NCBI RefSeq assembly: GCF_002379095.1
Contig: NZ_NBZV01000004.1
Span: 1-64,000, forward strand
From: Polaromonas sp. AER18D-145
GTDB lineage: Bacteria; Pseudomonadota; Gammaproteobacteria; Burkholderiales; Burkholderiaceae_C
Direction of reading: 5' to 3'
DNA length: 64,000 nt
Part shown: one piece after another, positions 1-64,000 of the stretch
How the letters are laid out: each line of letters starts with the position of its first letter
Position numbering within the stretch: the first letter of the stretch is position 1
The notes under the pieces: generated by a model
Seen by the model: only the letters and a program-made list of their open reading frames with translations
Told to the model about the DNA's origin: nothing
The model's database searches: none
Translations under genes and position numbers: made by a program

Positions 1-55
1 CCAATTCCACGAACTCGCGTTTGGTGTCCATCAGGTCTCTCGGTTGCCAGGGCAT
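1..55 (-). CDS. IS481-family transposase, N-terminal fragment (runs off window)
   Basis: Only the first 18 codons lie in the window, reading MPWQPRDLMDTKREFVEL. This opening (MPW, then a hydrophobic residue and MD, then a charged stretch and FV) resembles the start of IS481-family DDE transposases. An AAGGAG ribosome-binding site lies about 6 nt upstream of the ATG at 55, and a repeat structure typical of an IS end follows at 89-138. The catalytic domain is outside the window, so intactness cannot be judged. It could also be another integrase-core protein with the same opening. Confidence 0.55.
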   Translation of the reverse strand, partial: MPWQPRDLMDTKREFVEL

Positions 56-88
56 GTGCTTCTCCTTGCGCCAATGGCGCTGAAGAAG

Positions 89-138
89 TGTTTCCTATGT
101 CTCCGAACACCTGTTTCGTATGTGTCCAGTCCATACAG
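89..138 (-). mobile_element. Probable terminal region of the IS481-like element
   Basis: Two 16-bp direct repeats with two mismatches, TGTTTCCTATGTCTCC (89-104) and TGTTTCGTATGTGTCC (112-127), sit just outside the transposase start, with CCATACAG ending near 138. On the minus strand this gives an end beginning TGTATGG with tandem GACAYAnGAAACA motifs, plausible as transposase-binding repeats. A run of nine A residues follows. The exact boundary is inferred because the other end is not in the window. Confidence 0.45.
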
Positions 139-218
139 GCGACGCAAAAAAAAAGTGAGTTGCTGCCGGGCAACCCCCGGCTTGCTGGCGAACCTCCAAT
201 GCACGCGGCAAAGGCGGC

Positions 219-241
219 TTCGACAAGCTCAGCCCGAACGG
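219..241 (+). repeat. Dispersed repeat, TTCGACA(A/G)GCTCA family, single arm
   Basis: This 23-bp stretch begins TTCGACAAGCTCAG and ends CCCGAACGG. It matches the two arms of the inverted pair at 1561-1631 with few mismatches. It lies in the gene-free stretch 139-342 between the IS end and the acyl-CoA dehydrogenase stop. I see no ORF with coding support in that stretch. Confidence 0.6.
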
Positions 242-342
242 TGCATGCGCCCGTGTACGGACCCGCCTCGCCCACCGAAGCGAGCCCCGGCTTGCATGCA
301 AACAACTGGTTTGGAGAGAACTTCATGACGGCAGTTAGGCGA

Positions 343-1512
343 TCAGAACGACCTCGGCAACCCAAGCAAATGCTCCGCCACATACGAATAAATCAAATTC
401 GTGGAAATCGGCGCCACCTGGTACAGCCGCGTCTCGCGAAACTTGCGTTCCACGTCGTATTCATTGGCAAAGCCAAAACCGCCATGCGTCTGCAGGCACA
501 CATTGGCTGCTTCCCACGAGGCCTTGGCGGCCAGGTACTTGGCCATGTTGGCTTCGGCGCCGCAGGGTTTGCCGGCGTCGAACAGCGCGCAGGCCTTGAA
601 GCGCATCAGGTTGGCGGCTTCGGTCTCGATGTAGGCGTCGGCAATCGGGAACTGCACGCCCTGGTTCTGGCCGATGGGGCGGTTAAACACCACGCGTTCG
701 CTCGCGTAGTTGCGCGCCTTGTCGACAAACCAGTAGGCGTCGCCAATACATTCGGCGGCAATCAGCGTGCGTTCGGCGTTCAGGCCGTCGAGGATGTACT
801 TGAAACCCTTGCCTTCCTCGCCGATCAGGTTTTCCGCGGGAATTTCCAGGTTGTCGAAAAAGACTTCGTTGGTCTCGTGGTTGACCATGTTGGCAATCGG
901 CTGCACCGTCATGCCGTGGCCGATCGCGTCCTTGAGGTTGACGATGAAGATCGACATGCCTTCGGATTTTTTCTTCACCTCGGCCAGCGGCGTGGTGCGG
1001 GCCAGCAGGATCATGAGGTCGGAGTGCTGGATGCGCGAGATCCAGACCTTCTGGCCGTTGACGACGTATTTGTCGCCCCTCTTCACCGCGGTGGTCTTGA
1101 GTTGCGTGGTGTCGGTGCCTGTCGTCGGTTCGGTCACGGCCATGGACTGCAGGCGCAGCTCGCCGCTGGCGATTCGGGGCAGGTACAACTTTTTCTGCGC
1201 GTCCGAGCCATGGCGCAGCAAGGTACCCATGTTGTACATCTGGCCATGGCAGGCGCCGGCATTGCCGCCGGCGAAGTTGATCTCTTCCATGATGACCGAG
1301 GCTTCGGCCAGACCCAGGCCCGAGCCGCCGTACTCGGCCGGGATCAGCGCCGCCAGCCAGCCGGCTTCGGTCAGGGCGTTGACAAAGGTTTCGGGGTAGC
1401 CGCGCTCGTGGTCCACCTTCTGCCAATAGGCGGAGTCAAACGAGGCCAGCATGCCGCGCAGCGCTTCGCGCATCTCCTGGTAGGCGTCGGGGGTGGGGAT
1501 TTGTGTTTTCAT
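343..1512 (-). CDS. Acyl-CoA dehydrogenase family protein
   Basis: A 389-residue protein of full family length, with the N-terminal helical domain, the middle beta domain (AVTEPTTGTDTT and VNGQKVWIS) and the C-terminal helical domain (QTHGGFGFANEYDVERKFRE). These FAD enzymes oxidise acyl-CoA thioesters and pass electrons to ETF in the cytoplasm. The place where many members carry the catalytic glutamate (YEGT) reads LYQVAPIST, so the usual base is absent there. Another residue may serve, or the enzyme may be atypical. The next gene upstream on the same strand is the dehydratase-like gene, separated by an inverted repeat, and the cluster also holds a CoA-transferase. Substrate unknown. Confidence 0.9.
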   Translation of the reverse strand: MKTQIPTPDAYQEMREALRGMLASFDSAYWQKVDHERGYPETFVNALTEAGWLAALIPAEYGGSGLGLAEASVIMEEINFAGGNAGACHGQMYNMGTLLRHGSDAQKKLYLPRIASGELRLQSMAVTEPTTGTDTTQLKTTAVKRGDKYVVNGQKVWISRIQHSDLMILLARTTPLAEVKKKSEGMSIFIVNLKDAIGHGMTVQPIANMVNHETNEVFFDNLEIPAENLIGEEGKGFKYILDGLNAERTLIAAECIGDAYWFVDKARNYASERVVFNRPIGQNQGVQFPIADAYIETEAANLMRFKACALFDAGKPCGAEANMAKYLAAKASWEAANVCLQTHGGFGFANEYDVERKFRETRLYQVAPISTNLIYSYVAEHLLGLPRSF

Positions 1513-1560
1513 GAATCTTTCTGATCAGTTTCAATTTTGGCGAGGTGCTCAACCCACTCT

Positions 1561-1631
1561 CCGTTCGGCCTGAGCCTGTCGAAGGCGGTTTCTGGCGGAC
1601 TGCTGCGTTTCGACAGGCTCAACGCGAACGG
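1561..1631. repeat. Inverted-repeat element, TTCGACAGGCTCA family
   Basis: Left arm 1561-1583 (CCGTTCGGCCTGAGCCTG then TCGAA) and right arm 1609-1631 (TTCGACAGGCTCA then ACGCGAACGG) are near-perfect inverted copies around a 25-bp loop. The element fills the gap between the acyl-CoA dehydrogenase and the dehydratase-like gene, and one further arm lies at 219-241. The layout is REP/MITE-like. It could form a hairpin in the transcript and act as a processing or attenuation site, but no T-run is present. Confidence 0.7.
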
Positions 1632-1653
1632 TGTGTGGCCAGTTGTTCTCAGC

Positions 1654-2535
1654 TCAAACCAGCGTCGCCGTGGCCTGCATGGTGAGCCAGCCTTCGTGGT
1701 CTTCGGTCCAGAGGCTGACGCTCTTGCCGTCGGCCGATGGCAGCCCGTGCAGCTTGAAAGGCCACAGATCGAACACCGGGCGCACGGCACGGAACTCGAA
1801 CTTCAGCAGGCGGACGCCGGGCATGTGCTTGCGCACCAGTTCCGCCAGCAGCGTGGCGATCAGCGGGCCATGCACGATGAGGCCGGGGTAAGCCTCGACC
1901 TCGGTGACGTAGCGCCGGTCGTAGTGGATGCGGTGGCCATTGAAGGTCAGCGCCGAATAACGGAACAGCAACACGTCGTCGGGCGTGACGGTTTCCGTCC
2001 ACGCCGCCTCTTTGGCGGCCGGCTGAGGTGGGGGCACCGGATCACCGGGCTGCGGGTTGGCGCGGTACACAATGTCGTGTTCTTCGCTGAGGGTCAGGCC
2101 CTGCGCGTTGTGGATCTCGTGGCGGACCAGCACAAACACCAGGTCACCGGTGCGCCCGGACTTGTGGGTGACCGACTCGATGCGTGAAAGGCGCTTGACC
2201 GCGTCGCCGACCTGCAGCACCTGCTGGTGCCAATGCAGCCGACCGCCGGCCCACATGCGGCGCGGCAGCGGCACGGGCGGCAAGAAGCCGCCACGGCGGG
2301 CGTGGCCGTCGGGCCCGATCTCGGAGCGGCGCGGCTGCGGCAAAAAGTACAGCCAGTGCCACAGCGGCGGCACGGCCGTTCCGGCCACAGGCGGCGGGTC
2401 GTCGCGGTCCAGCGTGGCGGAGAGCCCGCGCAGCGGCGCGGCGGCGATGTCGTCCACCAGGGTTTCGGTGCGGCCCACCCAGCTTTGCAGGTGGGCCAAG
2501 GTGGCGGCATCTATCGTGCGAATGTCAGTCGTCAT
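1654..2535 (-). CDS. FAS1-like dehydratase / mesaconyl-C4-CoA hydratase-like protein
   Basis: A 293-residue protein. The hydratase-2-like motif lies in the C-terminal half: FNGHRIHYDRRYV followed by YPGLIVHGPLIATLL, supplying the Asn/His pair and HGP seen in the HTD2 and mesaconyl/itaconyl-CoA hydratase family. The N-terminal half is a MaoC-like FAS1-type dehydratase domain (PLWHWLYFLPQPRR). Members hydrate or dehydrate enoyl thioesters. The start at 2535 (MTTDIRT) is chosen because the extension to 2652 is arginine-rich and low-complexity. With neighbouring acyl-CoA dehydrogenase, crotonase and CoA-transferase genes it fits degradation of a branched or dicarboxylic acyl-CoA. The substrate is inferred only. 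Confidence 0.8.
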   Translation of the reverse strand: MTTDIRTIDAATLAHLQSWVGRTETLVDDIAAAPLRGLSATLDRDDPPPVAGTAVPPLWHWLYFLPQPRRSEIGPDGHARRGGFLPPVPLPRRMWAGGRLHWHQQVLQVGDAVKRLSRIESVTHKSGRTGDLVFVLVRHEIHNAQGLTLSEEHDIVYRANPQPGDPVPPPQPAAKEAAWTETVTPDDVLLFRYSALTFNGHRIHYDRRYVTEVEAYPGLIVHGPLIATLLAELVRKHMPGVRLLKFEFRAVRPVFDLWPFKLHGLPSADGKSVSLWTEDHEGWLTMQATATLV

Positions 2536-2605
2536 GGTTTGACATGGTGGCGCAGGACGGGCTACAACGCAATCAGCCATTTCAACAGCCAGACTTCGCC
2601 AATTC

Positions 2606-2678
2606 CGAAGCCTTGAATGCTTTCGCGAGCCCCTGTGTCTGCCGTTTCTCATTGGGGATGGCCTGATTCAAGGCTTCG
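2606..2678. promoter_or_regulatory. 13-bp perfect inverted repeat in the divergent LysR promoter region
   Basis: CGAAGCCTTGAAT at 2606-2618 and ATTCAAGGCTTCG at 2666-2678 are exact inverted copies separated by 47 bp. They lie between the dehydratase-like gene (start 2535) and the LysR gene (start 2720). Paired sites about six helical turns apart in a divergent promoter suit a tetrameric LysR regulator, but the arms could also form a long hairpin in a leader transcript. Function is inferred. Confidence 0.5.
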
Positions 2679-2719
2679 TCCAAACGGAAGGCTTTGCTGA
2701 CTTGCGGTAGCATGCTGCC

Positions 2720-3619
2720 ATGCAATTCGACCTGACGGACCTGCGGCTTTTTGTGGCGACCGCCGACGAGGGCAACATGACCCGCGCTGCCGGGCGCCAG
2801 CACCTCTCGCTGGCGGCGGCCAGCGCGCGCATCAAGTCGCTCGAGGCCCAGTCGGGCCTGAGCCTGCTCTACCGCGAGGCACGCGGTGTGCGCCTGACGC
2901 CACCCGGTGAAGCCTTCCTGTTCCACGCGCGCGGGGTGCTGCGGCAAGCCGAGCAGTTGCGGGCCGACCTGCAGGAATACGGCGGTGGCCTGCGCGGGCA
3001 TTTGCGCGTGTTTGCCAACACCACCGCGGTCACGGACTTCCTGCCGGAGATCCTGCCGGGCTTTCTGGCGGACAACCCGAAGATCAACATCGACCTGCAG
3101 GAAAGACCCAACGCCGAGATTGCGCGCGGCGTGCTCGACGGCCGCGCCGACATGGGCATCGTGGCCGGCCAGGTGGACACGCTGGGGCTGGAAGCAATCC
3201 ACTTCAGCACCGACCGGCTGGTGCTGGCCACGGCCAGAAACCACCGCTTTGCGCGGCGCAAGAAAATTGCGTTTGCCGAAACCCTGGACGAAGACGCGGT
3301 GGGCATGCAGTCGGGCAGCACGCTGCAGACCTTCCTGGCGCAGGTGGTCGAGCGCCTGGGCAAGCCGCTGAAACTGCGCATCCAGCTCTCGAGCTTTGAC
3401 GCGATGTGCCGCATGATAGGTGCGGGCGTAGGCGTCGGCATCGTTCCGGAATCGGCCGCGCGGCGCAACCAGGAGGCCATGGGCATCGCGCTGGTGGAGC
3501 TGCTGGAGCCCTGGAGCGTGCGCGAGCGTTACATCCTGGTGCGCAAGCGCGATGCGCTGCCGCGTTATGCCGAGTCGCTGATCGAGACGCTGTGCGCGCA
3601 CTACCGCGATGGCGCCTGA
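2720..3619 (+). CDS. LysR-family transcriptional regulator
   Basis: A 299-residue protein of standard LysR length. The N-terminal winged helix-turn-helix covers about residues 1-60 (DLRLFVATADEGNMTRAA, then LSLAAASARIKSLEAQSG) and a periplasmic-binding-like effector domain covers about 90-295. It is transcribed divergently from the dehydratase-like gene and convergently with the crotonase-family gene (stops 9 bp apart), so it probably controls the flanking acyl-CoA genes. An inverted repeat at 2606-2678 is a candidate operator. The inducer is not deducible. Confidence 0.93.
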   Translation: MQFDLTDLRLFVATADEGNMTRAAGRQHLSLAAASARIKSLEAQSGLSLLYREARGVRLTPPGEAFLFHARGVLRQAEQLRADLQEYGGGLRGHLRVFANTTAVTDFLPEILPGFLADNPKINIDLQERPNAEIARGVLDGRADMGIVAGQVDTLGLEAIHFSTDRLVLATARNHRFARRKKIAFAETLDEDAVGMQSGSTLQTFLAQVVERLGKPLKLRIQLSSFDAMCRMIGAGVGVGIVPESAARRNQEAMGIALVELLEPWSVRERYILVRKRDALPRYAESLIETLCAHYRDGA

Positions 3620-3628
3620 GCGCTTTGG

Positions 3629-4405
3629 CTAGACGCCTTTCCAGGCCGGGCTTCTTTTGGCAAGAAACGTCGACACACCCTCGCGAAAGTCGTCGCTGCC
3701 GTAACAGCGGCGAATCAAATCCGCGTCGGACGGCAACCCATGGCTGACCAGCCGGTGCAGGCCTTCCTTGCTGACACGCTGGGTCACCGGCGCCAGCGCC
3801 GCCAGGCGTTCGCACAGGCTCGCCAGCACCGCGTCGATCTCGCCGGCCTCGCTGACCTGTGTGAGAAAACCGCAAACCAGCGCCTCGTCGGCCGTCAACA
3901 CATCGGCCAGCATCAGCATGCGTTTGACGCGGGGAATGCCGAACACGGCGCTGAGCCGCGCCAGGTTGGCCACCGACAGGCAATTGCCCAGGGTTCGGGC
4001 GATCGGCACGCCGAAACGCGAGCCGGGTGTGGCGATGCGAAAGTCGCAGGCCGTGGCAATCGCCAGGCCGCCGCCTATGGCCCAGCCCTCGACAAGCGCC
4101 ACGGTCGGCATGGGCAGCGACTCCAGCCGGGCGATGCATTCGTCAATCTGCTGCTCGTAGGCCACGCCGTCCTCGCCGCTGCGGAAATTGCGGAACTGCT
4201 CGATGTCGGTGCCGGCCACAAAGGCCTGCCCGCCCTCGCCGCGAAAGGTCACCACGCGCACCGAGGTCTCGGCTGCCAGTTGCTCGCAGATCTGGTTGAG
4301 CAGTTCGTACATGGCCCAGGTCATGGCGTTGCGCGCCGCGGGGCGGTCAAACACCACCGAGGCCACGCCCCCGCTGATGCTCAGGTGGACTGCGCCTTCA
4401 CTCAT
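3629..4405 (-). CDS. Enoyl-CoA hydratase/isomerase (crotonase) family protein
   Basis: A 258-residue crotonase fold with the oxyanion-hole elements AARNAMTWAMYE and GQAFVAGTDIEQF, and the GWAIGGGLAIATACDFRIAT helix. The two glutamates of true enoyl-CoA hydratases are not at their usual places: GGGLA stands where GGGCE is expected, and FGVPIART where the PE motif is expected. It may therefore be an isomerase, lyase or hydrolase of the superfamily instead of a hydratase. Its start overlaps the stop of the CoA-transferase gene by 4 nt (ATGA), so the two are translationally coupled. Confidence 0.85.
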   Translation of the reverse strand: MSEGAVHLSISGGVASVVFDRPAARNAMTWAMYELLNQICEQLAAETSVRVVTFRGEGGQAFVAGTDIEQFRNFRSGEDGVAYEQQIDECIARLESLPMPTVALVEGWAIGGGLAIATACDFRIATPGSRFGVPIARTLGNCLSVANLARLSAVFGIPRVKRMLMLADVLTADEALVCGFLTQVSEAGEIDAVLASLCERLAALAPVTQRVSKEGLHRLVSHGLPSDADLIRRCYGSDDFREGVSTFLAKRSPAWKGV

Positions 4406-5640
4406 GCTGCAAAGGCCCCCTGCTCGCCGAGCCGGACCTGCGCCTCGGCGTCGATGCCCAGTTCCGCCAGCACCTCGGCCGTGTGTTCGCCCAGGCGCGG
4501 CGGATGGCGGCGCACCTGCTGCGGTGTGCCGGACATCTTGACGGCAAAACCGATGTTGGGCACCTTGCCTTCGACCGGATGGGCTATCTCCATGCGCATC
4601 TCGCGGGCCTTGGCATGGTCGCTGTCAAAGGCTTCGGGATAGGTCAGGATGGGGCCGGCGGGAATGCCGGCTTCCAGGAAGGTGGACACCCAGTAGTCCT
4701 TGGGCTGGAGGCGGAAGGTTTTCTCCAGCTCCACCTCGAGGGCATGCCGGTTGGCCAGGCGCAGCGAGATGGTGGAAAAACGCTCGTCGGCCAGCAGCTC
4801 TTCGCGGCCCATCAGCTTGCACAGCTGCAGCCAGAGCTTCTGGTTGTTGGCGCCCATCACAAAGTAGCCGTCCGAACAGGCCATCGCCTGGTACGGCGCG
4901 GTCATCTTGTTCGAGGTGCCCAGCGGCTCGGGCGGCTTGCCCGTGCCCCAGTAGTCGCAGATGTCCCAGACCGAGAAAGCCAGCGCCGAGTCGAACAGCG
5001 AGGCGTCCACGTGCTGCCCCTGCCCGCTGGCCTTGGCGCCGATGTAGGCGGAGAGGGTTGCATACACCGCGAACAGCGCGCAGCCAATGTCGGCCACCGG
5101 CACACCGGCCTTCACCGGCGGACCACCCGGGTAACCGGTGACACTCATCACCCCGGACATGGCCTGCGCCATCAGGTCGAACCCCGGCCGGTCGGACCAG
5201 GGGCCGGTCTGGCCGAAACCCGAGATGCTGGTGTAGACCAGGCGCGGGTTGACTTCCCTGAGCACCTCGTAGCCCAGGCCCAGCCGCTTCATCGCGCCGG
5301 GGCGGTAGTTCTCCAGCAGGATGTCGGCCTCCTTCGCCAGCGCCAGCAACACCTTGCGGCCAGCCTCGGACTTGAGGTTGAGGGCGACACTGCGCTTGTT
5401 GCGGTTCATGTTCAGGAAGCCCAGTGAATCGGGCCCCTTCATCTTGAAGCCCATGGCGCCACGTGTCTGGTCGCCGCTGCCCGGCGGTTCGATCTTGACA
5501 ACGTCAGCACCCATGTCCGCCAGCAGCATGCAGGCGTAGGGGCCAGCCATCACCTGGCTGATGTCCAGCACGCGGACACCGGCCAGCGGCAACGGCCGCG
5601 CCGCCTTGTTCGCCTGTTCGTTGGTTGACGCTTCTTTCAC
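4402..5640 (-). CDS. CaiB/BaiF family (class III) CoA-transferase
   Basis: A 412-residue protein with the class III CoA-transferase hallmarks: GVRVLDISQVMAGPYACMLL at the N-terminus, DVVKIEPPGSGD, NKRSVALNLK, and RPGFDLMAQAMSG, which contains the expected catalytic Asp. These enzymes move CoA between carboxylates. The gene is upstream of and overlaps the crotonase-family gene, and a Bug receptor gene lies 151 bp further upstream on the same strand. This suggests activation of an imported carboxylate followed by beta-oxidation-type steps. The acid is unknown. Confidence 0.92.
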   Translation of the reverse strand: MKEASTNEQANKAARPLPLAGVRVLDISQVMAGPYACMLLADMGADVVKIEPPGSGDQTRGAMGFKMKGPDSLGFLNMNRNKRSVALNLKSEAGRKVLLALAKEADILLENYRPGAMKRLGLGYEVLREVNPRLVYTSISGFGQTGPWSDRPGFDLMAQAMSGVMSVTGYPGGPPVKAGVPVADIGCALFAVYATLSAYIGAKASGQGQHVDASLFDSALAFSVWDICDYWGTGKPPEPLGTSNKMTAPYQAMACSDGYFVMGANNQKLWLQLCKLMGREELLADERFSTISLRLANRHALEVELEKTFRLQPKDYWVSTFLEAGIPAGPILTYPEAFDSDHAKAREMRMEIAHPVEGKVPNIGFAVKMSGTPQQVRRHPPRLGEHTAEVLAELGIDAEAQVRLGEQGAFAA

Positions 5641-5791
5641 TCAGTAGTCCTTGTTGATGGCTGTTACGCGGCTTGCGAAAAGGGAATACCCCCCCTTGGG
5701 ATGGGAGGAGCAATGGAGATGCCGGCAGGCGGGCCGGCAGGACAACAAGGCGCACGGGACGCTCAGCGCGCCCCGCCGCCCACGACATGGC

Positions 5792-6760
5792 TCAGGCGTC
5801 GGCCTTGACGCCGCCGTCCTTGATGATCTTGGCCCACTTGATCTGCTCGGCGCGCATGAAGTCCCCGAACTTCTCGGTCGAGCCGCCGCCGTCCTGGGCG
5901 CCCGAGGCGGCCAGCTTTTCCATCACGTCAGGCATCAGCATGACCTTGTTGACGTCCTCGTTCATGCGTTTGGCCATGGCCAGCGGCATCTTTGCAGGAC
6001 CGGCCAGCCCGTACCAGGTGGTGGCCTCGAAGCCCGGGAAGCCCGACTCGGCCATGGTCGGCACGTTGGCGTAGGCGGGCACGCGCTGCTGGCGCGTCTG
6101 CGCGATCGCAATCGCCTTGCCGCTTTTGACATGCGGCGTGGCGGCCGTCATGGTGTCGAAGCTGTACTGGATGGTGCCGCCGATCAGGTCGGTGAGCATC
6201 GGGCCCGAGCCTTTGTACGGCACGTGGATGGCCTTGACCTTGGCAGCCAGCATGAACATCTCCAGCGCCAGGTGCTGCGCGCTGCCGGTGCCGGCCGAGC
6301 CGAAGCTGATCTTGCCGGGGTTGGCGCGGCACAGCTCGACCAGGTCCTTCACGGTCTTGGCCGGCTGGTTTTCGTTGCAGATCAGCAGGTTGGGCGTGAC
6401 GCCGACCAGCACAACCGGCTGGAAGTCTTTCGCCGCATCGTAGTTGACCTTCTGCAGCGCCGGCGTGATGGCCTGGCTGTTGATGTGGGCCATCAGCAAG
6501 GTGGCGCCGTCGCCGGGTTGCTTGGCCACGTAGTCGGCGGCGATGGTGCCCGAGGCGCCGGCCTTGTTCTCGACGATGACCTGCGTCTTCCACATCTCAC
6601 CGAGCTTCTGGCCGATGACGCGGGCCAGGATGTCGGTGCCACCGCCGGGCGCGAAGCCGACGATGATGCGCACCGGCCCGGTGGGCAGGTTCTGCGCAAG
6701 GATCAGTGAGGGAAAGGCCAGGGCCGCGGCGCCGGCGGTCACAAGGGTTCTGCGTTGCAT
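5792..6760 (-). CDS. Bug-family tripartite tricarboxylate transporter substrate-binding protein
   Basis: A 322-residue exported receptor. MQRRTLVTAGAAALAFPSLI is a signal peptide with a twin Arg, ending near LILAQ. The Bug signature follows: GPVRIIVGFAPGGGTDILAR, then GASGTIAADYVAKQ and FGSAGTGSAQHLALE. Bug proteins bind carboxylates in the periplasm. No TctA or TctB membrane gene is nearby, as is usual for the expanded orphan Bug sets of Burkholderiales. The start was placed at the signal peptide because the longer frame reads through arginine-rich non-coding sequence. Confidence 0.9.
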   Translation of the reverse strand: MQRRTLVTAGAAALAFPSLILAQNLPTGPVRIIVGFAPGGGTDILARVIGQKLGEMWKTQVIVENKAGASGTIAADYVAKQPGDGATLLMAHINSQAITPALQKVNYDAAKDFQPVVLVGVTPNLLICNENQPAKTVKDLVELCRANPGKISFGSAGTGSAQHLALEMFMLAAKVKAIHVPYKGSGPMLTDLIGGTIQYSFDTMTAATPHVKSGKAIAIAQTRQQRVPAYANVPTMAESGFPGFEATTWYGLAGPAKMPLAMAKRMNEDVNKVMLMPDVMEKLAASGAQDGGGSTEKFGDFMRAEQIKWAKIIKDGGVKADA

Positions 6761-6866
6761 GGTTTGTCTCCAGTGGGTTGTTTTTGAAATCGTCGGAAGG
6801 AAGCGGATGCGCGGGAAAGCAGAAAAGGCAGGGGACAGCAGGAAAGGGAACAGCAATCGGCGGCTG

Positions 6867-8087
6867 TCAGGCCGCCTTGCGCAGCGGCACAACGGCGGCA
6901 TGGCTGGAAAAATGGTCCATCGCCGCCTGTACACCCGAACCGGCCAGCTTGACGCCGGCGATTTTCAGGCCCATCTCGCAGCCCGAGAGCGCCGCCATCA
7001 GGGTCAGGTCGTTGCAGTCGCCGAGGTGGCCGATGCGGAACATCTTGCCCTTGACCTTGCCGAGGCCGGTGCCCAGCGAGCAGTCGAAACGTTCGTAAAT
7101 GATCTTGCGCACGGCATCGGCGTCCACACCTTCGGGCGTCATCACGCCGGTCAGGATGGGTGAATAGACCGATGCATCGGCGCACTGGATCTGCAGACCC
7201 CAGGCCTTGACCGCGGCGCGCACACCCTCGGCCCAGCGCTGGTGGCGCGCAAACACCACGTCCAGCCCGTGCTCGAGCAGCATGTCGCAGGCTTCGTTGA
7301 GGCCGTAGAGCAGGTTGGTATTGGGCGTGGACGGCCAGTAACCGGTCTTGTTCATCTCGATGATCTCGTCCCAGGCCCAGAAGGCCTTGGGCAGTTTGGC
7401 GCTCTTGCTGGCTTCCAGCGCCTTGGCGGACACCGCATTGAAGCTGATGCCGGGCGGCAGCATCAGGCCCTTCTGCGAGCCGCTGATGCTGACGTCCACG
7501 CCCCACTCGTCGTGTTTGTACTCGGCCGAGGCCAGGCCGGAGATGGTGTCCACCAGCAGCAGCGCCGGGTGTCTGGCGGCGTCAATCGCCTTGCGCACGG
7601 CGGCGATGTTGCTGGTCACCCCGGTGGAGGTTTCGTTGTGCACCACACACACGGCCTTGATGCTGTGCTGCGTGTCCGCCTTGAGCCGCTCTTCGATCAG
7701 GTCGGCGCGCACGCCGTGGCGCCAGACTTCAGTACCGGGGTCGGTCATCACCTCGGTTTTCAGGCCGACACGCGTGGCCAGCTTTTGCCACAGGGCGGCG
7801 AAGTGGCCGGTTTCGTACATCAGCACGTGGTCGCCGGGGCTCAGGGTGTTGACCAGCGCAGCTTCCCAGGCGCCCGTGCCCGAGGCCGGATAAATGATGA
7901 CCGGCTGTCGGGTCTGGAAAATCTTCTTGATGTCGGCCAGCACCTTCAGGCCCAGTGCGCCGAACTCGGGGCCGCGGTGGTCGATGGTGGGCAGGCTCAT
8001 GGCGCGCAAAATGCGATCTGGCACGGGCGAAGGCCCGGGAATTTGCAGGAAGTGGCGGCCGGTGGGATGGAAGTCAAGCGTCAGCAT
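6867..8087 (-). CDS. Class V aminotransferase, serine-glyoxylate aminotransferase-like
   Basis: A 406-residue PLP enzyme. The motifs FLQIPGPSPVPDRILRAM, PASGTGAWEAAL, VVHNETSTGVTSNI, LLVDTISGL and SISGSQKGLMLPPG (PLP-binding Lys206) resemble methylotroph serine-glyoxylate aminotransferases over the whole length. The expected reaction is transamination of glyoxylate or a related 2-oxo acid by serine or alanine in the cytoplasm. The start at 8087 (MLTLDFHPTG) is preferred over the frame opening at 8129, which adds a segment lying in the operator region. It is divergent from the GntR gene and probably repressed by it. Confidence 0.88.
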   Translation of the reverse strand: MLTLDFHPTGRHFLQIPGPSPVPDRILRAMSLPTIDHRGPEFGALGLKVLADIKKIFQTRQPVIIYPASGTGAWEAALVNTLSPGDHVLMYETGHFAALWQKLATRVGLKTEVMTDPGTEVWRHGVRADLIEERLKADTQHSIKAVCVVHNETSTGVTSNIAAVRKAIDAARHPALLLVDTISGLASAEYKHDEWGVDVSISGSQKGLMLPPGISFNAVSAKALEASKSAKLPKAFWAWDEIIEMNKTGYWPSTPNTNLLYGLNEACDMLLEHGLDVVFARHQRWAEGVRAAVKAWGLQIQCADASVYSPILTGVMTPEGVDADAVRKIIYERFDCSLGTGLGKVKGKMFRIGHLGDCNDLTLMAALSGCEMGLKIAGVKLAGSGVQAAMDHFSSHAAVVPLRKAA

Positions 8088-8119
8088 ATTTCGGGGGCTC
8101 CATGAATAACCACCATTTT

Positions 8120-8191
8120 TTGCATACAAAATTCATTTGTCAACCGCTTTATCCCTATATCTCAATTTGATACCCATTTTTTTGCATACAA
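8120..8191. promoter_or_regulatory. Twin TTGCATACAA sites, candidate GntR operator
   Basis: TTGCATACAA occurs at 8120-8129 and again at 8182-8191, each preceded by a T-run, 62 bp apart (about six helical turns). The copies flank the divergent promoters of the aminotransferase (start 8087) and the GntR gene (start 8201). The motif resembles FadR-subfamily operators of the TTGTATACAA type. Spacing on one DNA face suggests cooperative binding or looping. This is a sequence-based inference. Confidence 0.6.
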
Positions 8192-8200
8192 TATTTACCC

Positions 8201-8896
8201 ATGACTGCTGACATCATCGCCATCCCACGTGCCGCCCTGCATGAGCAGGTGGCGCACCGCCTGCGCCAGATGCTGGTCGAAAACCGCATCGCACCGGGCG
8301 CCAAGCTCAATGAGCGCGCGCTCGCGGAAGAGCTCAACGTGTCACGCACGCCGCTGCGCGAAGCCATCAAGATGCTGGCCGCGGAGGGCCTGGTGGAGCT
8401 GCTGCCCAATCGCGGCGCGATTGCGGTGGAGTTGACCGAAGACGACGTGCTCCACACCTTTGAAGTCATGGCCGGGCTGGAAGCGCAGTCGGGCGAGCTG
8501 GCCGCGAAGCGCATCACCGATGCCGAACTGGCCGAGATCAAGGCCATGCATTACGAGATGATGGCCGCTTACACCCGCCGCGACCTGCCCGCCTACTACC
8601 GGCTCAATGCCGCGATTCACGCGGCCATCAATGCCGCGGCCAAAAACCCGGTGCTCACGGCCACCTACAAGCAGGTCAATGCGCGCCTGCAGGCCCTGCG
8701 CTTTCGCTCCAACCAGGACGGCGACAAATGGCGCGCGGCCGTGAAGGAACATGAACTGATGGTTGAAGCGCTCAGTGCACGCGACCCGGTCGCCATGCGC
8801 GCCGTGCTGGCCAACCACCTGGGCAACAAGCTCAGCGTGGTCATCGAACAGCTGCGCGCGGCCCAATCGGCACGCCAGACGCCTGCCAAGGCATGA
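8201..8896 (+). CDS. GntR-family regulator, FadR/FCD subfamily
   Basis: A 231-residue protein. The N-terminal winged helix (about residues 10-75) includes RLRQMLVENRIAPGAKLNER, ELNVSRTPLREAIKMLA and EGLVELLPNRGAIA. The C-terminal all-helical FCD domain (about 85-215) holds the His/Asp ligand-pocket residues expected of FadR-type proteins (HYEMM, NAAIHAAI, KEHELMVEAL). It lies 7 nt upstream of the YdiJ-like dehydrogenase and divergent from the aminotransferase. The likely role is a repressor released by the hydroxy- or oxo-acid that these enzymes handle. Confidence 0.92.
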   Translation: MTADIIAIPRAALHEQVAHRLRQMLVENRIAPGAKLNERALAEELNVSRTPLREAIKMLAAEGLVELLPNRGAIAVELTEDDVLHTFEVMAGLEAQSGELAAKRITDAELAEIKAMHYEMMAAYTRRDLPAYYRLNAAIHAAINAAAKNPVLTATYKQVNARLQALRFRSNQDGDKWRAAVKEHELMVEALSARDPVAMRAVLANHLGNKLSVVIEQLRAAQSARQTPAKA

Positions 8897-8903
8897 AAGC
8901 CCC

Positions 8904-11900
8904 ATGAACGCCCCCTTGCCCCTGAAAGTCACGCAGGAAACTGCGGCACACGCTTACGACAACGTCGCCCGCATCAGCAACGAAGTGGCCGGCCGGCTGG
9001 CCGCCCGGCTCGCCAGTGAAACCCGTGGCGAGGTGCTTTTTTCCGCCGCAGACCGCGGCCGCTACGCCACCGACGCGTCGATTTACCAGGTGATGCCGGT
9101 CGGCGTATTTGTGCCGCGCAGTGCGCCTGACGTCAAAACCGCGCTCGACATCTGCCGCGACATGGGTGTGCCCATAGCTCCGCGCGGCGGCGGCACCAGC
9201 CAGTGTGGCCAGACCGTGGGCGCCGGGCTGGTCATCGACTATGCGAAACACATACGCAACATCATCGATGTGGATGTGGACAAGCGCACCGCCGAGGTCG
9301 AGCCCGGCATCGTGCTGGACCACCTGAACGCCGCGCTGAAAAAGCACGGCCTGTGGTACCCGGTCGATGTATCCACCAGCGCGCAGGCGACGCTGGGCGG
9401 CATGGCCGGCAACAATTCCTGCGGCAGCCGCAGCATTGCCTACGGCAACATGGTGCACAACGTGCTGGGCGCGCAGGCCTGGACCTCGGGCAGCCAGTTG
9501 CTGCAGCTGGGGCCCTACGCCGCCAGCAGCGGCAAGGCACGTGAGCTGGGCAACCAGGTTCGCTCGCTGGCCGAGGAACTGCACCCAGCCATCAACCGGA
9601 TGTGGCCCAAGGTCATGCGCCGCGTGGGCGGCTACAACCTGGACATCTTCGACCCGCAGAGCGAGCGCCCCTACACCAGCGACGGCTCGGTCAACCTGTC
9701 GCACCTGCTGATCGGCAGCGAAGGCACGCTGGCGCTGACCAAATCACTGACGCTGCAGCTTGGCGAACTGCCCAGGGCCAAGGTGCTGGGCGTGGTGAAC
9801 TTCCCGACCTTTTACCGCGCCATGGATGCCGCGCAGCACATCGTCAAACTCGGCAACGGCAGCCTGACGGCCGTCGAGCTGGTGGACCGCACCATGATCG
9901 ACCTGTCGCTGCAGAACCCGGCCTTTGCGCCGACCATACGCAGCGCGCTGATCGGCCAGCCCGCGGCCATTTTGCTGGTCGAGTTTTCGGGTGCCAGCAA
10001 GGCCGACCTGCTGCCCCACCTGAAACATCTGGGCGAGCTGATGGGCGATCTGCTGCTGCCCGACTCGGTGGTCGAGATGGTGGACGACGCCCCGCAGAAA
10101 AACCTGTGGGAAGTTCGCAAGGCCGGGCTCAACATCATGATGAGCCTCAAGGGCGACGGCAAGCCGGTGAGTTTTATCGAGGACTGCGCCGTGCCCCTGG
10201 AGCACCTGGCCGAATACACCGCCGCGTTGACCGAGGTCTTCCGCAAATACGGCAGCAAGGGCACCTGGTATGCCCACGCCTCGGTCGGCACGCTGCATGT
10301 GCGGCCGATTCTCGACATGCGGCGCGAGGGCGCGCCCAAGATGCGCGCGATTGCCGAGGAAGCGTCCGAGCTGGTGCGCAAGTTCAAGGGCGCCTACAGT
10401 GGCGAACACGGCGACGGCCTGTGCCGCGGCGAGTGGATCCAGTGGCAGTTCGGCCCGCAGATCAACGAGGCGTTTGCGGCCATCAAGCAGGCGATGGACC
10501 CGATCAACCTGCTGAGCCCGGGCCGCATGGTCAACCCGCCCAAGATGGACGACACGCGGCTCATGCGTTTCGCACCGGGCTACAAGGTCATCCCGATCCA
10601 GACAGCGCTCGACTGGCGCGCCTGGGACGTGCAGAACGACCCGGTCACCGAGCTGACCAGCGCTCCGGGCAGCGGCGGCGACCCGGCCCAGGGCCTGGCC
10701 AAGGCCGTGGAGATGTGCAACAACAACGGCCACTGCCGCAAGTTCGATGCCGGCACCATGTGCCCCAGCTACCGCGTGACGCGCGACGAGCAACACCTGA
10801 CACGCGGCCGCGCCAACACCTTGCGCCTGGCACTGTCGGGGCAACTCGAAGGCATGAATGCAGCCGAGGCATTCACCAGCGAAGCGGTCAAGGACGCGCT
10901 GGACCTGTGCGTGGGCTGCAAGGGCTGCAAGCGCGACTGCCCGACCGGCGTGGACATGGCCAAAATGAAAGTGGAGTTTTTGCACCACTACAAGGCCAGG
11001 CATGGCTACACGCTGAAGGACAAGCTGGTCGCGCGCCTGCCCGACTACGCGCACTGGGCCAGCCGCCTGGCGCCGCTGCTGAACCTGCGCGACAAAATTC
11101 CCGGCCTGGCCGCGCTCAGCGAGAAGTTCACCGGCTTTTCGGCCAGACGCACCTTGCCGCAGTGGAAGAGGCGCACCTTTTTCAACCGTCCCCCGGTGAG
11201 CGCCACGCGCGAGGAGGTGCTGGCCGCCAGCAAGCCGGTGGTGCTGTTTGTCGACACCTTCAATGGCCACTTCGAGTCGGACAATGCGACTTCGGCATTA
11301 AAAGTGCTGCAAGCCGCCGGCTACACGACGCATGTAGCTATCAAAAAAGTAGCAGATGGAAAACACCTGTGCTGCGGACGGACCTACCTGGCCAGCGGCA
11401 TGGTTGATGAAGCGAAGGCCAAGGCCGGGGAGCTGGTCGACGCGTTGCTGCCCTTTGCCGAGCGCGGCATCGCCATTATCGGGCTGGAGCCGTCCTGCCT
11501 GCTGACGATGCGCGACGAAATGCTGGTGATGGGCCTGGGTGAAGCGGCCCAAACCATCGCGGGCCAGGCCCTGCTGTTTGAAGAATTTCTGGCGCGCGAG
11601 GCCGCAGTCGGCAAGCTCGACCAGCTGAAAACCAGGCTACAGCCGGTGGAGCAGGCCATCTTGCTGCATGGCCACTGCCACCAGAAGGCGTTCGGGGCGG
11701 TCAGCCCCATCCTCGATGTGCTCAGGCTGATCCCCGGCGCGAAGCCCGAGCTGATCGAGTCCAGCTGCTGCGGCATGGCCGGCAGCTTCGGCTACGAGAC
11801 CAGCCATTACGAGGTGTCCATGCAGATGGCCGAACTGAGCCTGCTGCCCGCCGTGCGCCAGCAGCCCGATGCCATCGTGGTCGCCGACGGCACCAGTTGC

Positions 11901-11978
11901 CGGCACCAGATCCGCGACGGCGCGCAGCGCGAAGCGATTCATGTGGCGGTGCTGATGGCGCAGCAGTTGCGGGCCTGA
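8904..11978 (+). CDS. FAD-linked oxidase / Fe-S protein, YdiJ-like (2-hydroxyacid dehydrogenase type)
   Basis: A 1024-residue fusion with the layout of E. coli YdiJ (D-2-hydroxyglutarate dehydrogenase). The N-terminal FAD-binding-4 domain contains PRGGGTSQCGQTVGAGL. It is followed by a FAD-oxidase C-terminal domain ending at SGEHGDGLCRGEW, cysteine clusters starting near C605 (CNNNGHC ... CPSYR) and C669 (CVGCKGCKRDCP), and two CCG domains (HLCCGRTYLASGM; SSCCGMAGSFGYE). It probably oxidises a D-2-hydroxyacid and passes electrons through Fe-S centres to the quinone pool or another acceptor. It starts 7 nt after the GntR stop. Codons 810-818 coincide with a partial copy of the 60-bp dispersed repeat. 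Confidence 0.9.
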   Translation: MNAPLPLKVTQETAAHAYDNVARISNEVAGRLAARLASETRGEVLFSAADRGRYATDASIYQVMPVGVFVPRSAPDVKTALDICRDMGVPIAPRGGGTSQCGQTVGAGLVIDYAKHIRNIIDVDVDKRTAEVEPGIVLDHLNAALKKHGLWYPVDVSTSAQATLGGMAGNNSCGSRSIAYGNMVHNVLGAQAWTSGSQLLQLGPYAASSGKARELGNQVRSLAEELHPAINRMWPKVMRRVGGYNLDIFDPQSERPYTSDGSVNLSHLLIGSEGTLALTKSLTLQLGELPRAKVLGVVNFPTFYRAMDAAQHIVKLGNGSLTAVELVDRTMIDLSLQNPAFAPTIRSALIGQPAAILLVEFSGASKADLLPHLKHLGELMGDLLLPDSVVEMVDDAPQKNLWEVRKAGLNIMMSLKGDGKPVSFIEDCAVPLEHLAEYTAALTEVFRKYGSKGTWYAHASVGTLHVRPILDMRREGAPKMRAIAEEASELVRKFKGAYSGEHGDGLCRGEWIQWQFGPQINEAFAAIKQAMDPINLLSPGRMVNPPKMDDTRLMRFAPGYKVIPIQTALDWRAWDVQNDPVTELTSAPGSGGDPAQGLAKAVEMCNNNGHCRKFDAGTMCPSYRVTRDEQHLTRGRANTLRLALSGQLEGMNAAEAFTSEAVKDALDLCVGCKGCKRDCPTGVDMAKMKVEFLHHYKARHGYTLKDKLVARLPDYAHWASRLAPLLNLRDKIPGLAALSEKFTGFSARRTLPQWKRRTFFNRPPVSATREEVLAASKPVVLFVDTFNGHFESDNATSALKVLQAAGYTTHVAIKKVADGKHLCCGRTYLASGMVDEAKAKAGELVDALLPFAERGIAIIGLEPSCLLTMRDEMLVMGLGEAAQTIAGQALLFEEFLAREAAVGKLDQLKTRLQPVEQAILLHGHCHQKAFGAVSPILDVLRLIPGAKPELIESSCCGMAGSFGYETSHYEVSMQMAELSLLPAVRQQPDAIVVADGTSCRHQIRDGAQREAIHVAVLMAQQLRA
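11330..11356 (-). repeat. Partial copy of the 60-bp dispersed repeat (head hairpin) inside the YdiJ-like gene
   Basis: On the minus strand this reads TGCTACTTTTTTGATAGC and then TACATGCG, the head of the dispersed repeat described at 50366-50424. It is translated as HVAIKKVAD, a loop just before the first CCG motif. The rest of the element may be degenerate out to about 11299. The weakest members of the family are this copy and the one at 32548. Confidence 0.45.
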
Positions 11979-12025
11979 CGCCTGCTCCGGATGGGGCACG
12001 GCCCGGCCGGAGTACAGTGGCGGCG

Positions 12026-12976
12026 ATGCGCACCCCTGACATCCTGACCCTCACCATGAACCCCGCCCTGGATGTGTCAACATCCACGGACAAGGTCACG
12101 GACACACACAAACTGCGCTGCGCCGCCGCGCAATACCATCCCGGCGGCGGCGGCATTAACGTGGCCCGCGTCCTGCAACGCCTCGGCAGCAATTGCCTGG
12201 CGCTGTACCCGGCCGGCGGCATGAACGGGCAAAGGCTGCGCCAGTTGCTGGACCAGGAGCAGGTGTCCAGCCAGTGCCTGGCCATCGCAGGCGAGACGCG
12301 CGAGAGTTTCCATGTGCACGAAACGGCCAGCGGGCGGGACTTCCGCTTTGTCCTGCCCGGACCGACCCTGAGCGCGTCCGAGTGGCAGGCCTGCCTCGAT
12401 GTTGTCAGCGCCATGGCAGCTCCGCCGTCCTGGCTGGTGGCCAGCGGCAGCCTGCCGCCCGGCGTGCCGGCTGACTTCTATGCGCAGCTCACGCGGCTGG
12501 CACGCACGCGCGGCTGCCGCGTGGTACTGGACAGCTCGGGCCCGGCGCTGGCGGCGGCGCTGGCGGAAGGCGTGTACCTGATCAAGCCCAGCCTGCGCGA
12601 GCTGCGCGAGTTGACCGGCCTGCCGCTGGAAACCGACACGCAGCGGCTGGCCGCGGCCCGGACCATCATCGCGGCCGGGCAGGCACAGATCGTGGCGTTG
12701 TCGCTCGGCGAGGAAGGCGCCTTGCTCGTCACGGCAGACCAGGCGCTGCGGGCCAGCGCGGTACCGGTCGAAGTGGCAAGCACCATAGGCGCGGGCGACA
12801 GTTTTGTCGGCGGCCTGGTCTGGGCGCTGAGCCGGCAGACCGATCTGGCGCAGGCCTTTCGTTATGCCATGGGATCCGCAGCCGCCGCCCTGCTCACCGC
12901 TGGAACCGCGCTGTGCCAGCCGGCCGATGTGGAACGCCTTGCCAGGGAAGTGATCGTCACACCGGCCGGCGCTTGA
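12026..12976 (+). CDS. pfkB: 6-phosphofructokinase 2 (PfkB, ribokinase family)
   Basis: A 316-residue ribokinase-family sugar kinase closely resembling E. coli PfkB: TLTMNPALDVSTSTD, HPGGGGINVARVLQRLGS, ASGSLPPGVPADFY, SLGEEGALLVTADQAL and the catalytic TIGAGDSFVGGLVWAL with its Asp base. It phosphorylates fructose-6-phosphate with ATP in the cytoplasm. The start at 12026 (MRTPDIL) aligns with PfkB, and the upstream extension is low-complexity. It precedes ppsA and a CBS gene on the same strand, suggesting a glycolytic/gluconeogenic switch module. Confidence 0.9.
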   Translation: MRTPDILTLTMNPALDVSTSTDKVTDTHKLRCAAAQYHPGGGGINVARVLQRLGSNCLALYPAGGMNGQRLRQLLDQEQVSSQCLAIAGETRESFHVHETASGRDFRFVLPGPTLSASEWQACLDVVSAMAAPPSWLVASGSLPPGVPADFYAQLTRLARTRGCRVVLDSSGPALAAALAEGVYLIKPSLRELRELTGLPLETDTQRLAAARTIIAAGQAQIVALSLGEEGALLVTADQALRASAVPVEVASTIGAGDSFVGGLVWALSRQTDLAQAFRYAMGSAAAALLTAGTALCQPADVERLAREVIVTPAGA

Positions 12977-13057
12977 TCTGGCGCAAGGCGGCAGCGGCGC
13001 CCGGCGTCTACCGTAGGCAGAAAACAGGCACAGGAGACGGCGCGCGCGTCCGGGAAT

Positions 13058-15496
13058 ATGACAACACCTCACATACGCTGGTTTTCGGAACTGGGCATCG
13101 CCGATGTCCCTTTGGTGGGCGGCAAGAATGCCTCGTTGGGCGAAATGGTGCGCGAGCTCGGCGCGCAGGGCGTGCGGGTGCCCAACGGTTTTGCCGTCAC
13201 AGCGCAGGCCTACAGTTATGTGCTGGCGCAGTCCGGCGCCCTGCCGCGCCTGCATGAGGCCCTCGACGGCCTGGACGTGCAGGATGTCGATGACCTCGCG
13301 CGCCGTGCGCGGCGGGCGCGCGAGATCATCCACAGCGCCGTGCTGCCGGACGATCTTGTGGCGGAGATCGCCGCCGCGCATGAGCGCCTGCAGGCCGAAT
13401 ATGGTGAGCAGCTGACAATGGCAGTGCGCAGCTCGGCCACCGCCGAAGACCTGCCCACCGCCAGCTTTGCCGGCCAGCACGACACTTTTCTCAACGTGGC
13501 CGGCCTGGCCAGCCTGCTCGAAGCGATCCGTCGGTGTTTTGCCAGCCTGTTCAACGACCGCGCCATTGCCTACCGCGTTGAAAACGGCATCGATCATTTC
13601 ACTGTCCTGCAATCGGTCGGCGTGATGAAGATGGTGCGCTCGGATCGCGCCTCCAGCGGCGTCATCTTTTCGATCGACACCGAAACCGGGTTTCGCGACG
13701 TCGTGTTCATCACCGGCGCCTGGGGCCTGGGCGAAAACGTGGTGCAGGGCACGGTCGACCCGGATGAGTTCTATGTGTTCAAGCCCACGCTGAAGCAGGG
13801 ACACCGCGCGGTACTCCGGCGCAAGCTCGGCGGCAAGGAAATCCGCATGGTCTACACGCAGGCCGGGGGCAGCGAGACCACGCACAACCTGCCGACGCCG
13901 CCGAAGGACCAGGCGCGTTATTGCATCAGCGACGAGGAGGTGCTGGAACTGGCCGACGCCACCGTCCGCATCGAGGACCACTACAGCCGCAAGGCCGGGC
14001 ATGCCACGCCGATGGACATCGAATGGGCCAGGGACGGCATCGACGGCAAACTCTACATCCTGCAGGCGCGGCCCGAAACCGTGGCCTCGCGCAAAACGCC
14101 CGGCACGGTGGACACCTGGCGGCTGGATGCGAAGGGCAAGCTCTGCATCAGCGGCCGCGCCGTGGGCGGCGCAATCACCACGGGACGCGCGCGCGTGATC
14201 AACAACATCAGCGAGCTCAACCAGTTCCAGCCCGGCGAGGTGCTGGTGGCGGACACCACCATGCCGGACTGGGGAACGGTGCTCAAAATTGCCTCTGCCG
14301 TCGTGACCAACCGCGGCGGACGCACCTGCCATGCGGCCATCGTGGCGCGCGAGATGGGCATTCCGGCCGTGGTCGGCTGCGGCCATGCGACCACCGCCAT
14401 CCGCACCGGCGACGAGATCACGGTGTCCTGCGCCGAAGGCAGCGAGGGCCGGGTCTACGCCGGCCTGCTGCCGTTCACGAAGCGCAGCATTGACGTGGCC
14501 GGCCTGGCGCGGCCGCAGACACATCTGATGGTCAACATCGCCAACCCCGACACGGCCTTCCAGACCGCGCTGCTGCCCAACGACGGCGTGGGCCTGGCGC
14601 GCATGGAGTTCATCGTTGCCGAACACATACGCGCGCACCCGATGGCGCTGGTGCACCCGGAGAAAGTCGAAGACGCGGCGGTTCGCGAGGAGATCGCCCG
14701 CCTCACGCGTTCGTATGCCACGCCGGCCGACTACTTCGTGCGCCAGCTGTCCGAAGGTGTGGCCACCATCGCCGCGGCCTTCTACCCCAAGCCGGTGATC
14801 GTGCGCATGTCCGACTTCAAGACCAACGAATACGCCAGCCTGCTCGGCGGACGCTGGTTCGAGCCGGACGAGGCCAACCCCATGATCGGTTTTCGCGGCG
14901 CCTCTCGCTACGCGCATCCGGCCTATGCCGAGGGCTTTGCACTCGAGTGCGCGGCCATGAAACGCGTGCGCGACGAGATGGGCCTGGTCAACGTCAAGCT
15001 GATGATCCCGTTTTGCCGCCGTGTCGAGGAAGGCGAACGTGTGCTGCAGGCCATGGCAACGCACGGGCTGACGCGCGGTGCCAATGGCCTGGAGATCTAC
15101 GTGATGTGCGAGATTCCCAACAACGTGATCCAGATCGATGCCTTTGCCCGCCTGTTCGACGGCTTCTCCATCGGCTCCAACGACCTGACCCAGCTGGTGC
15201 TGGGCGTGGACCGCGACTCGGACATCGTGGCCTTCGACTTCGACGAACGCGACCCCGGCGTCAAGGAGATGATCCGCCAGACCATAGAGGGCGCGCACCG
15301 CAACCACCGCCATGTGGGCATCTGCGGCCAGGCGCCCTCGGACTATCCCGAGATCGCGCAATACCTGGTGGAGCTCGGCATTGACGCCATCAGTGTAACG
15401 CCCGATACACTGATGAAAATCACGGTCGACGTGCTGGCCGTGGAAGCGCGGCTGGGACGTGAACCCCGCAGCGCAGCCCTCTTCCACACCGCCTGA
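13058..15496 (+). CDS. ppsA: Phosphoenolpyruvate synthase
   Basis: An 812-residue protein with full PpsA architecture: an N-terminal PEP/pyruvate-binding ATP-grasp domain (VPLVGGKNASLGEMVREL; AVRSSATAEDLPTASFAGQH), the phosphohistidine swivel domain (NRGGRTCHAAIVAREMGIPA, with the catalytic His) and the C-terminal TIM-barrel PEP-utilising domain (GLARMEFIVAE; GSNDLTQLVLGVDRDS; GICGQAPSDYP). It converts pyruvate, ATP and water to PEP, AMP and phosphate for gluconeogenesis. It lies 81 bp after pfkB and 45 bp before the CBS gene. Confidence 0.96.
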   Translation: MTTPHIRWFSELGIADVPLVGGKNASLGEMVRELGAQGVRVPNGFAVTAQAYSYVLAQSGALPRLHEALDGLDVQDVDDLARRARRAREIIHSAVLPDDLVAEIAAAHERLQAEYGEQLTMAVRSSATAEDLPTASFAGQHDTFLNVAGLASLLEAIRRCFASLFNDRAIAYRVENGIDHFTVLQSVGVMKMVRSDRASSGVIFSIDTETGFRDVVFITGAWGLGENVVQGTVDPDEFYVFKPTLKQGHRAVLRRKLGGKEIRMVYTQAGGSETTHNLPTPPKDQARYCISDEEVLELADATVRIEDHYSRKAGHATPMDIEWARDGIDGKLYILQARPETVASRKTPGTVDTWRLDAKGKLCISGRAVGGAITTGRARVINNISELNQFQPGEVLVADTTMPDWGTVLKIASAVVTNRGGRTCHAAIVAREMGIPAVVGCGHATTAIRTGDEITVSCAEGSEGRVYAGLLPFTKRSIDVAGLARPQTHLMVNIANPDTAFQTALLPNDGVGLARMEFIVAEHIRAHPMALVHPEKVEDAAVREEIARLTRSYATPADYFVRQLSEGVATIAAAFYPKPVIVRMSDFKTNEYASLLGGRWFEPDEANPMIGFRGASRYAHPAYAEGFALECAAMKRVRDEMGLVNVKLMIPFCRRVEEGERVLQAMATHGLTRGANGLEIYVMCEIPNNVIQIDAFARLFDGFSIGSNDLTQLVLGVDRDSDIVAFDFDERDPGVKEMIRQTIEGAHRNHRHVGICGQAPSDYPEIAQYLVELGIDAISVTPDTLMKITVDVLAVEARLGREPRSAALFHTA

Positions 15497-15541
15497 ATCA
15501 ACCGCAACCTCCGTACCAACCACGGCTACCGGGAGACTGTC

Positions 15542-15919
15542 ATGAGCCAGACCATTTCATCATTGATGCACCGCGAAGTGACCCAGGTGGGTCCGGACGA
15601 CACGCTGCAAGCCGTCGAGGCGAAGCTGGTGGCCCAAGGCCTGTCATGGGTGCCGGTGGTCGACGCCAGCGGCGTGGTGATGGGCGTGATCAGCAGCGCC
15701 GACCTGCTGCGCGCGCATGCCGAGGGGAAAACCGCCCCCAAGGTCAGCGCGTGGCAGCTGTGCACCTACAAGCCGGTCACCGTGCGCCCGGACGCCACGC
15801 TCGGCGAGGTGGCCAGGCTGATGACAGAGGGCAACATCCACCACGTGGTGGTGGCCGAGGGCCCGAACCTCAAGGGCGTGGTCTCCTCACTCGACTTTGT
15901 GCGGACTTTTGTGGTTTAG
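15542..15919 (+). CDS. CBS-domain protein (two CBS motifs)
   Basis: A 125-residue soluble protein consisting of a CBS pair: residues about 6-60 (SLMHREVTQVGPDDTLQAVE ... SWVPVVDASGVVMGVISSAD) and about 72-124 (CTYKPVTVRPDATLGEVARL ... HHVVVAEGPNLKGVVSSLDF). CBS pairs sense adenine nucleotides. Lying directly after ppsA, it may sense energy charge for the pfkB-ppsA module, which is inference. Its stop is 2 bp from the stop of the convergent histidine kinase gene. Confidence 0.88.
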   Translation: MSQTISSLMHREVTQVGPDDTLQAVEAKLVAQGLSWVPVVDASGVVMGVISSADLLRAHAEGKTAPKVSAWQLCTYKPVTVRPDATLGEVARLMTEGNIHHVVVAEGPNLKGVVSSLDFVRTFVV

Positions 15920-15921
15920 GG

Positions 15922-17847
15922 TCATGCTTGCTGGCGTGCGGATTCTGCCGGCAAAGTAAAGAAAAAGCAGGCCCCTTTCCCGGGGGAGGATTCAGCCCAT
16001 ATCCGGCCACCGTGCCGCTCGATGACGCGGCGCACCGTGGCCAGCCCGATGCCGGTTCCGGGAAACTCCGAGACCCCATGCAGGCGCTGGAAGGGCTCGA
16101 AAAGCTTGTCCACATAAGCCATATCGAATCCGGCGCCGTTGTCGCACACAAAAAATACCTGCTCTCCTGCGGCGTCGCTGGTCTGTCCGACCTTGATCTC
16201 GGCCTGCGCCCGTTGCGCGCTGAACTTCCACGCGTTGCCCAACAGATTTTCCATCACCACCCGGAGCAGGCGCTCATCACCATGGGCCATCAGGCCACTA
16301 GCAATGTGAAGCGTCACCCGTCGCTCAGGCTCGAACGCCTGCCGGGCGTTCAGGCTATTTCGCGCCAGCATCGACAGGTCGACCGACTCGCTGCGAAGCT
16401 GCACGCGCAACATCTGCGAGAGCGACAGCAGGCCTTCAATCAACTGCCCCATCTGCAAGGCGCCGGCCTGAATACGCGACAGGTAGTGCTGAGCCTTTTC
16501 ATCTGCATGCTTGCCGAGCTGTTTCGCCAGTAAATGGCTAAAGCCATGAATGGTGTTGAGCGGCGAACGCAAATCGTGCGAAACCGAATAGGAGAAGGCT
16601 TCAAGCTCCTGATTCGAAAATTTCAACTTGTTTTCAATCCCCTTGATTTCAGTGATGTCCTGCAGTGCACCCACGAGCCGTACCACCTTGCCGTCCTGCA
16701 ACAGCGCGCGACCCTGTGTACGGACCCAGATACGCCGCCCTCTTGCCGTCACCAGGGGAAGCTCGAGGTCCCAGGGGGCTCCCTGGTCAAGCGCCGCCAT
16801 GAAGGCAGCCCTGATCGCGGGCTGTGCCTCCGGCGCGTAAAAGCCTGCCAATTTTTCCAGCGCCAGGTCTGCCGGTGCATCCATCTCGCAGATGCGGTAA
16901 ATCTCTTCAGACCAATAAGGCGCCATGGTCTCCGCGTCCACTTCCCACCCGCCCACCCTGGCCAACGCGCCGGTGCGCTTCAACAGCTCGGCGCTGCTGG
17001 CCGTGGCCAGTTCTGCGAGCTTGTGGACCGTGATCTCCTGGATCATCCCTGTTCGGCGCTTGCGCTGCGCGCCCTCGTCGTCGCCATCGGCCTGGCCAAG
17101 CAGATGAATCCAGCGCACCTCGCCCTCAGACGGGACAACCCGGAACTCGATGTCCAGGGCCAGGCCGGCCTGAACGGCCGCGTTGCACGCTGCGTCGAAA
17201 ACAGCGCGGTCAGCCGGATGAATCAGCCGGAGAAACCCGTCATAGCTGCTGTCGAAAACGCTGCGATCGACACCGAGCACGTCGCAGGACTCGTCACACC
17301 ACCATATCAGGCCAGTCGTGAGGTCAAGCTGCCAGTAGCCGATGCGACCCAGATGCTGCGCCTTCAGCAACCTGCGCTGGCTCTCCTGCAAGCGCGCGAG
17401 GCTTTCGGCCTGTTCGCGCGCCAGCCGCTCCATTTCGGAGATATCGCGCACGATCGCCGTAAAAAGCTTGCCCTCTGAAGTGTCGAAATAGGAGATGGAA
17501 ACCTCCAGGGGAAACTCCTCCCCGTTCGCTCGCAGCCCGTAGACGACACTGCGCCCGCCCATGCGGCGGGACGTCACGCCCGTGCTGCCGTAGCGGCTGA
17601 CCTGCTCGGCGTGGCTTGGGCGAAAACGTTCGGGAACCAGTTTCTCGAGAGGTTGCAGCAGGACAGCGTGCCGGGGCCAGCCGAATATTTCCTCGGCCGC
17701 ACGGTTGTACAAAACAATTCTTTGCTGCTCATCGACCGTGACGATGGCGTCCATGGCCGAGTTCAGCACGCCCGCCAGCAGTGCAGCCGCGTTGGCCGGA
17801 TCACTGCCCCAAGAGTCAGGGTTGTCGATGGGTAATTTCATGCTCAT
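15922..17847 (-). CDS. Cytoplasmic multi-PAS sensor histidine kinase
   Basis: A 641-residue kinase with no clear membrane segment. Three PAS/PAC units come first (about residues 20-140, 155-280 and 290-405). Then come HisKA with SYSVSHDLRSPLNTIHGF (phospho-acceptor His424) and a HATPase_c domain with N box ENLLGNAWKF, G1 DNGAGFD and G2 GTGIGLATVRR. There is no receiver domain and no adjacent response regulator gene. The start at 17847 overlaps the stop of the FNR-like gene by 4 nt (ATGA), so the regulator is translated first and the pair is coupled. The input could be redox or oxygen, judged from the partner only. Confidence 0.92.
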   Translation of the reverse strand: MSMKLPIDNPDSWGSDPANAAALLAGVLNSAMDAIVTVDEQQRIVLYNRAAEEIFGWPRHAVLLQPLEKLVPERFRPSHAEQVSRYGSTGVTSRRMGGRSVVYGLRANGEEFPLEVSISYFDTSEGKLFTAIVRDISEMERLAREQAESLARLQESQRRLLKAQHLGRIGYWQLDLTTGLIWWCDESCDVLGVDRSVFDSSYDGFLRLIHPADRAVFDAACNAAVQAGLALDIEFRVVPSEGEVRWIHLLGQADGDDEGAQRKRRTGMIQEITVHKLAELATASSAELLKRTGALARVGGWEVDAETMAPYWSEEIYRICEMDAPADLALEKLAGFYAPEAQPAIRAAFMAALDQGAPWDLELPLVTARGRRIWVRTQGRALLQDGKVVRLVGALQDITEIKGIENKLKFSNQELEAFSYSVSHDLRSPLNTIHGFSHLLAKQLGKHADEKAQHYLSRIQAGALQMGQLIEGLLSLSQMLRVQLRSESVDLSMLARNSLNARQAFEPERRVTLHIASGLMAHGDERLLRVVMENLLGNAWKFSAQRAQAEIKVGQTSDAAGEQVFFVCDNGAGFDMAYVDKLFEPFQRLHGVSEFPGTGIGLATVRRVIERHGGRIWAESSPGKGACFFFTLPAESARQQA

Positions 17848-18599
17848 GGGTGCCGGAACACCCATTGCGACAAGGGCTTGGGCCGGATTTCGCAGACCCG
17901 GCTTCCGCGCCGAGCGATACAGCCTTGGGCTTCGAGCAAGGCCAGCGCACGCGCCACCGATTCGCGGGTCGTGCCCAGCAGCTGCGCCAGCGCAACGTGC
18001 GACGGCAGGGTCACGGTCGGACTGTGGTGAACCTCCATCAGCAAGAGCAGGCTATGGGCGACCCGTCCTGTTATCTGGCGACGGCTGGTGGCCTGCGTCC
18101 ATCCGGCGATCGTTCCAAAAGCGACGCTACAGGCTCGGCCGACCTGATCCCAGATTTTCTGGTCACTGCGCGCCAGGCAGGCCAGCGCTTCCGTTGATAT
18201 TTCACAATACCGACCGCTGCTCAGGGCAACGCTTCCCAGTTGGTTCGGTTGCCCGAAGTAACTGCAAAGACCAACGACCGCGCCGCGTCCCAAAATGGCG
18301 ACTGGATCGATATGTCCGCCGGGGCTACTGCGGCCCAGACACACGCTCCCGACCTTCACGACCCTCAGGTGAGGCACATGCTCGCCTTCCCGCGCCAGTA
18401 TTTCGCCCTTCCTGAAGCTGTGTTCTTTGATCAGTACTCCGCCATCGACTGAATCTCTCAGGGACAGACCGCGCGTGATGCAAAACTCATACGAGGCACA
18501 GTTGCCGCATTTTCCGGGCAGCAATGGGCTGGCATCAAAACCTGCAACGACCTTCTCGACAGCCCCGCCAGGCGAAGCATCGCAGCCGCTGAGCGTCAT
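17844..18599 (-). CDS. Crp/FNR-family regulator with FNR-type cysteine cluster
   Basis: A 251-residue protein with a cyclic-nucleotide-like beta roll and a C-terminal helix-turn-helix (VALAQLLGTTRESVARALALLE). N-terminal GKCGNCASYEFC gives C31, C34 and C40, the C-x2-C-x5-C spacing of E. coli FNR. YCEISTEAL places C132 where FNR has its fourth ligand (VCEIPFETL). All four potential [4Fe-4S] ligands are thus present. The recognition helix has R-E-x3-R, closer to CRP than to FNR. The ATG at 18599 is chosen over a TTG 15 nt upstream. A palindrome at 18622-18637 may be its own operator. Confidence 0.9.
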   Translation of the reverse strand: MTLSGCDASPGGAVEKVVAGFDASPLLPGKCGNCASYEFCITRGLSLRDSVDGGVLIKEHSFRKGEILAREGEHVPHLRVVKVGSVCLGRSSPGGHIDPVAILGRGAVVGLCSYFGQPNQLGSVALSSGRYCEISTEALACLARSDQKIWDQVGRACSVAFGTIAGWTQATSRRQITGRVAHSLLLLMEVHHSPTVTLPSHVALAQLLGTTRESVARALALLEAQGCIARRGSRVCEIRPKPLSQWVFRHP

Positions 18600-18621
18600 A
18601 AGATTTGTCCCCAAATTTCCC

Positions 18622-18637
18622 CGACAAGAAATTGTCG
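18622..18637. promoter_or_regulatory. Palindrome CGACAA-N4-TTGTCG upstream of the FNR-like gene
   Basis: CGACAAGAAATTGTCG is a perfect 6-bp dyad with a 4-bp spacer, the geometry of CRP/FNR-family sites (TTGAT-N4-ATCAA), located 22 bp before the ATG at 18599. The half site differs from the FNR consensus, in line with the altered recognition helix. Autoregulation is inferred. Confidence 0.5.
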
Positions 18638-18651
18638 CAATTTGTTACTCA

Positions 18652-18870
18652 TTAAAACTTTAAGTCTACCCAGTTCCCTGTGCACTGTATCGACCCATTG
18701 CCGGTGTAACTGCGCGTTTCGTCACTGAATGAGTATTTACTGACATAACTCAAATCCTCCCTGACCATGGCGGGTCCGGCATGGCCGAAAGGCTGGGCTC
18801 CCGGCGCGAACGCGGGCTGGTCTGAGCTGGGCTGGGCTGGGCTGGGAAAATTCAATGCTTGATTAGTCAC
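18652..18870 (-). other. Doubtful small ORF in the 18600-18921 intergenic stretch
   Basis: A 72-codon frame opening with GTG, proline-rich at first (fed by the tandem CTGGG run at 18822-18846) and ending SYTGNGSIQCTGNWVDLKF. I see no ribosome-binding site, domain or signal peptide, and it sits close to the FNR-like gene promoter. The last 38 codons from an internal ATG look more protein-like and could be a remnant of a larger gene. Apart from the palindrome at 18622, I see nothing else in this 322-bp gap. Confidence 0.2.
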
Positions 18871-18921
18871 ACCCGCCAGGTCCGGCGCATGGGCGATCGC
18901 CTTGGGGACATACCGGGCGTT

Positions 18922-21231
18922 TCATGCGCGCGGCTTTTGCGGCCGAGCCTGTAGATGGGCCACCTCCCACCAGCCCGGAAACAGCTCGCGCACCTGGGCC
19001 AGCGCATACCGGTCGTCAATCAGATAGACCACGCCGCGGTCGGACTCGGTGCGGATCACCCGGCCCGCGGCCTGCACCACCTTTTGCAGGCCCGGGTACA
19101 GGTAGGTGTAGTCGTAACCCTTGCCGAAACTGGCCTCCATGCGCTGCTTGATCTGCTCGTTGACCGGGTTGATCTGGGGCAGGCCCAGGGTGGCGACAAA
19201 AGCGCCGATCAGGCGTTTGCCCGGCAGGTCGATGCCCTCGGCAAACGCGCCGCCGAGCACGGCAAAGCCGATGCCGCGCGAGACTGGCGTGAAGCGTTCG
19301 AGAAAGCCGCGCTTGGCGCCTTCCTCCATGCCGCGCGACTGCTCCCAGACCGGAATCGCCGGGTAACGCGCCTTGAACAGTTCCGCCAGCTGCTGCAGGT
19401 AGTCGAAGCTGCTGACAAAACTCAGGTAGTTGCCGGGCGCCGCCGCGTATTGCCGGGCCATCAGGTTGACCATGGGTGACAGCGAATGCCCGCGATGCTG
19501 GAAACGCGTGGACACGTCGTCCACCACCTGCACCGAGAGCTGTTCGGCCCGGAACGGCGAGGCCACATCGATCCAGGCGGTGTCCTCGGGCAGGCCCAGC
19601 ATGTCGCTGTAGTAGTGCGCCGGGCTCAGGGTGGCCGAGAACAGCGCCGCCGAACGTGCCGCCGCAAACCGCTGGGACAGAAAACCTGCCGGCACGACGT
19701 TTCGCAGGCACAACACGGCGCCGCCCCCGCTGCCCGCGGCATCGGTGATGTCGAACAGCGAATGCGTGTCCAGCAACTCAGCCATGCGCGAGAAATGCAG
19801 CACCTCGAAGAAAAAGTCCTGCAGCCTGCCGTCGATGCCGGCCGGGTGATCGGCCAGGTGGTCCAGGATGGCGTTGGCCGTCTGCTGCAACGCGCCGCGA
19901 AAGGCCTGCGGCACCTCGTCGTACACCTGGTAGGCCTGCGCTTGGTCCTGGTGCAGCTCGTACCAGCTGCGCTGGAGGCGGTCCAGCACACGTTTGATGG
20001 CGACGGGCGCACCCTGCCGCGCCAGCGCCAGGCGGGCCGGGTCCAGTTCGGCCGAATACATCTTGCGCGCGCGTTCGACCAGGTTGTGCGCCTCGTCGAC
20101 CAGCACGCTGACGCGCCACTGGTTGGCCAGCGTCTGCGCATACAGCATGGCATTGATGTCGAAGTAGTAGTTGTAGTCGCCGACGACCACATCGCTCCAG
20201 TGCAACAGGTCCTGGCCGAGGTAATACGGGCAGACCCCGTGCGCCAGCGCCACCTCGCGCAGCGCGCCCTTGTCGAGCGGGCCAGCCACGGTCACGGCAG
20301 CACGGCGCGCCGCCGGCAGGCGGTCGTAAAAACCCTGGGCCAGCGGGCAGGCGTCGCCGTGGCAGGCCTTGTCCGGGTGTTCACAGGCCTTGCCCTTGGC
20401 CACCAGTTCCAGCACACGCAGCGGCAGCGCCGGCGCGCTGCGCTGGATGCGGGCCACGGCGTCCAGCGCTAGCTGGCGGCCCGGCGTCTTGGCCGCGAGG
20501 AAAAACACCTTGTCGAGCTGCTGCGTCGGGCAGGCCTTGAGCAGCGGAAACAGCGTGCCCACGGTTTTGCCGATGCCGGTGGGCGCCTGCGCCATCAGGC
20601 AGCGCCCGCTGCTGGCCGACTTGTAGACGGCTTCGGCCAGGTCGCGCTGGCCGGGGCGAAAACGCTCATGCGGAAACGCCAGCGTCTGCAGCGCCTCGTT
20701 GCGCGCGGCGCGGTGGGCCATCTCCTGGCGGGCCCAGTCGAGGAACCGATCGCACTGTTCTTCAAAGAACCCTTCCAGCTGGGCAGCGCTGAAGGCTTCG
20801 GTCAGCAGGGTTTCGTCCTGCGTGGCGATGTTGAAATACACCAATGCCAGCTTGACCTGGGACAAGCCTTCTTTCTGGCAAAGCAGGTGGCCGTAGACCT
20901 TGAGCTGCGCCCAGTGCAGATGCCGGTGGTTGGCGCGCATGGCCTCCAGGTCACCGCGGAAGGTCTTGACCTCTTCGAGCTGGCCGAGTTCGGGGTCGTA
21001 GCCGTCGGCGCGGCCACGCACCAGCAAGTCCTTGTAGACCCCGCTCAGGCTGACTTCGGTCTGGTAATGCGCTGGCCGGCGCATCGCCACCACGCGGTGG
21101 CCCGCCATGCCTTCGAGGGCCGACGGCGAGGGCGTGAAACGCACATCAAGGTCGCCGAGTTTGGCCGTGAATTCGCACAGCGCACGCACGGCGACAACGT
21201 AGGGCTTGTCCTTGTCGATGGCTGTCGTCAT
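18922..21231 (-). CDS. XPD/DinG-family DNA helicase with N-terminal PD-(D/E)xK-like nuclease domain
   Basis: A 769-residue superfamily 2 helicase. N-terminal residues about 60-130 hold GRADGYD and LEEVKTF (Asp76, Glu87, Lys89), a Cas4/RecB-like nuclease pattern. Walker A is APTGIGKT (216-223). The Fe-S insertion cysteines are C283, C290, C295 and C334, as in XPD. The DEAH box is VDEAHNLVERAR (379-382). C-terminal motifs include GGAFAEGIDLPG and QAAGRVIRTESDRG. It probably unwinds forked or flapped DNA 5'-3' and may cut it during repair. The start at 21231 (MTTAIDKDKPY) avoids a low-complexity extension. It is a single gene between the regulator and the ion channel. Confidence 0.9.
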   Translation of the reverse strand: MTTAIDKDKPYVVAVRALCEFTAKLGDLDVRFTPSPSALEGMAGHRVVAMRRPAHYQTEVSLSGVYKDLLVRGRADGYDPELGQLEEVKTFRGDLEAMRANHRHLHWAQLKVYGHLLCQKEGLSQVKLALVYFNIATQDETLLTEAFSAAQLEGFFEEQCDRFLDWARQEMAHRAARNEALQTLAFPHERFRPGQRDLAEAVYKSASSGRCLMAQAPTGIGKTVGTLFPLLKACPTQQLDKVFFLAAKTPGRQLALDAVARIQRSAPALPLRVLELVAKGKACEHPDKACHGDACPLAQGFYDRLPAARRAAVTVAGPLDKGALREVALAHGVCPYYLGQDLLHWSDVVVGDYNYYFDINAMLYAQTLANQWRVSVLVDEAHNLVERARKMYSAELDPARLALARQGAPVAIKRVLDRLQRSWYELHQDQAQAYQVYDEVPQAFRGALQQTANAILDHLADHPAGIDGRLQDFFFEVLHFSRMAELLDTHSLFDITDAAGSGGGAVLCLRNVVPAGFLSQRFAAARSAALFSATLSPAHYYSDMLGLPEDTAWIDVASPFRAEQLSVQVVDDVSTRFQHRGHSLSPMVNLMARQYAAAPGNYLSFVSSFDYLQQLAELFKARYPAIPVWEQSRGMEEGAKRGFLERFTPVSRGIGFAVLGGAFAEGIDLPGKRLIGAFVATLGLPQINPVNEQIKQRMEASFGKGYDYTYLYPGLQKVVQAAGRVIRTESDRGVVYLIDDRYALAQVRELFPGWWEVAHLQARPQKPRA

Positions 21232-21324
21232 GGAAGGCGGTCTGGGTCGGGCTGAAAGGCTGTATGAATAACCAGTATTGTAGCCCGCAAGTCCCATGGC
21301 ACCCTGGAGGCGCGCCTTCGGGAA

Positions 21325-21750
21325 CTACTTCGAGTTCCAGAACTTCTGCATCTCGACAAAAAGAAAGGACGCCGTCCAGGTGATCAGCACCAGGCCGGTC
21401 AAGGACTCGATGCCCGTCAGGAAGCGCAGGTCACCGGTGGGCTGGATGTCGCCGAAGCCCAGCGTGGTGAAGGTCGTGAAGGAAAAATACACGCAGTCCA
21501 TCAGGCTGCCATTGAAGTTTCCTGTCAGGCCGCCCCAAGCCTTGGCGTGGTGCATGAAATAGTAGGCGAAGGCAAACACCCAGACCTCCACCGCGTGGGC
21601 CAGCAGCGCACCGCCGACGCCCAGCAGGATGCGCAGGCGGTGCCGGATCTTCACCCGGGCCAGCAACAGGGTCAGCCGCAGCAGGCATTCGTAGTGAATG
21701 ATCACGGCGATAGACACGACGGCAATATTGGCCAGCACCACAGTGAGCAC
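21325..21750 (-). CDS. Two-TM potassium-type ion channel
   Basis: A 141-residue membrane protein. Hydrophobic segments lie at about 3-25, 40-65 and 110-133, with a pore loop containing TTFTTLGFGDIQPTG, the K+-channel selectivity-filter pattern (T-x-G-F-G-D). It is of bacterial Ion_trans_2 type with no regulatory domain. It follows cobQ by about 100 bp on the same strand and may be transcribed by read-through, but it has no evident link to cobalamin. Confidence 0.85.
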   Translation of the reverse strand: MLTVVLANIAVVSIAVIIHYECLLRLTLLLARVKIRHRLRILLGVGGALLAHAVEVWVFAFAYYFMHHAKAWGGLTGNFNGSLMDCVYFSFTTFTTLGFGDIQPTGDLRFLTGIESLTGLVLITWTASFLFVEMQKFWNSK

Positions 21751-21851
21751 GGGTATCCTTCGGACGCTTGTTGGAAAACGCGGAAGCCTTCATGCCGCCG
21801 GAGCGCGGGAGGCGGTGCACCGCAACTATAAGCCTCCCGCGCAGCGGCCTG

Positions 21852-23435
21852 TCAGGTGGCGCGCCCGGGCGCGGGTGCGATCAGCGCGTCCAGCACCCCA
21901 GCTTCGAAATGCCGCCCGATGTAGTCGGCCAGCCCCTCAAACACCGACTCCAGCGTCGGCGTGCTGGCCCCGAACAGCGCGTGCAACACCGCCGGGTCTT
22001 CAAACAGGCCGTGCAGGTAGACGCCCAGCACATTGCCGCTGCCGTTTTGCCAGGCCAGGCCGCCGGGCAACACGGCGTGCGCCACATCGCCGGCCGCCGC
22101 CATGGCGCTGTGCGGCGCGGTCTGCCCGTGATGGATTTCGTAGCCTTGCACGTCCACCCCGGACAAGGCCGCCCACGGCCCACCGACCGACGCAAAACGC
22201 GCCTGCCGGTGCTGCACGGTCTTGTCGGCTTCAAACAGCGTGACCACCGGCAGCAGCCCCAGGCCCGGCCCGTTGCCGTCGATGCCGTGCGGATCGATCA
22301 GCGCCTCGCCCAGCATCTGCAGTCCGCCGCAAATGCCGAGCACCGCCCCGCCGCGCCCGGCGTGCGCGGCAATCGCACTGTCCAGCCCCTGCGCGCGCAG
22401 CCAGGCCAAGTCGCCGCTCGTGTGTTTGGAGCCGGGCAGGATGATCCAGTCGGAAGGCGCCAGGCCGGCGAGCTCGCCCGGGTTGCGCACCCACTTCAGA
22501 TGAATGCCCGGCACATTCTTGAGCGGCTGGAATTCGTCGAGGTTGCTGATGCGCGGGTAGGCCACCACCGCGATGGTCGTTGGGGGGCCATAGCTCGAAG
22601 TGCCGTTTCCCGACCCTTTCAAGCCGGGGCCGTGGAACCGGCTTTGCCGGGCCACAGGCGCAGCGGCCCCCCCGGGGGGCAGCGAAGTACGCGCAGCGAC
22701 GAGCGTGGGGGCCATATCAAAAACACCGTCTTCCTCGGGCAGGCCGTGTTGCCACCACATCGGCAAGGTCGCCACCGTGGGCACACCGGTCAGGTCCTGC
22801 AACATCTGCGGGCCCGGGGCGAGCAGGCTGGCGTCGCCGCGGAACTTGTTGAGCACAAAACCCCTGATCAGCCGGCGTTCCGCTTCGTCGAGCATGGCCC
22901 AGGTGCCGTACAGGTGCGCAAAGGCGCCGCCGCGGTCGATGTCGGTGACCAGCAGGCAGGCCGCATTTGCGTGTTGCGCGACCCGCATGTTGACGATGTC
23001 GCTGTCCTTGAGATTGATTTCGGCCGGCGAACCCGCGCCTTCGATCACCACCACGTCGTTTTCTTCCAGCAGTTCGTCGAGGGCCTGCGCAATCACCGGC
23101 CAGACCGAGGCACTGCGGCCGCGCCAGGCCATGCGTGAAAGCTCGGCGTTGACCTGGCCCATCAGGATCACCTGGCTGTGCGTGTCTTTCTCGGGCTTGA
23201 GCAGCAGCGGGTTCATGCGCACCTCGGGCACGGCGCGTGCCGCGAGCGCCTGGAAGTATTGCGCGCTGCCGATTTCGCCCTGGGTGACCACTCTTGCGTT
23301 GTTGCTCATGTTCTGCGCCTTGAAGGGCGCGACCTTGAGGCCCTGGTTGGCGTAGTAGCGGCACAGCGCGGTGGTCAGCCAGCTTTTGCCGGCGCCGCTG
23401 GTGGTGCCCAGAACCATCACGCTTTTGGCAGTCAT
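21852..23435 (-). CDS. cobQ: Cobyric acid synthase (glutamine-dependent)
   Basis: A 527-residue amidotransferase that amidates adenosyl-cobyrinate a,c-diamide at four side chains to cobyric acid. The N-terminal dethiobiotin-synthetase-like ATPase has VLGTTSGAGKSWLTTALCRY. The C-terminal class I glutaminase has GAVLGICGGLQMLGE (Cys369). It is about 40 residues longer than usual: residues about 241-285, between the two domains, are encoded by a GC-rich dispersed repeat (22580-22713) read in frame. The start at 23435 overlaps the cobC stop by 4 nt. It is the last gene of the riboswitch-controlled operon. Confidence 0.95.
   Translation of the reverse strand: MTAKSVMVLGTTSGAGKSWLTTALCRYYANQGLKVAPFKAQNMSNNARVVTQGEIGSAQYFQALAARAVPEVRMNPLLLKPEKDTHSQVILMGQVNAELSRMAWRGRSASVWPVIAQALDELLEENDVVVIEGAGSPAEINLKDSDIVNMRVAQHANAACLLVTDIDRGGAFAHLYGTWAMLDEAERRLIRGFVLNKFRGDASLLAPGPQMLQDLTGVPTVATLPMWWQHGLPEEDGVFDMAPTLVAARTSLPPGGAAAPVARQSRFHGPGLKGSGNGTSSYGPPTTIAVVAYPRISNLDEFQPLKNVPGIHLKWVRNPGELAGLAPSDWIILPGSKHTSGDLAWLRAQGLDSAIAAHAGRGGAVLGICGGLQMLGEALIDPHGIDGNGPGLGLLPVVTLFEADKTVQHRQARFASVGGPWAALSGVDVQGYEIHHGQTAPHSAMAAAGDVAHAVLPGGLAWQNGSGNVLGVYLHGLFEDPAVLHALFGASTPTLESVFEGLADYIGRHFEAGVLDALIAPAPGRAT
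22580..22713 (-). repeat. GC-rich palindromic dispersed repeat inside cobQ (copy A)
   Basis: Read on the minus strand it runs GCCCCCACGCTCG, then TTCGCTGCCCCCC, CGGGGGGGCCGCTGCGCC, GGCCCGGCAAAGCCGGTTCC and GGCTTGAAA. It aligns with copy B (46711-46847) over about 90 bp and shares its first 30 bp with copy C (58541-58617). It contains two internal hairpins (CCCCCGGGGG type and CCGGCAAAGCCGG). It is in frame and adds a glycine/proline/alanine-rich linker to CobQ. Confidence 0.8.
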
Positions 23436-24448
23436 GTTGCTTTCCTGATGATGTGTTGCCACGCATTGAGCAATGCGTCCTGCGCCGCCGGCGCCAACAC
23501 GCCCAGGCGTACCTGCCCCGGCAAACCGAAGGACGTGGTGTCGCGCAGCTTGATGCCCTGCCCCCGCAGTTCGGCGAGCAACTGCGGCAGACTCATGCCG
23601 TGCGGCAGCAGCGGCCGCGCGCAGAAAAAATTGGCGGCACTGGGCAGGCAGGTCCAGCCCATCGCTTCGCACAGCGCGATCTGCCGCGCTTTCCATTCGC
23701 GCAGCGTGGCCAGGCTGGCGGCCAGCCAGGCTTGCACCTCGGGCGTGGTCCAGGCCTGCAGCATGGCCACGCCATGCGCGCCCACCGGCCACGACGGCGC
23801 CAGCTTGTCGAGCTGCATCACCGCATCACCGGCATCGGGTGGCGCAATCACATAGGCAGCGCGCACGCCCGTCAAGCCCAGCGCCTTGTTCGGTGTCCAG
23901 AGCTGCCAGAAGTTTTGCAGCGCCTCATCCGGCAGCGCCAGGGCGCCTTCAAGCCGCAGCGGCTCGTAGGCGCGGTCCAGCACACACAGCGCCGACGGAT
24001 CGGCCAGTTGATCAAGGGCTGGATGCGCCGCACCCAGCGGACTCGACGGGTCGCAGGCCCAGCGCAGTTGCGCGAGCGCCGGCTGCGCCACCACCGGCAG
24101 CTTCCACGCCTGCGCCGCCTGCGCGTAGTCGCCATAACTGTGTGGCGGCAACCAGACCGCCGTGGCGCCGCACTGCACCGCCAGCGCGGTGATACGAAAA
24201 ATGAACTCGCTGGCGCTGCCGGCCAGCAGCACACGTTGCACATCCACCCCGTGGAAGGCGGCGAGTTGTCGGCGCAAGGCGGCATAGCCGGCATCGGGGT
24301 AGCGGCCGGCGTCGGCCTGCTGCACCGCGGCCAGCGCCGCCGGGCATGGACCGCAGGCGTTGCTGTTGGTGGAGAAGTCATGCAACGGCACGCCCTCGCT
24401 GTCGGGGCCGCCGTGACTGCGCGTCGGGAAGGCCGGGTTTTCAGCCAT
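23432..24448 (-). CDS. cobC: L-threonine-O-3-phosphate decarboxylase / CobC-type aminotransferase-fold enzyme
   Basis: A 338-residue class I/II PLP enzyme: DFSTNSNACGPCPAAL, GRYPDAGYAALRRQLAAFHG, LAGSASEFIFRITAL, LDRAYEPLRLEG and the PLP-lysine region WTPNKALGLTGVRAAY. In the CobC/CobD branch it makes the aminopropanol-phosphate side chain for the nucleotide loop. The start at 24448 shares one nucleotide with the cobD stop (TGATG), and its stop overlaps the cobQ start. It is short compared with CobC proteins of about 330-360 residues but complete. Confidence 0.87.
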   Translation of the reverse strand: MAENPAFPTRSHGGPDSEGVPLHDFSTNSNACGPCPAALAAVQQADAGRYPDAGYAALRRQLAAFHGVDVQRVLLAGSASEFIFRITALAVQCGATAVWLPPHSYGDYAQAAQAWKLPVVAQPALAQLRWACDPSSPLGAAHPALDQLADPSALCVLDRAYEPLRLEGALALPDEALQNFWQLWTPNKALGLTGVRAAYVIAPPDAGDAVMQLDKLAPSWPVGAHGVAMLQAWTTPEVQAWLAASLATLREWKARQIALCEAMGWTCLPSAANFFCARPLLPHGMSLPQLLAELRGQGIKLRDTTSFGLPGQVRLGVLAPAAQDALLNAWQHIIRKAT

Positions 24449-25452
24449 CAGGCGATTCCAGATGCTATCAATACAGTAGCCGGCAGCGCAAACACACAAA
24501 GGGCCAGAACCCCTTTTGACGCCATACGAATGGCCTGCAGGGTGTCGGTGCCCTCCGGTTCCCTGCCCGCCTTGTTCAGGACATAGACCCCCGGCTTGCG
24601 CAGCGATACCCCAAGGGCCAGCGCCATGGCCGCCATCGGCCAGCCGCTGTTGGGCGACGGGGTCAGCACCGCTTCAGCGCGCAGGCCGGCCAGGCGAAAA
24701 CCACCAGCCACCCGCCACAACAGAAGCGCGGTCAGGCGCGCGGGCAGCCAGGACAACACATCGTCGGCGCGCGCGGCCCACTTGCCCGCCCATTCCCATT
24801 CACCCCGGTAGCCCCACATCGCGTCGGCCGTGTTGGCAAAGCGGTAAACGGCCGCGCCGGGCAAGCCCAGCAGCACAAACCAGAAAACCGGCGCCACCAC
24901 CGAGTCGTTGAGGTTTTCGGCGAGCGACTCGATCGCACTTTCGCGCACCTCGGCTTCCGTGAGCTGGCTGACATCGCGGCTGACCAGCCACGACAACCTT
25001 TCACGCCCCGCCGCAAGCGAGGTCTGCAAGGCGGCTTCCACGGCCTGCACCTCATCGCGCAGCATGCGCCAGGCCAGCAGCGGTTTGAGGAGCAGTGCCA
25101 GCAGCAGCACCAGCGCGGCGCCCAGAAGCCCGTCCCCGACCGCAGCGATGTCAAGGCGCAGCAGTTGACGCACGAACAGCCATTGCAGCCCGAACGCGAG
25201 CCCGCCCACGGCAGCCGCACCCGCGCACCAGGCCAGCGCGCCGCCAGCAAAAGCCGCGGCTGGCGGCAAAACTGTCAGACGCTTGCCGAAGGCGCCGAGG
25301 TAACGCCCCATCCAGACCACCGGGTGCCAGGCCACAGCGGGCTCGCCCCAGCGCCAATCGATGCCCAGCGCCAGCCACAGGGCAACCAGCAAAGCGGCGG
25401 CCAGGACAACCAGGCCCATCGGGTCGTGCGGGGCAGACAGGGCGAACAGCAT
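24448..25452 (-). CDS. cobD: Adenosylcobinamide-phosphate synthase (CobD/CbiB), membrane protein
   Basis: A 334-residue integral membrane protein with the CbiB signatures HPVVWMGRYLG, ESLAENLNDSVVAPVFWF and YRFANTADAMWGYRGEWEWAGKWAARADD. It attaches the aminopropanol side chain to cobyric acid. The C-terminal 21 residues (about 314-334, beginning KGVLALCVFA) are hydrophobic and are encoded almost wholly by a copy of the 60-bp dispersed repeat (24462-24522), which thus supplies a transmembrane-like tail. The start shares a nucleotide with the cobN-like stop. Confidence 0.93.
   Translation of the reverse strand: MLFALSAPHDPMGLVVLAAALLVALWLALGIDWRWGEPAVAWHPVVWMGRYLGAFGKRLTVLPPAAAFAGGALAWCAGAAAVGGLAFGLQWLFVRQLLRLDIAAVGDGLLGAALVLLLALLLKPLLAWRMLRDEVQAVEAALQTSLAAGRERLSWLVSRDVSQLTEAEVRESAIESLAENLNDSVVAPVFWFVLLGLPGAAVYRFANTADAMWGYRGEWEWAGKWAARADDVLSWLPARLTALLLWRVAGGFRLAGLRAEAVLTPSPNSGWPMAAMALALGVSLRKPGVYVLNKAGREPEGTDTLQAIRMASKGVLALCVFALPATVLIASGIA
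24462..24522 (+). repeat. 60-bp dispersed repeat inside the 3' end of cobD
   Basis: Blocks in order on the plus strand: GCTATCAATACAGTAGC (head hairpin), CGGCAGCGC, then AAGGGCCAGAACC and CCTTTTGACGCC. These match the block order of the intact copy at 50366-50424. It is translated in the opposite direction as the CobD C-terminal hydrophobic tail. Confidence 0.7.
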
Positions 25453-28400
25453 CAGCGGGCCTGCAGCAGCACCGGGCCGGCGGTACGGGCATGGGTACGG
25501 CGCGACTGGCGCCAGGCACCCAGCGCCATCAACACCGCCGTGCCAAACAGCGCCGCCAGGCTGAACACCACCGGCGTCACCGGTGGCGCAGCCGGCGTGG
25601 ACTGCGGTTCGAGTTTCAGGCCCTGCACCGGCACGGGTGCGTCCGGATCAACGGGCGCCTCCGACGGCCGGGCAGCGGCGGCCGCCTGCGCAGGCCGGGC
25701 CTGGCCCGGCGCAGCAGGGCTGGCGGCCTGTGCCTGTGCGGCTGCAAACCGCTTCACCGCAGAATTGCTTTCGCGCAGGCCGGTGGCTTTGAGCGCTTCC
25801 TGGTAGGCCTGCACCAGTTCCTTTTTGGTCGCATCGTCGGGCTGCCAGTAATTGAGACGCACCGCGTCCAGCATGCGCTCCAGCGTCTGCGCGAAAGCGG
25901 CACGGTTGCCGCCCTCCAGCCACTCGCGCGTACCGAGCTTGTACTGGTCGCGTACATACACGTTGTGCAGCGACTGCCAGTGGTCCTGCCGCACGGCCTG
26001 CGGCGCAGTCACCTGCCAGCCCCAGAGGAACTGCGCGGTCTTGAGCACCTGCAGTGTGCCGCTGTAGCCTTCGGCCTTCTGCGCATTGATCCATTGCGGA
26101 TGCAGGTAACGGGTGTGCATTTCCTTGGTCAGCGCGCTGGCCGCGCTTTCGGTTTTGACTTCGCTGTTGTCGCGCAGGTTCTGCACATAGAGCGACGGGT
26201 CCTTGCCGGTCAGCTGGCGCACCGCCTGCGCAATGCCGCCCAGGTACTGGAAGGGGTCGTCGCTGGTCAGCATGCCGTAGGTGTTGGACGTGCGCGAAAG
26301 CAGGGCCGCATCGACCTGCACCAGGTTGTTCGCATAGGCCTTGCTCCGCATTTTTTCCAGCGCCTGCCCCTGGCCCGGATTGTCACCCAGACCGTCACCA
26401 TAGGCGTGGCCCATGCGCGCCATGTACAGGCTGGCCATCTCCGCGTCGCCGCCGCCCTTGCCGGCGGTTTTCCAGAGATCGGTGGAACGCGCCGCATCGG
26501 ACAGGCCGGTGCTGTACGTGCCCTGTTCGTTGGAGAACACCCGCGCGGTGGACCAGCGCTGCGCCTGCGCGGCGCTGGCGCCGCCGGCCAGCATGGTTTT
26601 GGCAATGGCCTGCGAGTTGCGCGCGACGAAGTTGTCGCCCTCATGCAAGGCGGCCACCTGCTGCACGCCTTCATCGAGCCAGCGCATCACGGTCGGGAAC
26701 TGGTCACGGTAGGAGCCGGTCACGCTGAGCAGCACGTCGAGCCGCGGGCGTTTCAGCGTGCCTGCAGGCACGGTGTCCAAGCCCACCACGCGCCCGGCGT
26801 CATCCCAGCGCGGGCGCAGGCCCATGGCATGCAGGGCCTGGCTTTCCATCACGCCCTGGTGCCGCATGGTTTCGCCGGCCCACAGGGTGAAGGCAATTTT
26901 CTCCGGCCACTGGCCCTTGTTCTCTGCGCGGTGCTGCGCCATCCAGGCATCGAAGGCGGCCACGCCGGTGTCCCAGGCCTGGCGGGTCGGCACGCGGCTG
27001 GGGTCGAAGCCATAGAGGTTGCGGCCCGTCGGCAGGCTCTCGGGGTTGCGCACCGGGTCGCCGCCGTAACTGGCGGCCAGGTGCCGGCCGTCCAGCGCTT
27101 TCAGGAAACCGCTGATCTCCTCGTTGTTGGCCAGCGCGGCATCCAGCTGGACGGCGCGTTGCGCCAGCACCAGCAGCACCTGCGGGTCCAGCAGCTTGGC
27201 CTCGGCGCGATTCGGAACCGAAGTCTTCGCCTTCCTCGCGTCTTCGGCACGCAGGTCCAGCCGGCTTGCGGCTTGCGGGTCTTTCAATGCCACCTGCAGC
27301 CAGAGCGCGGGGCGCGACTGCATCAGGAGCGCGCCGTCGAGCAGGAACACCTCGTCGATGTCTTCACCGAGCGCCTCGATCAGCGGTTTGCGCAGGGTCT
27401 GCAGCACGGTCAGCAGGCGGCGCTGCGCGTCCGGTACCTCGCCGAACGCCGCCAGGCCCAGCGGCTGGGCGGTCTGCGCCAGGTCGTCCAGGAAAGGATG
27501 CAGCACTTCCATGAAGCCGGCAAAGTCGGTGCGAATTTTTTCCTGGTTCCACTTCAGGTCAAGGTGGAATTTCTGCTCGACAAAATGGGCGATCAGGCGC
27601 GCTTCCAGTTCGGCCTTCACCGGCCCCGGGGCGACGGTCTCCCAGTCGTGCATCAGGTCGTGCATCTCGTGCACCTGCGGACGGAAACCGGCCGGCGAAA
27701 ACATCGGCGTCGAGTGGCTGACCAGCACGGCGCGGCCACGCCGCTTGGCGGTCAGCGCCTCGCCGAGGTTGTCCATGATGTAGGGGTAGACATTGGGCAT
27801 GTCGCCCAGCGCCAGCAGCGGGTCGTCCTGCGCCGACAGGCCGCGCTCCTTGCCGGGCGCCCATTCGACCGTGCCGTGCGTGCCCACATGCACCAGCGCA
27901 TGCGCGCCCAGCTGGGTGCGCAGCCACAGGTAGGTCGCCAGGTAGTTGTGGCTCAACGGCACCTGCGAGCGGTGACCTATGCGTTTCTTGCGCAGCTCTG
28001 CCGACGTACCGGCCGTCACCTCATGGCGCAGCGGCTGCGGCAGGATGACGACGTTGCCCAGTTGCAGGCGCGGAATGATGAAGGCCGCCTCCAGCTGCCC
28101 GGGCTGGCCTGCCGCGCCGGATGTGCGCACCATGGCCGCCTTGTCGGCAGGGCCCCAGTAATCTTCAATGCGCTTTTGTGTCACCGGCGGCAGGCTGCGA
28201 AACCACGCCAGGTAGCGGGACAGCGGCAAGGCCTCGGCCAGCCCCTGGGCTTGCAGGCCCTGCACCACTTCCGGTTTGTAAAACGCTGCCATGGTGGCCT
28301 GCACCTGCGGCGTGATCTGCTCCGCGGCCGGTGCCTCGGTCTGGTAGCCGGCGGCTTTCATGGCTGCCAGCATGTTGTGCAGACTCTTCGGCACATTCAG

Positions 28401-29624
28401 GAAGGACGCACCGAAGTTGCCCTCCCCCAGCGGGTAGTTGTAGACCATCATCGCCACGCGGCGCTGTGCCGGTGACGCCTGCTGCAGCCGCACCAGGGCT
28501 GCCGCCTTGTCGGCCACGGCGTTGATCTGGCCGGTGATCGGCAGCAGCGAGCCGCTGGCGGTGTCGCGCGCGGTGATCAGCATGGCATCGACCATGCCGG
28601 AGAGTTCGCTCGGCGTGTAGTAATAGGAGACGTCGCTGAGCGCCAGCCCGTCCCTGCTCTGCGCCCATTCGGCCGGGTTCTTCGCCAGCGCCGGCATGGT
28701 TTGCAGCACCGGCACGCCGATGCGCTCGAGCTCGGCCTTGCGTTCGGTCGGGTTGAAGACCAGCGCGGCGTTGATGATGACGTCGGCCACGCGCCGCTGG
28801 CCCGCAGCGGTGGAAATATGCGTGGCCTGGAAGAACAGGTCTTTCTGCTGGCGCGGGCCGTAGAAGGCATAGGCGCGCAGGCCGCGCTGCTCGAGCGCGG
28901 CAATCAGCGTGTCCAGCCAGCCGGTGTCGGCCCCGGTGAAAACCGCGTTGTTGACGGCGATTGCTACTGTTTCAGGAGCTGCTTGCGTCCGGCCGGCATG
29001 GGCTGGTGACACATTTGATGCACCAAACGGGAGTTTGTCGAGCGCGCCGGCCTGGCCTTCAATCTGCGGCCAGCGCGGGTGGTAAAACCCGACCAGCGGC
29101 AGTTGCACGGCCGGCGGCAGGCTCGCCGCATCTGCCGTGCCGGCCTGCTTGAGCGCGCCCATTGCCAGGGCGATGTTGGCCGTGCCGCCAAAACGCCAGT
29201 ATTCGCGCAGGCGCTGCGCCCATGCGGCGCTGACGCCGCGTTCGGCCGCCAGCGGTGCAGCCGCGGACGACAGGTTTTTTGCCACCGTGCTGAACTCGCC
29301 GACCAGCACATAGGGCGTGTTGCCGCTGGCCAGCACCTCGCCAAACCGGGCCGCTGCGTTTTGCGCCACGCTGCCGTGCGGCGCGTCGATCACCAGCAGC
29401 TGCGCGCCGCGCAACGCCTGTTCAAGAGCCTCGGGCGTGTCCCGCTCGGCGGACAAGACCTTCAAAGGCACCCCGGCCTGCCGCGCTGCCGCAACCAGTT
29501 GCGCCAGGCGCGGCGGCGTCACGACGTAGGTCGTCAACAACACGGTGGAAGCTGTCGAAGGCTGGGCTGCGACCAGTCCCACGCATGCCCCCAGCAAAAG
29601 AAGCAGGCGAAGCAGGAAACTCAT
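25452..29624 (-). CDS. Exported, membrane-anchored CobN/magnesium-chelatase H paralogue
   Basis: A 1390-residue protein with the CobN chelatase core: HVGTHGTVEWAPGKERGLSA, YPYIMDNLGEALTAKRRGRA and VLVSHSTPMF. Unlike cytosolic CobN it begins with a signal peptide (MSFLLRLLLLLGACVGLVAA, residues 1-20). It ends with a proline/alanine-rich linker, a transmembrane helix (about 1362-1380) and a short basic tail (WRQSRRTHA), which places the chelatase domain in the periplasm. No cobS or cobT is present. Start and stop overlap its neighbours, DUF2149 by 4 nt and cobD by 1 nt. With the ExbB-like and DUF2149 genes it may form a proton-driven metal or corrinoid handling complex. Cobalt insertion for biosynthesis is less likely. 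One dispersed repeat lies in frame at 28960-29022. Confidence 0.85.
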   Translation of the reverse strand: MSFLLRLLLLLGACVGLVAAQPSTASTVLLTTYVVTPPRLAQLVAAARQAGVPLKVLSAERDTPEALEQALRGAQLLVIDAPHGSVAQNAAARFGEVLASGNTPYVLVGEFSTVAKNLSSAAAPLAAERGVSAAWAQRLREYWRFGGTANIALAMGALKQAGTADAASLPPAVQLPLVGFYHPRWPQIEGQAGALDKLPFGASNVSPAHAGRTQAAPETVAIAVNNAVFTGADTGWLDTLIAALEQRGLRAYAFYGPRQQKDLFFQATHISTAAGQRRVADVIINAALVFNPTERKAELERIGVPVLQTMPALAKNPAEWAQSRDGLALSDVSYYYTPSELSGMVDAMLITARDTASGSLLPITGQINAVADKAAALVRLQQASPAQRRVAMMVYNYPLGEGNFGASFLNVPKSLHNMLAAMKAAGYQTEAPAAEQITPQVQATMAAFYKPEVVQGLQAQGLAEALPLSRYLAWFRSLPPVTQKRIEDYWGPADKAAMVRTSGAAGQPGQLEAAFIIPRLQLGNVVILPQPLRHEVTAGTSAELRKKRIGHRSQVPLSHNYLATYLWLRTQLGAHALVHVGTHGTVEWAPGKERGLSAQDDPLLALGDMPNVYPYIMDNLGEALTAKRRGRAVLVSHSTPMFSPAGFRPQVHEMHDLMHDWETVAPGPVKAELEARLIAHFVEQKFHLDLKWNQEKIRTDFAGFMEVLHPFLDDLAQTAQPLGLAAFGEVPDAQRRLLTVLQTLRKPLIEALGEDIDEVFLLDGALLMQSRPALWLQVALKDPQAASRLDLRAEDARKAKTSVPNRAEAKLLDPQVLLVLAQRAVQLDAALANNEEISGFLKALDGRHLAASYGGDPVRNPESLPTGRNLYGFDPSRVPTRQAWDTGVAAFDAWMAQHRAENKGQWPEKIAFTLWAGETMRHQGVMESQALHAMGLRPRWDDAGRVVGLDTVPAGTLKRPRLDVLLSVTGSYRDQFPTVMRWLDEGVQQVAALHEGDNFVARNSQAIAKTMLAGGASAAQAQRWSTARVFSNEQGTYSTGLSDAARSTDLWKTAGKGGGDAEMASLYMARMGHAYGDGLGDNPGQGQALEKMRSKAYANNLVQVDAALLSRTSNTYGMLTSDDPFQYLGGIAQAVRQLTGKDPSLYVQNLRDNSEVKTESAASALTKEMHTRYLHPQWINAQKAEGYSGTLQVLKTAQFLWGWQVTAPQAVRQDHWQSLHNVYVRDQYKLGTREWLEGGNRAAFAQTLERMLDAVRLNYWQPDDATKKELVQAYQEALKATGLRESNSAVKRFAAAQAQAASPAAPGQARPAQAAAAARPSEAPVDPDAPVPVQGLKLEPQSTPAAPPVTPVVFSLAALFGTAVLMALGAWRQSRRTHARTAGPVLLQAR
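28960..29022 (+). repeat. 60-bp dispersed repeat inside the cobN-like gene
   Basis: Blocks: ATTGCTACTGTTTCAGGAGC, TGCTTGCG, then a spacer, TGGGCTGGTGAC and ACATTTGATGC, in family order. It is read in frame on the opposite strand as a loop containing VSPAHAGRTQAAPETVAIAV, about 220 residues from the CobN N-terminus. Confidence 0.7.
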
Positions 29625-29992
29625 GGCCGGGCCGCGGGCACGGCTGCAGGTGCCTTTGCATCAGGTACGGCGGGCACATACACCATGGTGCCGTCTTTCA
29701 TGCGGTAGGCGGTGCCGGCTTTTTCGCCATCCCCCTCGCCCGAAGCGCCACTGGCCTTGAAGCGCGTGACCTTCTGGCCTTCCTTGGTGATGATTTCCAT
29801 GTTGGGCTGACCCTCGTTGCGGATGATGGTCAGCTTGTCCTGCGCAAACGGATTCATCGGGTTGTTGATGACCGCAATCATCAGCATGCCGATGACGACC
29901 ATGAACACGTCGATCAGGTTGATGGTGGACAACACCGGGTCGTCATCGTCCGCGTCCAGGCTATTGAGAATCGAAAATTGCCTTTTACTCAT
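29621..29992 (-). CDS. DUF2149 protein, ExbD-like single-pass membrane subunit
   Basis: A 123-residue protein with a short acidic N-terminus (LDADDDDP), one transmembrane helix (about 22-43: STINLIDVFMVVIGMLMIAV) and a soluble C-terminal domain of about 80 residues rich in lysine, ending in a proline/alanine stretch. The helix entry NLIDVFMVV mirrors ExbD/TolR PLVDVMLVL, placing Asp28 at the proton-carrying aspartate. It overlaps the ExbB-like gene and the cobN-like gene by 4 nt each, so the three are translationally coupled and presumably form one complex. Confidence 0.82.
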   Translation of the reverse strand: MSKRQFSILNSLDADDDDPVLSTINLIDVFMVVIGMLMIAVINNPMNPFAQDKLTIIRNEGQPNMEIITKEGQKVTRFKASGASGEGDGEKAGTAYRMKDGTMVYVPAVPDAKAPAAVPAARP

Positions 29993-30465
29993 ACCTTCTC
30001 CTGCACGGTTTGCGCGTCCAGGATCATCACCAGCTCGCGCATCAGCCAGCGGCGGCGCACGGTGTAGACCACGAAGGTGATGGACGCGGAAGCCAGCGCC
30101 ACGATGACGCTGGCAAAGGCCGGCGCCAGGCTTTGCGCCACGCCCTGCGACTCGCCCGAAGCGACGGCCACCAGCGCCGGGCCCATGGGAATCATGGTCG
30201 CGATCAGGCCCAGCATGGGTGCGACGCGGCTGCACAGGCGCACACCTTCCAGGTCCTTCAGCAGCGCCAGCTCCATCTGGTCCTGGTCGTTGCCGTGCGA
30301 ATGCAGCACCAGCGGCCGCATCGGGTAGCGCCTGCGCTGCACAAACTCGACGCCGAAACCACCCAGGCTGTAAAGCGCGTAGACAAAGGAGAGCAGCACG
30401 CCCAGGGTGACGGGCCACAGGAACAGCCGGGCCAGCTCGAACAGAATGGCTTCAAACGCAAACAT
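29989..30465 (-). CDS. MotA/TolQ/ExbB-family proton channel
   Basis: A 158-residue membrane protein with three hydrophobic stretches: about 8-34, 87-110 and 118-143. The conserved ExbB/TolQ region reads LCSRVAPMLGLIATMIPMGPALVAVASG, followed by SIIV-like ASVIVALASASITFVVYTV. It is much shorter than ExbB proteins (about 240). ExbB-type proteins conduct protons to drive a partner across the envelope. Its partner here is the coupled DUF2149 protein, and the likely client is the CobN-like protein or BtuB through a TonB role. No tonB gene is present in the window. Confidence 0.85.
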   Translation of the reverse strand: MFAFEAILFELARLFLWPVTLGVLLSFVYALYSLGGFGVEFVQRRRYPMRPLVLHSHGNDQDQMELALLKDLEGVRLCSRVAPMLGLIATMIPMGPALVAVASGESQGVAQSLAPAFASVIVALASASITFVVYTVRRRWLMRELVMILDAQTVQEKV

Positions 30466-30521
30466 GAGGACGGTCTTTCTTCAAATCAAAATTTGGGGCT
30501 GGCGGCCCGGTCGTGCCAGGC

Positions 30522-31193
30522 TCAGGCTGGCACCATGGGCTGGCCCCAGCTGTTTTCGAAAATCAGGTCGTCAAGCGGGCAGCGTTGTGCCCAGCGCTGC
30601 TGCTGCAACATTGGCTCTTCATAAAAATCGCTCACCGGCCCGAGGCACAGCAAGGCAATCGGCTCGGCACCGGCCGGCATCTGCAGCAGAGCACTGACGG
30701 CGCTCGGCTCAAACAGCGACACCCAACCCATGCCCAACCCTTCGGCGCGGGCCGCCAGCCAGAGGTTCTGGATGGCGCAGGCGGCGGAAGCCAGGTCCAT
30801 CTGCGGCAGGGTGCGGCGGCCAAACACGTGTTTCTCGCGGCCGTCGGCCAGCGCCACCACCCAGACTTCCGCCGCGCTGAGCAGGCCTTCCACCTTGAGC
30901 CGCATGAACTCGTCCTCGCGCTCGCCAAGGGCGCGCGCCGTCAATACACGCTCCTGTTCCACCAGTGCATGCAGCGCCTCGCGCAGCGGACGAGTCGATA
31001 TGCGAATGAAACGCCAGGGTTGCATGAAACCCACGCTGGGCGCGTGGTGCGCCGCCTGCAGCAAACGCCGCATCAGCGCAGGCGCCACCTCGCCGCCCGA
31101 GAAATGCCGCATGTCACGCCGCTCGTCAATGGCGCGGTAAACCGCAGCGATCTCGGGCGCAGAAAAGGCGTGACTGGAAAACAGGTTGCTCAA
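30522..31193 (-). CDS. bluB: 5,6-dimethylbenzimidazole synthase
   Basis: A 223-residue nitroreductase-fold protein with BluB signatures: [35 protein letters not shown], and [13 protein letters not shown] near the C-terminus. BluB cleaves reduced FMN with oxygen to make 5,6-dimethylbenzimidazole, the lower ligand of cobalamin. Its presence shows that an oxygen-dependent, true-B12 lower ligand is made. Its start overlaps the cobO stop by 4 nt, and 56 bp separate it from the ExbB-like gene. Confidence 0.93.
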
Positions 31194-31771
31194 TCTTCAA
31201 TCCCGCGTTGCGCCGGAACACCTGCGTTGAAGGCATGTTTGACCTTGGTCATCTCGGTCACGGTGTCGGCCAGTTCGATGATTTCGGGCGGGCAGCGCCG
31301 GCCGGTGATGACCACATGCACGTCCTTCGGCCGGTCCCTGAGCGTCTGCAGCACATCGTCCAGCGGCATCCAGCCGTAGATCAGCGGGTAAGTCAGCTCG
31401 TCGAGCACCACCATGAAGTTCTCGCCGCTCAAAATGGCGGCTTTGGCTTTTTCCCAGCCCTTGCGGGCCAGCTGGGCGGAATGCTCCAGGTCCTGGCTTT
31501 TCCAGCTGAAGCCGTCACCCAGGCCTTCAATTGGAATGCCCAGTTTCTCGAACATGCGGTGTTCACCAAACCGCGCGCTCGGCACCTTCATGAACTGGAA
31601 AATTTTCACGGCCTTGCCGTGCACATGGTGGCGGCCGTGCGCGCGCAGCGCCAGGCCAAACGCAGCCGTGCTTTTGCCCTTGCCGTCGCCGGTGTTGACG
31701 ATCAGCAGGCCGCGGCGTTCGCCCTCGGGCTTGTCGTAGGGCTTGTCGGTCGGGGGTGTTTCGATGTGCAT
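31190..31771 (-). CDS. cobO: Cob(I)yrinic acid a,c-diamide adenosyltransferase
   Basis: A 193-residue CobA/CobO-type adenosyltransferase: P-loop [59 protein letters not shown] and [22 protein letters not shown]. It transfers the 5'-deoxyadenosyl group from ATP to Co(I) of the corrinoid. The start at 31771 (MHIETPP) is chosen over an upstream extension. It lies 26 bp after btuD and overlaps bluB. Confidence 0.95.
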
Positions 31772-31797
31772 GGACGGTCTTCTCTCGGTTCTCTCGG

Positions 31798-32589
31798 TTA
31801 TATCTTCGGCACAGCCAGCCACTGGCCGGCCAGCTGGTGCACGGCGATGCGCTGGTCAAACACCGTCTCGAGCGCGCGGTGGGTGGCCGCGTCGCCGCAA
31901 GCCCCCTGGTGGACGATGCGGCCCTGGTCCATGAGCACCAGCTCATCGGCCTGCAGCGCAAACGAGATTTCATGCAGCACACTGACCACGGTTTTGCCCT
32001 GGGTCACCAGCGCGCGCACCATCAGCAGCCAGTCGGTCTGGTGCGGCGGGTCGAGGTTGGCCAGCGGCTCGTCCATCAGCAGCACCTGCGCCTCGACCGC
32101 CAGCGCACGCGCGAGCAACACGCGCTGGCGCTCGCCGCCCGAAAGCTGGCCGAGGGCGCGGGCGCGCCAGTCCCAGGCCTGCGTGGCACGCAGGGCGCGT
32201 TCGACGGCGGCATGGTCGGCGGCGCTGGGCGCGGCCAGCCAGGCCTGGTGCGGCAGGCGGCCCAGCATGGCCACGTCGTAAGCCGTCAGGTCGTCGGCCG
32301 AACTTTCGTTCTGGCCCAGCCAGGACAGCTGCTGCGCACGCTGGCGCCCGCGCAGGCTGGCCAGCGGCTGGCCCAGCAAGGCCACCTCGCCGTGATGCGG
32401 CAGCAAGCCCGCCAGCACCTTGAGCAGGGTGGACTTGCCGGCGCCGTTGGGGCCGACGATGCTGGTCCAGCGCGCGGCCGGCAGGACCAGGGGAATACCG
32501 TGCAGTACCTCGACATTTCCGAGGCTGGCCCTGATGGAGCGGGCGTCAATAGCTACTGAATCCATAGCAACTGGAGCGGTGTTCGGCAT
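31798..32589 (-). CDS. btuD: Vitamin B12 ABC transporter ATP-binding protein
   Basis: A 263-residue ABC ATPase: Walker [19 protein letters not shown]-loop near LSWLGQNE, signature [16 protein letters not shown], Walker [14 protein letters not shown] and switch His in SVLHEISF. It powers the BtuCDF importer at the inner membrane. The start at 32589 shares one nucleotide with the btuC stop (TGATG). Residues 6-14 come from a short piece of the 60-bp dispersed repeat at 32548-32572. Confidence 0.93.
32548..32572 (-). repeat. Fragment of the 60-bp dispersed repeat in the btuD 5' end
   Basis: On the minus strand this is TTGCTATGGATTCAGTAGC followed by TATT, the head hairpin of the family only. It codes for the extra N-terminal residues of BtuD before the conserved ABC domain begins. 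Being short, it could be chance similarity. Confidence 0.4.
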
Positions 32590-33608
32590 CACAGCCCCGC
32601 CCCTCTTCCGGTGTGCCGGTGCATCAGCCAGAGCAGGTAGCCGCCGCCCAGCACCGCCGTCAGCACGCCCACCGGCAGCTCCTGCGGCGCCACCAGCCAG
32701 CGCGCCAGGGTGTCGGCGGCCGTCAACAGCACCGCACCCATCAGGGCGGCCAGCACGGTCAGGCGGCCGTGGGTGGTCTTGACGACGGAGCGCACCAGGT
32801 GCGGTGCGGCCAGGCCCACAAAAGCAATCAGCCCGGTCTGCGCCACGGCGGTGCCGGTGGCCAGCGCCAGCACCGCCACCAGCGCCACCCGCATCTGCGG
32901 CAGGCGCAGGCCCAGGCTTTGCGCGGTGGCTTCGCCCAGCGCCAGGCCGTCGAGCACATGGCTCATCATCCAGGCGGCCAGCACGCTGAAGGTGAGCACC
33001 GTCGCCATCACAGCGCAGGCGGCCCAGCCGACAAAGGCCGTGCTGCCCAGCATGAAGGACTGCATAGCCTGCATGATCTCGGGCGTCAGCAGAAGGATCA
33101 GCGAGGTGATGGCCCCCAGCACCACGCCGACAATCACACCGGCCAGCAACAGGCGCAGGGTATGCTGCACGCCCTTGGCCAGCAGCAGGGTCAGCAGCAC
33201 GGCCAGCACGGCGCCGACAAAGGCCGCGCCGGTGAGCCCGATGCGCGCCAGCCAGTGCATGGCCAGTGGCGAGACGCCGAACAGCGCCATGGCGCTGGCC
33301 ACGCCCAGCGAAGCGCCCGAGGCGCTGCCCAACAGGTAGGGATCAGCCAGCGGGTTGCGAAACAGGCCTTGCGCCACCGCGCCAGCCAGGCCCAGCAAGG
33401 CGCCGGCCAGCCAGGCCCCCACCGTGCGCGGCAGGCGGATCTCGCGGACGATCTGCAGGGCCTGCGCGTCGTGCCACATGTTGCGCACGCTTTCAAAACC
33501 GGTGCTGCCCACACTCACCCCCAGCAGCAGCAGGGCCGCGCTGGCCAGCAGCAGGCCGCCTGCCAGCAGCAGGGCCACGCGGTGCTGGTTGGGAAAACGC
33601 GGACTCAT
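32589..33608 (-). CDS. btuC: Vitamin B12 ABC transporter permease
   Basis: A 339-residue FecCD/BtuC-type permease with about nine to ten hydrophobic segments. Family motifs include REIRLPRTVGAWLAGALLGL, GAVAQGLFRNPLADPYLLGS and GLIAFVGLAAPHLVRSVV. It forms the inner-membrane channel for corrinoid import with BtuD and BtuF. The start at 33608 (MSPRFPNQ) overlaps the btuF stop by 4 nt, and its stop shares a base with the btuD start. Confidence 0.95.
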   Translation of the reverse strand: MSPRFPNQHRVALLLAGGLLLASAALLLLGVSVGSTGFESVRNMWHDAQALQIVREIRLPRTVGAWLAGALLGLAGAVAQGLFRNPLADPYLLGSASGASLGVASAMALFGVSPLAMHWLARIGLTGAAFVGAVLAVLLTLLLAKGVQHTLRLLLAGVIVGVVLGAITSLILLLTPEIMQAMQSFMLGSTAFVGWAACAVMATVLTFSVLAAWMMSHVLDGLALGEATAQSLGLRLPQMRVALVAVLALATGTAVAQTGLIAFVGLAAPHLVRSVVKTTHGRLTVLAALMGAVLLTAADTLARWLVAPQELPVGVLTAVLGGGYLLWLMHRHTGRGAGL

Positions 33609-34513
33609 GGTGTGCCCGGCGCCTTGTCTTCGAGGCAACGGGCCATGAGGCGGGCCGCCTCGGCCATGCGCGGGCCGGGCCGCACGACCACGTCGGACTC
33701 CACCACGCCGAACACGCAGATGCGCTGCTCCTTCACGGCCTTGATGCTGCCCCAGCCGGGATAAGACGCCATGGCCTGCATGCTGCGGTTGCCGACCATG
33801 ATCACGTCGGGGTTGGCGCGCACCACGAACTCGGGGTTGAGCCGCGGGAAGGGGCCCAGCGACGCAGGCACCACGTTGTTGACACCCAGGCGCGTGAGTG
33901 TCTCCCCGATGAAGGAGGTCTCGCCGGCGGCATACGGCCCGCGGTTGACTTCAAAGTACACCCGCGCGCGTCTGGCCCGGGGCGACAGCGACTGCGCTGC
34001 CGCCGAGATGCTGGCGTCGATGGTGCGCCACAACCGTGCGGCACCGGCTGCCTCGGGGATATCGAGCAGCACACCGATTTTCCCAAGCACACGCCGAACG
34101 TCGGCGTGGCTCTTGGGCTCGAGCGCGACCACCTTGATGCCCAGCGACTCCAGGCGCTGGCTGGCGCGTGAGGACGTGGCCAGCAGCACCACGTCGGGCC
34201 GCAGCGCCACGATGCCTTCGATGTTCGGGTCCAGCCCGCCGCCCAGCACCGGCAGGCTGCGCACGCTGGCCGGGTAATTCGAATACCGGTCCACACCGAC
34301 CAGGCGCTGGCACTGCTCCATCGCGCAGACACTTTCAGTCAGCGAGGGCAGCAGGCTGACAATGCGCTGCGGGCTTTGCGCAAAACTCACACTGACACCG
34401 CGGTCGTCGGTCAGTTGCAGGGCGTGGGCTGGCGCCACGGCTAGAAGAAGCAGCAGCGCCGCCCTCACCCCAACCCTCTCCCAGAGGGCGAGGGAGCATG
34501 AAGAAAAATTCAT
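33605..34513 (-). CDS. btuF: Periplasmic cobalamin-binding protein BtuF
   Basis: A 302-residue type III solute-binding protein: RIVSLLPSLTESVCAMEQC, GVDRYSNYPASVRSLPVLGG, RPDVVLLATSS and VVRPGPRMAEAARLMA. It has a signal peptide with hydrophobic core AALLLLLAVAPAHA, cleaved near residue 31. The n-region of that signal (SCSLALWERVGVRA) is encoded by a dispersed repeat at 34461-34498, starting just 15 nt after the ATG. The ATG at 34513 overlaps the cobU stop by 4 nt, which supports it over internal starts. Confidence 0.93.
   Translation of the reverse strand: MNFSSCSLALWERVGVRAALLLLLAVAPAHALQLTDDRGVSVSFAQSPQRIVSLLPSLTESVCAMEQCQRLVGVDRYSNYPASVRSLPVLGGGLDPNIEGIVALRPDVVLLATSSRASQRLESLGIKVVALEPKSHADVRRVLGKIGVLLDIPEAAGAARLWRTIDASISAAAQSLSPRARRARVYFEVNRGPYAAGETSFIGETLTRLGVNNVVPASLGPFPRLNPEFVVRANPDVIMVGNRSMQAMASYPGWGSIKAVKEQRICVFGVVESDVVVRPGPRMAEAARLMARCLEDKAPGTP
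34461..34498. repeat. CCCTCACCCC...GAGGGAGC dispersed repeat in the BtuF signal sequence
   Basis: The plus strand reads GCCCTCACCCCAACC, then CTCTCCCAGAGGGCGAGGG, then AGC. It contains the hairpin CCCTCTCCCAGAGGGCGAGGG. I recognise this type of element as a common dispersed repeat in proteobacterial genomes, from memory only. Its translation in this frame forms the positively charged start of the BtuF signal peptide. Confidence 0.6.
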
Positions 34514-35097
34514 GGCTGGCCTTTCAAAACCAGCGGCAAACCGGCGGCCATCAGGGTCACGCGTTCACAGGCCTGCGCCACCTCCTGGTTGAGCCGGCCC
34601 AGCGCGTCCACAAAGGCGCGCACCTCGCGCCCGAGCGGTATCACGCCCAGCCCGATCTCGTTGCCGACCAGCACCAGCGGCCCGGGGCAACCTTCGATTG
34701 CTTCCAAAAGCATAGCTGCCTGCGACCGTGGGTATTGGGCTACAGCCTCTTTTTCATCTGGATCTTCGACAGGCATGAGCCAGTTGGTCAACCACAGCGT
34801 CAGGCAATCGACCACCACCAGTGTCTGCGCGTTGCCGTGCGCCGTGATGGCCTGCGCAAGCTGCAGCGGCTCTTCGACCGTGGTCATGCCGGGAACCCGC
34901 TCGGCCCTGTCCTGCTGGTGGCGCGCGATGCGTTGACGCATCTCGTCGTCCCAGGGCTGGCCGGTGGCGATCAGCACCGCACGATGCCCGGGCAATTGCG
35001 CAAGCCAGCCCTGCGCCAGCCTTTCGGCACGGCGCGACTTGCCGCTGCGCTGACCACCGAGGATCAGTTCGCTACGAACCAGGGACAGGTTATTCAT
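34510..35097 (-). CDS. cobU: Adenosylcobinamide kinase / guanylyltransferase
   Basis: A 195-residue bifunctional CobU/CobP: P-loop ELILGGQRSGKSRRAERLA, ATGQPWDDEMRQRIARHQQD, VVDCLTLWLTNWL and LVGNEIGLGVIPLGREVRAF. It phosphorylates adenosylcobinamide and adds GMP for nucleotide-loop assembly. A copy of the 60-bp repeat (34697-34760) lies in frame between the TLWLTNWL and VGNEIG motifs, giving a longer loop (about residues 112-135). It overlaps the BtuF-like protein by 8 nt and btuF by 4 nt. Confidence 0.94.
   Translation of the reverse strand: MNNLSLVRSELILGGQRSGKSRRAERLAQGWLAQLPGHRAVLIATGQPWDDEMRQRIARHQQDRAERVPGMTTVEEPLQLAQAITAHGNAQTLVVVDCLTLWLTNWLMPVEDPDEKEAVAQYPRSQAAMLLEAIEGCPGPLVLVGNEIGLGVIPLGREVRAFVDALGRLNQEVAQACERVTLMAAGLPLVLKGQP
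34697..34760 (+). repeat. 60-bp dispersed repeat inside cobU
   Basis: Blocks: ATTGCTTCCAAAAGCATAGC, TGCCTGCG, a spacer, TTGGGCTACAGCC and TCTTTTTCATCTG, in family order. It is read in frame on the minus strand as DEKEAVAQYPRSQAAMLLEA, in the loop ahead of the CobU base-recognition motif. Confidence 0.75.
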
Positions 35098-35890
35098 GGG
35101 TCGCACTCCAGTCCATGACGATGCGGTGCAACTGCTCCACCCCGTCGGTCAACGCGGCCGGTCCGGGTTGCAGGATGTCGGCCGACTTGATCTCGAACAA
35201 CTGGCCGTTTTTGACGGCGTTGACGTTCTCCCAACCGGGCCGCGCCGCAACTTTTTCGGGCCGGAACTTCTTGCCGCACCAGGAGCCGATGATGATGTCG
35301 GGATTGCGTTCGATGATCTGCACGCCGTCGGCAATGATGCGGTCCTTGCCCATGGCCATGCGCGCCAGTTCGGGAAAGCAGTCGTCGCCACCGGCCACGC
35401 CCAGCAGTTCGGAAACCCAGGCGATGGCGCTGATGTGCGGCTCGTCCCACTCCTCAAAAAACACGCGGGGCCGCCGTTTCAGGCCGGCCGCAGCCTGGGC
35501 AATGGCAGCCAGCCTGTCCTGCATGACCTGCATCAGCTGCAGCCCGCGCTCGCCCTGTCCGACCATGGCCGCGACCTGGTACATCATCGAGAAAATTTCA
35601 GCGATGCTGCGCTGGTTGAACACCGTGACCTGCACACCCTTGCGGATCAGCTCGGCCGCAATGTCGGCCTGCAGGTCCGAGAAACCGAACACGCAGTCGG
35701 GTTGGAGTTCCAGGATCTTGTCGATTTTGGCGCTGAGAAAAGCGCTGACCCGGGGTTTTTCGGCACGTGCGCGCGGCGGCCGGACGGTGTAGCCGGAGAT
35801 GCCGACGATGCGGCTCTCTTCCCCGAGCAGATACAGCCACTCGGTGGTTTCCTCGGTCATGCAGACGATGCGCTGCGGGCCGTACCTCAT
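35090..35890 (-). CDS. BtuF-like cobalamin-binding protein without signal peptide
   Basis: A 266-residue protein with the same type III binding-protein fold as BtuF: QRIVCMTEETTEWLYLLGEE, GISGYTVRPPRARAEKPRVS, FGFSDLQADIAAELIRKGV and IIERNPDIIIGSWCGKKFRP. It begins MRYGPQRIVCMTEE with no hydrophobic leader. The start is fixed by a 4-nt overlap with the cobB stop, so it is probably cytoplasmic unless exported in another way. A cytosolic corrinoid carrier or sensor between uptake and the Cob enzymes is a reasonable guess. Its stop overlaps cobU by 8 nt. Confidence 0.85.
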   Translation of the reverse strand: MRYGPQRIVCMTEETTEWLYLLGEESRIVGISGYTVRPPRARAEKPRVSAFLSAKIDKILELQPDCVFGFSDLQADIAAELIRKGVQVTVFNQRSIAEIFSMMYQVAAMVGQGERGLQLMQVMQDRLAAIAQAAAGLKRRPRVFFEEWDEPHISAIAWVSELLGVAGGDDCFPELARMAMGKDRIIADGVQIIERNPDIIIGSWCGKKFRPEKVAARPGWENVNAVKNGQLFEIKSADILQPGPAALTDGVEQLHRIVMDWSATHE

Positions 35891-37221
35891 GGCTGCGGCT
35901 CCGCTGAAAAAAGGCGGGCGGTCGCTGCCGGGCTGGACGCAAACCAGGCGTGGAAATAACTGGCGCGGACCGAACCCGAGACATAAAGCGCCTCGCCCTC
36001 GCCGCGCAGCTTGCGCCCCGGCGCCGCTTCGGTGCGGGTGGCGGGCTGCAGCGGCGTGGTGCAGGTCGAGTAGTGGAAGGTGTGGCCGCGCAGGGTGCCG
36101 CCGTCGAGACCAAGCTGCTGCGGACCCAGCGCGGCCAGGCGTTTTTGCATGCTGACGCTGCCGGGCAGCACGCCCCACATCGGGTGGCGCTGGCCTTCAA
36201 TGGTGTGCAACTCCTCAAACAGCGCCATCATGCCGCCGCACTCGGCCCAGACCGGCTTGCCGGCGCGCACATGCGCAGCCAGGCTGTCCTTCATGGCGCG
36301 GTTGGCCACCAGGGCCTCCAGATGCAGTTCGGGGTAACCGCCGGGCAGCCAGAGCGCGTCGCAGGCGGGCAAGGCGGCGTCCGCCAGCGGCGAAAAAAAT
36401 ACCAGCCGCGCGCCGAGCTCGCGCAGACAATCGAGATTGGCCGCGTAAATGAAGCAGAAGGCGGCATCCCGTGCCACCGCAACGGTCCGGCCCTGCAATG
36501 CACCGGCCGGAAACCCCGGCAGATCCGGCGCCTTGAAGGGAACCGCCCAGGCTTGCAGGTCGTCCGCGCTCATCTGGCCCAGCGGGGTGGTGGCCAGCGC
36601 ATCGGCGGCGGCGTCCAGCCGCTGCGTGGCGTCGCCGAGTTCATCGGACATCACCAGGCCCAGATGCCGCTCGGGCAGCGTCATGGCACTGCTGCGCATC
36701 AGGGCGCCCAGCCAGTGATCCGGCTCACGCAGGCTTTCCTCGAGCATCAGCGCATGGCTGTCGGAGGCCACCCGGTTGGCCAGCACGCCGGCAAACCGCA
36801 GTCCGTCCCGGTAATGCTGCAGGCCCCAGGCCAGCGCGCCGAAGGTGCCGGCCATGGACCCGGCGTCGATGACCGCCAGCACCGGCAGGCAGAAACGCTG
36901 CGCCAGATCGGCCGCGCTCGGCTGCCCGTCGAACAGCCCCATCACGCCTTCGACAATAATCAGGTCGGCCTCCTGCGCCGCATCATGCAGCCGCTGCGCG
37001 CAGTCGGCCTCGCCGGTCATCCACAGGTCGAGCTGGTGCACCGGCGCGCCGCTGGCCAGGGCCAGCCAGTACGGGTCCAGAAAATCCGGCCCGCACTTGA
37101 AGACCCGCACACGCCGTCCCTGGCGCGTGTGCAGGCGCGCCAGCGCACACGCGACCGTGGTCTTGCCCTGGCCGGAGGCCGGGGCGGCGATGAGAATGGC
37201 GGGACAGCGGTTTTTGGGCAA
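35887..37221 (-). CDS. cobB: Cobyrinate / hydrogenobyrinate a,c-diamide synthase
   Basis: A 444-residue CobB/CbiA amidotransferase: ILIAAPASGQGKTTVACALA (ATPase), VFKCGPDFLDPYW, IIVEGVMGLFDG and the glutaminase region PVWAECGGMMALFEELHT with catalytic Cys. It amidates side chains a and c of cobyrinate. It is the earliest corrin step encoded here, so the operon can complete cobalamin only from a corrin ring made elsewhere or imported. It lies 12 nt after btuB and overlaps the BtuF-like gene. Confidence 0.94.
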   Translation of the reverse strand: MPKNRCPAILIAAPASGQGKTTVACALARLHTRQGRRVRVFKCGPDFLDPYWLALASGAPVHQLDLWMTGEADCAQRLHDAAQEADLIIVEGVMGLFDGQPSAADLAQRFCLPVLAVIDAGSMAGTFGALAWGLQHYRDGLRFAGVLANRVASDSHALMLEESLREPDHWLGALMRSSAMTLPERHLGLVMSDELGDATQRLDAAADALATTPLGQMSADDLQAWAVPFKAPDLPGFPAGALQGRTVAVARDAAFCFIYAANLDCLRELGARLVFFSPLADAALPACDALWLPGGYPELHLEALVANRAMKDSLAAHVRAGKPVWAECGGMMALFEELHTIEGQRHPMWGVLPGSVSMQKRLAALGPQQLGLDGGTLRGHTFHYSTCTTPLQPATRTEAAPGRKLRGEGEALYVSGSVRASYFHAWFASSPAATARLFSAEPQP

Positions 37222-37233
37222 GACAGCTTCCTT

Positions 37234-39072
37234 TTATTTCGGCTGGTAGCGCAAGGTGACAAACACGCCACGCCCGGGCTGGTTGTAGCCCAGAATGGTT
37301 TCGTATTGCCGGTTGGTCAGGTTGTTGACCCTGGTTTGCAGCTTCCAGTCCTTGTTGAGCGCATAGTCTGCATAAACATCGGCCGTGGTGTAGCCGTCAA
37401 CGGGCTTGAGGTTTGCCGTGTCATCAAAACGCCCTCCGGCCCGCAACACCGAGCCACCCACCGTCCAGACGCCTGCGCCGTAGTCGGCACCCAGCATCAC
37501 CTGGCTGGCACTGCGGCGCGGCAGGCGCTTGCCGGTGATTTCGTTGCGCGGCTCGAGCGCGTCCACCGAAGCACGCAGCGTCAGTGCACCGAACGAGCCG
37601 TCATAAGCCAGCGTCCAGCCATCAATCCGCGCCCGGGGCACGTTGACGGGGGTTGTCGTGCTGGTAATGAAGCCACGGATCTTGTTGTCAAAGTGGACCA
37701 GCTTCACGGTATGGCCCGCATCACTCCAGGTGATGCCCATATCCGTATTGCGGCCGCGTTCAGGCTGCAGCGCGGAATTGCCAAAACCGGGAAAATACAG
37801 CTGGTTGAACGATGGCGCCACGAAACTGGTGCCATGCGAGGCATGCACGCGCCAGGCGGGTGTGAGATTGAACGCGTAACCGGCAAAGCCGGTGTTGCCG
37901 CTGCCGAACTGCGAATTGCTGTCGCTGCGCAAATTGAGTTGCCAGCGGTGCCGGCCTTCGCTGCCATTGAGTCCGGCAAACCAGGACGCCACCGTACGTT
38001 CGTTCACGGTGTACCGGGTCGTGCTGTCAACTTTTTGCGCCAGGTGCTCCATGCCAAGCAGCGCAACGCCAAGCGGCGTGTCGACATCGTTCTGCCAGGT
38101 CCACTGTTGCTGCGTCGTCTTGAACAGGCTGGGAAACAGGGCGGGCGCAGCCTCGATGGCCCGGCTTGAATCCACGCTTTGGCCGAAGCGCAGCTGTGTT
38201 TTCCAGCCCGGCAGGAGCCGGCCCTCAACACCGGTCCGCAGTGTTTGGGTCCGTCCTGCGTAGCGGGTATCGCGGTTAAGGCCATCGTCAGTGTGGTTCA
38301 CACTGTCTGCATGCAGAAGGCCGGCATCGACCTTCCATGCGGCATTGATCTGCAAGGCCACCGAGGCGTTCAATGCCTCCTGGTCAAAGCCGTCACGATC
38401 AGGGTTGAAGTTGCTTCCCACTCTGGCATTGGTGCTGGAAAAACCGGCATCACGGGTTTTCTGAACACCCAGGGCGTAGCTGACCTCGCCAGTTCCCCCG
38501 GTCAAACCGGTGGCCACCTGGCGGTATTTTTCACTCCCCAAAGACACCGAGGCGTAAGGGCTGAAACCTTTGGTACCTTTGCGCAAAAATATTTGCACGA
38601 CACCGCCCACCGCCTCGCTGCCATACAACGCCGAGGCCGGGCCTTTCAGAATTTCAATGCGCTCGATCATGTCCACCGGAATGGTGTCCCACGATGGCGT
38701 ACCGGTGGTGGCTGAGCCATAGCGCACGCCGTCTACCAGCAAGATGACATGGCGGGCTTCGGTGCCGCGAATGTTGATGCTGCTGTTCTTGCCCAGGCCG
38801 CCGTTGGAGCTGAACTGGACACCGGGAACCCGGGACAGGATTTCAGGCAGGGTTCTGCCTGCCGATTTTTCGATCCCGGTCCGGTCGATCACCACCACGT
38901 CGCTGACAAGTTCGTCAGCCCGTGTCGGTGTGCGTGTGGCCGCGACCACCGTTTCTTTAAGAGTGGCGCCTGTTCCCTGGATTTGGGAAAAGGCAGGAAA
39001 AGCCGCGGCCAAAGCCAGCGGCAGCACGGCAAGGCGTACACGAGAAACACAGATTTTCATGATGAGAAACAT
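37234..39072 (-). CDS. btuB: TonB-dependent outer-membrane vitamin B12 receptor
   Basis: A 612-residue receptor: signal peptide (RLAVLPLALAAAFPAFS), TonB box near LKETVVAATRTP, plug domain (IEKSAGRTLPEILSRVPGVQ; SINIRGTEARHVILLVDGVR; YGSEAVGGVVQIF), then a beta barrel ending in a terminal aromatic-type strand (GVFVTLRYQPK). It imports corrinoids across the outer membrane using TonB energy. It is the first gene after the cobalamin riboswitch. An ATG at 39060 is an alternative start; 39072 is favoured by a GAGGG stretch upstream. Confidence 0.94.
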   Translation of the reverse strand: MFLIMKICVSRVRLAVLPLALAAAFPAFSQIQGTGATLKETVVAATRTPTRADELVSDVVVIDRTGIEKSAGRTLPEILSRVPGVQFSSNGGLGKNSSINIRGTEARHVILLVDGVRYGSATTGTPSWDTIPVDMIERIEILKGPASALYGSEAVGGVVQIFLRKGTKGFSPYASVSLGSEKYRQVATGLTGGTGEVSYALGVQKTRDAGFSSTNARVGSNFNPDRDGFDQEALNASVALQINAAWKVDAGLLHADSVNHTDDGLNRDTRYAGRTQTLRTGVEGRLLPGWKTQLRFGQSVDSSRAIEAAPALFPSLFKTTQQQWTWQNDVDTPLGVALLGMEHLAQKVDSTTRYTVNERTVASWFAGLNGSEGRHRWQLNLRSDSNSQFGSGNTGFAGYAFNLTPAWRVHASHGTSFVAPSFNQLYFPGFGNSALQPERGRNTDMGITWSDAGHTVKLVHFDNKIRGFITSTTTPVNVPRARIDGWTLAYDGSFGALTLRASVDALEPRNEITGKRLPRRSASQVMLGADYGAGVWTVGGSVLRAGGRFDDTANLKPVDGYTTADVYADYALNKDWKLQTRVNNLTNRQYETILGYNQPGRGVFVTLRYQPK

Positions 39073-39151
39073 TCAACAAAAGGCCCTCACCGGCTTCCCC
39101 GCCAGTGCATGAGCGTTACAAACGCCCGGTCCAATGAAAGACGCGCGCGTT

Positions 39152-39418
39152 CACCTTGTTGGCCGGTATCCGGGCTGACGGAACTGCTCTCATCGCCTTC
39201 CCAAGCGCGTGTTCAGAACGCTCAGTGGCTGATGATGAAAGCTGAATGTGCCCCGAGCCTGAATCAGGGGTGCGACATTCGTCCGTTTACCGTTGCGGGG
39301 GCAGCGCAGGTTAAAAATCTAGGCGCAATCGGCCCGGGCTGACCCGGTGCGGATGGCGTTGATTCCCTCCTGCTTCCCGTTGAACTGCAGCGTGTGAACC
39401 ACACCGCGAGCACCAACA
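39152..39418 (-). promoter_or_regulatory. Cobalamin riboswitch with enlarged 5' stem-loop
   Basis: On the minus strand the RNA opens with TTGGTGCTCGCG (39417 down). It continues with GGGAAGCAGG, GCTGCCCCCGCAACGGTAA, AGCCACTG, GGGAAGGCGATGAG and the B12 box CAGCCCGGATACCGGCC (about 39161-39178). These are the ordered landmarks of the class. Between GGGAAGCAGG and CCTGCGCTGCCCCCGC there are about 57 nt where a short GGTG-type loop is usual, so this arm looks expanded. It lies about 80 nt before btuB and should repress the operon when adenosylcobalamin is abundant. Confidence 0.9.
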
Positions 39419-39424
39419 GGCAAG

Positions 39425-39430
39425 ATTCTA
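39425..39430 (-). promoter_or_regulatory. Candidate -10 element for the btuB-cob operon
   Basis: TAGAAT on the minus strand ends 7-8 nt before the first conserved base of the riboswitch, which fits transcription starting near 39418. No good -35 at 17 bp is visible; TTGCAC lies only 12 bp upstream. Confidence 0.4.
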
Positions 39431-39452
39431 CGCGCCAAAACTGTGCAAACCC

Positions 39453-39458
39453 TACAAT
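39453..39458 (+). promoter_or_regulatory. Candidate -10 element for the zapB-like/zapA genes
   Basis: TACAAT on the plus strand would start transcription near 39465, only about four bases before the ATG at 39469. This predicts an almost leaderless message. It lies back to back with the btuB-operon promoter. There is no clear -35. Confidence 0.35.
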
Positions 39459-39468
39459 TGGCACTTCC

Positions 39469-39729
39469 ATGGCGAACCCAACCCACATCGACCAGATCGC
39501 CGAACGCGTCGAGCGGCTCCTGCTGCGCTACGAAGAGTTGCAGCGCACCAATGCCCTGCTCACCGAGCAGGTGCACGAACTCACGCAGGAGCGTGATTCG
39601 CTGCGCTCGCGCCTGAGTGCCGCGCGCGCCAGGGTCGATGCCCTGCTCGAACGCCTGCCGGATTCGTCGGCGCCGATGTCGGCGGCCGGCCCGGCCCATG
39701 GCAGGACACCCGTGGGATCGGACTCATGA
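39469..39729 (+). CDS. ZapB-like small coiled-coil cell-division protein
   Basis: An 86-residue protein. Residues about 5-65 form a continuous coiled coil (IAERVERLLLRYEELQRT ... VHELTQERDSLRSRLSAARA), followed by a loose C-terminal tail. This matches the TIGR02449/ZapB-type family that commonly precedes zapA in beta- and gammaproteobacteria and assists Z-ring organisation. The ATG at 39469 is chosen because coiled-coil homology begins there. Its stop overlaps the zapA start by 4 nt (ATGA). Confidence 0.85.
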   Translation: MANPTHIDQIAERVERLLLRYEELQRTNALLTEQVHELTQERDSLRSRLSAARARVDALLERLPDSSAPMSAAGPAHGRTPVGSDS

Positions 39730-40091
39730 AGCAGCTTGACGTACAGATCATGGGTCAGAGCTACCTGCTCGGCTGCCCCGAGGGCGGCGAGACCAGGCTG
39801 CTCGACGCCGTGGAAAAGGTCGACGCGGCCATGTGCAAGATCCGTGACGCCGGAAAAATCAAGGCGCGTGACCGCATCGCCGTGCTGGCCGCCCTGAACC
39901 TGGCTTTCGAGCTGTCGGAGATGGAGGCCAATGCGCTGAAGGCTGCGCACAGCACCCCGGCGCCGGCCGCCGGCCCGGCCAGGTCCAACGGCACGGGCGT
40001 ATCGGCAGCCGAAGCCGCAGCGCAGCCGCTACTGGCGGCCTTGCTGCAACGCCTGGACAACGCGCTGGGCGTGGACGGCCGCCTGCTGTAA
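39726..40091 (+). CDS. zapA: Cell division protein ZapA
   Basis: A 121-residue protein. The N-terminal ZapA domain (MKQLDVQIMGQSYLLGCPEG, then ETRLLDAVEKVDAAMCKIRD, RDRIAVLAALNLAFELSEME) is followed by a proline/alanine-rich linker and a short helix. ZapA bundles FtsZ filaments at the division site. It is coupled to the ZapB-like gene and followed by 6S RNA, a conserved order in proteobacteria. It is slightly longer than E. coli ZapA (109). Confidence 0.93.
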   Translation: MKQLDVQIMGQSYLLGCPEGGETRLLDAVEKVDAAMCKIRDAGKIKARDRIAVLAALNLAFELSEMEANALKAAHSTPAPAAGPARSNGTGVSAAEAAAQPLLAALLQRLDNALGVDGRLL

Positions 40092-40128
40092 AGCGCGCCC
40101 CGGGCCAGCGTGGCGCGCGCCAAAGGCC

Positions 40129-40134
40129 TACAAT
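40129..40134 (+). promoter_or_regulatory. -10 element of the 6S RNA promoter
   Basis: TACAAT lies 6 bp before the predicted 6S RNA start at 40141. The GC-rich stretch between the -10 and the transcript start is short. No canonical -35 is visible at 17 bp. Confidence 0.5.
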
Positions 40135-40140
40135 CGAACC

Positions 40141-40311
40141 GTCTGCGGTACACACCGGGCTTTATATTTCCTTGTACCAATGCTCTTAGAGCACGGGCTT
40201 GGTAAATTGTCAGGCAGGCGTGATCGTCTCGCGTTAGACGAACCCGAAACCTGACTGCCCTCGCCCACCTGAACCCTGGTTCAGGATGACGGTCCGGTGG
40301 TATTCGCAGAC
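40141..40311 (+). ncRNA. ssrS: 6S RNA
   Basis: About 171 nt directly after zapA. The ends pair (5' GTCTGCGGTACACACC with 3' GGTGGTATTCGCAGAC). The 3' side carries the conserved CACCTGAACC, GGTTCAGG and GATGACGGTCCG series found in 6S RNAs. A TACAAT box sits at the right distance upstream. 6S RNA mimics an open promoter and sequesters the sigma-70 RNA polymerase holoenzyme in stationary phase. The ends are estimated from the pairing. Confidence 0.88.
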
Positions 40312-40393
40312 ACCTCTTTTCACGCCGTCGCCACCCCCGCCGCCTTCCCCGTCCAACCCGCTTGCCCCGCCGAGCAGCCTGTCCTTACGCCGC

Positions 40394-41212
40394 ATGACCT
40401 TCGAACCCCTGCTCATTCTTGAACTTGCCCTGCTGGGTGTCGGCACCGGCTTTCTCGCGGGCCTGCTGGGCATAGGCGGCGGCATGCTGATGGTGCCTTT
40501 CATCACCATCATCATGGCGCAGCGCGGCGTGGCGCCGGACCTGGCCGTCAAGATGGCGATTGCCACCTCGATGGCCACCATCATCTTCACCTCCATCTCC
40601 AGCGTGCGTGCCCACCACAAGCGCGGCGCCGTGCGCTGGGACATCGTCAGGCGCCTGGCTCCCGGCATCGTGGTCGGCAGCATCATCGGCAGCCTGGGCG
40701 TGTTTGCCCTGCTCAAGGGCTCTTACCTGGCGATCTTCTTCGGCCTCTTTGTGAGCTTCTCGGCCACCCAGATGTTTCTGGACAAGAAGCCCAAACCGAC
40801 GCGCCAGATGCCGGGCACGGCCGGCCAGTTTGCGGCCGGCGGCGGCATCGGGTTCCTCTCGGGGCTGGTGGGCGCGGGCGGCGGCTTCATCAGCGTGCCT
40901 TTCATGACCTGGTGCAACGTCGCCATCCACAACGCGGTGGCCACCTCGGCCGCGCTCGGCTTTCCGATTGCCGTGGCCAATGTGCTCGGTTACGTGATCA
41001 GCGGCCAGTCGGTGCAGGGCCTGCCGCCCGCCTCCTTCGGCTACATCTGGCTGCCGGCGCTGGTGGTCATTGCCGCCTGCAGTTTTTTCGTCGCACCACT
41101 GGGCGCCAGGGTCGCGCACAAGCTGCCGGTGAGCAAGCTCAAGCGCGTTTTTGCCAGCATCCTTTATGTGCTGGCCGCCTACATGCTCTGGAAGGGCCTG
41201 AGCAGCCTCTAG
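40394..41212 (+). CDS. TauE/SafE-family sulfite/organosulfonate exporter-like permease
   Basis: A 272-residue membrane protein with about eight helices and the internally repeated TauE motif: GFLAGLLGIGGGMLMVPFI in the first half and GFLSGLVGAGGGFISVPFM in the second. The start at 40394 (MTFEPLLILE) is chosen because the longer frame overlaps 6S RNA and is proline-rich. Family members export sulfite, sulfoacetate or related anions, or act in sulfur metabolism. No sulfur gene is adjacent, so the substrate is open. Confidence 0.88.
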   Translation: MTFEPLLILELALLGVGTGFLAGLLGIGGGMLMVPFITIIMAQRGVAPDLAVKMAIATSMATIIFTSISSVRAHHKRGAVRWDIVRRLAPGIVVGSIIGSLGVFALLKGSYLAIFFGLFVSFSATQMFLDKKPKPTRQMPGTAGQFAAGGGIGFLSGLVGAGGGFISVPFMTWCNVAIHNAVATSAALGFPIAVANVLGYVISGQSVQGLPPASFGYIWLPALVVIAACSFFVAPLGARVAHKLPVSKLKRVFASILYVLAAYMLWKGLSSL

Positions 41213-41226
41213 GATGCTGCAAGGAC

Positions 41227-41571
41227 TCAGCCATGCGCCCGGCGTGAATCGGCCGGCGCCTCGTCCCTCTCCCTGAGCCCGTAGTCACGGATCACCTCGG
41301 CGATCCGCAGGCGGTAATCCCTGAACATGGTGGACCGGCCGGCCGCCTGCGCGGCACGGTGCGCCTCCAGGTTGCGCCAGGCCTGCAGGCAGGACTCGTC
41401 GCGCCAGAACTGCAGCGAGAGCAGCTTGTCGGGCTCGCTCAGGCTCTGGAAACGTTCGATCGAGATGAACCCGTCCATCTTCAGCAGCTCGGCCTTGAGC
41501 TCGGCGGCCCAGTTCAGGTAACCCTCGCGGTGCGCCGGGTCGGGCCAGACTTCAAAAATAACCGACACCAT
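41227..41571 (-). CDS. Antibiotic biosynthesis monooxygenase (ABM) domain protein
   Basis: A 114-residue single-domain protein with a dimeric alpha-beta-barrel pattern: MVSVIFEVWPDPAHREGYLN, FISIERFQSLSEPDKLLSLQ and FWRDESCLQAWRNLEAHRAA. Such proteins range from small monooxygenases to stress-related proteins of unknown activity. It follows the P450 gene on the same strand by 12 bp and is probably co-transcribed with it. Confidence 0.82.
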   Translation of the reverse strand: MVSVIFEVWPDPAHREGYLNWAAELKAELLKMDGFISIERFQSLSEPDKLLSLQFWRDESCLQAWRNLEAHRAAQAAGRSTMFRDYRLRIAEVIRDYGLRERDEAPADSRRAHG

Positions 41572-41583
41572 GTGACTTCTCCT

Positions 41584-42678
41584 TCAGTGGCTGAAAACAG
41601 GAATGCGCGCATTGGGCAGCGGCCGGAATCCGATGCAAGGCCAGAAATAGTGATCAAATTGGCCTGCAGCCCTCATCCAATCTGCGCAGGCAGCTACCAT
41701 TTCAATAGCAATCGCAGCGCCCGGGCAGGCATGGGGTCCGGCGCCGAAGCCCATGCTCCGGCCACCTTCGCGGTGTACATCAAAACGGTCGGGCTGCGTG
41801 TTGAAGGTTTCATCGCGGTTGGCGCTGGCCAGCACCAGCAGGACGGCCTGGCCCGCTTCAATCGGCTGGCCCAGCAGCGTCAGGGGTTCGGCCGCGAAAC
41901 GCCGGGTGTTCTGGATGGGGGATGCCCAGCGCTCGACCTCGCGCACCAGGGCGCGCATGGCTTCCCGTGATGCGTCGGCGGCAGACGCCTGCCGCGGGTC
42001 CTGCGCGAGCTGCAGCGCGACATGGCCGAGCAGGCCACTGCCCGCATCGAGGGCCTGCTGCATGAAGGCGATGCGGTTGGCAGCCTGCACCGCAGACAGG
42101 CCCCGCGCCTGGCCCTGGTCCATGAGGGCCGCAGCCGCCGCGTCGGCCAGCGCCACGGCCTGCGCATCGGCGCCGGGCGCGATTCCTTCAGTGAACTGCG
42201 CGGCCCAGCGGCAGGTGGCCTCGCGTTCGCCGGCAGGCACACCAAGCAGCCGTGCCATGGTCTGCACCGGCAACGCGGCGATGAACGCGTTGACGGGCAG
42301 GCGCGGCCGCAGGTCGCGCGCCGCGTCTTCGGCGGCGCGCGCCACGTCGGCCAGTGTCCAGCCCCGCGCGGTGCGCTCCACGTCGGGTTTGTGGACGGCA
42401 TGGAAGGGGCCGTCCGTCATGCGCACCAGTTGCGCGAAGACCTCGCCGGCGACCCGGCCCTGCAGCGCCTGCGGCACCGGCTCGGCCGGCGGACGCACAC
42501 GCAGCGCCGGATGGCCCAGCGCCGCGCTGACGGCGGCGTGGCTGCTGGCTACCCAGAGACCGAGATGCGCGTCGAAAAACAGTGGTCGCTCCTCGCGCAG
42601 GCGGCGGTAGAAGGGAAAGGGGTCGGGGTGGGTCACCGCCTCCACGGCGTCGCGGGGAACATCATGGGGAAAAGGCAT
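41584..42678 (-). CDS. Small cytochrome P450
   Basis: A 364-residue protein, short for a bacterial P450 (about 400). The heme-binding loop is GFGAGPHACPGAAIAIE with the axial Cys, and the K-helix ExxR is seen as EVERW. The I-helix region reads LDAGSGLLGHVALQL, lacking the usual A-G-x-x-T acid/alcohol pair. The helix after the heme Cys is encoded by a copy of the 60-bp repeat (41651-41712). The start at 42678 (MPFPHDVPR) is chosen because the upstream frame is arginine-rich. It is divergent from an ArsR-type regulator 63 bp away. Confidence 0.88.
   Translation of the reverse strand: MPFPHDVPRDAVEAVTHPDPFPFYRRLREERPLFFDAHLGLWVASSHAAVSAALGHPALRVRPPAEPVPQALQGRVAGEVFAQLVRMTDGPFHAVHKPDVERTARGWTLADVARAAEDAARDLRPRLPVNAFIAALPVQTMARLLGVPAGEREATCRWAAQFTEGIAPGADAQAVALADAAAAALMDQGQARGLSAVQAANRIAFMQQALDAGSGLLGHVALQLAQDPRQASAADASREAMRALVREVERWASPIQNTRRFAAEPLTLLGQPIEAGQAVLLVLASANRDETFNTQPDRFDVHREGGRSMGFGAGPHACPGAAIAIEMVAACADWMRAAGQFDHYFWPCIGFRPLPNARIPVFSH
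41651..41712 (-). repeat. 60-bp dispersed repeat inside the P450 gene
   Basis: On the minus strand the blocks are ATTGCTATTGAAATGGTAGC, TGCCTGCGC, a spacer, GAGGGCTGCAGGCC and AATTTGATCAC, in family order. It is read in frame as IAIEMVAACADWMRAAGQFD immediately after the heme-cysteine loop. Confidence 0.75.
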
Positions 42679-42741
42679 GGCCCCAGTGTCCCCAGCGGCG
42701 CCTTTCTTGTCCAGCGCCAACAGTTTGGCTAAGATCGAAGC

Positions 42742-43434
42742 ATGTCCGTGGAACCCGACATCACCCGCATCGCCGCCACCATCGGCGACGCCAGCCGCAT
42801 CCGCATGCTGGTGCGGCTGATGGAAGGCCGCGCACTGACGGCCAAGGAACTCGCGCTGGGCGCGGGCATTGCGCCGGGCACGGCCACCACCCACCTGCAG
42901 CGCCTGCTCGACGACGGTCTGCTGGCCGCCACCGCGCAGGGCCGCCACAAGTATTTCCGCTTTGCCTCCGCGGAGGTGGCGGAGCTGGTCGAGTCGCTGA
43001 TGCGCGTGGCGCCTAAACGCAAAAACCGGCCAACTCCGGCGGTGGAGGAGCCGATACGCCATGCCCGCTTCTGCTACGACCACCTCGCCGGCAGCCTGGG
43101 CACCGGCTTGCTGGCCATGCTGCTGCGCAGGCGCTGGCTGGCGGGGGACACCAATGATGCCCGGCAGTTGCTGGTCACGGCAGTGGGCGAAAAAGCCCTG
43201 CAGGCCCTGGGCCTGGACCTGACCGAACTGCGCAGCAGGCGCCGGCAGTTCGCCTGCACCTGCCTGGACTGGTCGGAACGCCGGGACCACCTGGGCGGCG
43301 CGCTCGGCGCGGCGCTGGCAAGCCATTTCACGCAGCAGGGCTGGATCACGCGCAAAAAACACTCGCGCGTGGTGCAGGTCACGACCGAAGGCGCCGCACG
43401 CTTCAGCCGCCTCGGCCTCAAGCTGTCCGGCTGA
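42742..43434 (+). CDS. ArsR-type winged-helix transcriptional regulator
   Basis: A 230-residue protein. The N-terminal ArsR-like helix-turn-helix (about 8-85) includes ATIGDASRIRMLVRLMEGRA, LTAKELALGAGIAPGTATTH and LQRLLDDGLL. A C-terminal domain of about 130 residues, twice the size of ArsR repressors, contains CTCLDWSERRDHLGGALG. The ELCVC metal site is absent. It is divergent from the P450 gene and probably controls it. Proteins with this build are often annotated as ArsR/DUF-type sensors of unknown ligand. Confidence 0.88.
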   Translation: MSVEPDITRIAATIGDASRIRMLVRLMEGRALTAKELALGAGIAPGTATTHLQRLLDDGLLAATAQGRHKYFRFASAEVAELVESLMRVAPKRKNRPTPAVEEPIRHARFCYDHLAGSLGTGLLAMLLRRRWLAGDTNDARQLLVTAVGEKALQALGLDLTELRSRRRQFACTCLDWSERRDHLGGALGAALASHFTQQGWITRKKHSRVVQVTTEGAARFSRLGLKLSG

Positions 43435-43451
43435 ACAAAACGTCCGGTCGC

Positions 43452-43991
43452 TCAGGCCTGCAGCGGCACCGGCATCACGACGATGCCGTCCTCATCGGCA
43501 TACAGCCAGTCGCCGGGGTACACCCACACGCCCTGGATCTGCACCGCCACGCCGCGCTGGCCCTCGTTGCGTTTTTCCGTGGGCAGCGGCATGGCGGCGA
43601 GTGCGCGTATGCCGACCTGGCACTGCGCGAGCTCGGCAACATCGCGCACGCAGCCGTCGATCACCACGCCGGCCCAGCCGTTGTTGGCAGCCGCTGCACC
43701 GAGATTGCCGCCCAGCAGGGCGCGGCGCAGCGAGGCGCCACCGTCAACCACCAGCACAGCGGGCACGCGACCCGCGGGTGTTTCCATCAGGCCGCTGCCA
43801 TCGACAGCGGCCTTGACCAGCGAATTGTCTTCAAAACACTTGAGGGTGACGACCGGCCCGCAGAAGCGGGAGACACCGCCGAAAGGCCGGAACACAGGGG
43901 GCAGGACGCGAAATCGCCCCGAGCTGTCGTTTTTATGAGCGTCACACAAATCGCAGGTGGCAAAGCGCGCAGTGGTGGAGGGGCTGGTCAT
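43452..43991 (-). CDS. RraA-family protein (RNase E inhibitor-like / HMG aldolase-like)
   Basis: A 179-residue protein matching RraA along its length: ATCDLCDAHKND, VVTLKCFEDNSLVKAAV, VLVVDGGASLRRALLGGNLG and GVVIDGCVRDVAEL (the G-x-x-R-D metal site). The family includes the RNase E regulator RraA and 4-hydroxy-4-methyl-2-oxoglutarate aldolase, and sequence inspection cannot separate them. A good AAAGGA site precedes the ATG at 43991, and the longer upstream frame is rejected. It stands alone, convergent with the ArsR-type gene. Confidence 0.88.
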   Translation of the reverse strand: MTSPSTTARFATCDLCDAHKNDSSGRFRVLPPVFRPFGGVSRFCGPVVTLKCFEDNSLVKAAVDGSGLMETPAGRVPAVLVVDGGASLRRALLGGNLGAAAANNGWAGVVIDGCVRDVAELAQCQVGIRALAAMPLPTEKRNEGQRGVAVQIQGVWVYPGDWLYADEDGIVVMPVPLQA

Positions 43992-44392
43992 GGGCGGTGT
44001 CCTTTCAGGGTGCGAGTGCCGGCGAGATGCGGAAGAAAAACTGCCGCAAGCATACCGTGCAGCCGGGGACGTTGTGGCACAAATGCTGTGTGCTGGCGCG
44101 GTGTTAAGCCGGCTTCCTCCGGTGCTGGGTGAGCACGTGCCGCTGTCTGCGGCGCAGCCTTTGCCGCCTGCTTTGCCGCCTGTGAGATCCGCCGCAGCGC
44201 GACCTTGCGCGCTCGCTGCGTCGCTCCGGGTGCAGTGTTTTCGATCCTGTCGAAGTAAATCTGCAACATCCAGACCCAAAAAAATTGCGTTTTCCCTATG
44301 AAACCGCTGTTTTCTCCAGTAGCATCCCCCTTGCCAGTGAAGAGTAGTTATCTGCATTGGTGATTTATCAACTTCTAGAAGGAAAATCAATC
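43992..44392. other. 401-bp intergenic region, promoters of two divergent genes
   Basis: It carries the ribosome-binding sites of the RraA-like gene (AAAGGA, minus strand) and of the histone-like gene (AAGGAAAATC just before 44393). The middle is AT-richer toward the histone-like gene. I see no convincing -35/-10 pair, repeat or coding frame. Confidence 0.4.
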
Positions 44393-44848
44393 ATGGCAAC
44401 TGCAAAAAAAGCACCGGCAAAAAAAGCAGCCGCAAAAAAAGCTGCACCGGCAAAGAAAGTAGCTGCGAAGAAAGCAGCTCCGGCCAAGAAAGTCGCTGCC
44501 AAAAAAGCGGCCCCGGCCAAAAAAGTAGTGGCGAAGAAAGCTCCTGCAAAAAAAGTAGTGGCGAAAAAAGCACCTGCGAAAAAAGCGCCCGCCAAAAAGC
44601 GTACGCCCAACGCAGCGTTCATGAAGCCACTGACACTGAGCCCCGCCTTGTCGGCCGTGGTTGGCGCTGCTGCGCTGCCCCGCACCGAGATCGTGCGCAA
44701 GCTCTGGGTCTACATCAAGGCCAAGGGTCTGCAGGACAAGATCAACAAGCGCATGGTCAACGCCGACGAAAAATTGCGTGCCGTTTTCGGCAAGGCGCAA
44801 GTGTCGATGTTCGAGATGGCTGGCCTGATCGGCAAGCACGTCAAGTAA
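44393..44848 (+). CDS. Histone H1-like lysine/alanine-rich protein with C-terminal SWIB domain
   Basis: A 151-residue protein. Residues 2-72 are tandem K/A/P repeats of the type APAKKVAAKKA, like the tails of histone H1, AlgP and PhaF. Residues about 78-150 form a SWIB/MDM2-type domain (LSPALSAVVGAAALPRTEIV; RKLWVYIKAKGLQDK; VFGKAQVSMFEMAGLIGKHV). It is probably a nucleoid-associated protein. The ATG at 44393 follows an AAGGA site. The repeat tract is A-rich DNA prone to length variation. A strong terminator follows. Confidence 0.92.
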   Translation: MATAKKAPAKKAAAKKAAPAKKVAAKKAAPAKKVAAKKAAPAKKVVAKKAPAKKVVAKKAPAKKAPAKKRTPNAAFMKPLTLSPALSAVVGAAALPRTEIVRKLWVYIKAKGLQDKINKRMVNADEKLRAVFGKAQVSMFEMAGLIGKHVK

Positions 44849-44898
44849 CTCGACGCGAAGGGCTTGCCCCGCGTTCGCGCGGGACAGGACCCCGTAGA

Positions 44899-44925
44899 AA
44901 GGGCCACGCAAGTGGCCCTTTTTTT
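44899..44925 (+). terminator. Rho-independent terminator of the SWIB histone-like gene
   Basis: A perfect 9-bp stem, AAGGGCCAC and GTGGCCCTT, around a GCAA loop, followed by seven T residues. It is 50 bp after the stop codon and is the clearest intrinsic terminator in the window. Confidence 0.93.
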
Positions 44926-44938
44926 ATGCTTTTTTTCA

Positions 44939-44998
44939 GATCAAAATCGGTCCAAACCCTTATGAAAACTGTGCAGCCCGCTACGCTTTTTGTAGCGC
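44939..44998 (-). repeat. 60-bp dispersed repeat at the 3' end of the ThDP-enzyme gene
   Basis: On the minus strand the blocks are GCGCTACAAAAAGCGTAGC, GGGCTGCAC, a spacer, TAAGGGTTTGGACC and GATTTTGATC. The stop codon TAG (44983-44981) of the ThDP enzyme lies within the head hairpin, so the repeat supplies the last residues ALQKA and the stop. Confidence 0.72.
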
Positions 44999-46684
44999 CG
45001 CGCTGGTGATGCCGCTCAACGTGCCGCGCGTGCTGATGACTTCCGGGTCCAGCATGATCTCGATCAGCGCCCCTTGCCTGCCCTCCAGCGCCTGGCGCAG
45101 CGCGGCTTCGAACTCGTCGGTGCGGGTGATGCGTGTGGCGCTGTAGCCGTAGGCGCGCGCCAGTGCGCAGAAGTCGGGGTTCTGCAGATGCGAGCCGCTC
45201 ACATGGCGCGGGTACTCGCGCTCCTGGTGCATGCGGATGGTGCCGTACATGCCGTTGTTGAGCAGCACGATGATGCTTTTGGCACCATGCTGCACCGCTG
45301 TCGCCAGCTCCTGGCCGTTCATCAGGAAGTCGCCGTCGCCGGCAATCGTGAAGGCGGTGCGGCCCGACACGATGTTGGCCGCGATGCCGGCCGGCACGCC
45401 GTAACCCATGGCGCCCACGGTCGGTGCGAGCTGCGTTTTCAGGCCCTTGACCAGCCCGTGGTGCGGGAAGAAGCGGTGCACCCAGCTCGCAAAGTTGCCG
45501 GCGCCGTTGGTCAGCACGGCGTCTTCCGGCAGCAGTTTTTTCAGCGTGGCGACGATGGCCGGCATGTCGATGCTGCCGGGCAGCACCACGCCGCCGTTGG
45601 CCGGATCGATGTTGGCGAGGTAATCCGCGTTGGCGGACTCGGCCCAGGCCTGCCAGGGCACGGAAACGGGCGCGGTCAGCACTTCCAGCGAGCGTGCCGC
45701 GGCATTCATGGTGGCGTTGATCGCCAGGTCGGCCTGGAAGACGCGGTTGAGTTCTTCGGCGCTGGCATGGATGTGCACCAGCTTCTGCTTCGGCCGCGGC
45801 GCCTCGATCAGCGTGTAGCCGCCGGTGGTCATTTCGCCCAGGCGCGGGCCGATGGCCAGGATCAGGTCGGCCTGTTGGATGCGCGCGGCGAGCTTGGGGT
45901 TCAGGCCGATGCCGACATCGCCGGCATACAGCGGGTGGTGATTGTCGAAGGTGTCCTGGAAGCGGAAGGCATTGCCGACCGGCAGCGACCAGTTTTCGGC
46001 AAAACGCTGCAGGGCCTGCGCCGCCTGCGGCGTCCAGCCGCCGCCACCGGCAATCACCAGCGGCCGCTGCGACTGCAGCAACAGTTCGCGCAGCTTGCGC
46101 AGCGAGCCGGGGTCGCTCCAGGCCTCCACCGCCTCGACGCGCGGCAGCGGCTGGGCGTCCACCATCTGGGTCAGCATGTCTTCGGGCAACACCAGCACCA
46201 CCGGGCCGGGCCGCCCGTTCATCGCGGTCGCAAACGCGCGCGCCACGTACTCGGGAATGCGCCGCGCATCGTCGATGCGCTCCACACGCTTGGCCATGCC
46301 TTTGGTGGACGGTCCGAAGAAGCTGCTGTAGTCGAGTTCCTGGAAAGCTTCGCGGTCGCGCGTGTCGCTGGCCACGTCGCCGACAAACAGGATCATCGGC
46401 GTGGAATCCTGGAAGGCGGTGTGCACACCGATGGAGGCGTTGGTGGCGCCGGGACCGCGCGTCACGAAGCAGATGCCGGGCCGGCCAGTCAGCTTGCCGT
46501 GGGCTTCGGCCATGAAGGCGGCACCGCCTTCCTGCCGGTTGGTGATGAAGCTGATCTGGTCACGACAGGCATGAAAGCCGTCGAGCACCGCGAGGTAACT
46601 TTCACCCGGCACGCCGAAAGCGTGGGTGACGCCCTGGGCCACAAGGCATTGAACAAGAAGATGGCCGGCGAGTTGTTGTGTCAT
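44981..46684 (-). CDS. Thiamine-diphosphate-dependent enzyme, acetolactate-synthase-like
   Basis: A 567-residue protein with three ThDP-fold domains: the N-terminal PYR domain with GVTHAFGVPGESYLAVLDGF (catalytic Glu), a central domain with RPLVIAGGGGWTPQAAQALQ, and a C-terminal PP domain with GDGDFLMNGQELATAVQHGA ... LLNN for ThDP-Mg binding. It is of AHAS/benzoylformate-decarboxylase type. It is not next to a small subunit gene (ilvH), so it is not obviously the biosynthetic enzyme. It may be a decarboxylase or carboligase with an unknown 2-oxo acid. A repeat provides its stop codon. Confidence 0.9.
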   Translation of the reverse strand: MTQQLAGHLLVQCLVAQGVTHAFGVPGESYLAVLDGFHACRDQISFITNRQEGGAAFMAEAHGKLTGRPGICFVTRGPGATNASIGVHTAFQDSTPMILFVGDVASDTRDREAFQELDYSSFFGPSTKGMAKRVERIDDARRIPEYVARAFATAMNGRPGPVVLVLPEDMLTQMVDAQPLPRVEAVEAWSDPGSLRKLRELLLQSQRPLVIAGGGGWTPQAAQALQRFAENWSLPVGNAFRFQDTFDNHHPLYAGDVGIGLNPKLAARIQQADLILAIGPRLGEMTTGGYTLIEAPRPKQKLVHIHASAEELNRVFQADLAINATMNAAARSLEVLTAPVSVPWQAWAESANADYLANIDPANGGVVLPGSIDMPAIVATLKKLLPEDAVLTNGAGNFASWVHRFFPHHGLVKGLKTQLAPTVGAMGYGVPAGIAANIVSGRTAFTIAGDGDFLMNGQELATAVQHGAKSIIVLLNNGMYGTIRMHQEREYPRHVSGSHLQNPDFCALARAYGYSATRITRTDEFEAALRQALEGRQGALIEIMLDPEVISTRGTLSGITSAALQKA

Positions 46685-46710
46685 ACCCCAATTGTGCCGC
46701 CGGAATGAGA

Positions 46711-46847
46711 GCCCCCACGCTCCCCACTTCGTGTGGTTCGCTGCCCCCCGAGGGGGCGCTGCGCCTGCGGCCCGGCAAAGCCGGTTCCGCGGCCCCTGCT
46801 TGAAAAGGAGGCTCCCCGCTCGCTCACCGCGTGTCGTTCACTGCCCC
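46711..46847 (+). repeat. GC-rich palindromic dispersed repeat (copy B), intergenic
   Basis: Plus strand: GCCCCCACGCTCC, TTCGCTGCCCCCCGAGGGGG, GCTGCGCCTGCGG, CCCGGCAAAGCCGGTTCC and TGCTTGAAA (46711-46805). A second partial unit follows (GCTCGCTCACCGCG, GTTCACTGCCCC; 46817-46847). It matches copy A in cobQ. It lies between the ThDP-enzyme start and the stop of the small acidic protein gene. Confidence 0.8.
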
Positions 46848-46861
46848 ACAGGCGCGCGAAG

Positions 46862-47170
46862 CTACTCCGGTGTCTTGTTGTCGCCGTCGGCACCGCCGGC
46901 TTCGAGCGCCTGCCGGCCCAGCTCTTCCTCACTCAGCGGCGGCGCCTCTTCCAGTGCCCGCAATTCCTCGAGAAACTCCGGCGTGGGTTGCTCGTGCTCG
47001 AGCAGCACTTCTTCCAGCTTCTGCCGGCCGGTCTCCACATGCACGGAGGGTGAATGCAGCTCGGTCGGGGGCACCGGGAATTTTTCGCCCAACTTGAATT
47101 TCAGCGCCTCGGCCTTTTCATCAACCCAGTGTGTGAAGTCACCGTCTTTGGGGGTGTCCGAATTCGTCAT
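46862..47170 (-). CDS. Hypothetical acidic protein
   Basis: A 102-residue soluble, strongly acidic protein with no recognised domain: DFTHWVDEKAEALKFKLGEK, then EEVLLEHEQPTPEFLEELRA, and a Glu-rich C-terminus. The start at 47170 is preceded by GGAG at good spacing. It is divergent from the TetR gene, with the TetR operator-like site 113-136 bp upstream of its ATG. Function unknown. Confidence 0.7.
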   Translation of the reverse strand: MTNSDTPKDGDFTHWVDEKAEALKFKLGEKFPVPPTELHSPSVHVETGRQKLEEVLLEHEQPTPEFLEELRALEEAPPLSEEELGRQALEAGGADGDNKTPE

Positions 47171-47282
47171 GACCATCTCCTTGCATGTCGGCACCGGCGC
47201 GGCTGGCCGGTCCCTGCTTCATTATGGAGGTACGCTTGGCGCAGCGGTGTCAGCCAATCACCCATCACCTGCGAATCTTGAT

Positions 47283-47306
47283 TTAATTCACCAAACAGTT
47301 AAATTA
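47283..47306. promoter_or_regulatory. TetR operator-like site 1 (regulator promoter)
   Basis: The site begins TTAATTCACCA at 47283 and ends GTTAAATTA at 47306, an imperfect dyad 7 bp before the TetR ATG. It shares TTAATTCACCA, a central A, GT and AATTA at the same spacing with site 2 (48017-48040, opposite orientation). Autorepression is inferred. Confidence 0.65.
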
Positions 47307-47312
47307 TCCGCC

Positions 47313-47972
47313 ATGCCAAGCCCCAAAAGCAAAACAGCAAAACCTGCCGAACCCCGCTCGCGCGATGCCGACCGCTCGCAGCAGGCCATCCTGCTGGCCG
47401 CCCGCGACGAGTTCGCCCAGCACGGCCTGGGCGGAGCGCGGGTGGACCGCATTGCCGAGCGCGCCGACATCAACAAACGGCTGATCTACTACTACTTCAA
47501 GAGCAAGGACGAGCTGTTTCTGGCGGTGCTTGAGCACGCCTACGCGCACATCCGCGAGGCGGAAACAAAGCTGCACCTGCGTGACATGCCGCCGGCCCAG
47601 GCGATCCGGCGGCTCACCGAATTCACCTGGGAGTATTACCTCGAACACCCGGAGTTTCTGACCCTTCTCAACAGTGAAAACCTGCACCAGGGCCGGCATC
47701 TGGCGATGTCCAGCCGGGCCCGGGAAACCAACTCGCCGCTGATCGAGACGCTCGCCGAAATCCTGGAACGCGGGCGCGCCGAAGGCCTGTTCCGCGGCGG
47801 CATCGACCCGGTGCAACTCTACGTGTCGATTGCCGGCATGGCGTATTTCTACCTCTCCAACAACCACACGCTGTCGGCGATTTTCGGGCGCGACCTGATG
47901 ACCCCCAAGGCCCGCCATGAGCGCCTCTCGCACATGTGCGAGGTGATCCTAGGGTATGTCCTTAGAAACTGA
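47313..47972 (+). CDS. TetR-family transcriptional regulator
   Basis: A 219-residue protein. The N-terminal TetR helix-turn-helix (about 18-70) includes QQAILLAARDEFAQHGLGGA, RVDRIAERADINKRLIYYYF and KSKDELFLAVLEHAY. A C-terminal ligand domain of the TetR_C type spans about 85-205. The start at 47313 is just after the candidate operator. It precedes, and probably controls, the Bug/Gfo/DUF993 cluster, because the same palindrome recurs before that cluster. Confidence 0.93.
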   Translation: MPSPKSKTAKPAEPRSRDADRSQQAILLAARDEFAQHGLGGARVDRIAERADINKRLIYYYFKSKDELFLAVLEHAYAHIREAETKLHLRDMPPAQAIRRLTEFTWEYYLEHPEFLTLLNSENLHQGRHLAMSSRARETNSPLIETLAEILERGRAEGLFRGGIDPVQLYVSIAGMAYFYLSNNHTLSAIFGRDLMTPKARHERLSHMCEVILGYVLRN

Positions 47973-48016
47973 AGCGACACCGCATTGACGCACGGTCGGC
48001 ATTGTTTTTACAATTC

Positions 48017-48040
48017 CTAATTCACTTAATGGTGAATTAA
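48017..48040. promoter_or_regulatory. TetR operator-like site 2 (before the Bug gene cluster)
   Basis: It contains TTCACTTAATGGTGAA, a 5-bp dyad around 6 bp, within a 24-bp stretch. In reverse orientation it matches site 1 (TTAATTCACCA ... GT-AATTA). It lies 68 bp before the Bug receptor ATG at 48108. Confidence 0.65.
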
Positions 48041-48107
48041 GCGTAAACTCCGGCCTGCTTGTGTTGCCGGACTTCCGTTTCTTCCAAATGCCCTTCAGGA
48101 GACAACC

Positions 48108-49097
48108 ATGACCTTTGCACGCCGCGCCGCCCTGGCTTCGCTCACTTCCCTCACCGTGCTGGCCGCGCTTTCGCCGCTGGCCGCCAGCGCCCAGGGTGCC
48201 TACCCGAACAAGCCGATCCGTGTGATCGTGCCCTTTGCCGCCGGCAGTACGACCGACATCATTGCCCGCGCCATTGCCGACAAGATGGGCCAGAGCATGG
48301 GCCAGACCCTGGTGATCGACAATCGCGGCGGCGCCAGCGGGACGATAGGTCAGGCGGCGGTGGCCCAGGCCGCACCGGACGGCTACACCATCATGGTCCA
48401 TTCGTCCTCGCACACGGTCAGCCCCTCCACCTTCGCCAAGCTGCCCTTTGACACGCTGGGCGACTTCGCCGGCGTGACGCCGATTTCCAGCACCCCCAAC
48501 GTGCTGGTGATGTCGCCATCCAAAAACATCAAGACGCTGCAGGAACTGCTGGCCGCCGCCCGCGCCAAGCCCGGCAGCATGAACTTCGCCTCCGCCGGCC
48601 AGGGCAGCGCGACCCACCTGAACGCCGAAAAATTCAAGCTCGCCGCCAGGATCGAAGCCACCAACATCCCGTTCAAAGGCTCAGGAGAAGCCGTGACCGA
48701 GGTCATGTCCGGCCGGGTGGACTACTACTTCTCGCCGATCGCGCCGGTGATCGGCCAGATCAAGAACGGTCAGCTGGTGGCGCTGGCGGTCGGTTCGCCC
48801 AAACGCGCCAGCGCCCTGCCCCAGGTGCCGACCACCGCCGAAGCCGGTGTGCCCGGTTCCGAGTTCAACTTCTGGATCGGCATGATGGCGCCAAGCAAGA
48901 CACCGCGCGACATCGTCAACCGCCTGCACGACGAGGTCGTCAAGGCGCTGAACACTCCGGAAGTCAAGGAGCGTTTTGCCGCGCTGGGCGCCGAAGCCTG
49001 GACCATGAAGCCCGAGCAGTTTGACACCTACCTCCGCGATGAAATCAAGAGCAACGCCGTGCTGGTCAAGGCCGCCGGACTCTCCCCCGCCCAGTAA
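48108..49097 (+). CDS. Bug-family tripartite tricarboxylate transporter substrate-binding protein
   Basis: A 329-residue receptor. The signal peptide covers residues 1-29 (RRAALASLTSLTVLAALSPL, cleaved after ASAQ). Bug motifs: KPIRVIVPFAAGSTTDIIAR, GGASGTIGQAAVAQAAPDGY and NFASAGQGSATHLNAEKFKL. It binds a small acid or sugar derivative in the periplasm. It is the first gene of the TetR-controlled cluster, so its ligand is probably the substrate of the following dehydrogenase and aldolase-like enzymes. Confidence 0.92.
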   Translation: MTFARRAALASLTSLTVLAALSPLAASAQGAYPNKPIRVIVPFAAGSTTDIIARAIADKMGQSMGQTLVIDNRGGASGTIGQAAVAQAAPDGYTIMVHSSSHTVSPSTFAKLPFDTLGDFAGVTPISSTPNVLVMSPSKNIKTLQELLAAARAKPGSMNFASAGQGSATHLNAEKFKLAARIEATNIPFKGSGEAVTEVMSGRVDYYFSPIAPVIGQIKNGQLVALAVGSPKRASALPQVPTTAEAGVPGSEFNFWIGMMAPSKTPRDIVNRLHDEVVKALNTPEVKERFAALGAEAWTMKPEQFDTYLRDEIKSNAVLVKAAGLSPAQ

Positions 49098-49216
49098 GTC
49101 TTAACTCCTTTTTAACCCCGCGACTGCCACGCCCGGCCCTGCGCCGGGCCCGCCCTGATCCCCCGCCGGACCCAGGGTGCGGCCGCCGCATTTTTACCGC
49201 CATCACAAGGACCCCC

Positions 49217-50380
49217 ATGGCCACCCAACGACTAGGAATCATCATGCACGGCGTCACCGGACGCATGGGCATGAACCAGCACCTGATCCGCTCCATCGTC
49301 GCGATCCGCAAACAGGGCGGCGTGCTGCTCTCCAACGGCGACAAGGTCATGCCCGACCCGATCCTGATCGGCCGCAATGCCGAAAAAATCGAGGCCCTGG
49401 CCAAAACCTGGAACATCGAACGCTGGGGCAGCGACCTCGACGAGGCGCTGAAAAACCAGGACGACAGCATCTTTTTTGATGCCGGCACCACGCAGATGCG
49501 CCCCACGCTGCTGGCCAAGGCGATTCGCGCCGGCAAACATGTCTACTGCGAAAAGCCGATTGCCACCAACCTCAACGAAGCCGTCGAGATCGCCCGCCTG
49601 GCCGAAAAGTCGGGCCTGAAACACGGCGCGGTGCAGGACAAGCTGTTCCTGCCCGGCCTGCGCAAGCTCGACATGCTGCGCCGTGCCGGCTTCTTCGGCA
49701 AGATGCTGTCGGTGCGCCTGGAGTTCGGCTACTGGGTGTTCGAGGGCGACCTGCAGCCCATCCAGCGCCCGAGCTGGAACTACCGCAAGGAAGACGGCGG
49801 CGGCATGATCCTGGACATGATGTGCCACTGGCGCTACGTGCTGGACAACCTGTTCGGCGAGGTCAAGTCCGTCTCCTGCATAGGCGCGACCCACATCCCC
49901 GAGCGCTGGGATGAAGACGGCAAGCCCTACCAGGCCACCGCCGACGATGCGGCCTACGCCACGGCCGAACTGATCGGCCACAACGGCGAGCCGGTGATTG
50001 CGCAGATGAACATGTCATGGGCCACCCGCGTGCGCCGCGATGACCTGGTCACCTTCCACGTCGACGGCACCCACGGCTCGGCCGTCGCCGGCCTGTCCTC
50101 CTGCCGCGCCCAGTCGCGTGTGGCCACGCCGCGCCCGGTCTGGAACCCCGACGAGAAGCAGACCATGAACTTCATGGACCAGTGGCAGGAGATCCCGGAC
50201 TCGCAGGTCTACGACAACGGCTTCAAGATCCAGTGGGAACACTTCATCCGCCACGTGGTGGAAAACGAGCCCTACAAATGGACCTTGCCCGAAGGCGCCA
50301 AGGGCGTGCAGCTGGTCGAGGCCGCGCTGGAGAGCTGGAAAGAGCGCCGCTGGGTGGACGTTCCTGCGCTACAGGTTTGA
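49217..50380 (+). CDS. Gfo/Idh/MocA-family oxidoreductase
   Basis: A 387-residue NAD(P)-dependent dehydrogenase. The nucleotide fold (LGIIMHGVTGRMGMNQHLIR, with G-x-x-G-x-M) is longer than usual before the AGKHVYCEKPIATN motif carrying the E-K-P signature. The catalytic region contains GGGMILDMMCHWRYVLDNLF with the expected Asp/His pair. It oxidises a sugar, inositol or similar polyol. Its last codons and TGA stop (50378-50380) lie inside a copy of the 60-bp repeat. Confidence 0.9.
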   Translation: MATQRLGIIMHGVTGRMGMNQHLIRSIVAIRKQGGVLLSNGDKVMPDPILIGRNAEKIEALAKTWNIERWGSDLDEALKNQDDSIFFDAGTTQMRPTLLAKAIRAGKHVYCEKPIATNLNEAVEIARLAEKSGLKHGAVQDKLFLPGLRKLDMLRRAGFFGKMLSVRLEFGYWVFEGDLQPIQRPSWNYRKEDGGGMILDMMCHWRYVLDNLFGEVKSVSCIGATHIPERWDEDGKPYQATADDAAYATAELIGHNGEPVIAQMNMSWATRVRRDDLVTFHVDGTHGSAVAGLSSCRAQSRVATPRPVWNPDEKQTMNFMDQWQEIPDSQVYDNGFKIQWEHFIRHVVENEPYKWTLPEGAKGVQLVEAALESWKERRWVDVPALQV

Positions 50381-50424
50381 TAGCTGCTTGCGCCCGTCAT
50401 ATAAGGGCTAGAGGCATATTTTGT
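50366..50424 (+). repeat. 60-bp dispersed repeat (best-preserved copy) spanning the Gfo/Idh/MocA stop codon
   Basis: Plus-strand blocks: GCGCTACAGGTTTGATAGC, TGCTTGCGC, an 8-nt spacer, TAAGGGCTAGAGGC and ATATTTTG. The dehydrogenase stop TGA at 50378-50380 lies in the head hairpin. The remaining part fills the gap to the next gene. Confidence 0.8.
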
Positions 50425-50443
50425 ATATGAAAAGGTAGATTCC

Positions 50444-51631
50444 ATGGCTTTGACCCTTACCCTGCCGGTTGCCACGGGCGGCCTGCAGCCCCACACGCTG
50501 CAAGGCAGCACACCGGTGAAGCCCACCGCTGGCGTGGCCTTCAACCGCATCGCCTATTCGGCCGCCCATGTGGTGGCCGACCCGCTGGCCGGGGTCGATC
50601 CGTGGATCAACTGCGCGGTGGATTGGGACGCAACCATCGCCTACCGCCGCCATCTGTGGTCGCTGGGCCTGGGTGTGGCCGAAGCCATGGACACCGCCCA
50701 GCGCGGCATGGGCCTGGACTGGCCAACCTCGCTGGAACTGATTCGCCGTTCGCTGGAAGCCGCGAGGGATGTGCCCGGTGCGCTGGTCGCCTCGGGCTGC
50801 GGCACCGACCACCTGGTGCTGGAAAACGTGAAGACCGTGGACGAGGTGATTGCCGGCTACGAAGAACAGATGGCCGCGATTGAAAAGCTCGGCGGCAAAC
50901 TCATCGTCATGGCCAGCCGCGCGCTGGCCCGGGTGGCCAAAAGCCCGGCCGACTACGAACGCGTCTACGACCACATCCTGAGCCAGGCGAGGCAACCGGT
51001 GGTGCTGCACTGGCTGGGCGAGATGTTCGACCCGACGCTGGCCGGCTACTGGGGCAGCAGCGATGTCGAACAGGCCATGGACACGGCGCTGGGCATCATC
51101 GCCGCGCACCCGGACAAGGTCGACGGCATCAAGATTTCCCTGCTCGACAAGGACAAGGAAATCGCCATGCGCCGGCGCCTGCCTGCCGGCGTGCGCATGT
51201 ACACCGGCGACGACTTCAACTACGCCGAGCTGATTGCCGGCGACGGTCACGGCAGCGAGCTGCTCCACGGCCAGAGTGATGCGCTGCTGGGCATCTTCGA
51301 CGCGATTGCGCCGGCCGCCAGCGCCGCGCTGGGCGAACTCGCACAAGGCAACGTGGAAAAATTCCACGCCATCCTCGGCCCCACGGTGCCGCTGTCGCGC
51401 CACATCTTTGCCGCACCCACGCGCTTTTACAAAACCGGTGTGGTCTTCATGGCCTGGCTCAACGGCCACCAAAGCCATTTCACCATGGTCGGCGGCCAGC
51501 AGAGCACGCGTTCGCTGCAGCATTTCGCCGAACTGTTCCGGCTGGCCGATGCGGCCAACCTGCTGGAACAACCGGAGCTGGCGGTGCGGCGCATGAAAAC
51601 GCTGCTGGCGATGCACGGAATCGAACACTAA
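50444..51631 (+). CDS. DUF993 protein, dihydrodipicolinate-synthase-like aldolase fold
   Basis: A 395-residue protein of the DUF993 family, which has a TIM barrel related to DapA-type aldolases. Motifs: AYSAAHVVADPLAGV, GLGVAEAMDTAQRGMGLDWP, GCGTDHLVLENVKTVDEVIA, VVLHWLGEMFDPTLAGYWGS and VDGIKISLLDKDKE, where the Lys is a candidate Schiff base. It lies between the dehydrogenase and the isomerase-like gene, so it probably cleaves an oxidised sugar intermediate. The exact reaction is unknown to me. Confidence 0.8.
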   Translation: MALTLTLPVATGGLQPHTLQGSTPVKPTAGVAFNRIAYSAAHVVADPLAGVDPWINCAVDWDATIAYRRHLWSLGLGVAEAMDTAQRGMGLDWPTSLELIRRSLEAARDVPGALVASGCGTDHLVLENVKTVDEVIAGYEEQMAAIEKLGGKLIVMASRALARVAKSPADYERVYDHILSQARQPVVLHWLGEMFDPTLAGYWGSSDVEQAMDTALGIIAAHPDKVDGIKISLLDKDKEIAMRRRLPAGVRMYTGDDFNYAELIAGDGHGSELLHGQSDALLGIFDAIAPAASAALGELAQGNVEKFHAILGPTVPLSRHIFAAPTRFYKTGVVFMAWLNGHQSHFTMVGGQQSTRSLQHFAELFRLADAANLLEQPELAVRRMKTLLAMHGIEH

Positions 51632-51640
51632 ACCCGCGCC

Positions 51641-51710
51641 TGTCATCCTGGGCTGGACCCGGGATCCATCCAGGCGCACCAACATGGATGCCGGATCGAG
51701 TCCGGCATGA
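51641..51710. repeat. Dispersed palindromic repeat between DUF993 and isomerase-like genes
   Basis: It starts TGTCATCCTGGGC, contains GACCCGGGATCCATC, then ATGGATGCCGGATCGAG and TCCGGCATGA. It contains the perfect hairpin GCCGGA-TCGAG-TCCGGC and an imperfect CCTGGGCTGGACCCGGG dyad. The type resembles a dispersed element common in alpha- and betaproteobacteria (memory only). It fills most of the 92-bp gap. Confidence 0.6.
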
Positions 51711-51723
51711 AGGGATTTAAATA

Positions 51724-52626
51724 ATGCGCGACTTTTCCGCCGACCACCGCTGGCTCTCCATCAACACCGCGACCGTCCGCAAAGGCCGCGGCGTCGAACA
51801 GCCGCTGACCGACATCATCGAAGCCTGCGTGCGGCGCGGCATCACGGCGATCTCGCCGTGGCGCGACCAGGTGGCGGCCGCCGGCCTGCCGGCGATCTCG
51901 AAACTCGTCAAGACCCACGGGCTCCAGTTGTCGGGCTACTGCCGCGGCGGCATGTTCCCCGCGGTGGATGCGGCCGGCCGGAAGGCAGCGCACGACGACA
52001 ACCGCCGCGCGGTGGACGAAGCCTGTGAACTCAACGCCGCCTGCCTGGTGCTGGTGGTGGGTGGTCTGCCCGGCGCACTCGCCGGCCAGGCCGCGCACAA
52101 GGACCTCGCGCTGTCGCGCAGCCAGGTCAGCGACGGCATTGCCGAACTGCTGGAATACGCGAAAGCCAGCAAGATGCCACTGGCCATCGAGCCGCTGCAT
52201 CCGATGTACGCGGCCGACCGCGCCTGCATCAACACCATGGAGCAGGCGCTCGATGTCTGCGATGCGCTCGATCCGGCGCGCAGCGGCGAAGACGGGAAAA
52301 CGCAGCAAGCTGCGTTGGGCGTGGCGGTGGACGTGTACCACGTGTGGTGGGACCCGAAGCTGCAGCAGCAAATCGAACGCGCGGGCAAGGACCGGCTGAT
52401 GGCCTTCCACGTCTGCGACTGGCTGACGCCAACCACCGATCTGCTCAACGACCGCGGCATGATGGGCGACGGTGTCATCGACATCCCGCGCATCCGCGGC
52501 TGGGTCGAGACCCAGGGCTTTGCGGGCTACAGCGAGGTGGAGATTTTCTCCTCCGGCAACTGGTGGCAGCGCGACGTCGGCGAGGTGTTGGACACCTGCA
52601 TCGCCAGGCACCGCAGCGCGGTCTGA
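51724..52626 (+). CDS. Sugar phosphate isomerase/epimerase-like TIM-barrel protein
   Basis: A 300-residue AP-endonuclease-2-like barrel: LSINTATVRKGRGVEQPLTD, RGITAISPWRDQVAAAG, LVLVVGGLPGAL, IEPLHPMYAADRACINTMEQ (metal Glu/His) and VDVYHVWWDPKLQQQI. Metal-dependent isomerases and epimerases of xylose-isomerase-like type look like this. It is the last gene of the TetR-controlled cluster with the DUF993 and Gfo/Idh/MocA genes. The sugar is unknown. Confidence 0.87.
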   Translation: MRDFSADHRWLSINTATVRKGRGVEQPLTDIIEACVRRGITAISPWRDQVAAAGLPAISKLVKTHGLQLSGYCRGGMFPAVDAAGRKAAHDDNRRAVDEACELNAACLVLVVGGLPGALAGQAAHKDLALSRSQVSDGIAELLEYAKASKMPLAIEPLHPMYAADRACINTMEQALDVCDALDPARSGEDGKTQQAALGVAVDVYHVWWDPKLQQQIERAGKDRLMAFHVCDWLTPTTDLLNDRGMMGDGVIDIPRIRGWVETQGFAGYSEVEIFSSGNWWQRDVGEVLDTCIARHRSAV

Positions 52627-52696
52627 AGCCCGGGTCCCCTTCAGGGCTTGTGCACTTTCCGCCCTGCCTCCGCCTGCCCTGTGATACGGTAAGCCC

Positions 52697-53599
52697 ATGA
52701 GACGCCGCGATCTCCTGCTGCAGCTGGTTCCCGCACTGGGCGCAGCAGGCGCGTTCGCACAAACCCCTGCCCAGCCTCAGCCTCTGACGAGGCCCATTCC
52801 TTCCTCGGGCGAGCCCATCCCGGTAATCGGACTCGGCAGCTGGATCACCTTCAATGTCGGCAACGACCGTGCCGCGCGTGAGCAGTGCGCCGAGGTCATG
52901 CGGCAATTCTTCGCCGCCGGCGGCCGGCTGATCGACTCTTCGCCCATGTATGGCTCCTCCCAGGGCGTGATCGGCGAGGCGCTGGCAAAACTGCAGGCCC
53001 AGCCCAAGGTGTTTTCGGCCGACAAGGTCTGGACCTCCTCGGACGGTGCGGCGCAGATCGAGGCCTCGCGCAAGTTCTGGCAGGCGCCGCGTTTCGACCT
53101 GCTGCAGGTCCACAACCTGCTGGCCTGGGAAAAGCAGCTCCCCCTGCTGCAGGCCATGAAAGCCGCGGGGCAGTTGCGTTATGTCGGCATCACTACGTCG
53201 GAAGGGCGGCGCCACGGCGAGTTCGAGCAGATCATGCGCAGCCAGCGCATCGACTTCATCCAGCTCAGCTACAACCTGCTGGACCGCGAGGCCGAGCAGC
53301 GGCTGCTGCCGCTGGCGCGCGAACGCGGCATCGCGGTGCTGGTGAACCGGCCCTTCCGCGAAGGCGCGCTGCTGCGCCAGCTCCAGCGCCACCCGCTGCC
53401 GGCCTGGGCCGCCGAGATCGACTGCACGAGCTGGGCGCAGCTTGCGCTGAAGTTCATCGTTTCACACCCGGCGGTCACCTGCACCATCCCGGCCACCAGC
53501 AACCCCGCCCACCTGCGCGACAACATGGGTGCGGCGTGCGGCCGCCTGCCGGACGCTGCCCTGCGCCAGCGCCTGGCCGACCATGTGGCCAGGCTCTGA
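52697..53599 (+). CDS. Aldo/keto reductase with Tat-type signal
   Basis: A 300-residue protein opening MRRRDLLLQLVPALGAAGAF, a twin-arginine signal ending near FAQ, so the enzyme is probably periplasmic. The (beta/alpha)8 AKR core has GLGSWITFNVGN, LIDSSPMYGSS (Asp, Tyr), VFSADKVW (Lys) and LLQVHN (His), the catalytic tetrad. The C-terminal cofactor segment is KFIVSHPAVTCTIPATSNPA. Exported AKRs need cofactor loading before Tat export. It lies 3 nt upstream of the DUF6064 gene. Confidence 0.88.
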   Translation: MRRRDLLLQLVPALGAAGAFAQTPAQPQPLTRPIPSSGEPIPVIGLGSWITFNVGNDRAAREQCAEVMRQFFAAGGRLIDSSPMYGSSQGVIGEALAKLQAQPKVFSADKVWTSSDGAAQIEASRKFWQAPRFDLLQVHNLLAWEKQLPLLQAMKAAGQLRYVGITTSEGRRHGEFEQIMRSQRIDFIQLSYNLLDREAEQRLLPLARERGIAVLVNRPFREGALLRQLQRHPLPAWAAEIDCTSWAQLALKFIVSHPAVTCTIPATSNPAHLRDNMGAACGRLPDAALRQRLADHVARL

Positions 53600-53602
53600 A
53601 CC

Positions 53603-54205
53603 ATGTCGGAGTGGTGGACCTACACGCTGTCGGACTTCCTGATGTTCTCACCCAGGACCTACTGGCGCCTGATCGAGCTCTACAACCGCGACTTCTGGCC
53701 CTGGCAACTGCCGCTGCTCGCGGCCGGCCTGGCCGCGCTCTGGATGGCCGCTGCCCGGCGCGTGCAAGCCTTTCGTTGGGTCGCCTTTGCTCTCTCGGCC
53801 GCCTGGCTGTGGGTCGGCTGGGCTTTTATCTGGGAGCGTTATGCCACCATCAACTGGGCCGCGCAGTATGTGGCGCTGGCCTTTGCTGTGCAGGCTGCGT
53901 TGCTGCTGGCCGCGGGCGTGGTCTGCAGGCCGGCGTCCCGGCCGCCCGGGGCAGCCGTGCGCGGTTTCGGCTGGCTGCTCGCTGTGGCCGGCTTGTTGTA
54001 TCCCTTGGTGGGCCTGGCTGCCGGCCGCCCATGGGTCCAGGCCGAGGTCTTCGGCATGGCGCCGGAACCCACCGCGCTGTTCACGCTGGGCCTGCTGCTG
54101 CTCAGCGGACAGCCGGTCTCACGCGCGGGCCGAACCCTGCTTTTTGCCATTCCCCTGCTCTGCCTGCTGCTGGGCGCGGCAACAGCCTGGACTTTTTTGA
54201 ATTGA
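53603..54205 (+). CDS. DUF6064-like membrane protein
   Basis: A 200-residue protein with about six hydrophobic segments. The N-terminus SDFLMFSPRTYWRLIELYNR and the central WVGWAFIWERYATINWAAQY resemble DUF6064 membrane proteins, whose role is unknown. It follows the aldo/keto reductase by 3 nt and precedes the EamA gene by 10 nt, so all three are probably co-transcribed. Confidence 0.75.
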   Translation: MSEWWTYTLSDFLMFSPRTYWRLIELYNRDFWPWQLPLLAAGLAALWMAAARRVQAFRWVAFALSAAWLWVGWAFIWERYATINWAAQYVALAFAVQAALLLAAGVVCRPASRPPGAAVRGFGWLLAVAGLLYPLVGLAAGRPWVQAEVFGMAPEPTALFTLGLLLLSGQPVSRAGRTLLFAIPLLCLLLGAATAWTFLN

Positions 54206-54215
54206 ACACTTCGCC

Positions 54216-55121
54216 ATGACCCTGAGCGCTTCCGCCGCCGCGAACCGCCGCGGCATCCTCTGCATGGTCGGCGCCATGGGCTGCTTCGTCACCAACGACG
54301 CCCTCGTCAAGTTCGCCAGCCAGAGCATGCCCAGCGCGCAGCTGATCTTTATCCGCGGCGCCATGTCGGTGCTGCTGGTGCTGGCTGTCGCCCATGCGCT
54401 GGGCGCCACCGCCCGCCTGCGCGAGGCCACGCGTGGCTGGGTCGCGGGCCGGGCCCTGGTCGATGCGACCGCCACCATGCTGTACCTCGGCTCGCTGTTT
54501 CACTTGCCCATCGGCAACGCCACCGCCATCAACCTGGCGGCGCCGCTGTTCATGACGATGTTTGCCGCGCTGTTCATGGCCGAGCGCGTGCGCGGCGCGC
54601 GCTGGCTGGCCGTCGGCTTCGGTTTCCTCGGCGTGCTGCTGGTGATCCAGCCGCGCGCCCAAGGTTTCAACAGCTGGGCGCTGGTCTGCCTCCTCGGCAC
54701 GCTGTTCCATGCCGCGCGCGACCTGATGACGCGGCGCATCCACGCCGGCATCCCGTCCATCCTGATCACGCTGGCCACCGCGGTAGCGGTCACCGTCGTG
54801 TCGGGCGTGGGCTCGCTGCTGCAGGGCTGGCGACCCTTCGGCGCCTTCGAGTTCGGGCTCTTGGGCCTGGCCAGCGTGTTCCTCACCGGCGGCTACTACT
54901 TCATCATCAGCAGCATGCGCCACGGCGAGATGACGCTGGTCGCGCCCTTTCGCTACAGCGGCCTGCTGTTTGCGCTGGTCCTCGGCTACGCGGTATGGGG
55001 CGAGGTGCCCAACACCCTGGCCTGGTTCGGCATCGCGCTGCTGATAGCCTCGGGCCTGTACGTACTTGTCAGCGAGAAGCGGCGCATGCCCGTGGCCGCC
55101 GCGGCGCCGCCGCCGGACTGA
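54216..55121 (+). CDS. EamA/DMT-family transporter
   Basis: A 301-residue membrane protein with ten predicted helices and two EamA repeats: first half [20 protein letters not shown] ... [20 protein letters not shown], second half [20 protein letters not shown] ... [18 protein letters not shown]. It is a drug/metabolite exporter-type protein of unknown substrate. It lies 7 nt upstream of the glycosylase gene. Confidence 0.92.
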
Positions 55122-55128
55122 GGACGGC

Positions 55129-55698
55129 ATGGGCAGCAGCACCTCCATCGATTTCATGGCCTCCTCGCCGGCGCTCGCGCGCCGGCTGATAGGCGCGACC
55201 CTGCTGGTCGATGGCGTCGGCGGGATCATCGTCGAGACCGAGGCCTACGACCGCGACGACCCGGCCTCGCACAGCTTTGCCGGACCAACGGCGCGCAACG
55301 CCGCCATGTTCGGCCCACCCGGCCATGCCTATGTGTACCGCTCCTACGGCATCCACTGGTGCCTGAACATCGTCTGCCGCGAAGAAGGCCACGGCGCGGG
55401 GGTGCTGATACGCGCCATTGAACCCGTGGCCGGGCTGGACACCATGCGTGCGCGGCGCGGGTTGGACGACGTGCGGCTGCTTTGCGCCGGACCGGGCCGC
55501 GTGGGTCAGGCGCTAAGCATCACGCGCGCGCACAACGCACTGGCCGTCGATGCACCGCCCTTCGAGTTGCTGCCCGCGCCGCCGAAGGTCAAGGTGGTCA
55601 GCGGCCCGCGCATAGGCATTTCCAAAGCGGTGGACCAGCCCTGGCGTTTCGGCCTGGCCGGCTCACCCTTTCTGAGCCGGCCGTTTCGCCAGCTTTAG
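55129..55698 (+). CDS. mpg: DNA-3-methyladenine glycosylase (AAG/MPG type)
   Basis: A 189-residue protein of the eukaryote-like alkyladenine glycosylase family: [20 protein letters not shown] with catalytic Glu in [38 protein letters not shown] and [12 protein letters not shown]. It removes 3-methyladenine and other alkylated purines. The start at 55129 follows the EamA stop by 7 nt, and an earlier in-frame ATG inside that gene is rejected. Confidence 0.92.
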
Positions 55699-55759
55699 CA
55701 AACGAACAGCCCCTGAACTCGCGCTGCAAATGCCCGGCCGACCTGCCCCAGGAGACGAC

Positions 55760-56797
55760 ATGAGAGTTCATCGTTTTTCACACCCCCGGTGCCCCCGTGC
55801 CTGGTCCGTCCTGCTGGCGCTGCTGGCCGGCCTGTGCCTGCCGGCCGGTGCGTTCGGCCAGCCGGCGGAGCGCTCCATCGACGTGCAGGGCCACCGCGGC
55901 GCCCGGGCCCTGGCGCCGGAAAACACCCTCGCGTCCTTTGCGCTGGCACTCAGCCTGGGCGTGAGCACGCTGGAGCTGGACATTGCGATCACGCGCGACG
56001 GCGTGCTGGTGATCAGCCATGACCCGACGCTGAACCCGGACATCACACGCGGCCCGGACGGCAGCTTTCTCGCGTCGCGCGGCCCGGCGATTTCCAGCCT
56101 CAGCTTTGAGGAGCTGGGCCGCTACGACGTGGGCCGGATCAAGCCGGGCACGGCGTACGCCAAGCTCTACCCCAAACAGCGACCCGTTGACGGCGCGCGG
56201 ATTCCGCGCCTGTCCGACCTGTTTGACATGGTGAAAAAGTCGGGCAACGAGCAGGTGCGTTTTGCGATTGAAACCAAGGTGTCGCCGCTGGCGCCCGAGC
56301 TCACGTCCAGCCCCGAGGTGTTGGCGCGCGCTGTGGTGGCCGCTGTCCGGGAGGCGAAGCTGGCGTCGCGCACCTCCATCCTCTCCTTCGACTGGCGCGC
56401 CCTGAAAACCGTGCAGCAGGAGGCGCCAGACATTCCCACCGTGTACCTCAGCATGCAGCAACGCGGCTTTGACAACATCGGCGACGGCCAGTCAGAACCG
56501 TCGGCCTGGACCGCCGGTCTGCGTTACCGGGACCATGGGTCGGTCCCCCGAATGATCAAGGCGGCCGGTGGCCACAGCTGGTCGGCGTTTCACCGCGACC
56601 TCACCGCCGCGAAGGTGAAAGAGGCGCAGGCACTGGGACTCAAGGTGCTGGCCTGGACAGTCAACGAACCGTCCGACATCGCCGGCATGCTGGATCTGGG
56701 TGTGGACGGCATCGTCAGCGACCGGCCGGATCGGGTGCATGAAGCACTCGGGCGCAAAGGCCTCAAGCCCCTGCTGTCGGTGCCGGCGACGCGTTAG
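55760..56797 (+). CDS. Glycerophosphodiester phosphodiesterase, exported
   Basis: A 345-residue GDPD-fold enzyme. The signal peptide lies near residues 10-37 (SVLLALLAGLCLPAGAFG). The active site is GHRGARALAPENTLASF and ELDIAITRDGVLVISHDPTL, holding the catalytic His pair and metal Glu/Asp. VNEPSDIAGMLDLGVDGIVS closes the barrel. It hydrolyses glycerophosphodiesters in the periplasm. A GGAG site precedes the ATG at 55760. The stop overlaps the convergent MFS stop by 4 nt. Confidence 0.93.
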   Translation: MRVHRFSHPRCPRAWSVLLALLAGLCLPAGAFGQPAERSIDVQGHRGARALAPENTLASFALALSLGVSTLELDIAITRDGVLVISHDPTLNPDITRGPDGSFLASRGPAISSLSFEELGRYDVGRIKPGTAYAKLYPKQRPVDGARIPRLSDLFDMVKKSGNEQVRFAIETKVSPLAPELTSSPEVLARAVVAAVREAKLASRTSILSFDWRALKTVQQEAPDIPTVYLSMQQRGFDNIGDGQSEPSAWTAGLRYRDHGSVPRMIKAAGGHSWSAFHRDLTAAKVKEAQALGLKVLAWTVNEPSDIAGMLDLGVDGIVSDRPDRVHEALGRKGLKPLLSVPATR

Positions 56798-58044
56798 CCG
56801 GCAACCGTCCCGGACGCCTGCGCCAGCGCGGTGCGGCGCACCCGCCGCACATTGAAGGCGCTGGCAATCAGCACCCCCTGCATCAGCGCCAGGCCCAGCA
56901 ACACACCGCGGAACTGCCCGTGGTCCATCATCACGCCGAAGATCAGCGGCGAGATGGCCTGCCCGATGTCCAGGCCGGCGTAGACCACGCCGTAAACGCG
57001 GCCCGAGGCATTGTCGGGCGTCGAACGTTTGACCAGCAGGTCGCGCGACGGCCCGGCGATGCCCGAGGCAAACCCCATGGCGCCAAACAGCACGGGCACC
57101 ATCCACGCCGGAAAACTGCCCAGGGCCAGCACCAGCGCCACCACCGCCGCCAGCCCGAAGCCGGCGCCCACGATGCGCTCGCAGCGCGCCGGATCCGACG
57201 CGAGGAAACCGCCCAGCACCATGCCGCCCGCGCTGCACACCATGTAAATCGTCAGGCACATGGCCACCAGGCCCAGCGGCACCTTGTGCAATTGCCGCGC
57301 GGCTTCGGGTGCAAAGGCCTGCACCACACTGAGCACGATGGCGTACCAGAAGAAAAAGGCGAAACACATCCACACCGCCGGGATCTTCAGAAAGCCCAGT
57401 GAGCTGTCGGCCACCGGCGCGCCCTTGACGGGCGGGGCTATCCTGATCGTCAGCTTGTCGCGGTGCAGCACCAGCACGGCCAGCACGGCAAAAGCCAGCA
57501 CGCCGGCGGCCGCCAGCGCCACCCGCCACGAATACGCAAACGTCAGCGTCACCACCAGCGCCGGCGCCAGCGCCCAGCCCAGGCTGCCGGTGATGCCGTG
57601 CACGCTGTAGGCGTGGCCCAGGCGCGGCGCGCTGACCTTGCGGTTGAGCAGCGTGTAGTCCACCGGGTGAAACACGCCGTTGCCGACCCCGGCCAGCACC
57701 GCGAAGCCGGCCATCATCCAGTAGCTGGTGCTGATTGAATACCCGAAGGCCGCGATGCCCAGCAGGCTCAGACCGCCGAACAGAATCGGCCGCGGGCCGA
57801 GGCGGTCTACCCAGAACCCGGACAGGGCCTGGACCGCGCAGGACACCACGAAAAAAATCGTCATCAAAAACCCCAGCTCGGCATAACTGACGCTGAACTC
57901 GTCCTTGAGCCAGGGAAACAGCGGCGCCAGCAGCAGCTGGCTGAAATGGCTGATCAGGTGCGCCAGCCCGACCAGGCCAATGACGCTGGCATCGCTGCGC
58001 AAGGGAACAACGCCGGGGCCCGCGAGGGTGCTTGATGTATTCAT
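56794..58044 (-). CDS. MFS transporter
   Basis: A 416-residue permease with twelve hydrophobic segments. MFS loop motif: SGFWVDRLGPRPILFGG between helices 2 and 3. Other conserved stretches: GVGNGVFHPVDYTLLNRKVS and GSLGWALAPALVV. It is of the FsrP/YfcJ-like general metabolite type. The start at 58044 (MNTSSTLAG) is chosen over a longer frame. It is divergent from the AraC regulator, which probably controls it. Confidence 0.92.
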   Translation of the reverse strand: MNTSSTLAGPGVVPLRSDASVIGLVGLAHLISHFSQLLLAPLFPWLKDEFSVSYAELGFLMTIFFVVSCAVQALSGFWVDRLGPRPILFGGLSLLGIAAFGYSISTSYWMMAGFAVLAGVGNGVFHPVDYTLLNRKVSAPRLGHAYSVHGITGSLGWALAPALVVTLTFAYSWRVALAAAGVLAFAVLAVLVLHRDKLTIRIAPPVKGAPVADSSLGFLKIPAVWMCFAFFFWYAIVLSVVQAFAPEAARQLHKVPLGLVAMCLTIYMVCSAGGMVLGGFLASDPARCERIVGAGFGLAAVVALVLALGSFPAWMVPVLFGAMGFASGIAGPSRDLLVKRSTPDNASGRVYGVVYAGLDIGQAISPLIFGVMMDHGQFRGVLLGLALMQGVLIASAFNVRRVRRTALAQASGTVAG

Positions 58045-58135
58045 GGCGCCATCGTAGTATCGGCGCAGGCTTCTGAAATGCGACAAAAAGCCATGTTTCA
58101 GCGAATTTCAGACAAACCATTGATCCCCTCCATCC

Positions 58136-59035
58136 ATGCCCCGCAGCTCCCGGCTCCACTTCATGCCGGTCGGCGACACCGACCCCTTCACGCCCAGCCG
58201 CGAGCGCCCGGTGCGTGTGCGGGCGCGCTCCATGCCGGTGGACTCGCACTTCGAGCCGCATGCCCATGCCTGGGCGCAACTGGCCTACTGCGCCAGCGGC
58301 ATCGTGCAGGTCACGGCCGAGCAGAGCCGCCACAAGGCCGATGAAGTTGCCTACATCGTGCCGCCCTCGCGCGCGGTGTGGATTGCGCCGGGCGCGCAGC
58401 ACCACATCACCGTGCTCGAGGCGGCGGAGTTCCGCACGCTGTACATCGACGCCAGTGCCACGCCCGAGAACTGGCAAGGCTGCCGCGTGATCGTCGTTTC
58501 TGCCTTGCTGCGTGAAACCATCCGTGCCCTGGACAACACCGGCCCCCACGCTTCGCTGCCCCCCGAGGGGGCGCATTTTTCCTTGGGGCGGCCCGGCGGA
58601 AAAACATCCCCCCTGAGTCCATCGCGTGAGCAATTGCTGACCCGCCTGGTGCTGGACGAACTCCTGCACGCCGACACCCAGGTGCTGGGCGTGCCCCTGC
58701 CGAATGCGCAAACCGGCGACAAGCGCCTGCGCGCCCTCTGCGAGGCGGTGCTGCGCGCACCGTCCGAACGCGCCACGCTGGCCGAGTGGGCCGCGGCCAT
58801 AGGGGCCAGCGAACGCACGGTGGCGCGGCTGTTTCGCGATGAGCTGGGACTGAGCTACCAGCAGTGGCGCCAGCAGGCCGTGCTGGCCCACGCCCTGCCC
58901 CTGCTGGCCCGCGGCCAGTCCGTCAGCCAGGTGGCAGCCGCCAGCGGCTACGCCAGCGACAGCGCGTTTTCAGCCATGTTCAAGGCCGCCATGGGCCAGT
59001 CGCCGAGTCATTTTCAGAATAAAAACGGTCTCTAG
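58136..59035 (+). CDS. AraC-family regulator with cupin domain and repeat-derived linker
   Basis: A 299-residue protein. The N-terminal cupin domain (about 20-110) includes VDSHFEPHAHAWAQLAYCAS, VPPSRAVWIAPGAQHHI. The C-terminal AraC double helix-turn-helix (about 190-292) includes LAEWAAAIGASERTVARLFR and VSQVAAASGYASDSAFSAMF. Residues about 135-161, between the domains, are encoded by a GC-rich dispersed repeat (58541-58617). The last residues NKNGL and the TAG stop come from a 60-bp repeat copy. It is divergent from the MFS gene. Confidence 0.92.
   Translation: MPRSSRLHFMPVGDTDPFTPSRERPVRVRARSMPVDSHFEPHAHAWAQLAYCASGIVQVTAEQSRHKADEVAYIVPPSRAVWIAPGAQHHITVLEAAEFRTLYIDASATPENWQGCRVIVVSALLRETIRALDNTGPHASLPPEGAHFSLGRPGGKTSPLSPSREQLLTRLVLDELLHADTQVLGVPLPNAQTGDKRLRALCEAVLRAPSERATLAEWAAAIGASERTVARLFRDELGLSYQQWRQQAVLAHALPLLARGQSVSQVAAASGYASDSAFSAMFKAAMGQSPSHFQNKNGL
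58541..58617 (+). repeat. GC-rich palindromic dispersed repeat (copy C) inside the AraC-family gene
   Basis: It starts GGCCCCCACGCTTCGCTG, then CCCCCCGAGGGGGCGC, the same opening as copies A and B. It then diverges to TTGGGGCGGCCCGGCGG and ends at ACATCCCCCC. It is in frame, adding TGPHASLPPEGAHFSLGRPG to the linker between the cupin and DNA-binding domains. Confidence 0.75.
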
Positions 59036-59078
59036 CCCTTTCAGGACATGCGCCAGCAGCTATTGATTCAATAGCATT
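59019..59078 (-). repeat. 60-bp dispersed repeat spanning the AraC-family stop codon
   Basis: Minus-strand blocks: ATGCTATTGAATCAATAGC, TGCTGGCGC, a spacer, AAAGGGCTAGAGACC and GTTTTTATTC. The AraC gene TAG (59033-59035) is the complement of the CTAG in the AAGGGCTAGAG block. The remainder is intergenic. Confidence 0.78.
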
Positions 59079-59198
59079 CCGAAGCTGAGGCGGCCGCGTG
59101 CCGCGCCCTTGACATGCATCAAGCCAGTGCAGCAGCCAGGGCACTAGCCTGAACCCTTTCACCGCCAACCACACACACAACACAAGAGGCAGCACACC

Positions 59199-59879
59199 AT
59201 GGATTTGCTCGACTGGGCGCGCGGCCCCCTGCTCGCGGTCGCCATCGCGGTTTTTGCGGCCGGCGTGGCATGGCGGCTTTTTTCGCTGTGGCGCCTGCCA
59301 GCGCCCGCAGGCCGGCCCGCACCGGCGCGCCAGGCCTTCGGCACCACCGACGCACTCAAGGCCAGCCTTTTCCGCATGGCGCCGCACCGCGGCTTTCATC
59401 CCAGCGCCACGCTGGTAACGGTCAACCCCTACGTCTTTCACATCGGCCTGGCCCTGGTCTTCTTCGGCTACGCGCCGCACATCGCCTTCATCCGCCGCCT
59501 GACCGGCCTGGGCTGGCCGGCACTGCCCGACATGGTGATGTACATCGCCGCTGCGGCCACCATCGTGTCGCTGCTCATCGCCCTGCTGTTCCGGCTCACC
59601 GACCCCGTGCTCAAAAAAATATCCCGCGCCGACGACATGCTGACCTGGGCGCTGACCATGCTGCCCCTGATGACCGGCATGGCCGTCGTGGGTGAACCCT
59701 CGTCGGCCCTGCTGGCGCAAGCCAGCCCGCTGTACCGCGGCCCGCTGGCCGTGCACCTGCTGAGCCTGGAGCTGTTGCTGGTGTGGTTTCCCTTCGGCAA
59801 ACTGATGCACGCCTTTCTGGTGCTGCCCAACCGCATGCAGCTGGCCCGCTTTCTCGGACGCCGTGGAGTGCGCACATGA
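59199..59879 (+). CDS. NarI-like membrane cytochrome b subunit
   Basis: A 226-residue membrane protein with about five helices and histidines placed for heme b: NPYVFHIGLALVFFGYAPHI and VHLLSLELLLVWFPFGKLMH. It resembles the gamma subunit of nitrate reductase and the membrane subunits of HdrE/DsrM/TmcC-type complexes. It exchanges electrons with quinones. Its stop overlaps the start of the HdrD-like Fe-S gene by 4 nt (ATGA), so the two form one complex. Confidence 0.83.
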   Translation: MDLLDWARGPLLAVAIAVFAAGVAWRLFSLWRLPAPAGRPAPARQAFGTTDALKASLFRMAPHRGFHPSATLVTVNPYVFHIGLALVFFGYAPHIAFIRRLTGLGWPALPDMVMYIAAAATIVSLLIALLFRLTDPVLKKISRADDMLTWALTMLPLMTGMAVVGEPSSALLAQASPLYRGPLAVHLLSLELLLVWFPFGKLMHAFLVLPNRMQLARFLGRRGVRT

Positions 59880-61219
59880 TCGACATGGCCGTTTTCAAAC
59901 AATTCCAGGAGGCGATCCGCCACCTGGGCGGGATGGCGCAGCCGGAACCACTCACCGACGCCGCCCGGCTGTCGCGGGCCAAGGCCGTGATGCACCGCAA
60001 GACCGACCGCGCGCTGGCCATGGACCTGGAGTCCTGCGTCAACTGCGGTTACTGCTCCGAGGCCTGCCACTTCTACCAGAGCACCCAGGACCCGAAGTAC
60101 ACGCCGACCCGCAAGCTCGACCTGCTGCGGCGCGTGCACATGCGCGAGACCTCGGCGTTTGCGCCCCTGCATCGCCTGTTCAAGCCCGACATCACCGTCG
60201 CCGACCTGCAGGAATGGCAGGAGCTGGTGTACGACGCGTGCACCGAATGCGGCCGCTGCAGCATGGCCTGCCCCATGGGCATCAACATCGCGCGCGGCGT
60301 CAACGTCATGCGCGAGGCGCTGTCCGAAGCCGGCCTGATGCCGCTGGAGTTGATGGCGGTGGCGCAGGAGCAGGCCGGGCGCGGCACGGTGTTCGGCGTC
60401 GGCCCTGCCGAACTCGCCAAAACCGTGGAAGCCCTGCGCGCGCAAGGCATTGCCATTCCGCTGGACGAACCCGCCGCCGACGTGATGCTGGTCACCACGG
60501 TCATCGACGTGCTGCTCTACCAGGACGCGCTGGCGGCCACGGCGCGTATTCTCAACCACCTGGGCCTGCGCTGGACGCTGCGCAGCGGCGGCTTCGAGGC
60601 GGCCAACTTTGGCCTGCTGTCGGGCAACGAAGCCCTGCAGAAAGCGGCCAGCCAGCGGCTGATAGCCGAGGCACTGGCCGTGGGCGCGCACACCGTCATC
60701 CTGCCCGAGTGCGGCCACGCCTACCCGGCGCTGCGCTGGGAAGCCCGGCTGCCCGGCGGCGAGCCGCTGCCCTTCGAGGTGCTGGCCGCCTCGGAGTTTG
60801 TCGGCCGCGAAATCGAGAGCGGACGGCTTGAGGTGCGCTCAGGCGACACCCACCAGGTCGTCACCTACCACGATGCCTGCAAGCTGGCACGGCACGGCGG
60901 CGTGATCGACGAGCCGCGTGCGGCGATCGCGGCCCTGGGGGTGGAGTTCCGGGAAACCTCCCCCACGGCAGAACTCAACTGGTGCTGCGGCGGCGGTGCC
61001 GGCGCCTTCCTGATCAACCGCGCCGCGCCACTGCGGCACAAGGCCTGGGAGATCAAGCGCCAGCAGATCGACGCCACCGGCGCCGACGCGGTGGTGGTGT
61101 CCTGCGCGAGCTGCCGTCTCAACTTCATGGAAGGCGCAGAGGTTGACCAGTGGTCCACACGCATCGTCAGCCTGGTCGAACTGGTGGCCGACCACCTGCC
61201 CGGCGACACGGCGCACTGA
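59876..61219 (+). CDS. HdrD/DsrK-like iron-sulfur protein with CCG domains
   Basis: A 447-residue protein. The two [4Fe-4S] motifs are CVNCGYCSEACHFYQ (about residues 54-68) and CTECGRCSMACPMGI (about 125-139). The C-terminal CCG domains include VVTYHDACKLARHGG, NWCCGGGAGAFLIN and VVVSCASCRLNFME. The first cluster ends in Cys-His instead of the usual Cys-Pro. The start at 59876 (MIDMAVFKQF) is set by the ATGA overlap with the NarI-like gene. It probably passes electrons between the quinone pool and an unknown soluble partner. Confidence 0.88.
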   Translation: MIDMAVFKQFQEAIRHLGGMAQPEPLTDAARLSRAKAVMHRKTDRALAMDLESCVNCGYCSEACHFYQSTQDPKYTPTRKLDLLRRVHMRETSAFAPLHRLFKPDITVADLQEWQELVYDACTECGRCSMACPMGINIARGVNVMREALSEAGLMPLELMAVAQEQAGRGTVFGVGPAELAKTVEALRAQGIAIPLDEPAADVMLVTTVIDVLLYQDALAATARILNHLGLRWTLRSGGFEAANFGLLSGNEALQKAASQRLIAEALAVGAHTVILPECGHAYPALRWEARLPGGEPLPFEVLAASEFVGREIESGRLEVRSGDTHQVVTYHDACKLARHGGVIDEPRAAIAALGVEFRETSPTAELNWCCGGGAGAFLINRAAPLRHKAWEIKRQQIDATGADAVVVSCASCRLNFMEGAEVDQWSTRIVSLVELVADHLPGDTAH

Positions 61220-61243
61220 GTGGCCATTTGCGGACCATGCAGG

Positions 61244-61270
61244 CTGTCGCCCGCCACCGGCGGGCGACAG
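61244..61270. terminator. Perfect GC-rich hairpin after the redox pair
   Basis: CTGTCGCCCGCC and GGCGGGCGACAG form a perfect 12-bp stem around ACC, 25 bp after the HdrD-like stop. There is no T-run, so it may be a transcript-stabilising or Rho-assisting hairpin and not a classic terminator. Confidence 0.55.
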
Positions 61271-61362
61271 CGGCCATCCATCCAGGCAGACGGACCGGAT
61301 CGCTCCAGCCTTGAAGCAGCCCTGCGGCGCGCCGGGCAAGGGCAACCCGCTACCATGGGCCA

Positions 61363-62256
61363 ATGAACGCTGTCCGCACCCTGGTAAAAACACGTGAAAC
61401 ATGGCGCAGCGCCGCAACGGGTCTGGCGCTGGCCCTGCTGGCCGCCACCGGACAGGTGCATGCCCAGGCGGACAGCGCCAGTCACCCGGGCCTGCTGCGC
61501 GACATCAACGCGCTGCGGCAGCAAGGCTGCGCAGGGCAGCCCGGCAAAGCCGACCCCCTGCGCGAGAACGCCGCCCTGTCGGCCGCCGCCGCCCGCCTGT
61601 CCGGTGGTGACAGGCTGGAAGAGGCACTGAAAGCTGCCGGCTACCGCGCGGTGAGCGGGGCGCAGATCGTGCTGCGCGGCCCGGGTCACGCCACCCAGTT
61701 GACGGGGGCCAGCCTGGGCAAGTCCTGCAGCCTGATCACCCAGCCCAATTTGACCGAAGCCGGCTTTCACCAGCAGGCCGCTCAAACCTGGATCGTCGTC
61801 GCCGCCCCCTTCTCAGCCCCCGGTGCTGCGCAGGCCGATGACGTACGCTCGCGTGTGCTGGCCCTGGTCAACGAAGCCCGCGCCCGCCCACGCCGCTGCG
61901 GCACCGAGTTTTTCGCCGCGACGCGCCCGCTACATTTCAGCGCCAAACTGCAGGCCGCCGCCGCTGCCCACGCCGCCGACATGGCACGCCACAACTACTT
62001 CGACCACGTCGGCCGCGATGGCAAACATGTGGCAGACCGCGCCAGCAGCAGCGGCTACAACTGGCGCCGCATTGGCGAAAACATCGCCGCCGGCCACACC
62101 CAGGCCGAAACCGTCATGCGCAGCTGGCTCGACAGCCCCGAGCATTGCGCCAATGTGATGTCGCCGGACTACACCGAGATGGGTAGCGCCTTTGCGGTGA
62201 ACAGCAGCAGCCGCGCGGGCATCTACTGGGTGCAGGTGTTCGGGACGGCCAGGTAA
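61363..62256 (+). CDS. Exported CAP/SCP-domain (YkwD-like) protein
   Basis: A 297-residue protein. The signal peptide ends near residue 35 (GLALALLAATGQVHAQA). An N-terminal region (about 40-145) holds few cysteines (RQQGCAGQPG; LGKSCSLI). The C-terminal CAP domain (about 160-297) includes VLALVNEARARPRRCG, HAADMARHNYFDHVGRDGKH, IGENIAAGHTQAETVMRSWL and HCANVMSPDYTEMGSAFAVN, with the His/Glu pairs of the SCP cavity. Bacterial CAP proteins are secreted, with roles in envelope or stress that are mostly undefined. Confidence 0.9.
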   Translation: MNAVRTLVKTRETWRSAATGLALALLAATGQVHAQADSASHPGLLRDINALRQQGCAGQPGKADPLRENAALSAAAARLSGGDRLEEALKAAGYRAVSGAQIVLRGPGHATQLTGASLGKSCSLITQPNLTEAGFHQQAAQTWIVVAAPFSAPGAAQADDVRSRVLALVNEARARPRRCGTEFFAATRPLHFSAKLQAAAAAHAADMARHNYFDHVGRDGKHVADRASSSGYNWRRIGENIAAGHTQAETVMRSWLDSPEHCANVMSPDYTEMGSAFAVNSSSRAGIYWVQVFGTAR

Positions 62257-62293
62257 TGCACGGCTTGCCAGGGCCGGCGGTCCTTCGGCTTTT

Positions 62294-62354
62294 CGCAAAA
62301 AAACCGGCCTGGGGCCTTGTCCAGCAAGCGCCGATAGCTATCAAAAAAGAGCTA
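62294..62354 (-). repeat. 60-bp dispersed repeat spanning the DUF2784 stop codon
   Basis: Minus-strand blocks: TTAGCTCTTTTTTGATAGC, TATCGGCGC, a spacer, CAAGGCCCCAGGCC and GGTTTTTTTGC. The DUF2784 TAG stop (62354-62352) lies in the first bases. It otherwise fills the gap after the CAP-domain gene. Confidence 0.72.
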
Positions 62355-62789
62355 ACCCCCGCTGCTGCTGCTTTCCGGTTTGTCACCCCGCCTTCGGGGT
62401 TCCGGTGGAAAGCGAACCCATGCCGCAACCACCAGCAGGCCGAACAGTGAGTAGCCGACGGCGAACACCCACCACGGCGCCTCGTAATACAGCACGCGCT
62501 GCAACCAGTGTTCGATGAAGCCGCCGCCATAGCCGGCGACACCGGCGCGGGCACGCAGCCACGTCTCCAGCGTGGTCAGCGGGCACAGCATGCCCAGCCA
62601 GGTTTCGGCCACCACGACCCCGATCGCAGCCAGGTGCGCCAGCCGGAACCAGAGGGCGTTGACCCAGCGCCAGCCGCGCAGGTTGCCGGCAATCACCAGC
62701 AGCAGGCCGCCCACCACAAAGGCCACCACGGCGACATGCAGCGTGAGCACGATGTCGGCGAGCAACGGGTAGGCAATGTCGGCGCGCAT
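62352..62789 (-). CDS. DUF2784 membrane protein
   Basis: A 145-residue protein with four hydrophobic segments and the DUF2784 pattern: LADIVLTLHVAVVAFVVGGL, GWRWVNALWFRLAHL, ETWLGMLCPLTTLETWLR and FIEHWLQRVLYYEAPWWVF. Function unknown. The start at 62789 is chosen because the longer frame is arginine/tryptophan-rich. The stop falls in a copy of the 60-bp repeat. Confidence 0.87.
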   Translation of the reverse strand: MRADIAYPLLADIVLTLHVAVVAFVVGGLLLVIAGNLRGWRWVNALWFRLAHLAAIGVVVAETWLGMLCPLTTLETWLRARAGVAGYGGGFIEHWLQRVLYYEAPWWVFAVGYSLFGLLVVAAWVRFPPEPRRRGDKPESSSSGG

Positions 62790-62805
62790 GGGGCAACTCA
62801 ACAGC

Positions 62806-63261
62806 TCAGGCCGGCTGATCCATCCCCAGCGCCACAAACTCGCCTTCGAGGCGCCCCGCCACCTCGCCCGCAAAATGCAGCACCGACACCACCGTGATGC
62901 GCGCCTTGCCCTTGCGCCGGAACACGCGCAGGAACTGGTGCCAGGCCTCAGCGTCCGGCGCGGCGGCCGTCGCGGTGAAAGTGCCCGCTATGGGCTGCCC
63001 GTACGACATGGTGTTGCGCTGGATCACCAGGCGGCTGGCCAGGCCCTCGGCGCTCAGGCGCGTGTGCAGCAGCGACCACGCGGCCAGGATGGCGACGGCC
63101 GATGCACTGCCGCCGAACACGGTGTCGCGGTGGTTGATGTTGGGCGCCAGCGGTGCGCTGAGCACGACCTCGTCCGGCGCGGCCTGCACCACGCTGACCT
63201 GCATGGCCCGGGACAGCGGAATGTGCGCGTGGAGATAGGTTTCAAGTTCGCGGGGGGACAT
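62806..63261 (-). CDS. YiiD C-terminal-type thioesterase
   Basis: A 151-residue hot-dog-fold protein: MSPRELETYLHAHIPLSRAM, APLAPNINHRDTVFGGSASA (nucleophile-region Asn/Asp and GGS) and RLVIQRNTMSYGQPIAG. It matches the putative thioesterase domain found at the C-terminus of YiiD-like proteins. It probably hydrolyses acyl-CoA or acyl-ACP. It is 16 bp upstream of the DUF2784 gene. Confidence 0.85.
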   Translation of the reverse strand: MSPRELETYLHAHIPLSRAMQVSVVQAAPDEVVLSAPLAPNINHRDTVFGGSASAVAILAAWSLLHTRLSAEGLASRLVIQRNTMSYGQPIAGTFTATAAAPDAEAWHQFLRVFRRKGKARITVVSVLHFAGEVAGRLEGEFVALGMDQPA

Positions 63262-63331
63262 GGTGCCCTTTCAGGTGTCTGCCAAGAGCGAAGCGTAGCA
63301 GCCCGTGGACGGCCTCGCCCGGTGACCGGGC

Positions 63332-64000
63332 TTACCCGGCGTTGCGCACCGGCATCACATGCACCAGCGCCAAGTCGAGGCGCACACAGGTGCGTTGTCC
63401 GGGCACCAGCGGCGCCGCTTGCGGTCCGGACAAGGTGAGCCGCAGCGATGCGCCGGGGGACGGCTCCAGCAGCAGCGTCACCAGGGTGATTTCCCCCAGG
63501 TGGCGCAACTCGGCCACGGTGGCACAGAAGTCGCCGCTCGCCTGTGACGGGGCGTCGAGCAGGTGAATGCCTTCGCCGTGAATCACCCAGCTCACGGCCT
63601 GGCCCGGCTCCAGGCGGCCCTTGTCGCGCACGCGCAGCACGGTGGGGCAGCCATCGCCACCCGCACCCGCCGATGTGCCGTCGGTCCAGCGCAGCAGGCC
63701 CCAGCCCGCATCACCCGATGTGTCGTCCGGACCCAGCCACACGCCGTGAAAGCGGTTCTGGATACCCACCAGGTCAGCCACCCGGGCGTTGCGCGGCGCG
63801 CGGTGGATGCTGGCCGGCGCGCCCTGCTGCAGCACGCGCCCGGCGTCAATCACCACCAGCTGGTCGCACAGCAGGCGCGCCTCGTTGAGATCGTGCGTGA
63901 CCAGCACGATGGGGATGTCCAGCTCGCGCCGCAGTTCGGCCAGCAAGGCATACAGGCCGTGGCGGCTCATCTGGTCGACCGCGGAAAAAGGCTCGTCGAG
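63332..64000 (-). CDS. ABC transporter ATP-binding protein, ModC-like, 5' truncated by the window
   Basis: The open frame continues to the window edge. The visible part starts inside Walker B (LDEPFSAVDQMSRHGLYALL), then IPIVLVTHDLNEARLLCDQL with the switch His, VVIDAGRVLQQGAPASIHRA, and a C-terminal MOBE/TOBE-like domain (VAELRHLGEITLVTLLLEPS). This matches molybdate-type ModC importers or related anion ATPases. Walker A and the signature lie outside the window. It ends at 63332. Confidence 0.85.
   Translation of the reverse strand, partial: LDEPFSAVDQMSRHGLYALLAELRRELDIPIVLVTHDLNEARLLCDQLVVIDAGRVLQQGAPASIHRAPRNARVADLVGIQNRFHGVWLGPDDTSGDAGWGLLRWTDGTSAGAGGDGCPTVLRVRDKGRLEPGQAVSWVIHGEGIHLLDAPSQASGDFCATVAELRHLGEITLVTLLLEPSPGASLRLTLSGPQAAPLVPGQRTCVRLDLALVHVMPVRNAG

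Follow-up and report, generated by a model that had tools for sequence, protein, structure and literature searches.

A cobalamin-controlled operon hosts a three-gene cassette

The window, as the whole stretch of DNA analysed is called here, comprises 64,000 nt of Polaromonas sp. AER18D-145 (GCF_002379095.1), at positions 1-64,000 of contig NZ_NBZV01000004.1. The annotation of its genes suggests an operon for corrinoid uptake and salvage that is controlled by a cobalamin riboswitch and hosts a three-gene cassette. The features are given below from the operon head onwards.

39144..39431, minus strand: cobalamin riboswitch (RF00174), operon head; cmscan 63 bits, E 3.3e-13, in agreement with a whole-genome search
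37234..39072, minus strand: BtuB-like TonB-dependent outer-membrane receptor; Pfam barrel and plug domains
35887..37221, minus strand: probable cobB-like a,c-diamide synthase; ORF, GATase_3 match at 35932-36486
35090..35890, minus strand: BtuF-like binding protein lacking a signal peptide; Pfam Peripla_BP_2, start placed by eye from the translation
34510..35106, minus strand: cobU/cobP kinase-guanylyltransferase; PF02283, NF004469 above cut-off
33605..34513, minus strand: BtuF-like periplasmic binding protein; PF01497
32589..33638, minus strand: probable BtuC-like permease; ORF, position, collinearity with relatives
31798..32592, minus strand: probable BtuD-like ABC ATPase; ORF, position, collinearity with relatives
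31190..31822, minus strand: cobO/btuR corrinoid adenosyltransferase; PF02572, NF004637 above cut-off
30522..31193, minus strand: bluB dimethylbenzimidazole synthase; TIGR02476, 245 bits, cut-off 150
29989..30465, minus strand: cassette gene 1, short ExbB/TolQ-type channel subunit, 158 aa, three helices; PF01618
29621..29992, minus strand: cassette gene 2, DUF2149 protein (HmuV-type), 123 aa; PF09919
25452..29624, minus strand: cassette gene 3, exported, membrane-anchored CobN-like protein (predicted), 1390 aa; PF02514
24448..25452, minus strand: cbiB; PF03186, TIGR00380 above cut-off
23432..24499, minus strand: probable cobD/cobC-like aminotransferase; ORF, collinearity with relatives
21852..23420, minus strand: probable cobQ-like cobyric acid synthase; ORF, GATase_3 match at 21993-22577

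The best NCBIfam match of the receptor is TIGR01779 (TonB-B12), at 448 bits and below the cut-off of 600. Corrinoid genes identified by Pfam and NCBIfam matches flank the cassette on both sides, and no tonB was identified in the operon or in the cassette itself. The preliminary description had reported a translationally coupled gene set, and both overlaps can be read from the sequence: the DUF2149 ATG overlaps the ExbB stop as ATGA, as does the CobN-like ATG the DUF2149 stop. A cassette-free version of the operon is present in 5/5 close relatives fetched, which were picked because cobB and cobQ sit close together in them. The cassette appears to be an optional addition to a complete corrinoid uptake operon.

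A CobN-like protein, predicted to be exported, in a genome without a CobT match

Residues 141-1266 of the CobN-like protein match PF02514 (927 bits). The translation begins with the signal peptide MSFLLRLLLLLGACVGLVAA-Q, its cleavage site placed by eye, and ends in a hydrophobic segment followed by basic residues, as had been described for this 1390-residue protein. We predict that it is exported and anchored in the inner membrane. A sequence search of the PDB returned 7c6o, 9d26, 9uk9 and 4zhj as relatives. Anchors were surveyed by a hydropathy threshold in 104 proteins, with 8 fragments and 3 cytosolic-type proteins set aside; a C-terminal anchor was found in 93/93 near-complete proteins of the exported set and in 0/3 cytosolic-type CobN/ChlH proteins. 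In this survey the N-terminal score is the highest obtained over several start codons, which biases it towards a signal.

The protein also matches NCBIfam NF004644, 'cobaltochelatase subunit CobN', at 1276 bits (cut-off 1248), as would an ordinary cytosolic subunit of the biosynthetic enzyme. The signal peptide and anchor contradict this assignment, and the rest of the genome does so too. Family searches of the whole genome gave a single CobN, so that 'paralogue', the term used previously, is incorrect here. They gave 0 matches to CobT (PF06213), which upholds the CobT part of the earlier statement that CobS and CobT are lacking, and none to CbiC, the corrin-ring marker searched. As the searches turned up neither CobT nor CbiC nor a further CobN, the protein is probably not a standard biosynthetic cobaltochelatase, and we rejected the cytosolic reading as extremely improbable. 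CobN of CobNST is cytosolic and driven by an AAA+ motor. It shares the PF02514 fold and the second-site Gln, plus Asp or Glu, with the window protein, but its first motif reads GKHG (two sequences compared) rather than GTHG.

A short ExbB-like protein and its DUF2149 partner

The very short ExbB/TolQ-type protein noted previously was recovered at 158 aa with a PF01618 match of 27.8 bits (cut-off 22.9). Its AlphaFold model (pLDDT 86.7) gave ExbB/ExbD complexes as top Foldseek hits with probability 1.00 and E 0.015, none reaching E 0.001. VIA-align rows mixed ExbB/TolQ with unrelated helical bundles at Z of about 10 and were set aside; based on the Foldseek list and the Pfam match, the protein is predicted to have an ExbB fold. 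A PDB sequence search with it found no match.

The DUF2149 protein (PF09919, 94.4 bits, cut-off 27.1) consists of one hydrophobic helix and a small C-terminal part. Asp28, which had been singled out within NLIDVFMVV, is indeed invariant across a 34-sequence alignment; 4/40 proteins were not recovered in the DUF2149 alignment. Its AlphaFold model is of low confidence (pLDDT 59) and too weak for a structure search, and the PDB sequence search gave a single weak, unrelated match. The pair thus resembles ExbB-ExbD and TolQ-TolR in the ExbB fold and in a one-helix partner with an invariant Asp, but differs in the very short ExbB, in the lack of TonB and in a DUF2149 protein unmatched by the ExbD model (PF02472) at E 1e-3. 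That model has four matches to canonical ExbD in the window genome, all on other contigs. Conversely, an ExbD-like protein in genome G294 is a weak match to the DUF2149 model.

Distribution of the module and its linkage to riboswitches

The co-occurrence that the preliminary description proposed to check holds: a CobN-family match accompanies DUF2149 in 39 of the 41 genomes where the latter was matched, and the ExbB-DUF2149-CobN module is probably not due to chance. The two exceptions are G294, where the DUF2149 match reads as an ordinary ExbD, and G543. Riboswitch linkage, proposed for checking as well, was scored as a same-strand riboswitch within 13 kb upstream, a limit set after the operon was seen, and was found at 21/40 DUF2149 loci. 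By our own clade assignment, drawn from gene neighbourhoods, alignment, motifs and tree, it is confined to two CobN-like clades: 10/11 loci of the window's type and 11/13 of a second type (21/24 together), versus 0/16 others. The count includes G256 of the second type, whose riboswitch falls below Rfam's cut-off; the three B12-type loci that lack a linked riboswitch are G466, G143 and G333. In the tree, which leaves out G435 and G333 since their CobN is split over contigs, each B12-linked clade has support of 1.0, and the window's type clusters with receptor-linked, riboswitch-free proteins (21 sequences, support 1.0). Either two recruitments to the B12 riboswitch or one followed by loss would fit this topology.

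A cbiC match is absent from 19/24 B12-type carrier genomes. Feeding of cobalt, as suggested earlier, is thus unlikely as a common role, and we rejected cobalt supply to ring synthesis as the main one. Among the carriers, G413 has genes for ring synthesis together with a CfbA/CbiX-type chelatase match that does not reach the cut-off of its model, and G417 is a ring maker with a second, canonical-type CobN. We had also expected an association of the cassette with CobB/CobQ. It was dropped because GATase_3 above cut-off is common in cassette-free relatives too (about 118/178, derived from 137/199 minus the 19 carriers counted in the list), and the link is not cassette-specific.

A wider but uneven sample consisted of the best 80 of 570 matches and covered Bacteroidota, Planctomycetota and Archaea. 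It had ExbB directly upstream of DUF2149 at 80/80 loci and a same-strand CobN no more than 3.5 kb away at 65/80. All 15 loci without a nearby CobN were scored as misses, 8 of them near a contig end (L126, L137, L145, L159, L173, L182, L187 and L201). ExbB-DUF2149 without any CobN match occurs in G543 and in the genome of L135. Nine of these best 80 loci are archaeal; the ExbB-DUF2149-CobN tandem is present at 5/9, CobN is present in each of the other four genomes (L137, L143, L181, L193), and no receptor gene was found at any of the nine. The ANME-1 locus L130 adds CbiQ, an ABC ATPase and DUF2162, and its CobN bears extracellular-type domains.

Archaea have no outer membrane. The archaeal modules therefore argue that the pair does not serve solely as the engine of an outer-membrane receptor, and they strengthen the earlier suggestion that proton flow may replace the ATPase motor. 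They likewise count against a scheme in which the ExbB-like and DUF2149 proteins power BtuB via TonB and the CobN-like protein acts alone. Such a scheme would follow the assignment of HmuU/HmuV (ExbB/DUF2149) to powering the outer-membrane receptor HmuR in PMC12583661 and PMC10100974. The ExbB fold match and the TonB gene adjoining BtuB in G089 speak for it. However, canonical ExbB, ExbD and TonB co-reside with the short pair at L024, the window genome has its four canonical ExbD genes elsewhere, and its operon has no identified tonB; we regard the scheme as quite improbable.

Comparison with exported relatives

The evidence does not support calling the cassette an unprecedented machine. The BtuS/HmuS group, in which exported CobN-like proteins go together with ExbB and DUF2149, is already known (PMC10100974; PMC12583661) and includes a solved heme de-chelatase. 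With its PF02514 match, N-terminal signal, C-terminal anchor and ExbB-like and DUF2149 neighbours, the window protein appears to belong to this group. Like HmuS/HmuU/HmuV of the Bacteroidota operon hmuYRSTUV, the cassette pairs an exported, anchored CobN-like protein with ExbB-like and DUF2149 partners and has a receptor in the operon. It differs in having a B12 riboswitch and a BtuB-type receptor rather than HmuY/HmuR, in lacking any gene in the place of HmuT, between CobN and the pair, and in the cleavable-looking signal peptide of its CobN-like protein. BtuS1 and BtuS2 of Bacteroides fragilis are likewise predicted periplasmic, anchored CobN-like proteins; the window's class differs from that group in comprising two clades with active-site motifs of their own inside corrinoid operons. 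A cobalamin riboswitch has also been noted with an hmu-like operon of B. fragilis (PMC10100974). The Zur-regulated PA1922-PA1925 operon of Pseudomonas aeruginosa also unites a receptor, a CobN-like and an ExbD-like protein, but is zinc-controlled; the likeness rests on its published description (PMC4542158).

The catalytic His and Glu are common to the window protein and HmuS. The window motif is HVGTHG (His583), equivalent to His538 of HmuS in H-F-G-[TA]-H-G, and this His is retained in the alignment by 10/10 proteins of the window's type and 12/12 of the second type; the motif is lost in two Methanoculleus proteins. At the second site, HmuS has His1209 and Glu1212 in LSLDHxxEFMGG, whereas the window protein has Asp and Gln in LTSDDPFQYLGG, a pattern that the window's type shares with CobN. 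The label 'HmuS-type heme de-chelatase' was rejected for want of the HmuS motif. Receptor-linked proteins without a riboswitch share the second-site Asp, which is therefore not a corrin signature. The heme-site columns of HmuS Met79 and His254 were not recovered by the alignment, even among HmuS sequences.

These residues bear on a possible role in metal supply, in which the protein would remove cobalt or a different metal from corrinoids or from tetrapyrroles of another kind. Among its relatives HmuS, an enzyme of gut bacteria, is the best characterised; it takes iron out of heme (PMC12583661), and the L130 module adjoins a cobalt-type ECF transporter. On the other side stand the second-site replacements, and a B12 riboswitch operon in carriers that mostly lack cbiC leaves no evident use in B12 synthesis for freed cobalt. 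Stripping from corrinoids, as proposed earlier, is also at odds with an operon induced by B12 shortage, which it would counteract. We consider a de-chelatase improbable. In B. fragilis, a mutant lacking both btuS1 and btuS2 continued to release protoporphyrin from heme (PMC6460266), so that the chemistry of the BtuS group is itself debated.

A candidate mechanism

We propose, tentatively but as a quite plausible reading, that the cassette encodes a periplasmic corrinoid metal-handling enzyme driven by the proton-motive force, with a channel in place of the CobST AAA+ motor. The three products would form one inner-membrane complex, its CobN-like protein held in the periplasm by the C-terminal anchor. 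The ExbB-like and DUF2149 proteins would make up a small ExbBD-type proton channel with Asp28 as proton carrier, and proton flow would power the conformational changes through which the CobN-like protein cycles, as the AAA+ motor does in CobNST. The substrate would be a corrinoid let into the periplasm by BtuB; metal handling would precede BtuFCD-type import and then the CobB/CobO/CobQ/CbiB/CobU steps. The likeliest reaction on imported corrinoids that lack cobalt or carry a wrong metal would be insertion of cobalt or exchange of the metal. It seems more likely than stripping because most carriers lack cbiC and the second-site residues are those of CobN, not HmuS. No report of cobalt-free corrinoid uptake by such organisms was found in a full-text library lacking most subscription journals. 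Recombinant HmuS with NADH de-metallates heme apparently without HmuU/V, so the motor may be dispensable (PMC12583661).

A bolder version is rather doubtful as a whole: a proton-driven periplasmic cobaltochelatase would load cobalt, outside the inner membrane, onto BtuB-imported rings that lack it or hold a wrong metal, and the ExbB-DUF2149 pair would serve as engine to exported class I chelatases generally, in bacteria as well as archaea. AAA+ motors drive CobN and ChlH, the well-known members of class I. Proton-driven exported members would represent a second way of powering metal insertion or removal in tetrapyrroles. This would account for HmuU and HmuV travelling with HmuS, and the published HmuU/HmuV-receptor assignment and the use of HmuV as a diagnostic of heme transport would need revision. 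For B12, periplasmic metal handling of corrinoids would be an extra salvage step; we know of no current B12 pathway map that includes it.

The linkage to BtuB and BtuF/C/D-type genes and the optional nature of the cassette also suit a proton-driven hand-over free of metal chemistry, in which BtuB or a carrier would pass the corrinoid to the CobN-like protein and the release of the corrinoid to BtuF would be driven by the channel. We think this unlikely, though worth weighing: the superfamily's catalytic His and Glu, needless for a pure carrier, are both present in 22/22 aligned B12-type proteins.

A cassette for a predicted exported CobN-like protein in a cobalamin-riboswitch operon

The ExbB-like, DUF2149 and CobN-like genes lie within an operon for corrinoid uptake and salvage, arranged as follows:

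39144-39431, minus strand, cobalamin riboswitch heading the operon
Minus strand, in order after the riboswitch: BtuB, CobB-like, BtuF-like, CobU, BtuF-like, BtuC-like, BtuD-like, CobO, BluB
29989-30465, minus strand, ExbB-like, after BluB
29621-29992, minus strand, DUF2149
25452-29624, minus strand, CobN-like
Minus strand, after the cassette: CbiB, CobD-like, CobQ-like

The names CobB, BtuC, BtuD, CobD and CobQ were based on position and collinearity, and for CobB and CobQ also on a GATase_3 match. ATGA overlaps join the cassette genes, and the CobN-like protein has a predicted signal peptide and C-terminal anchor. The short ExbB was predicted with good confidence as three helices (pLDDT 86.7). 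At probability 1.00 and E 0.015 (TM 0.5-0.6), its best-ranked Foldseek matches were ExbB subunits from ExbB/ExbD complexes; none reached E 0.001. The DUF2149 model (pLDDT 59) suggests a single helix alongside a small region rich in strands. The BtuF-like protein at 35090-35890 (minus strand), whose start overlaps the cobB stop, carries no signal peptide and is possibly a cytosolic corrinoid-binding protein.

Two exported CobN-like proteins, BtuS1 and BtuS2, have been described from B. fragilis; a mutant lacking both reportedly grew poorly on heme iron and still released protoporphyrin (PMC6460266). For HmuS a structure has been reported and heme de-metallation demonstrated (PMC12583661), and an hmu-like operon preceded by a cobalamin riboswitch has been described (PMC10100974). 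Other accounts include an operon under zinc control that combines a CobN-like with an ExbD-like gene (PMC4542158) and a table entry linking DUF2149 to TolQ in methanogens (PMC9425974). Our literature search found no report of a B12 cassette in the Gammaproteobacteria, nor of a CobN-type protein powered by a proton channel.

Two CobN-like clades are linked to the riboswitch

Of 369 genomes in the class, 21 had a DUF2149 match, as did 21 of 199 closer relatives; the AER18D-145 genome is counted in both. A CobN-family protein was present in 39 of the 41 matched genomes. The DUF2149 match of one exception (G294) reads as an ordinary ExbD; the other (G543) has ExbB and DUF2149 with no CobN match, and no partner of the pair was recognised at that locus. 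A cobalamin riboswitch lies on the same strand within 13 kb upstream at 21 of 40 DUF2149 loci. By clade, the linkage holds for 10/11 loci of the window's type, for 11/13 of a second type (one of these 11, in G256, is weak and scores below Rfam's cut-off) and for 0/16 of the others. The riboswitch of G121, G155, G236 and, weakly, G256 is 5.1-5.3 kb upstream of DUF2149, directly upstream of CobN. The second type also occurs in the window's own order (G511, G557). In G457 both the CobN-like gene and btuC are spread over two frames, through either gene decay or sequence errors.

A FastTree tree was built from 56 proteins. In it, the 10 proteins of the window's B12 clade and a set of receptor-linked ones form a group of 21 (support 1.0), separate from the second B12 clade (12 proteins, support 1.0); deeper nodes were weak (0.26 and 0.59). 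This placement implies that B12 control was acquired either twice, or once with a later loss.

The window's protein reads HVGTHG at the first motif, where the second type has GRHS and two canonical CobN proteins have GKHG. All 10 proteins of the window's type and all 12 of the second type keep the catalytic His, along with a Glu. At the positions of HmuS His1209 and Glu1212, the window's type has Asp/Gln and the second type Asp/Asp; CobN has Asp or Glu, and Gln, so that the window's type resembles CobN here. Asp/Gln tells against HmuS membership, but it is no proof of a corrin substrate, because 9 of the 11 receptor-linked proteins share it. The G-x-H of the first motif is retained in 91 of the 93 proteins of the set. 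Two Methanoculleus CobN-like proteins beside ExbB-DUF2149 (L156, L183) have lost it.

CobN accompanies the ExbB/DUF2149 pair across phyla

With a DUF2149 alignment as query, we scanned genome_contigs, a collection covering 84,980 species, and compared the best 80 of 570 loci, by record title 60 from Bacteroidota, 11 from Planctomycetota and 9 from Archaea. Among these 80, ExbB stands immediately 5' of DUF2149 in every case, and 65 also have a same-strand CobN no more than 3.5 kb away (Bacteroidota 52/60, Planctomycetota 8/11, Archaea 5/9). Eight of the 15 loci without a nearby CobN lie close to contig ends. For seven of the 15 (L135, L137, L143, L177, L181, L193, L203), a whole-genome search found CobN in six, the exception being the genome of L135; the CobN of L203, judged by place, is the opposite-strand one at that locus. 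Cobalamin riboswitches were found in 4 of the 15 Bacteroidota loci scanned (L133, L140, L169, L197); at L169 the one adjoining CobN sits on the opposite strand.

All 93 near-complete proteins have a C-terminal anchor, compared with none of three of cytosolic type. The N-terminal export-signal score is unreliable for archaeal proteins (6 of 91 scored low, five of them archaeal), and hydrophobic N-termini are visible in archaeal L136 and L156. The G567 protein has hydrophobic ends, and G566 has a long form plus a cytosolic-type form. In an ANME-1 locus (L130), CbiQ, an ABC ATPase and DUF2162 precede the ExbB-DUF2149-CobN module, and its 2038-residue CobN bears beta-sandwich domains, which are typical of exported proteins. 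The CbiQ and ABC ATPase there are of cobalt-transporter type, and a PGF-CTERM protein is also encoded 5' of the module.

Archaea have no outer membrane. They retain the three-gene set, with CobN nearby in 5 of the 9 archaeal loci among the best 80 of 570, and no receptor was found among those nine. In the Bacteroidota heme operon, HmuU (ExbB-like) and HmuV (DUF2149) have been assigned to powering the receptor HmuR with TonB (PMC12583661; PMC10100974). Against this assignment stand the archaeal sets, a receptor-linked locus of the class (L024) in which canonical ExbB, ExbD and TonB genes coexist with the short pair, and the AER18D-145 genome itself, which has four canonical ExbD genes elsewhere than in the cassette. 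Judged from this gene content, the constant partner of ExbB/DUF2149 is CobN and not the receptor. Two observations speak against this reading: G543 and the genome of L135 contain ExbB/DUF2149 but gave no CobN match, and in the G089 operon a TonB gene adjoins BtuB. HmuY-family neighbours stand beside CobN-ExbB-DUF2149 at L024 and at L023 of the same group. A 2026 paper allows for the possibility that HmuT, HmuU and HmuV influence the activity of HmuS (PMC13227078). HmuV has been called diagnostic of heme transport (PMC10100974), which the B12-linked DUF2149 loci do not fit.

The cassette is an optional addition to the operon

DUF2149 was found in 6 of 86 same-genus relatives. In five cassette-free genomes of the genus (L204-L208), picked because cobB and cobQ stand close together, the operon is otherwise collinear with the window; the cassette is therefore presumably not required for taking up and salvaging corrinoids. 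One of these (G423), lacking both bluB and the cassette, shares 88-98% protein identity with the window over the BtuB-CobO stretch and for CobD/CobQ, and 67% for CbiB. In another (G454), cbiB directly follows bluB. Across the five, G400, G393 and G423 (L204-L206) lack bluB as well as the cassette, and G454 and G404 (L207, L208) have bluB alone.

Reaction and substrate

The AER18D-145 genome is rated 100% complete by the tool; searches of it found just one CobN-family protein, and neither CobT nor the precorrin-8 mutase CbiC was matched. On these three markers, corrin-ring synthesis and a canonical cobaltochelatase are therefore probably absent. A cbiC match was likewise absent from 19 of the 24 B12-type genomes, three of the 24 (G417, G435, G333) being less than 90% complete, and thus the cassette is unlikely to serve generally in supplying cobalt to newly made rings. 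Removal of cobalt from corrinoids by an enzyme induced under B12 shortage would be self-defeating. This leaves metal insertion or exchange, or a hand-over that involves no chemistry. Corrins that are free of metal or contain zinc, nickel or copper have been described as chemicals (PMC7693184, PMC6790578, PMC12174906), and we infer that bacteria encounter them in nature.

Ring genes do occur in G413, with CbiD, CbiG-type and CfbA/CbiX-type chelatase matches within the same cluster, the last falling below that model's cut-off. The corrin-ring block there (L089/L075) has its own second riboswitch and is inserted in what is otherwise the same operon. G417 encodes a canonical-type CobN in addition to the exported one.
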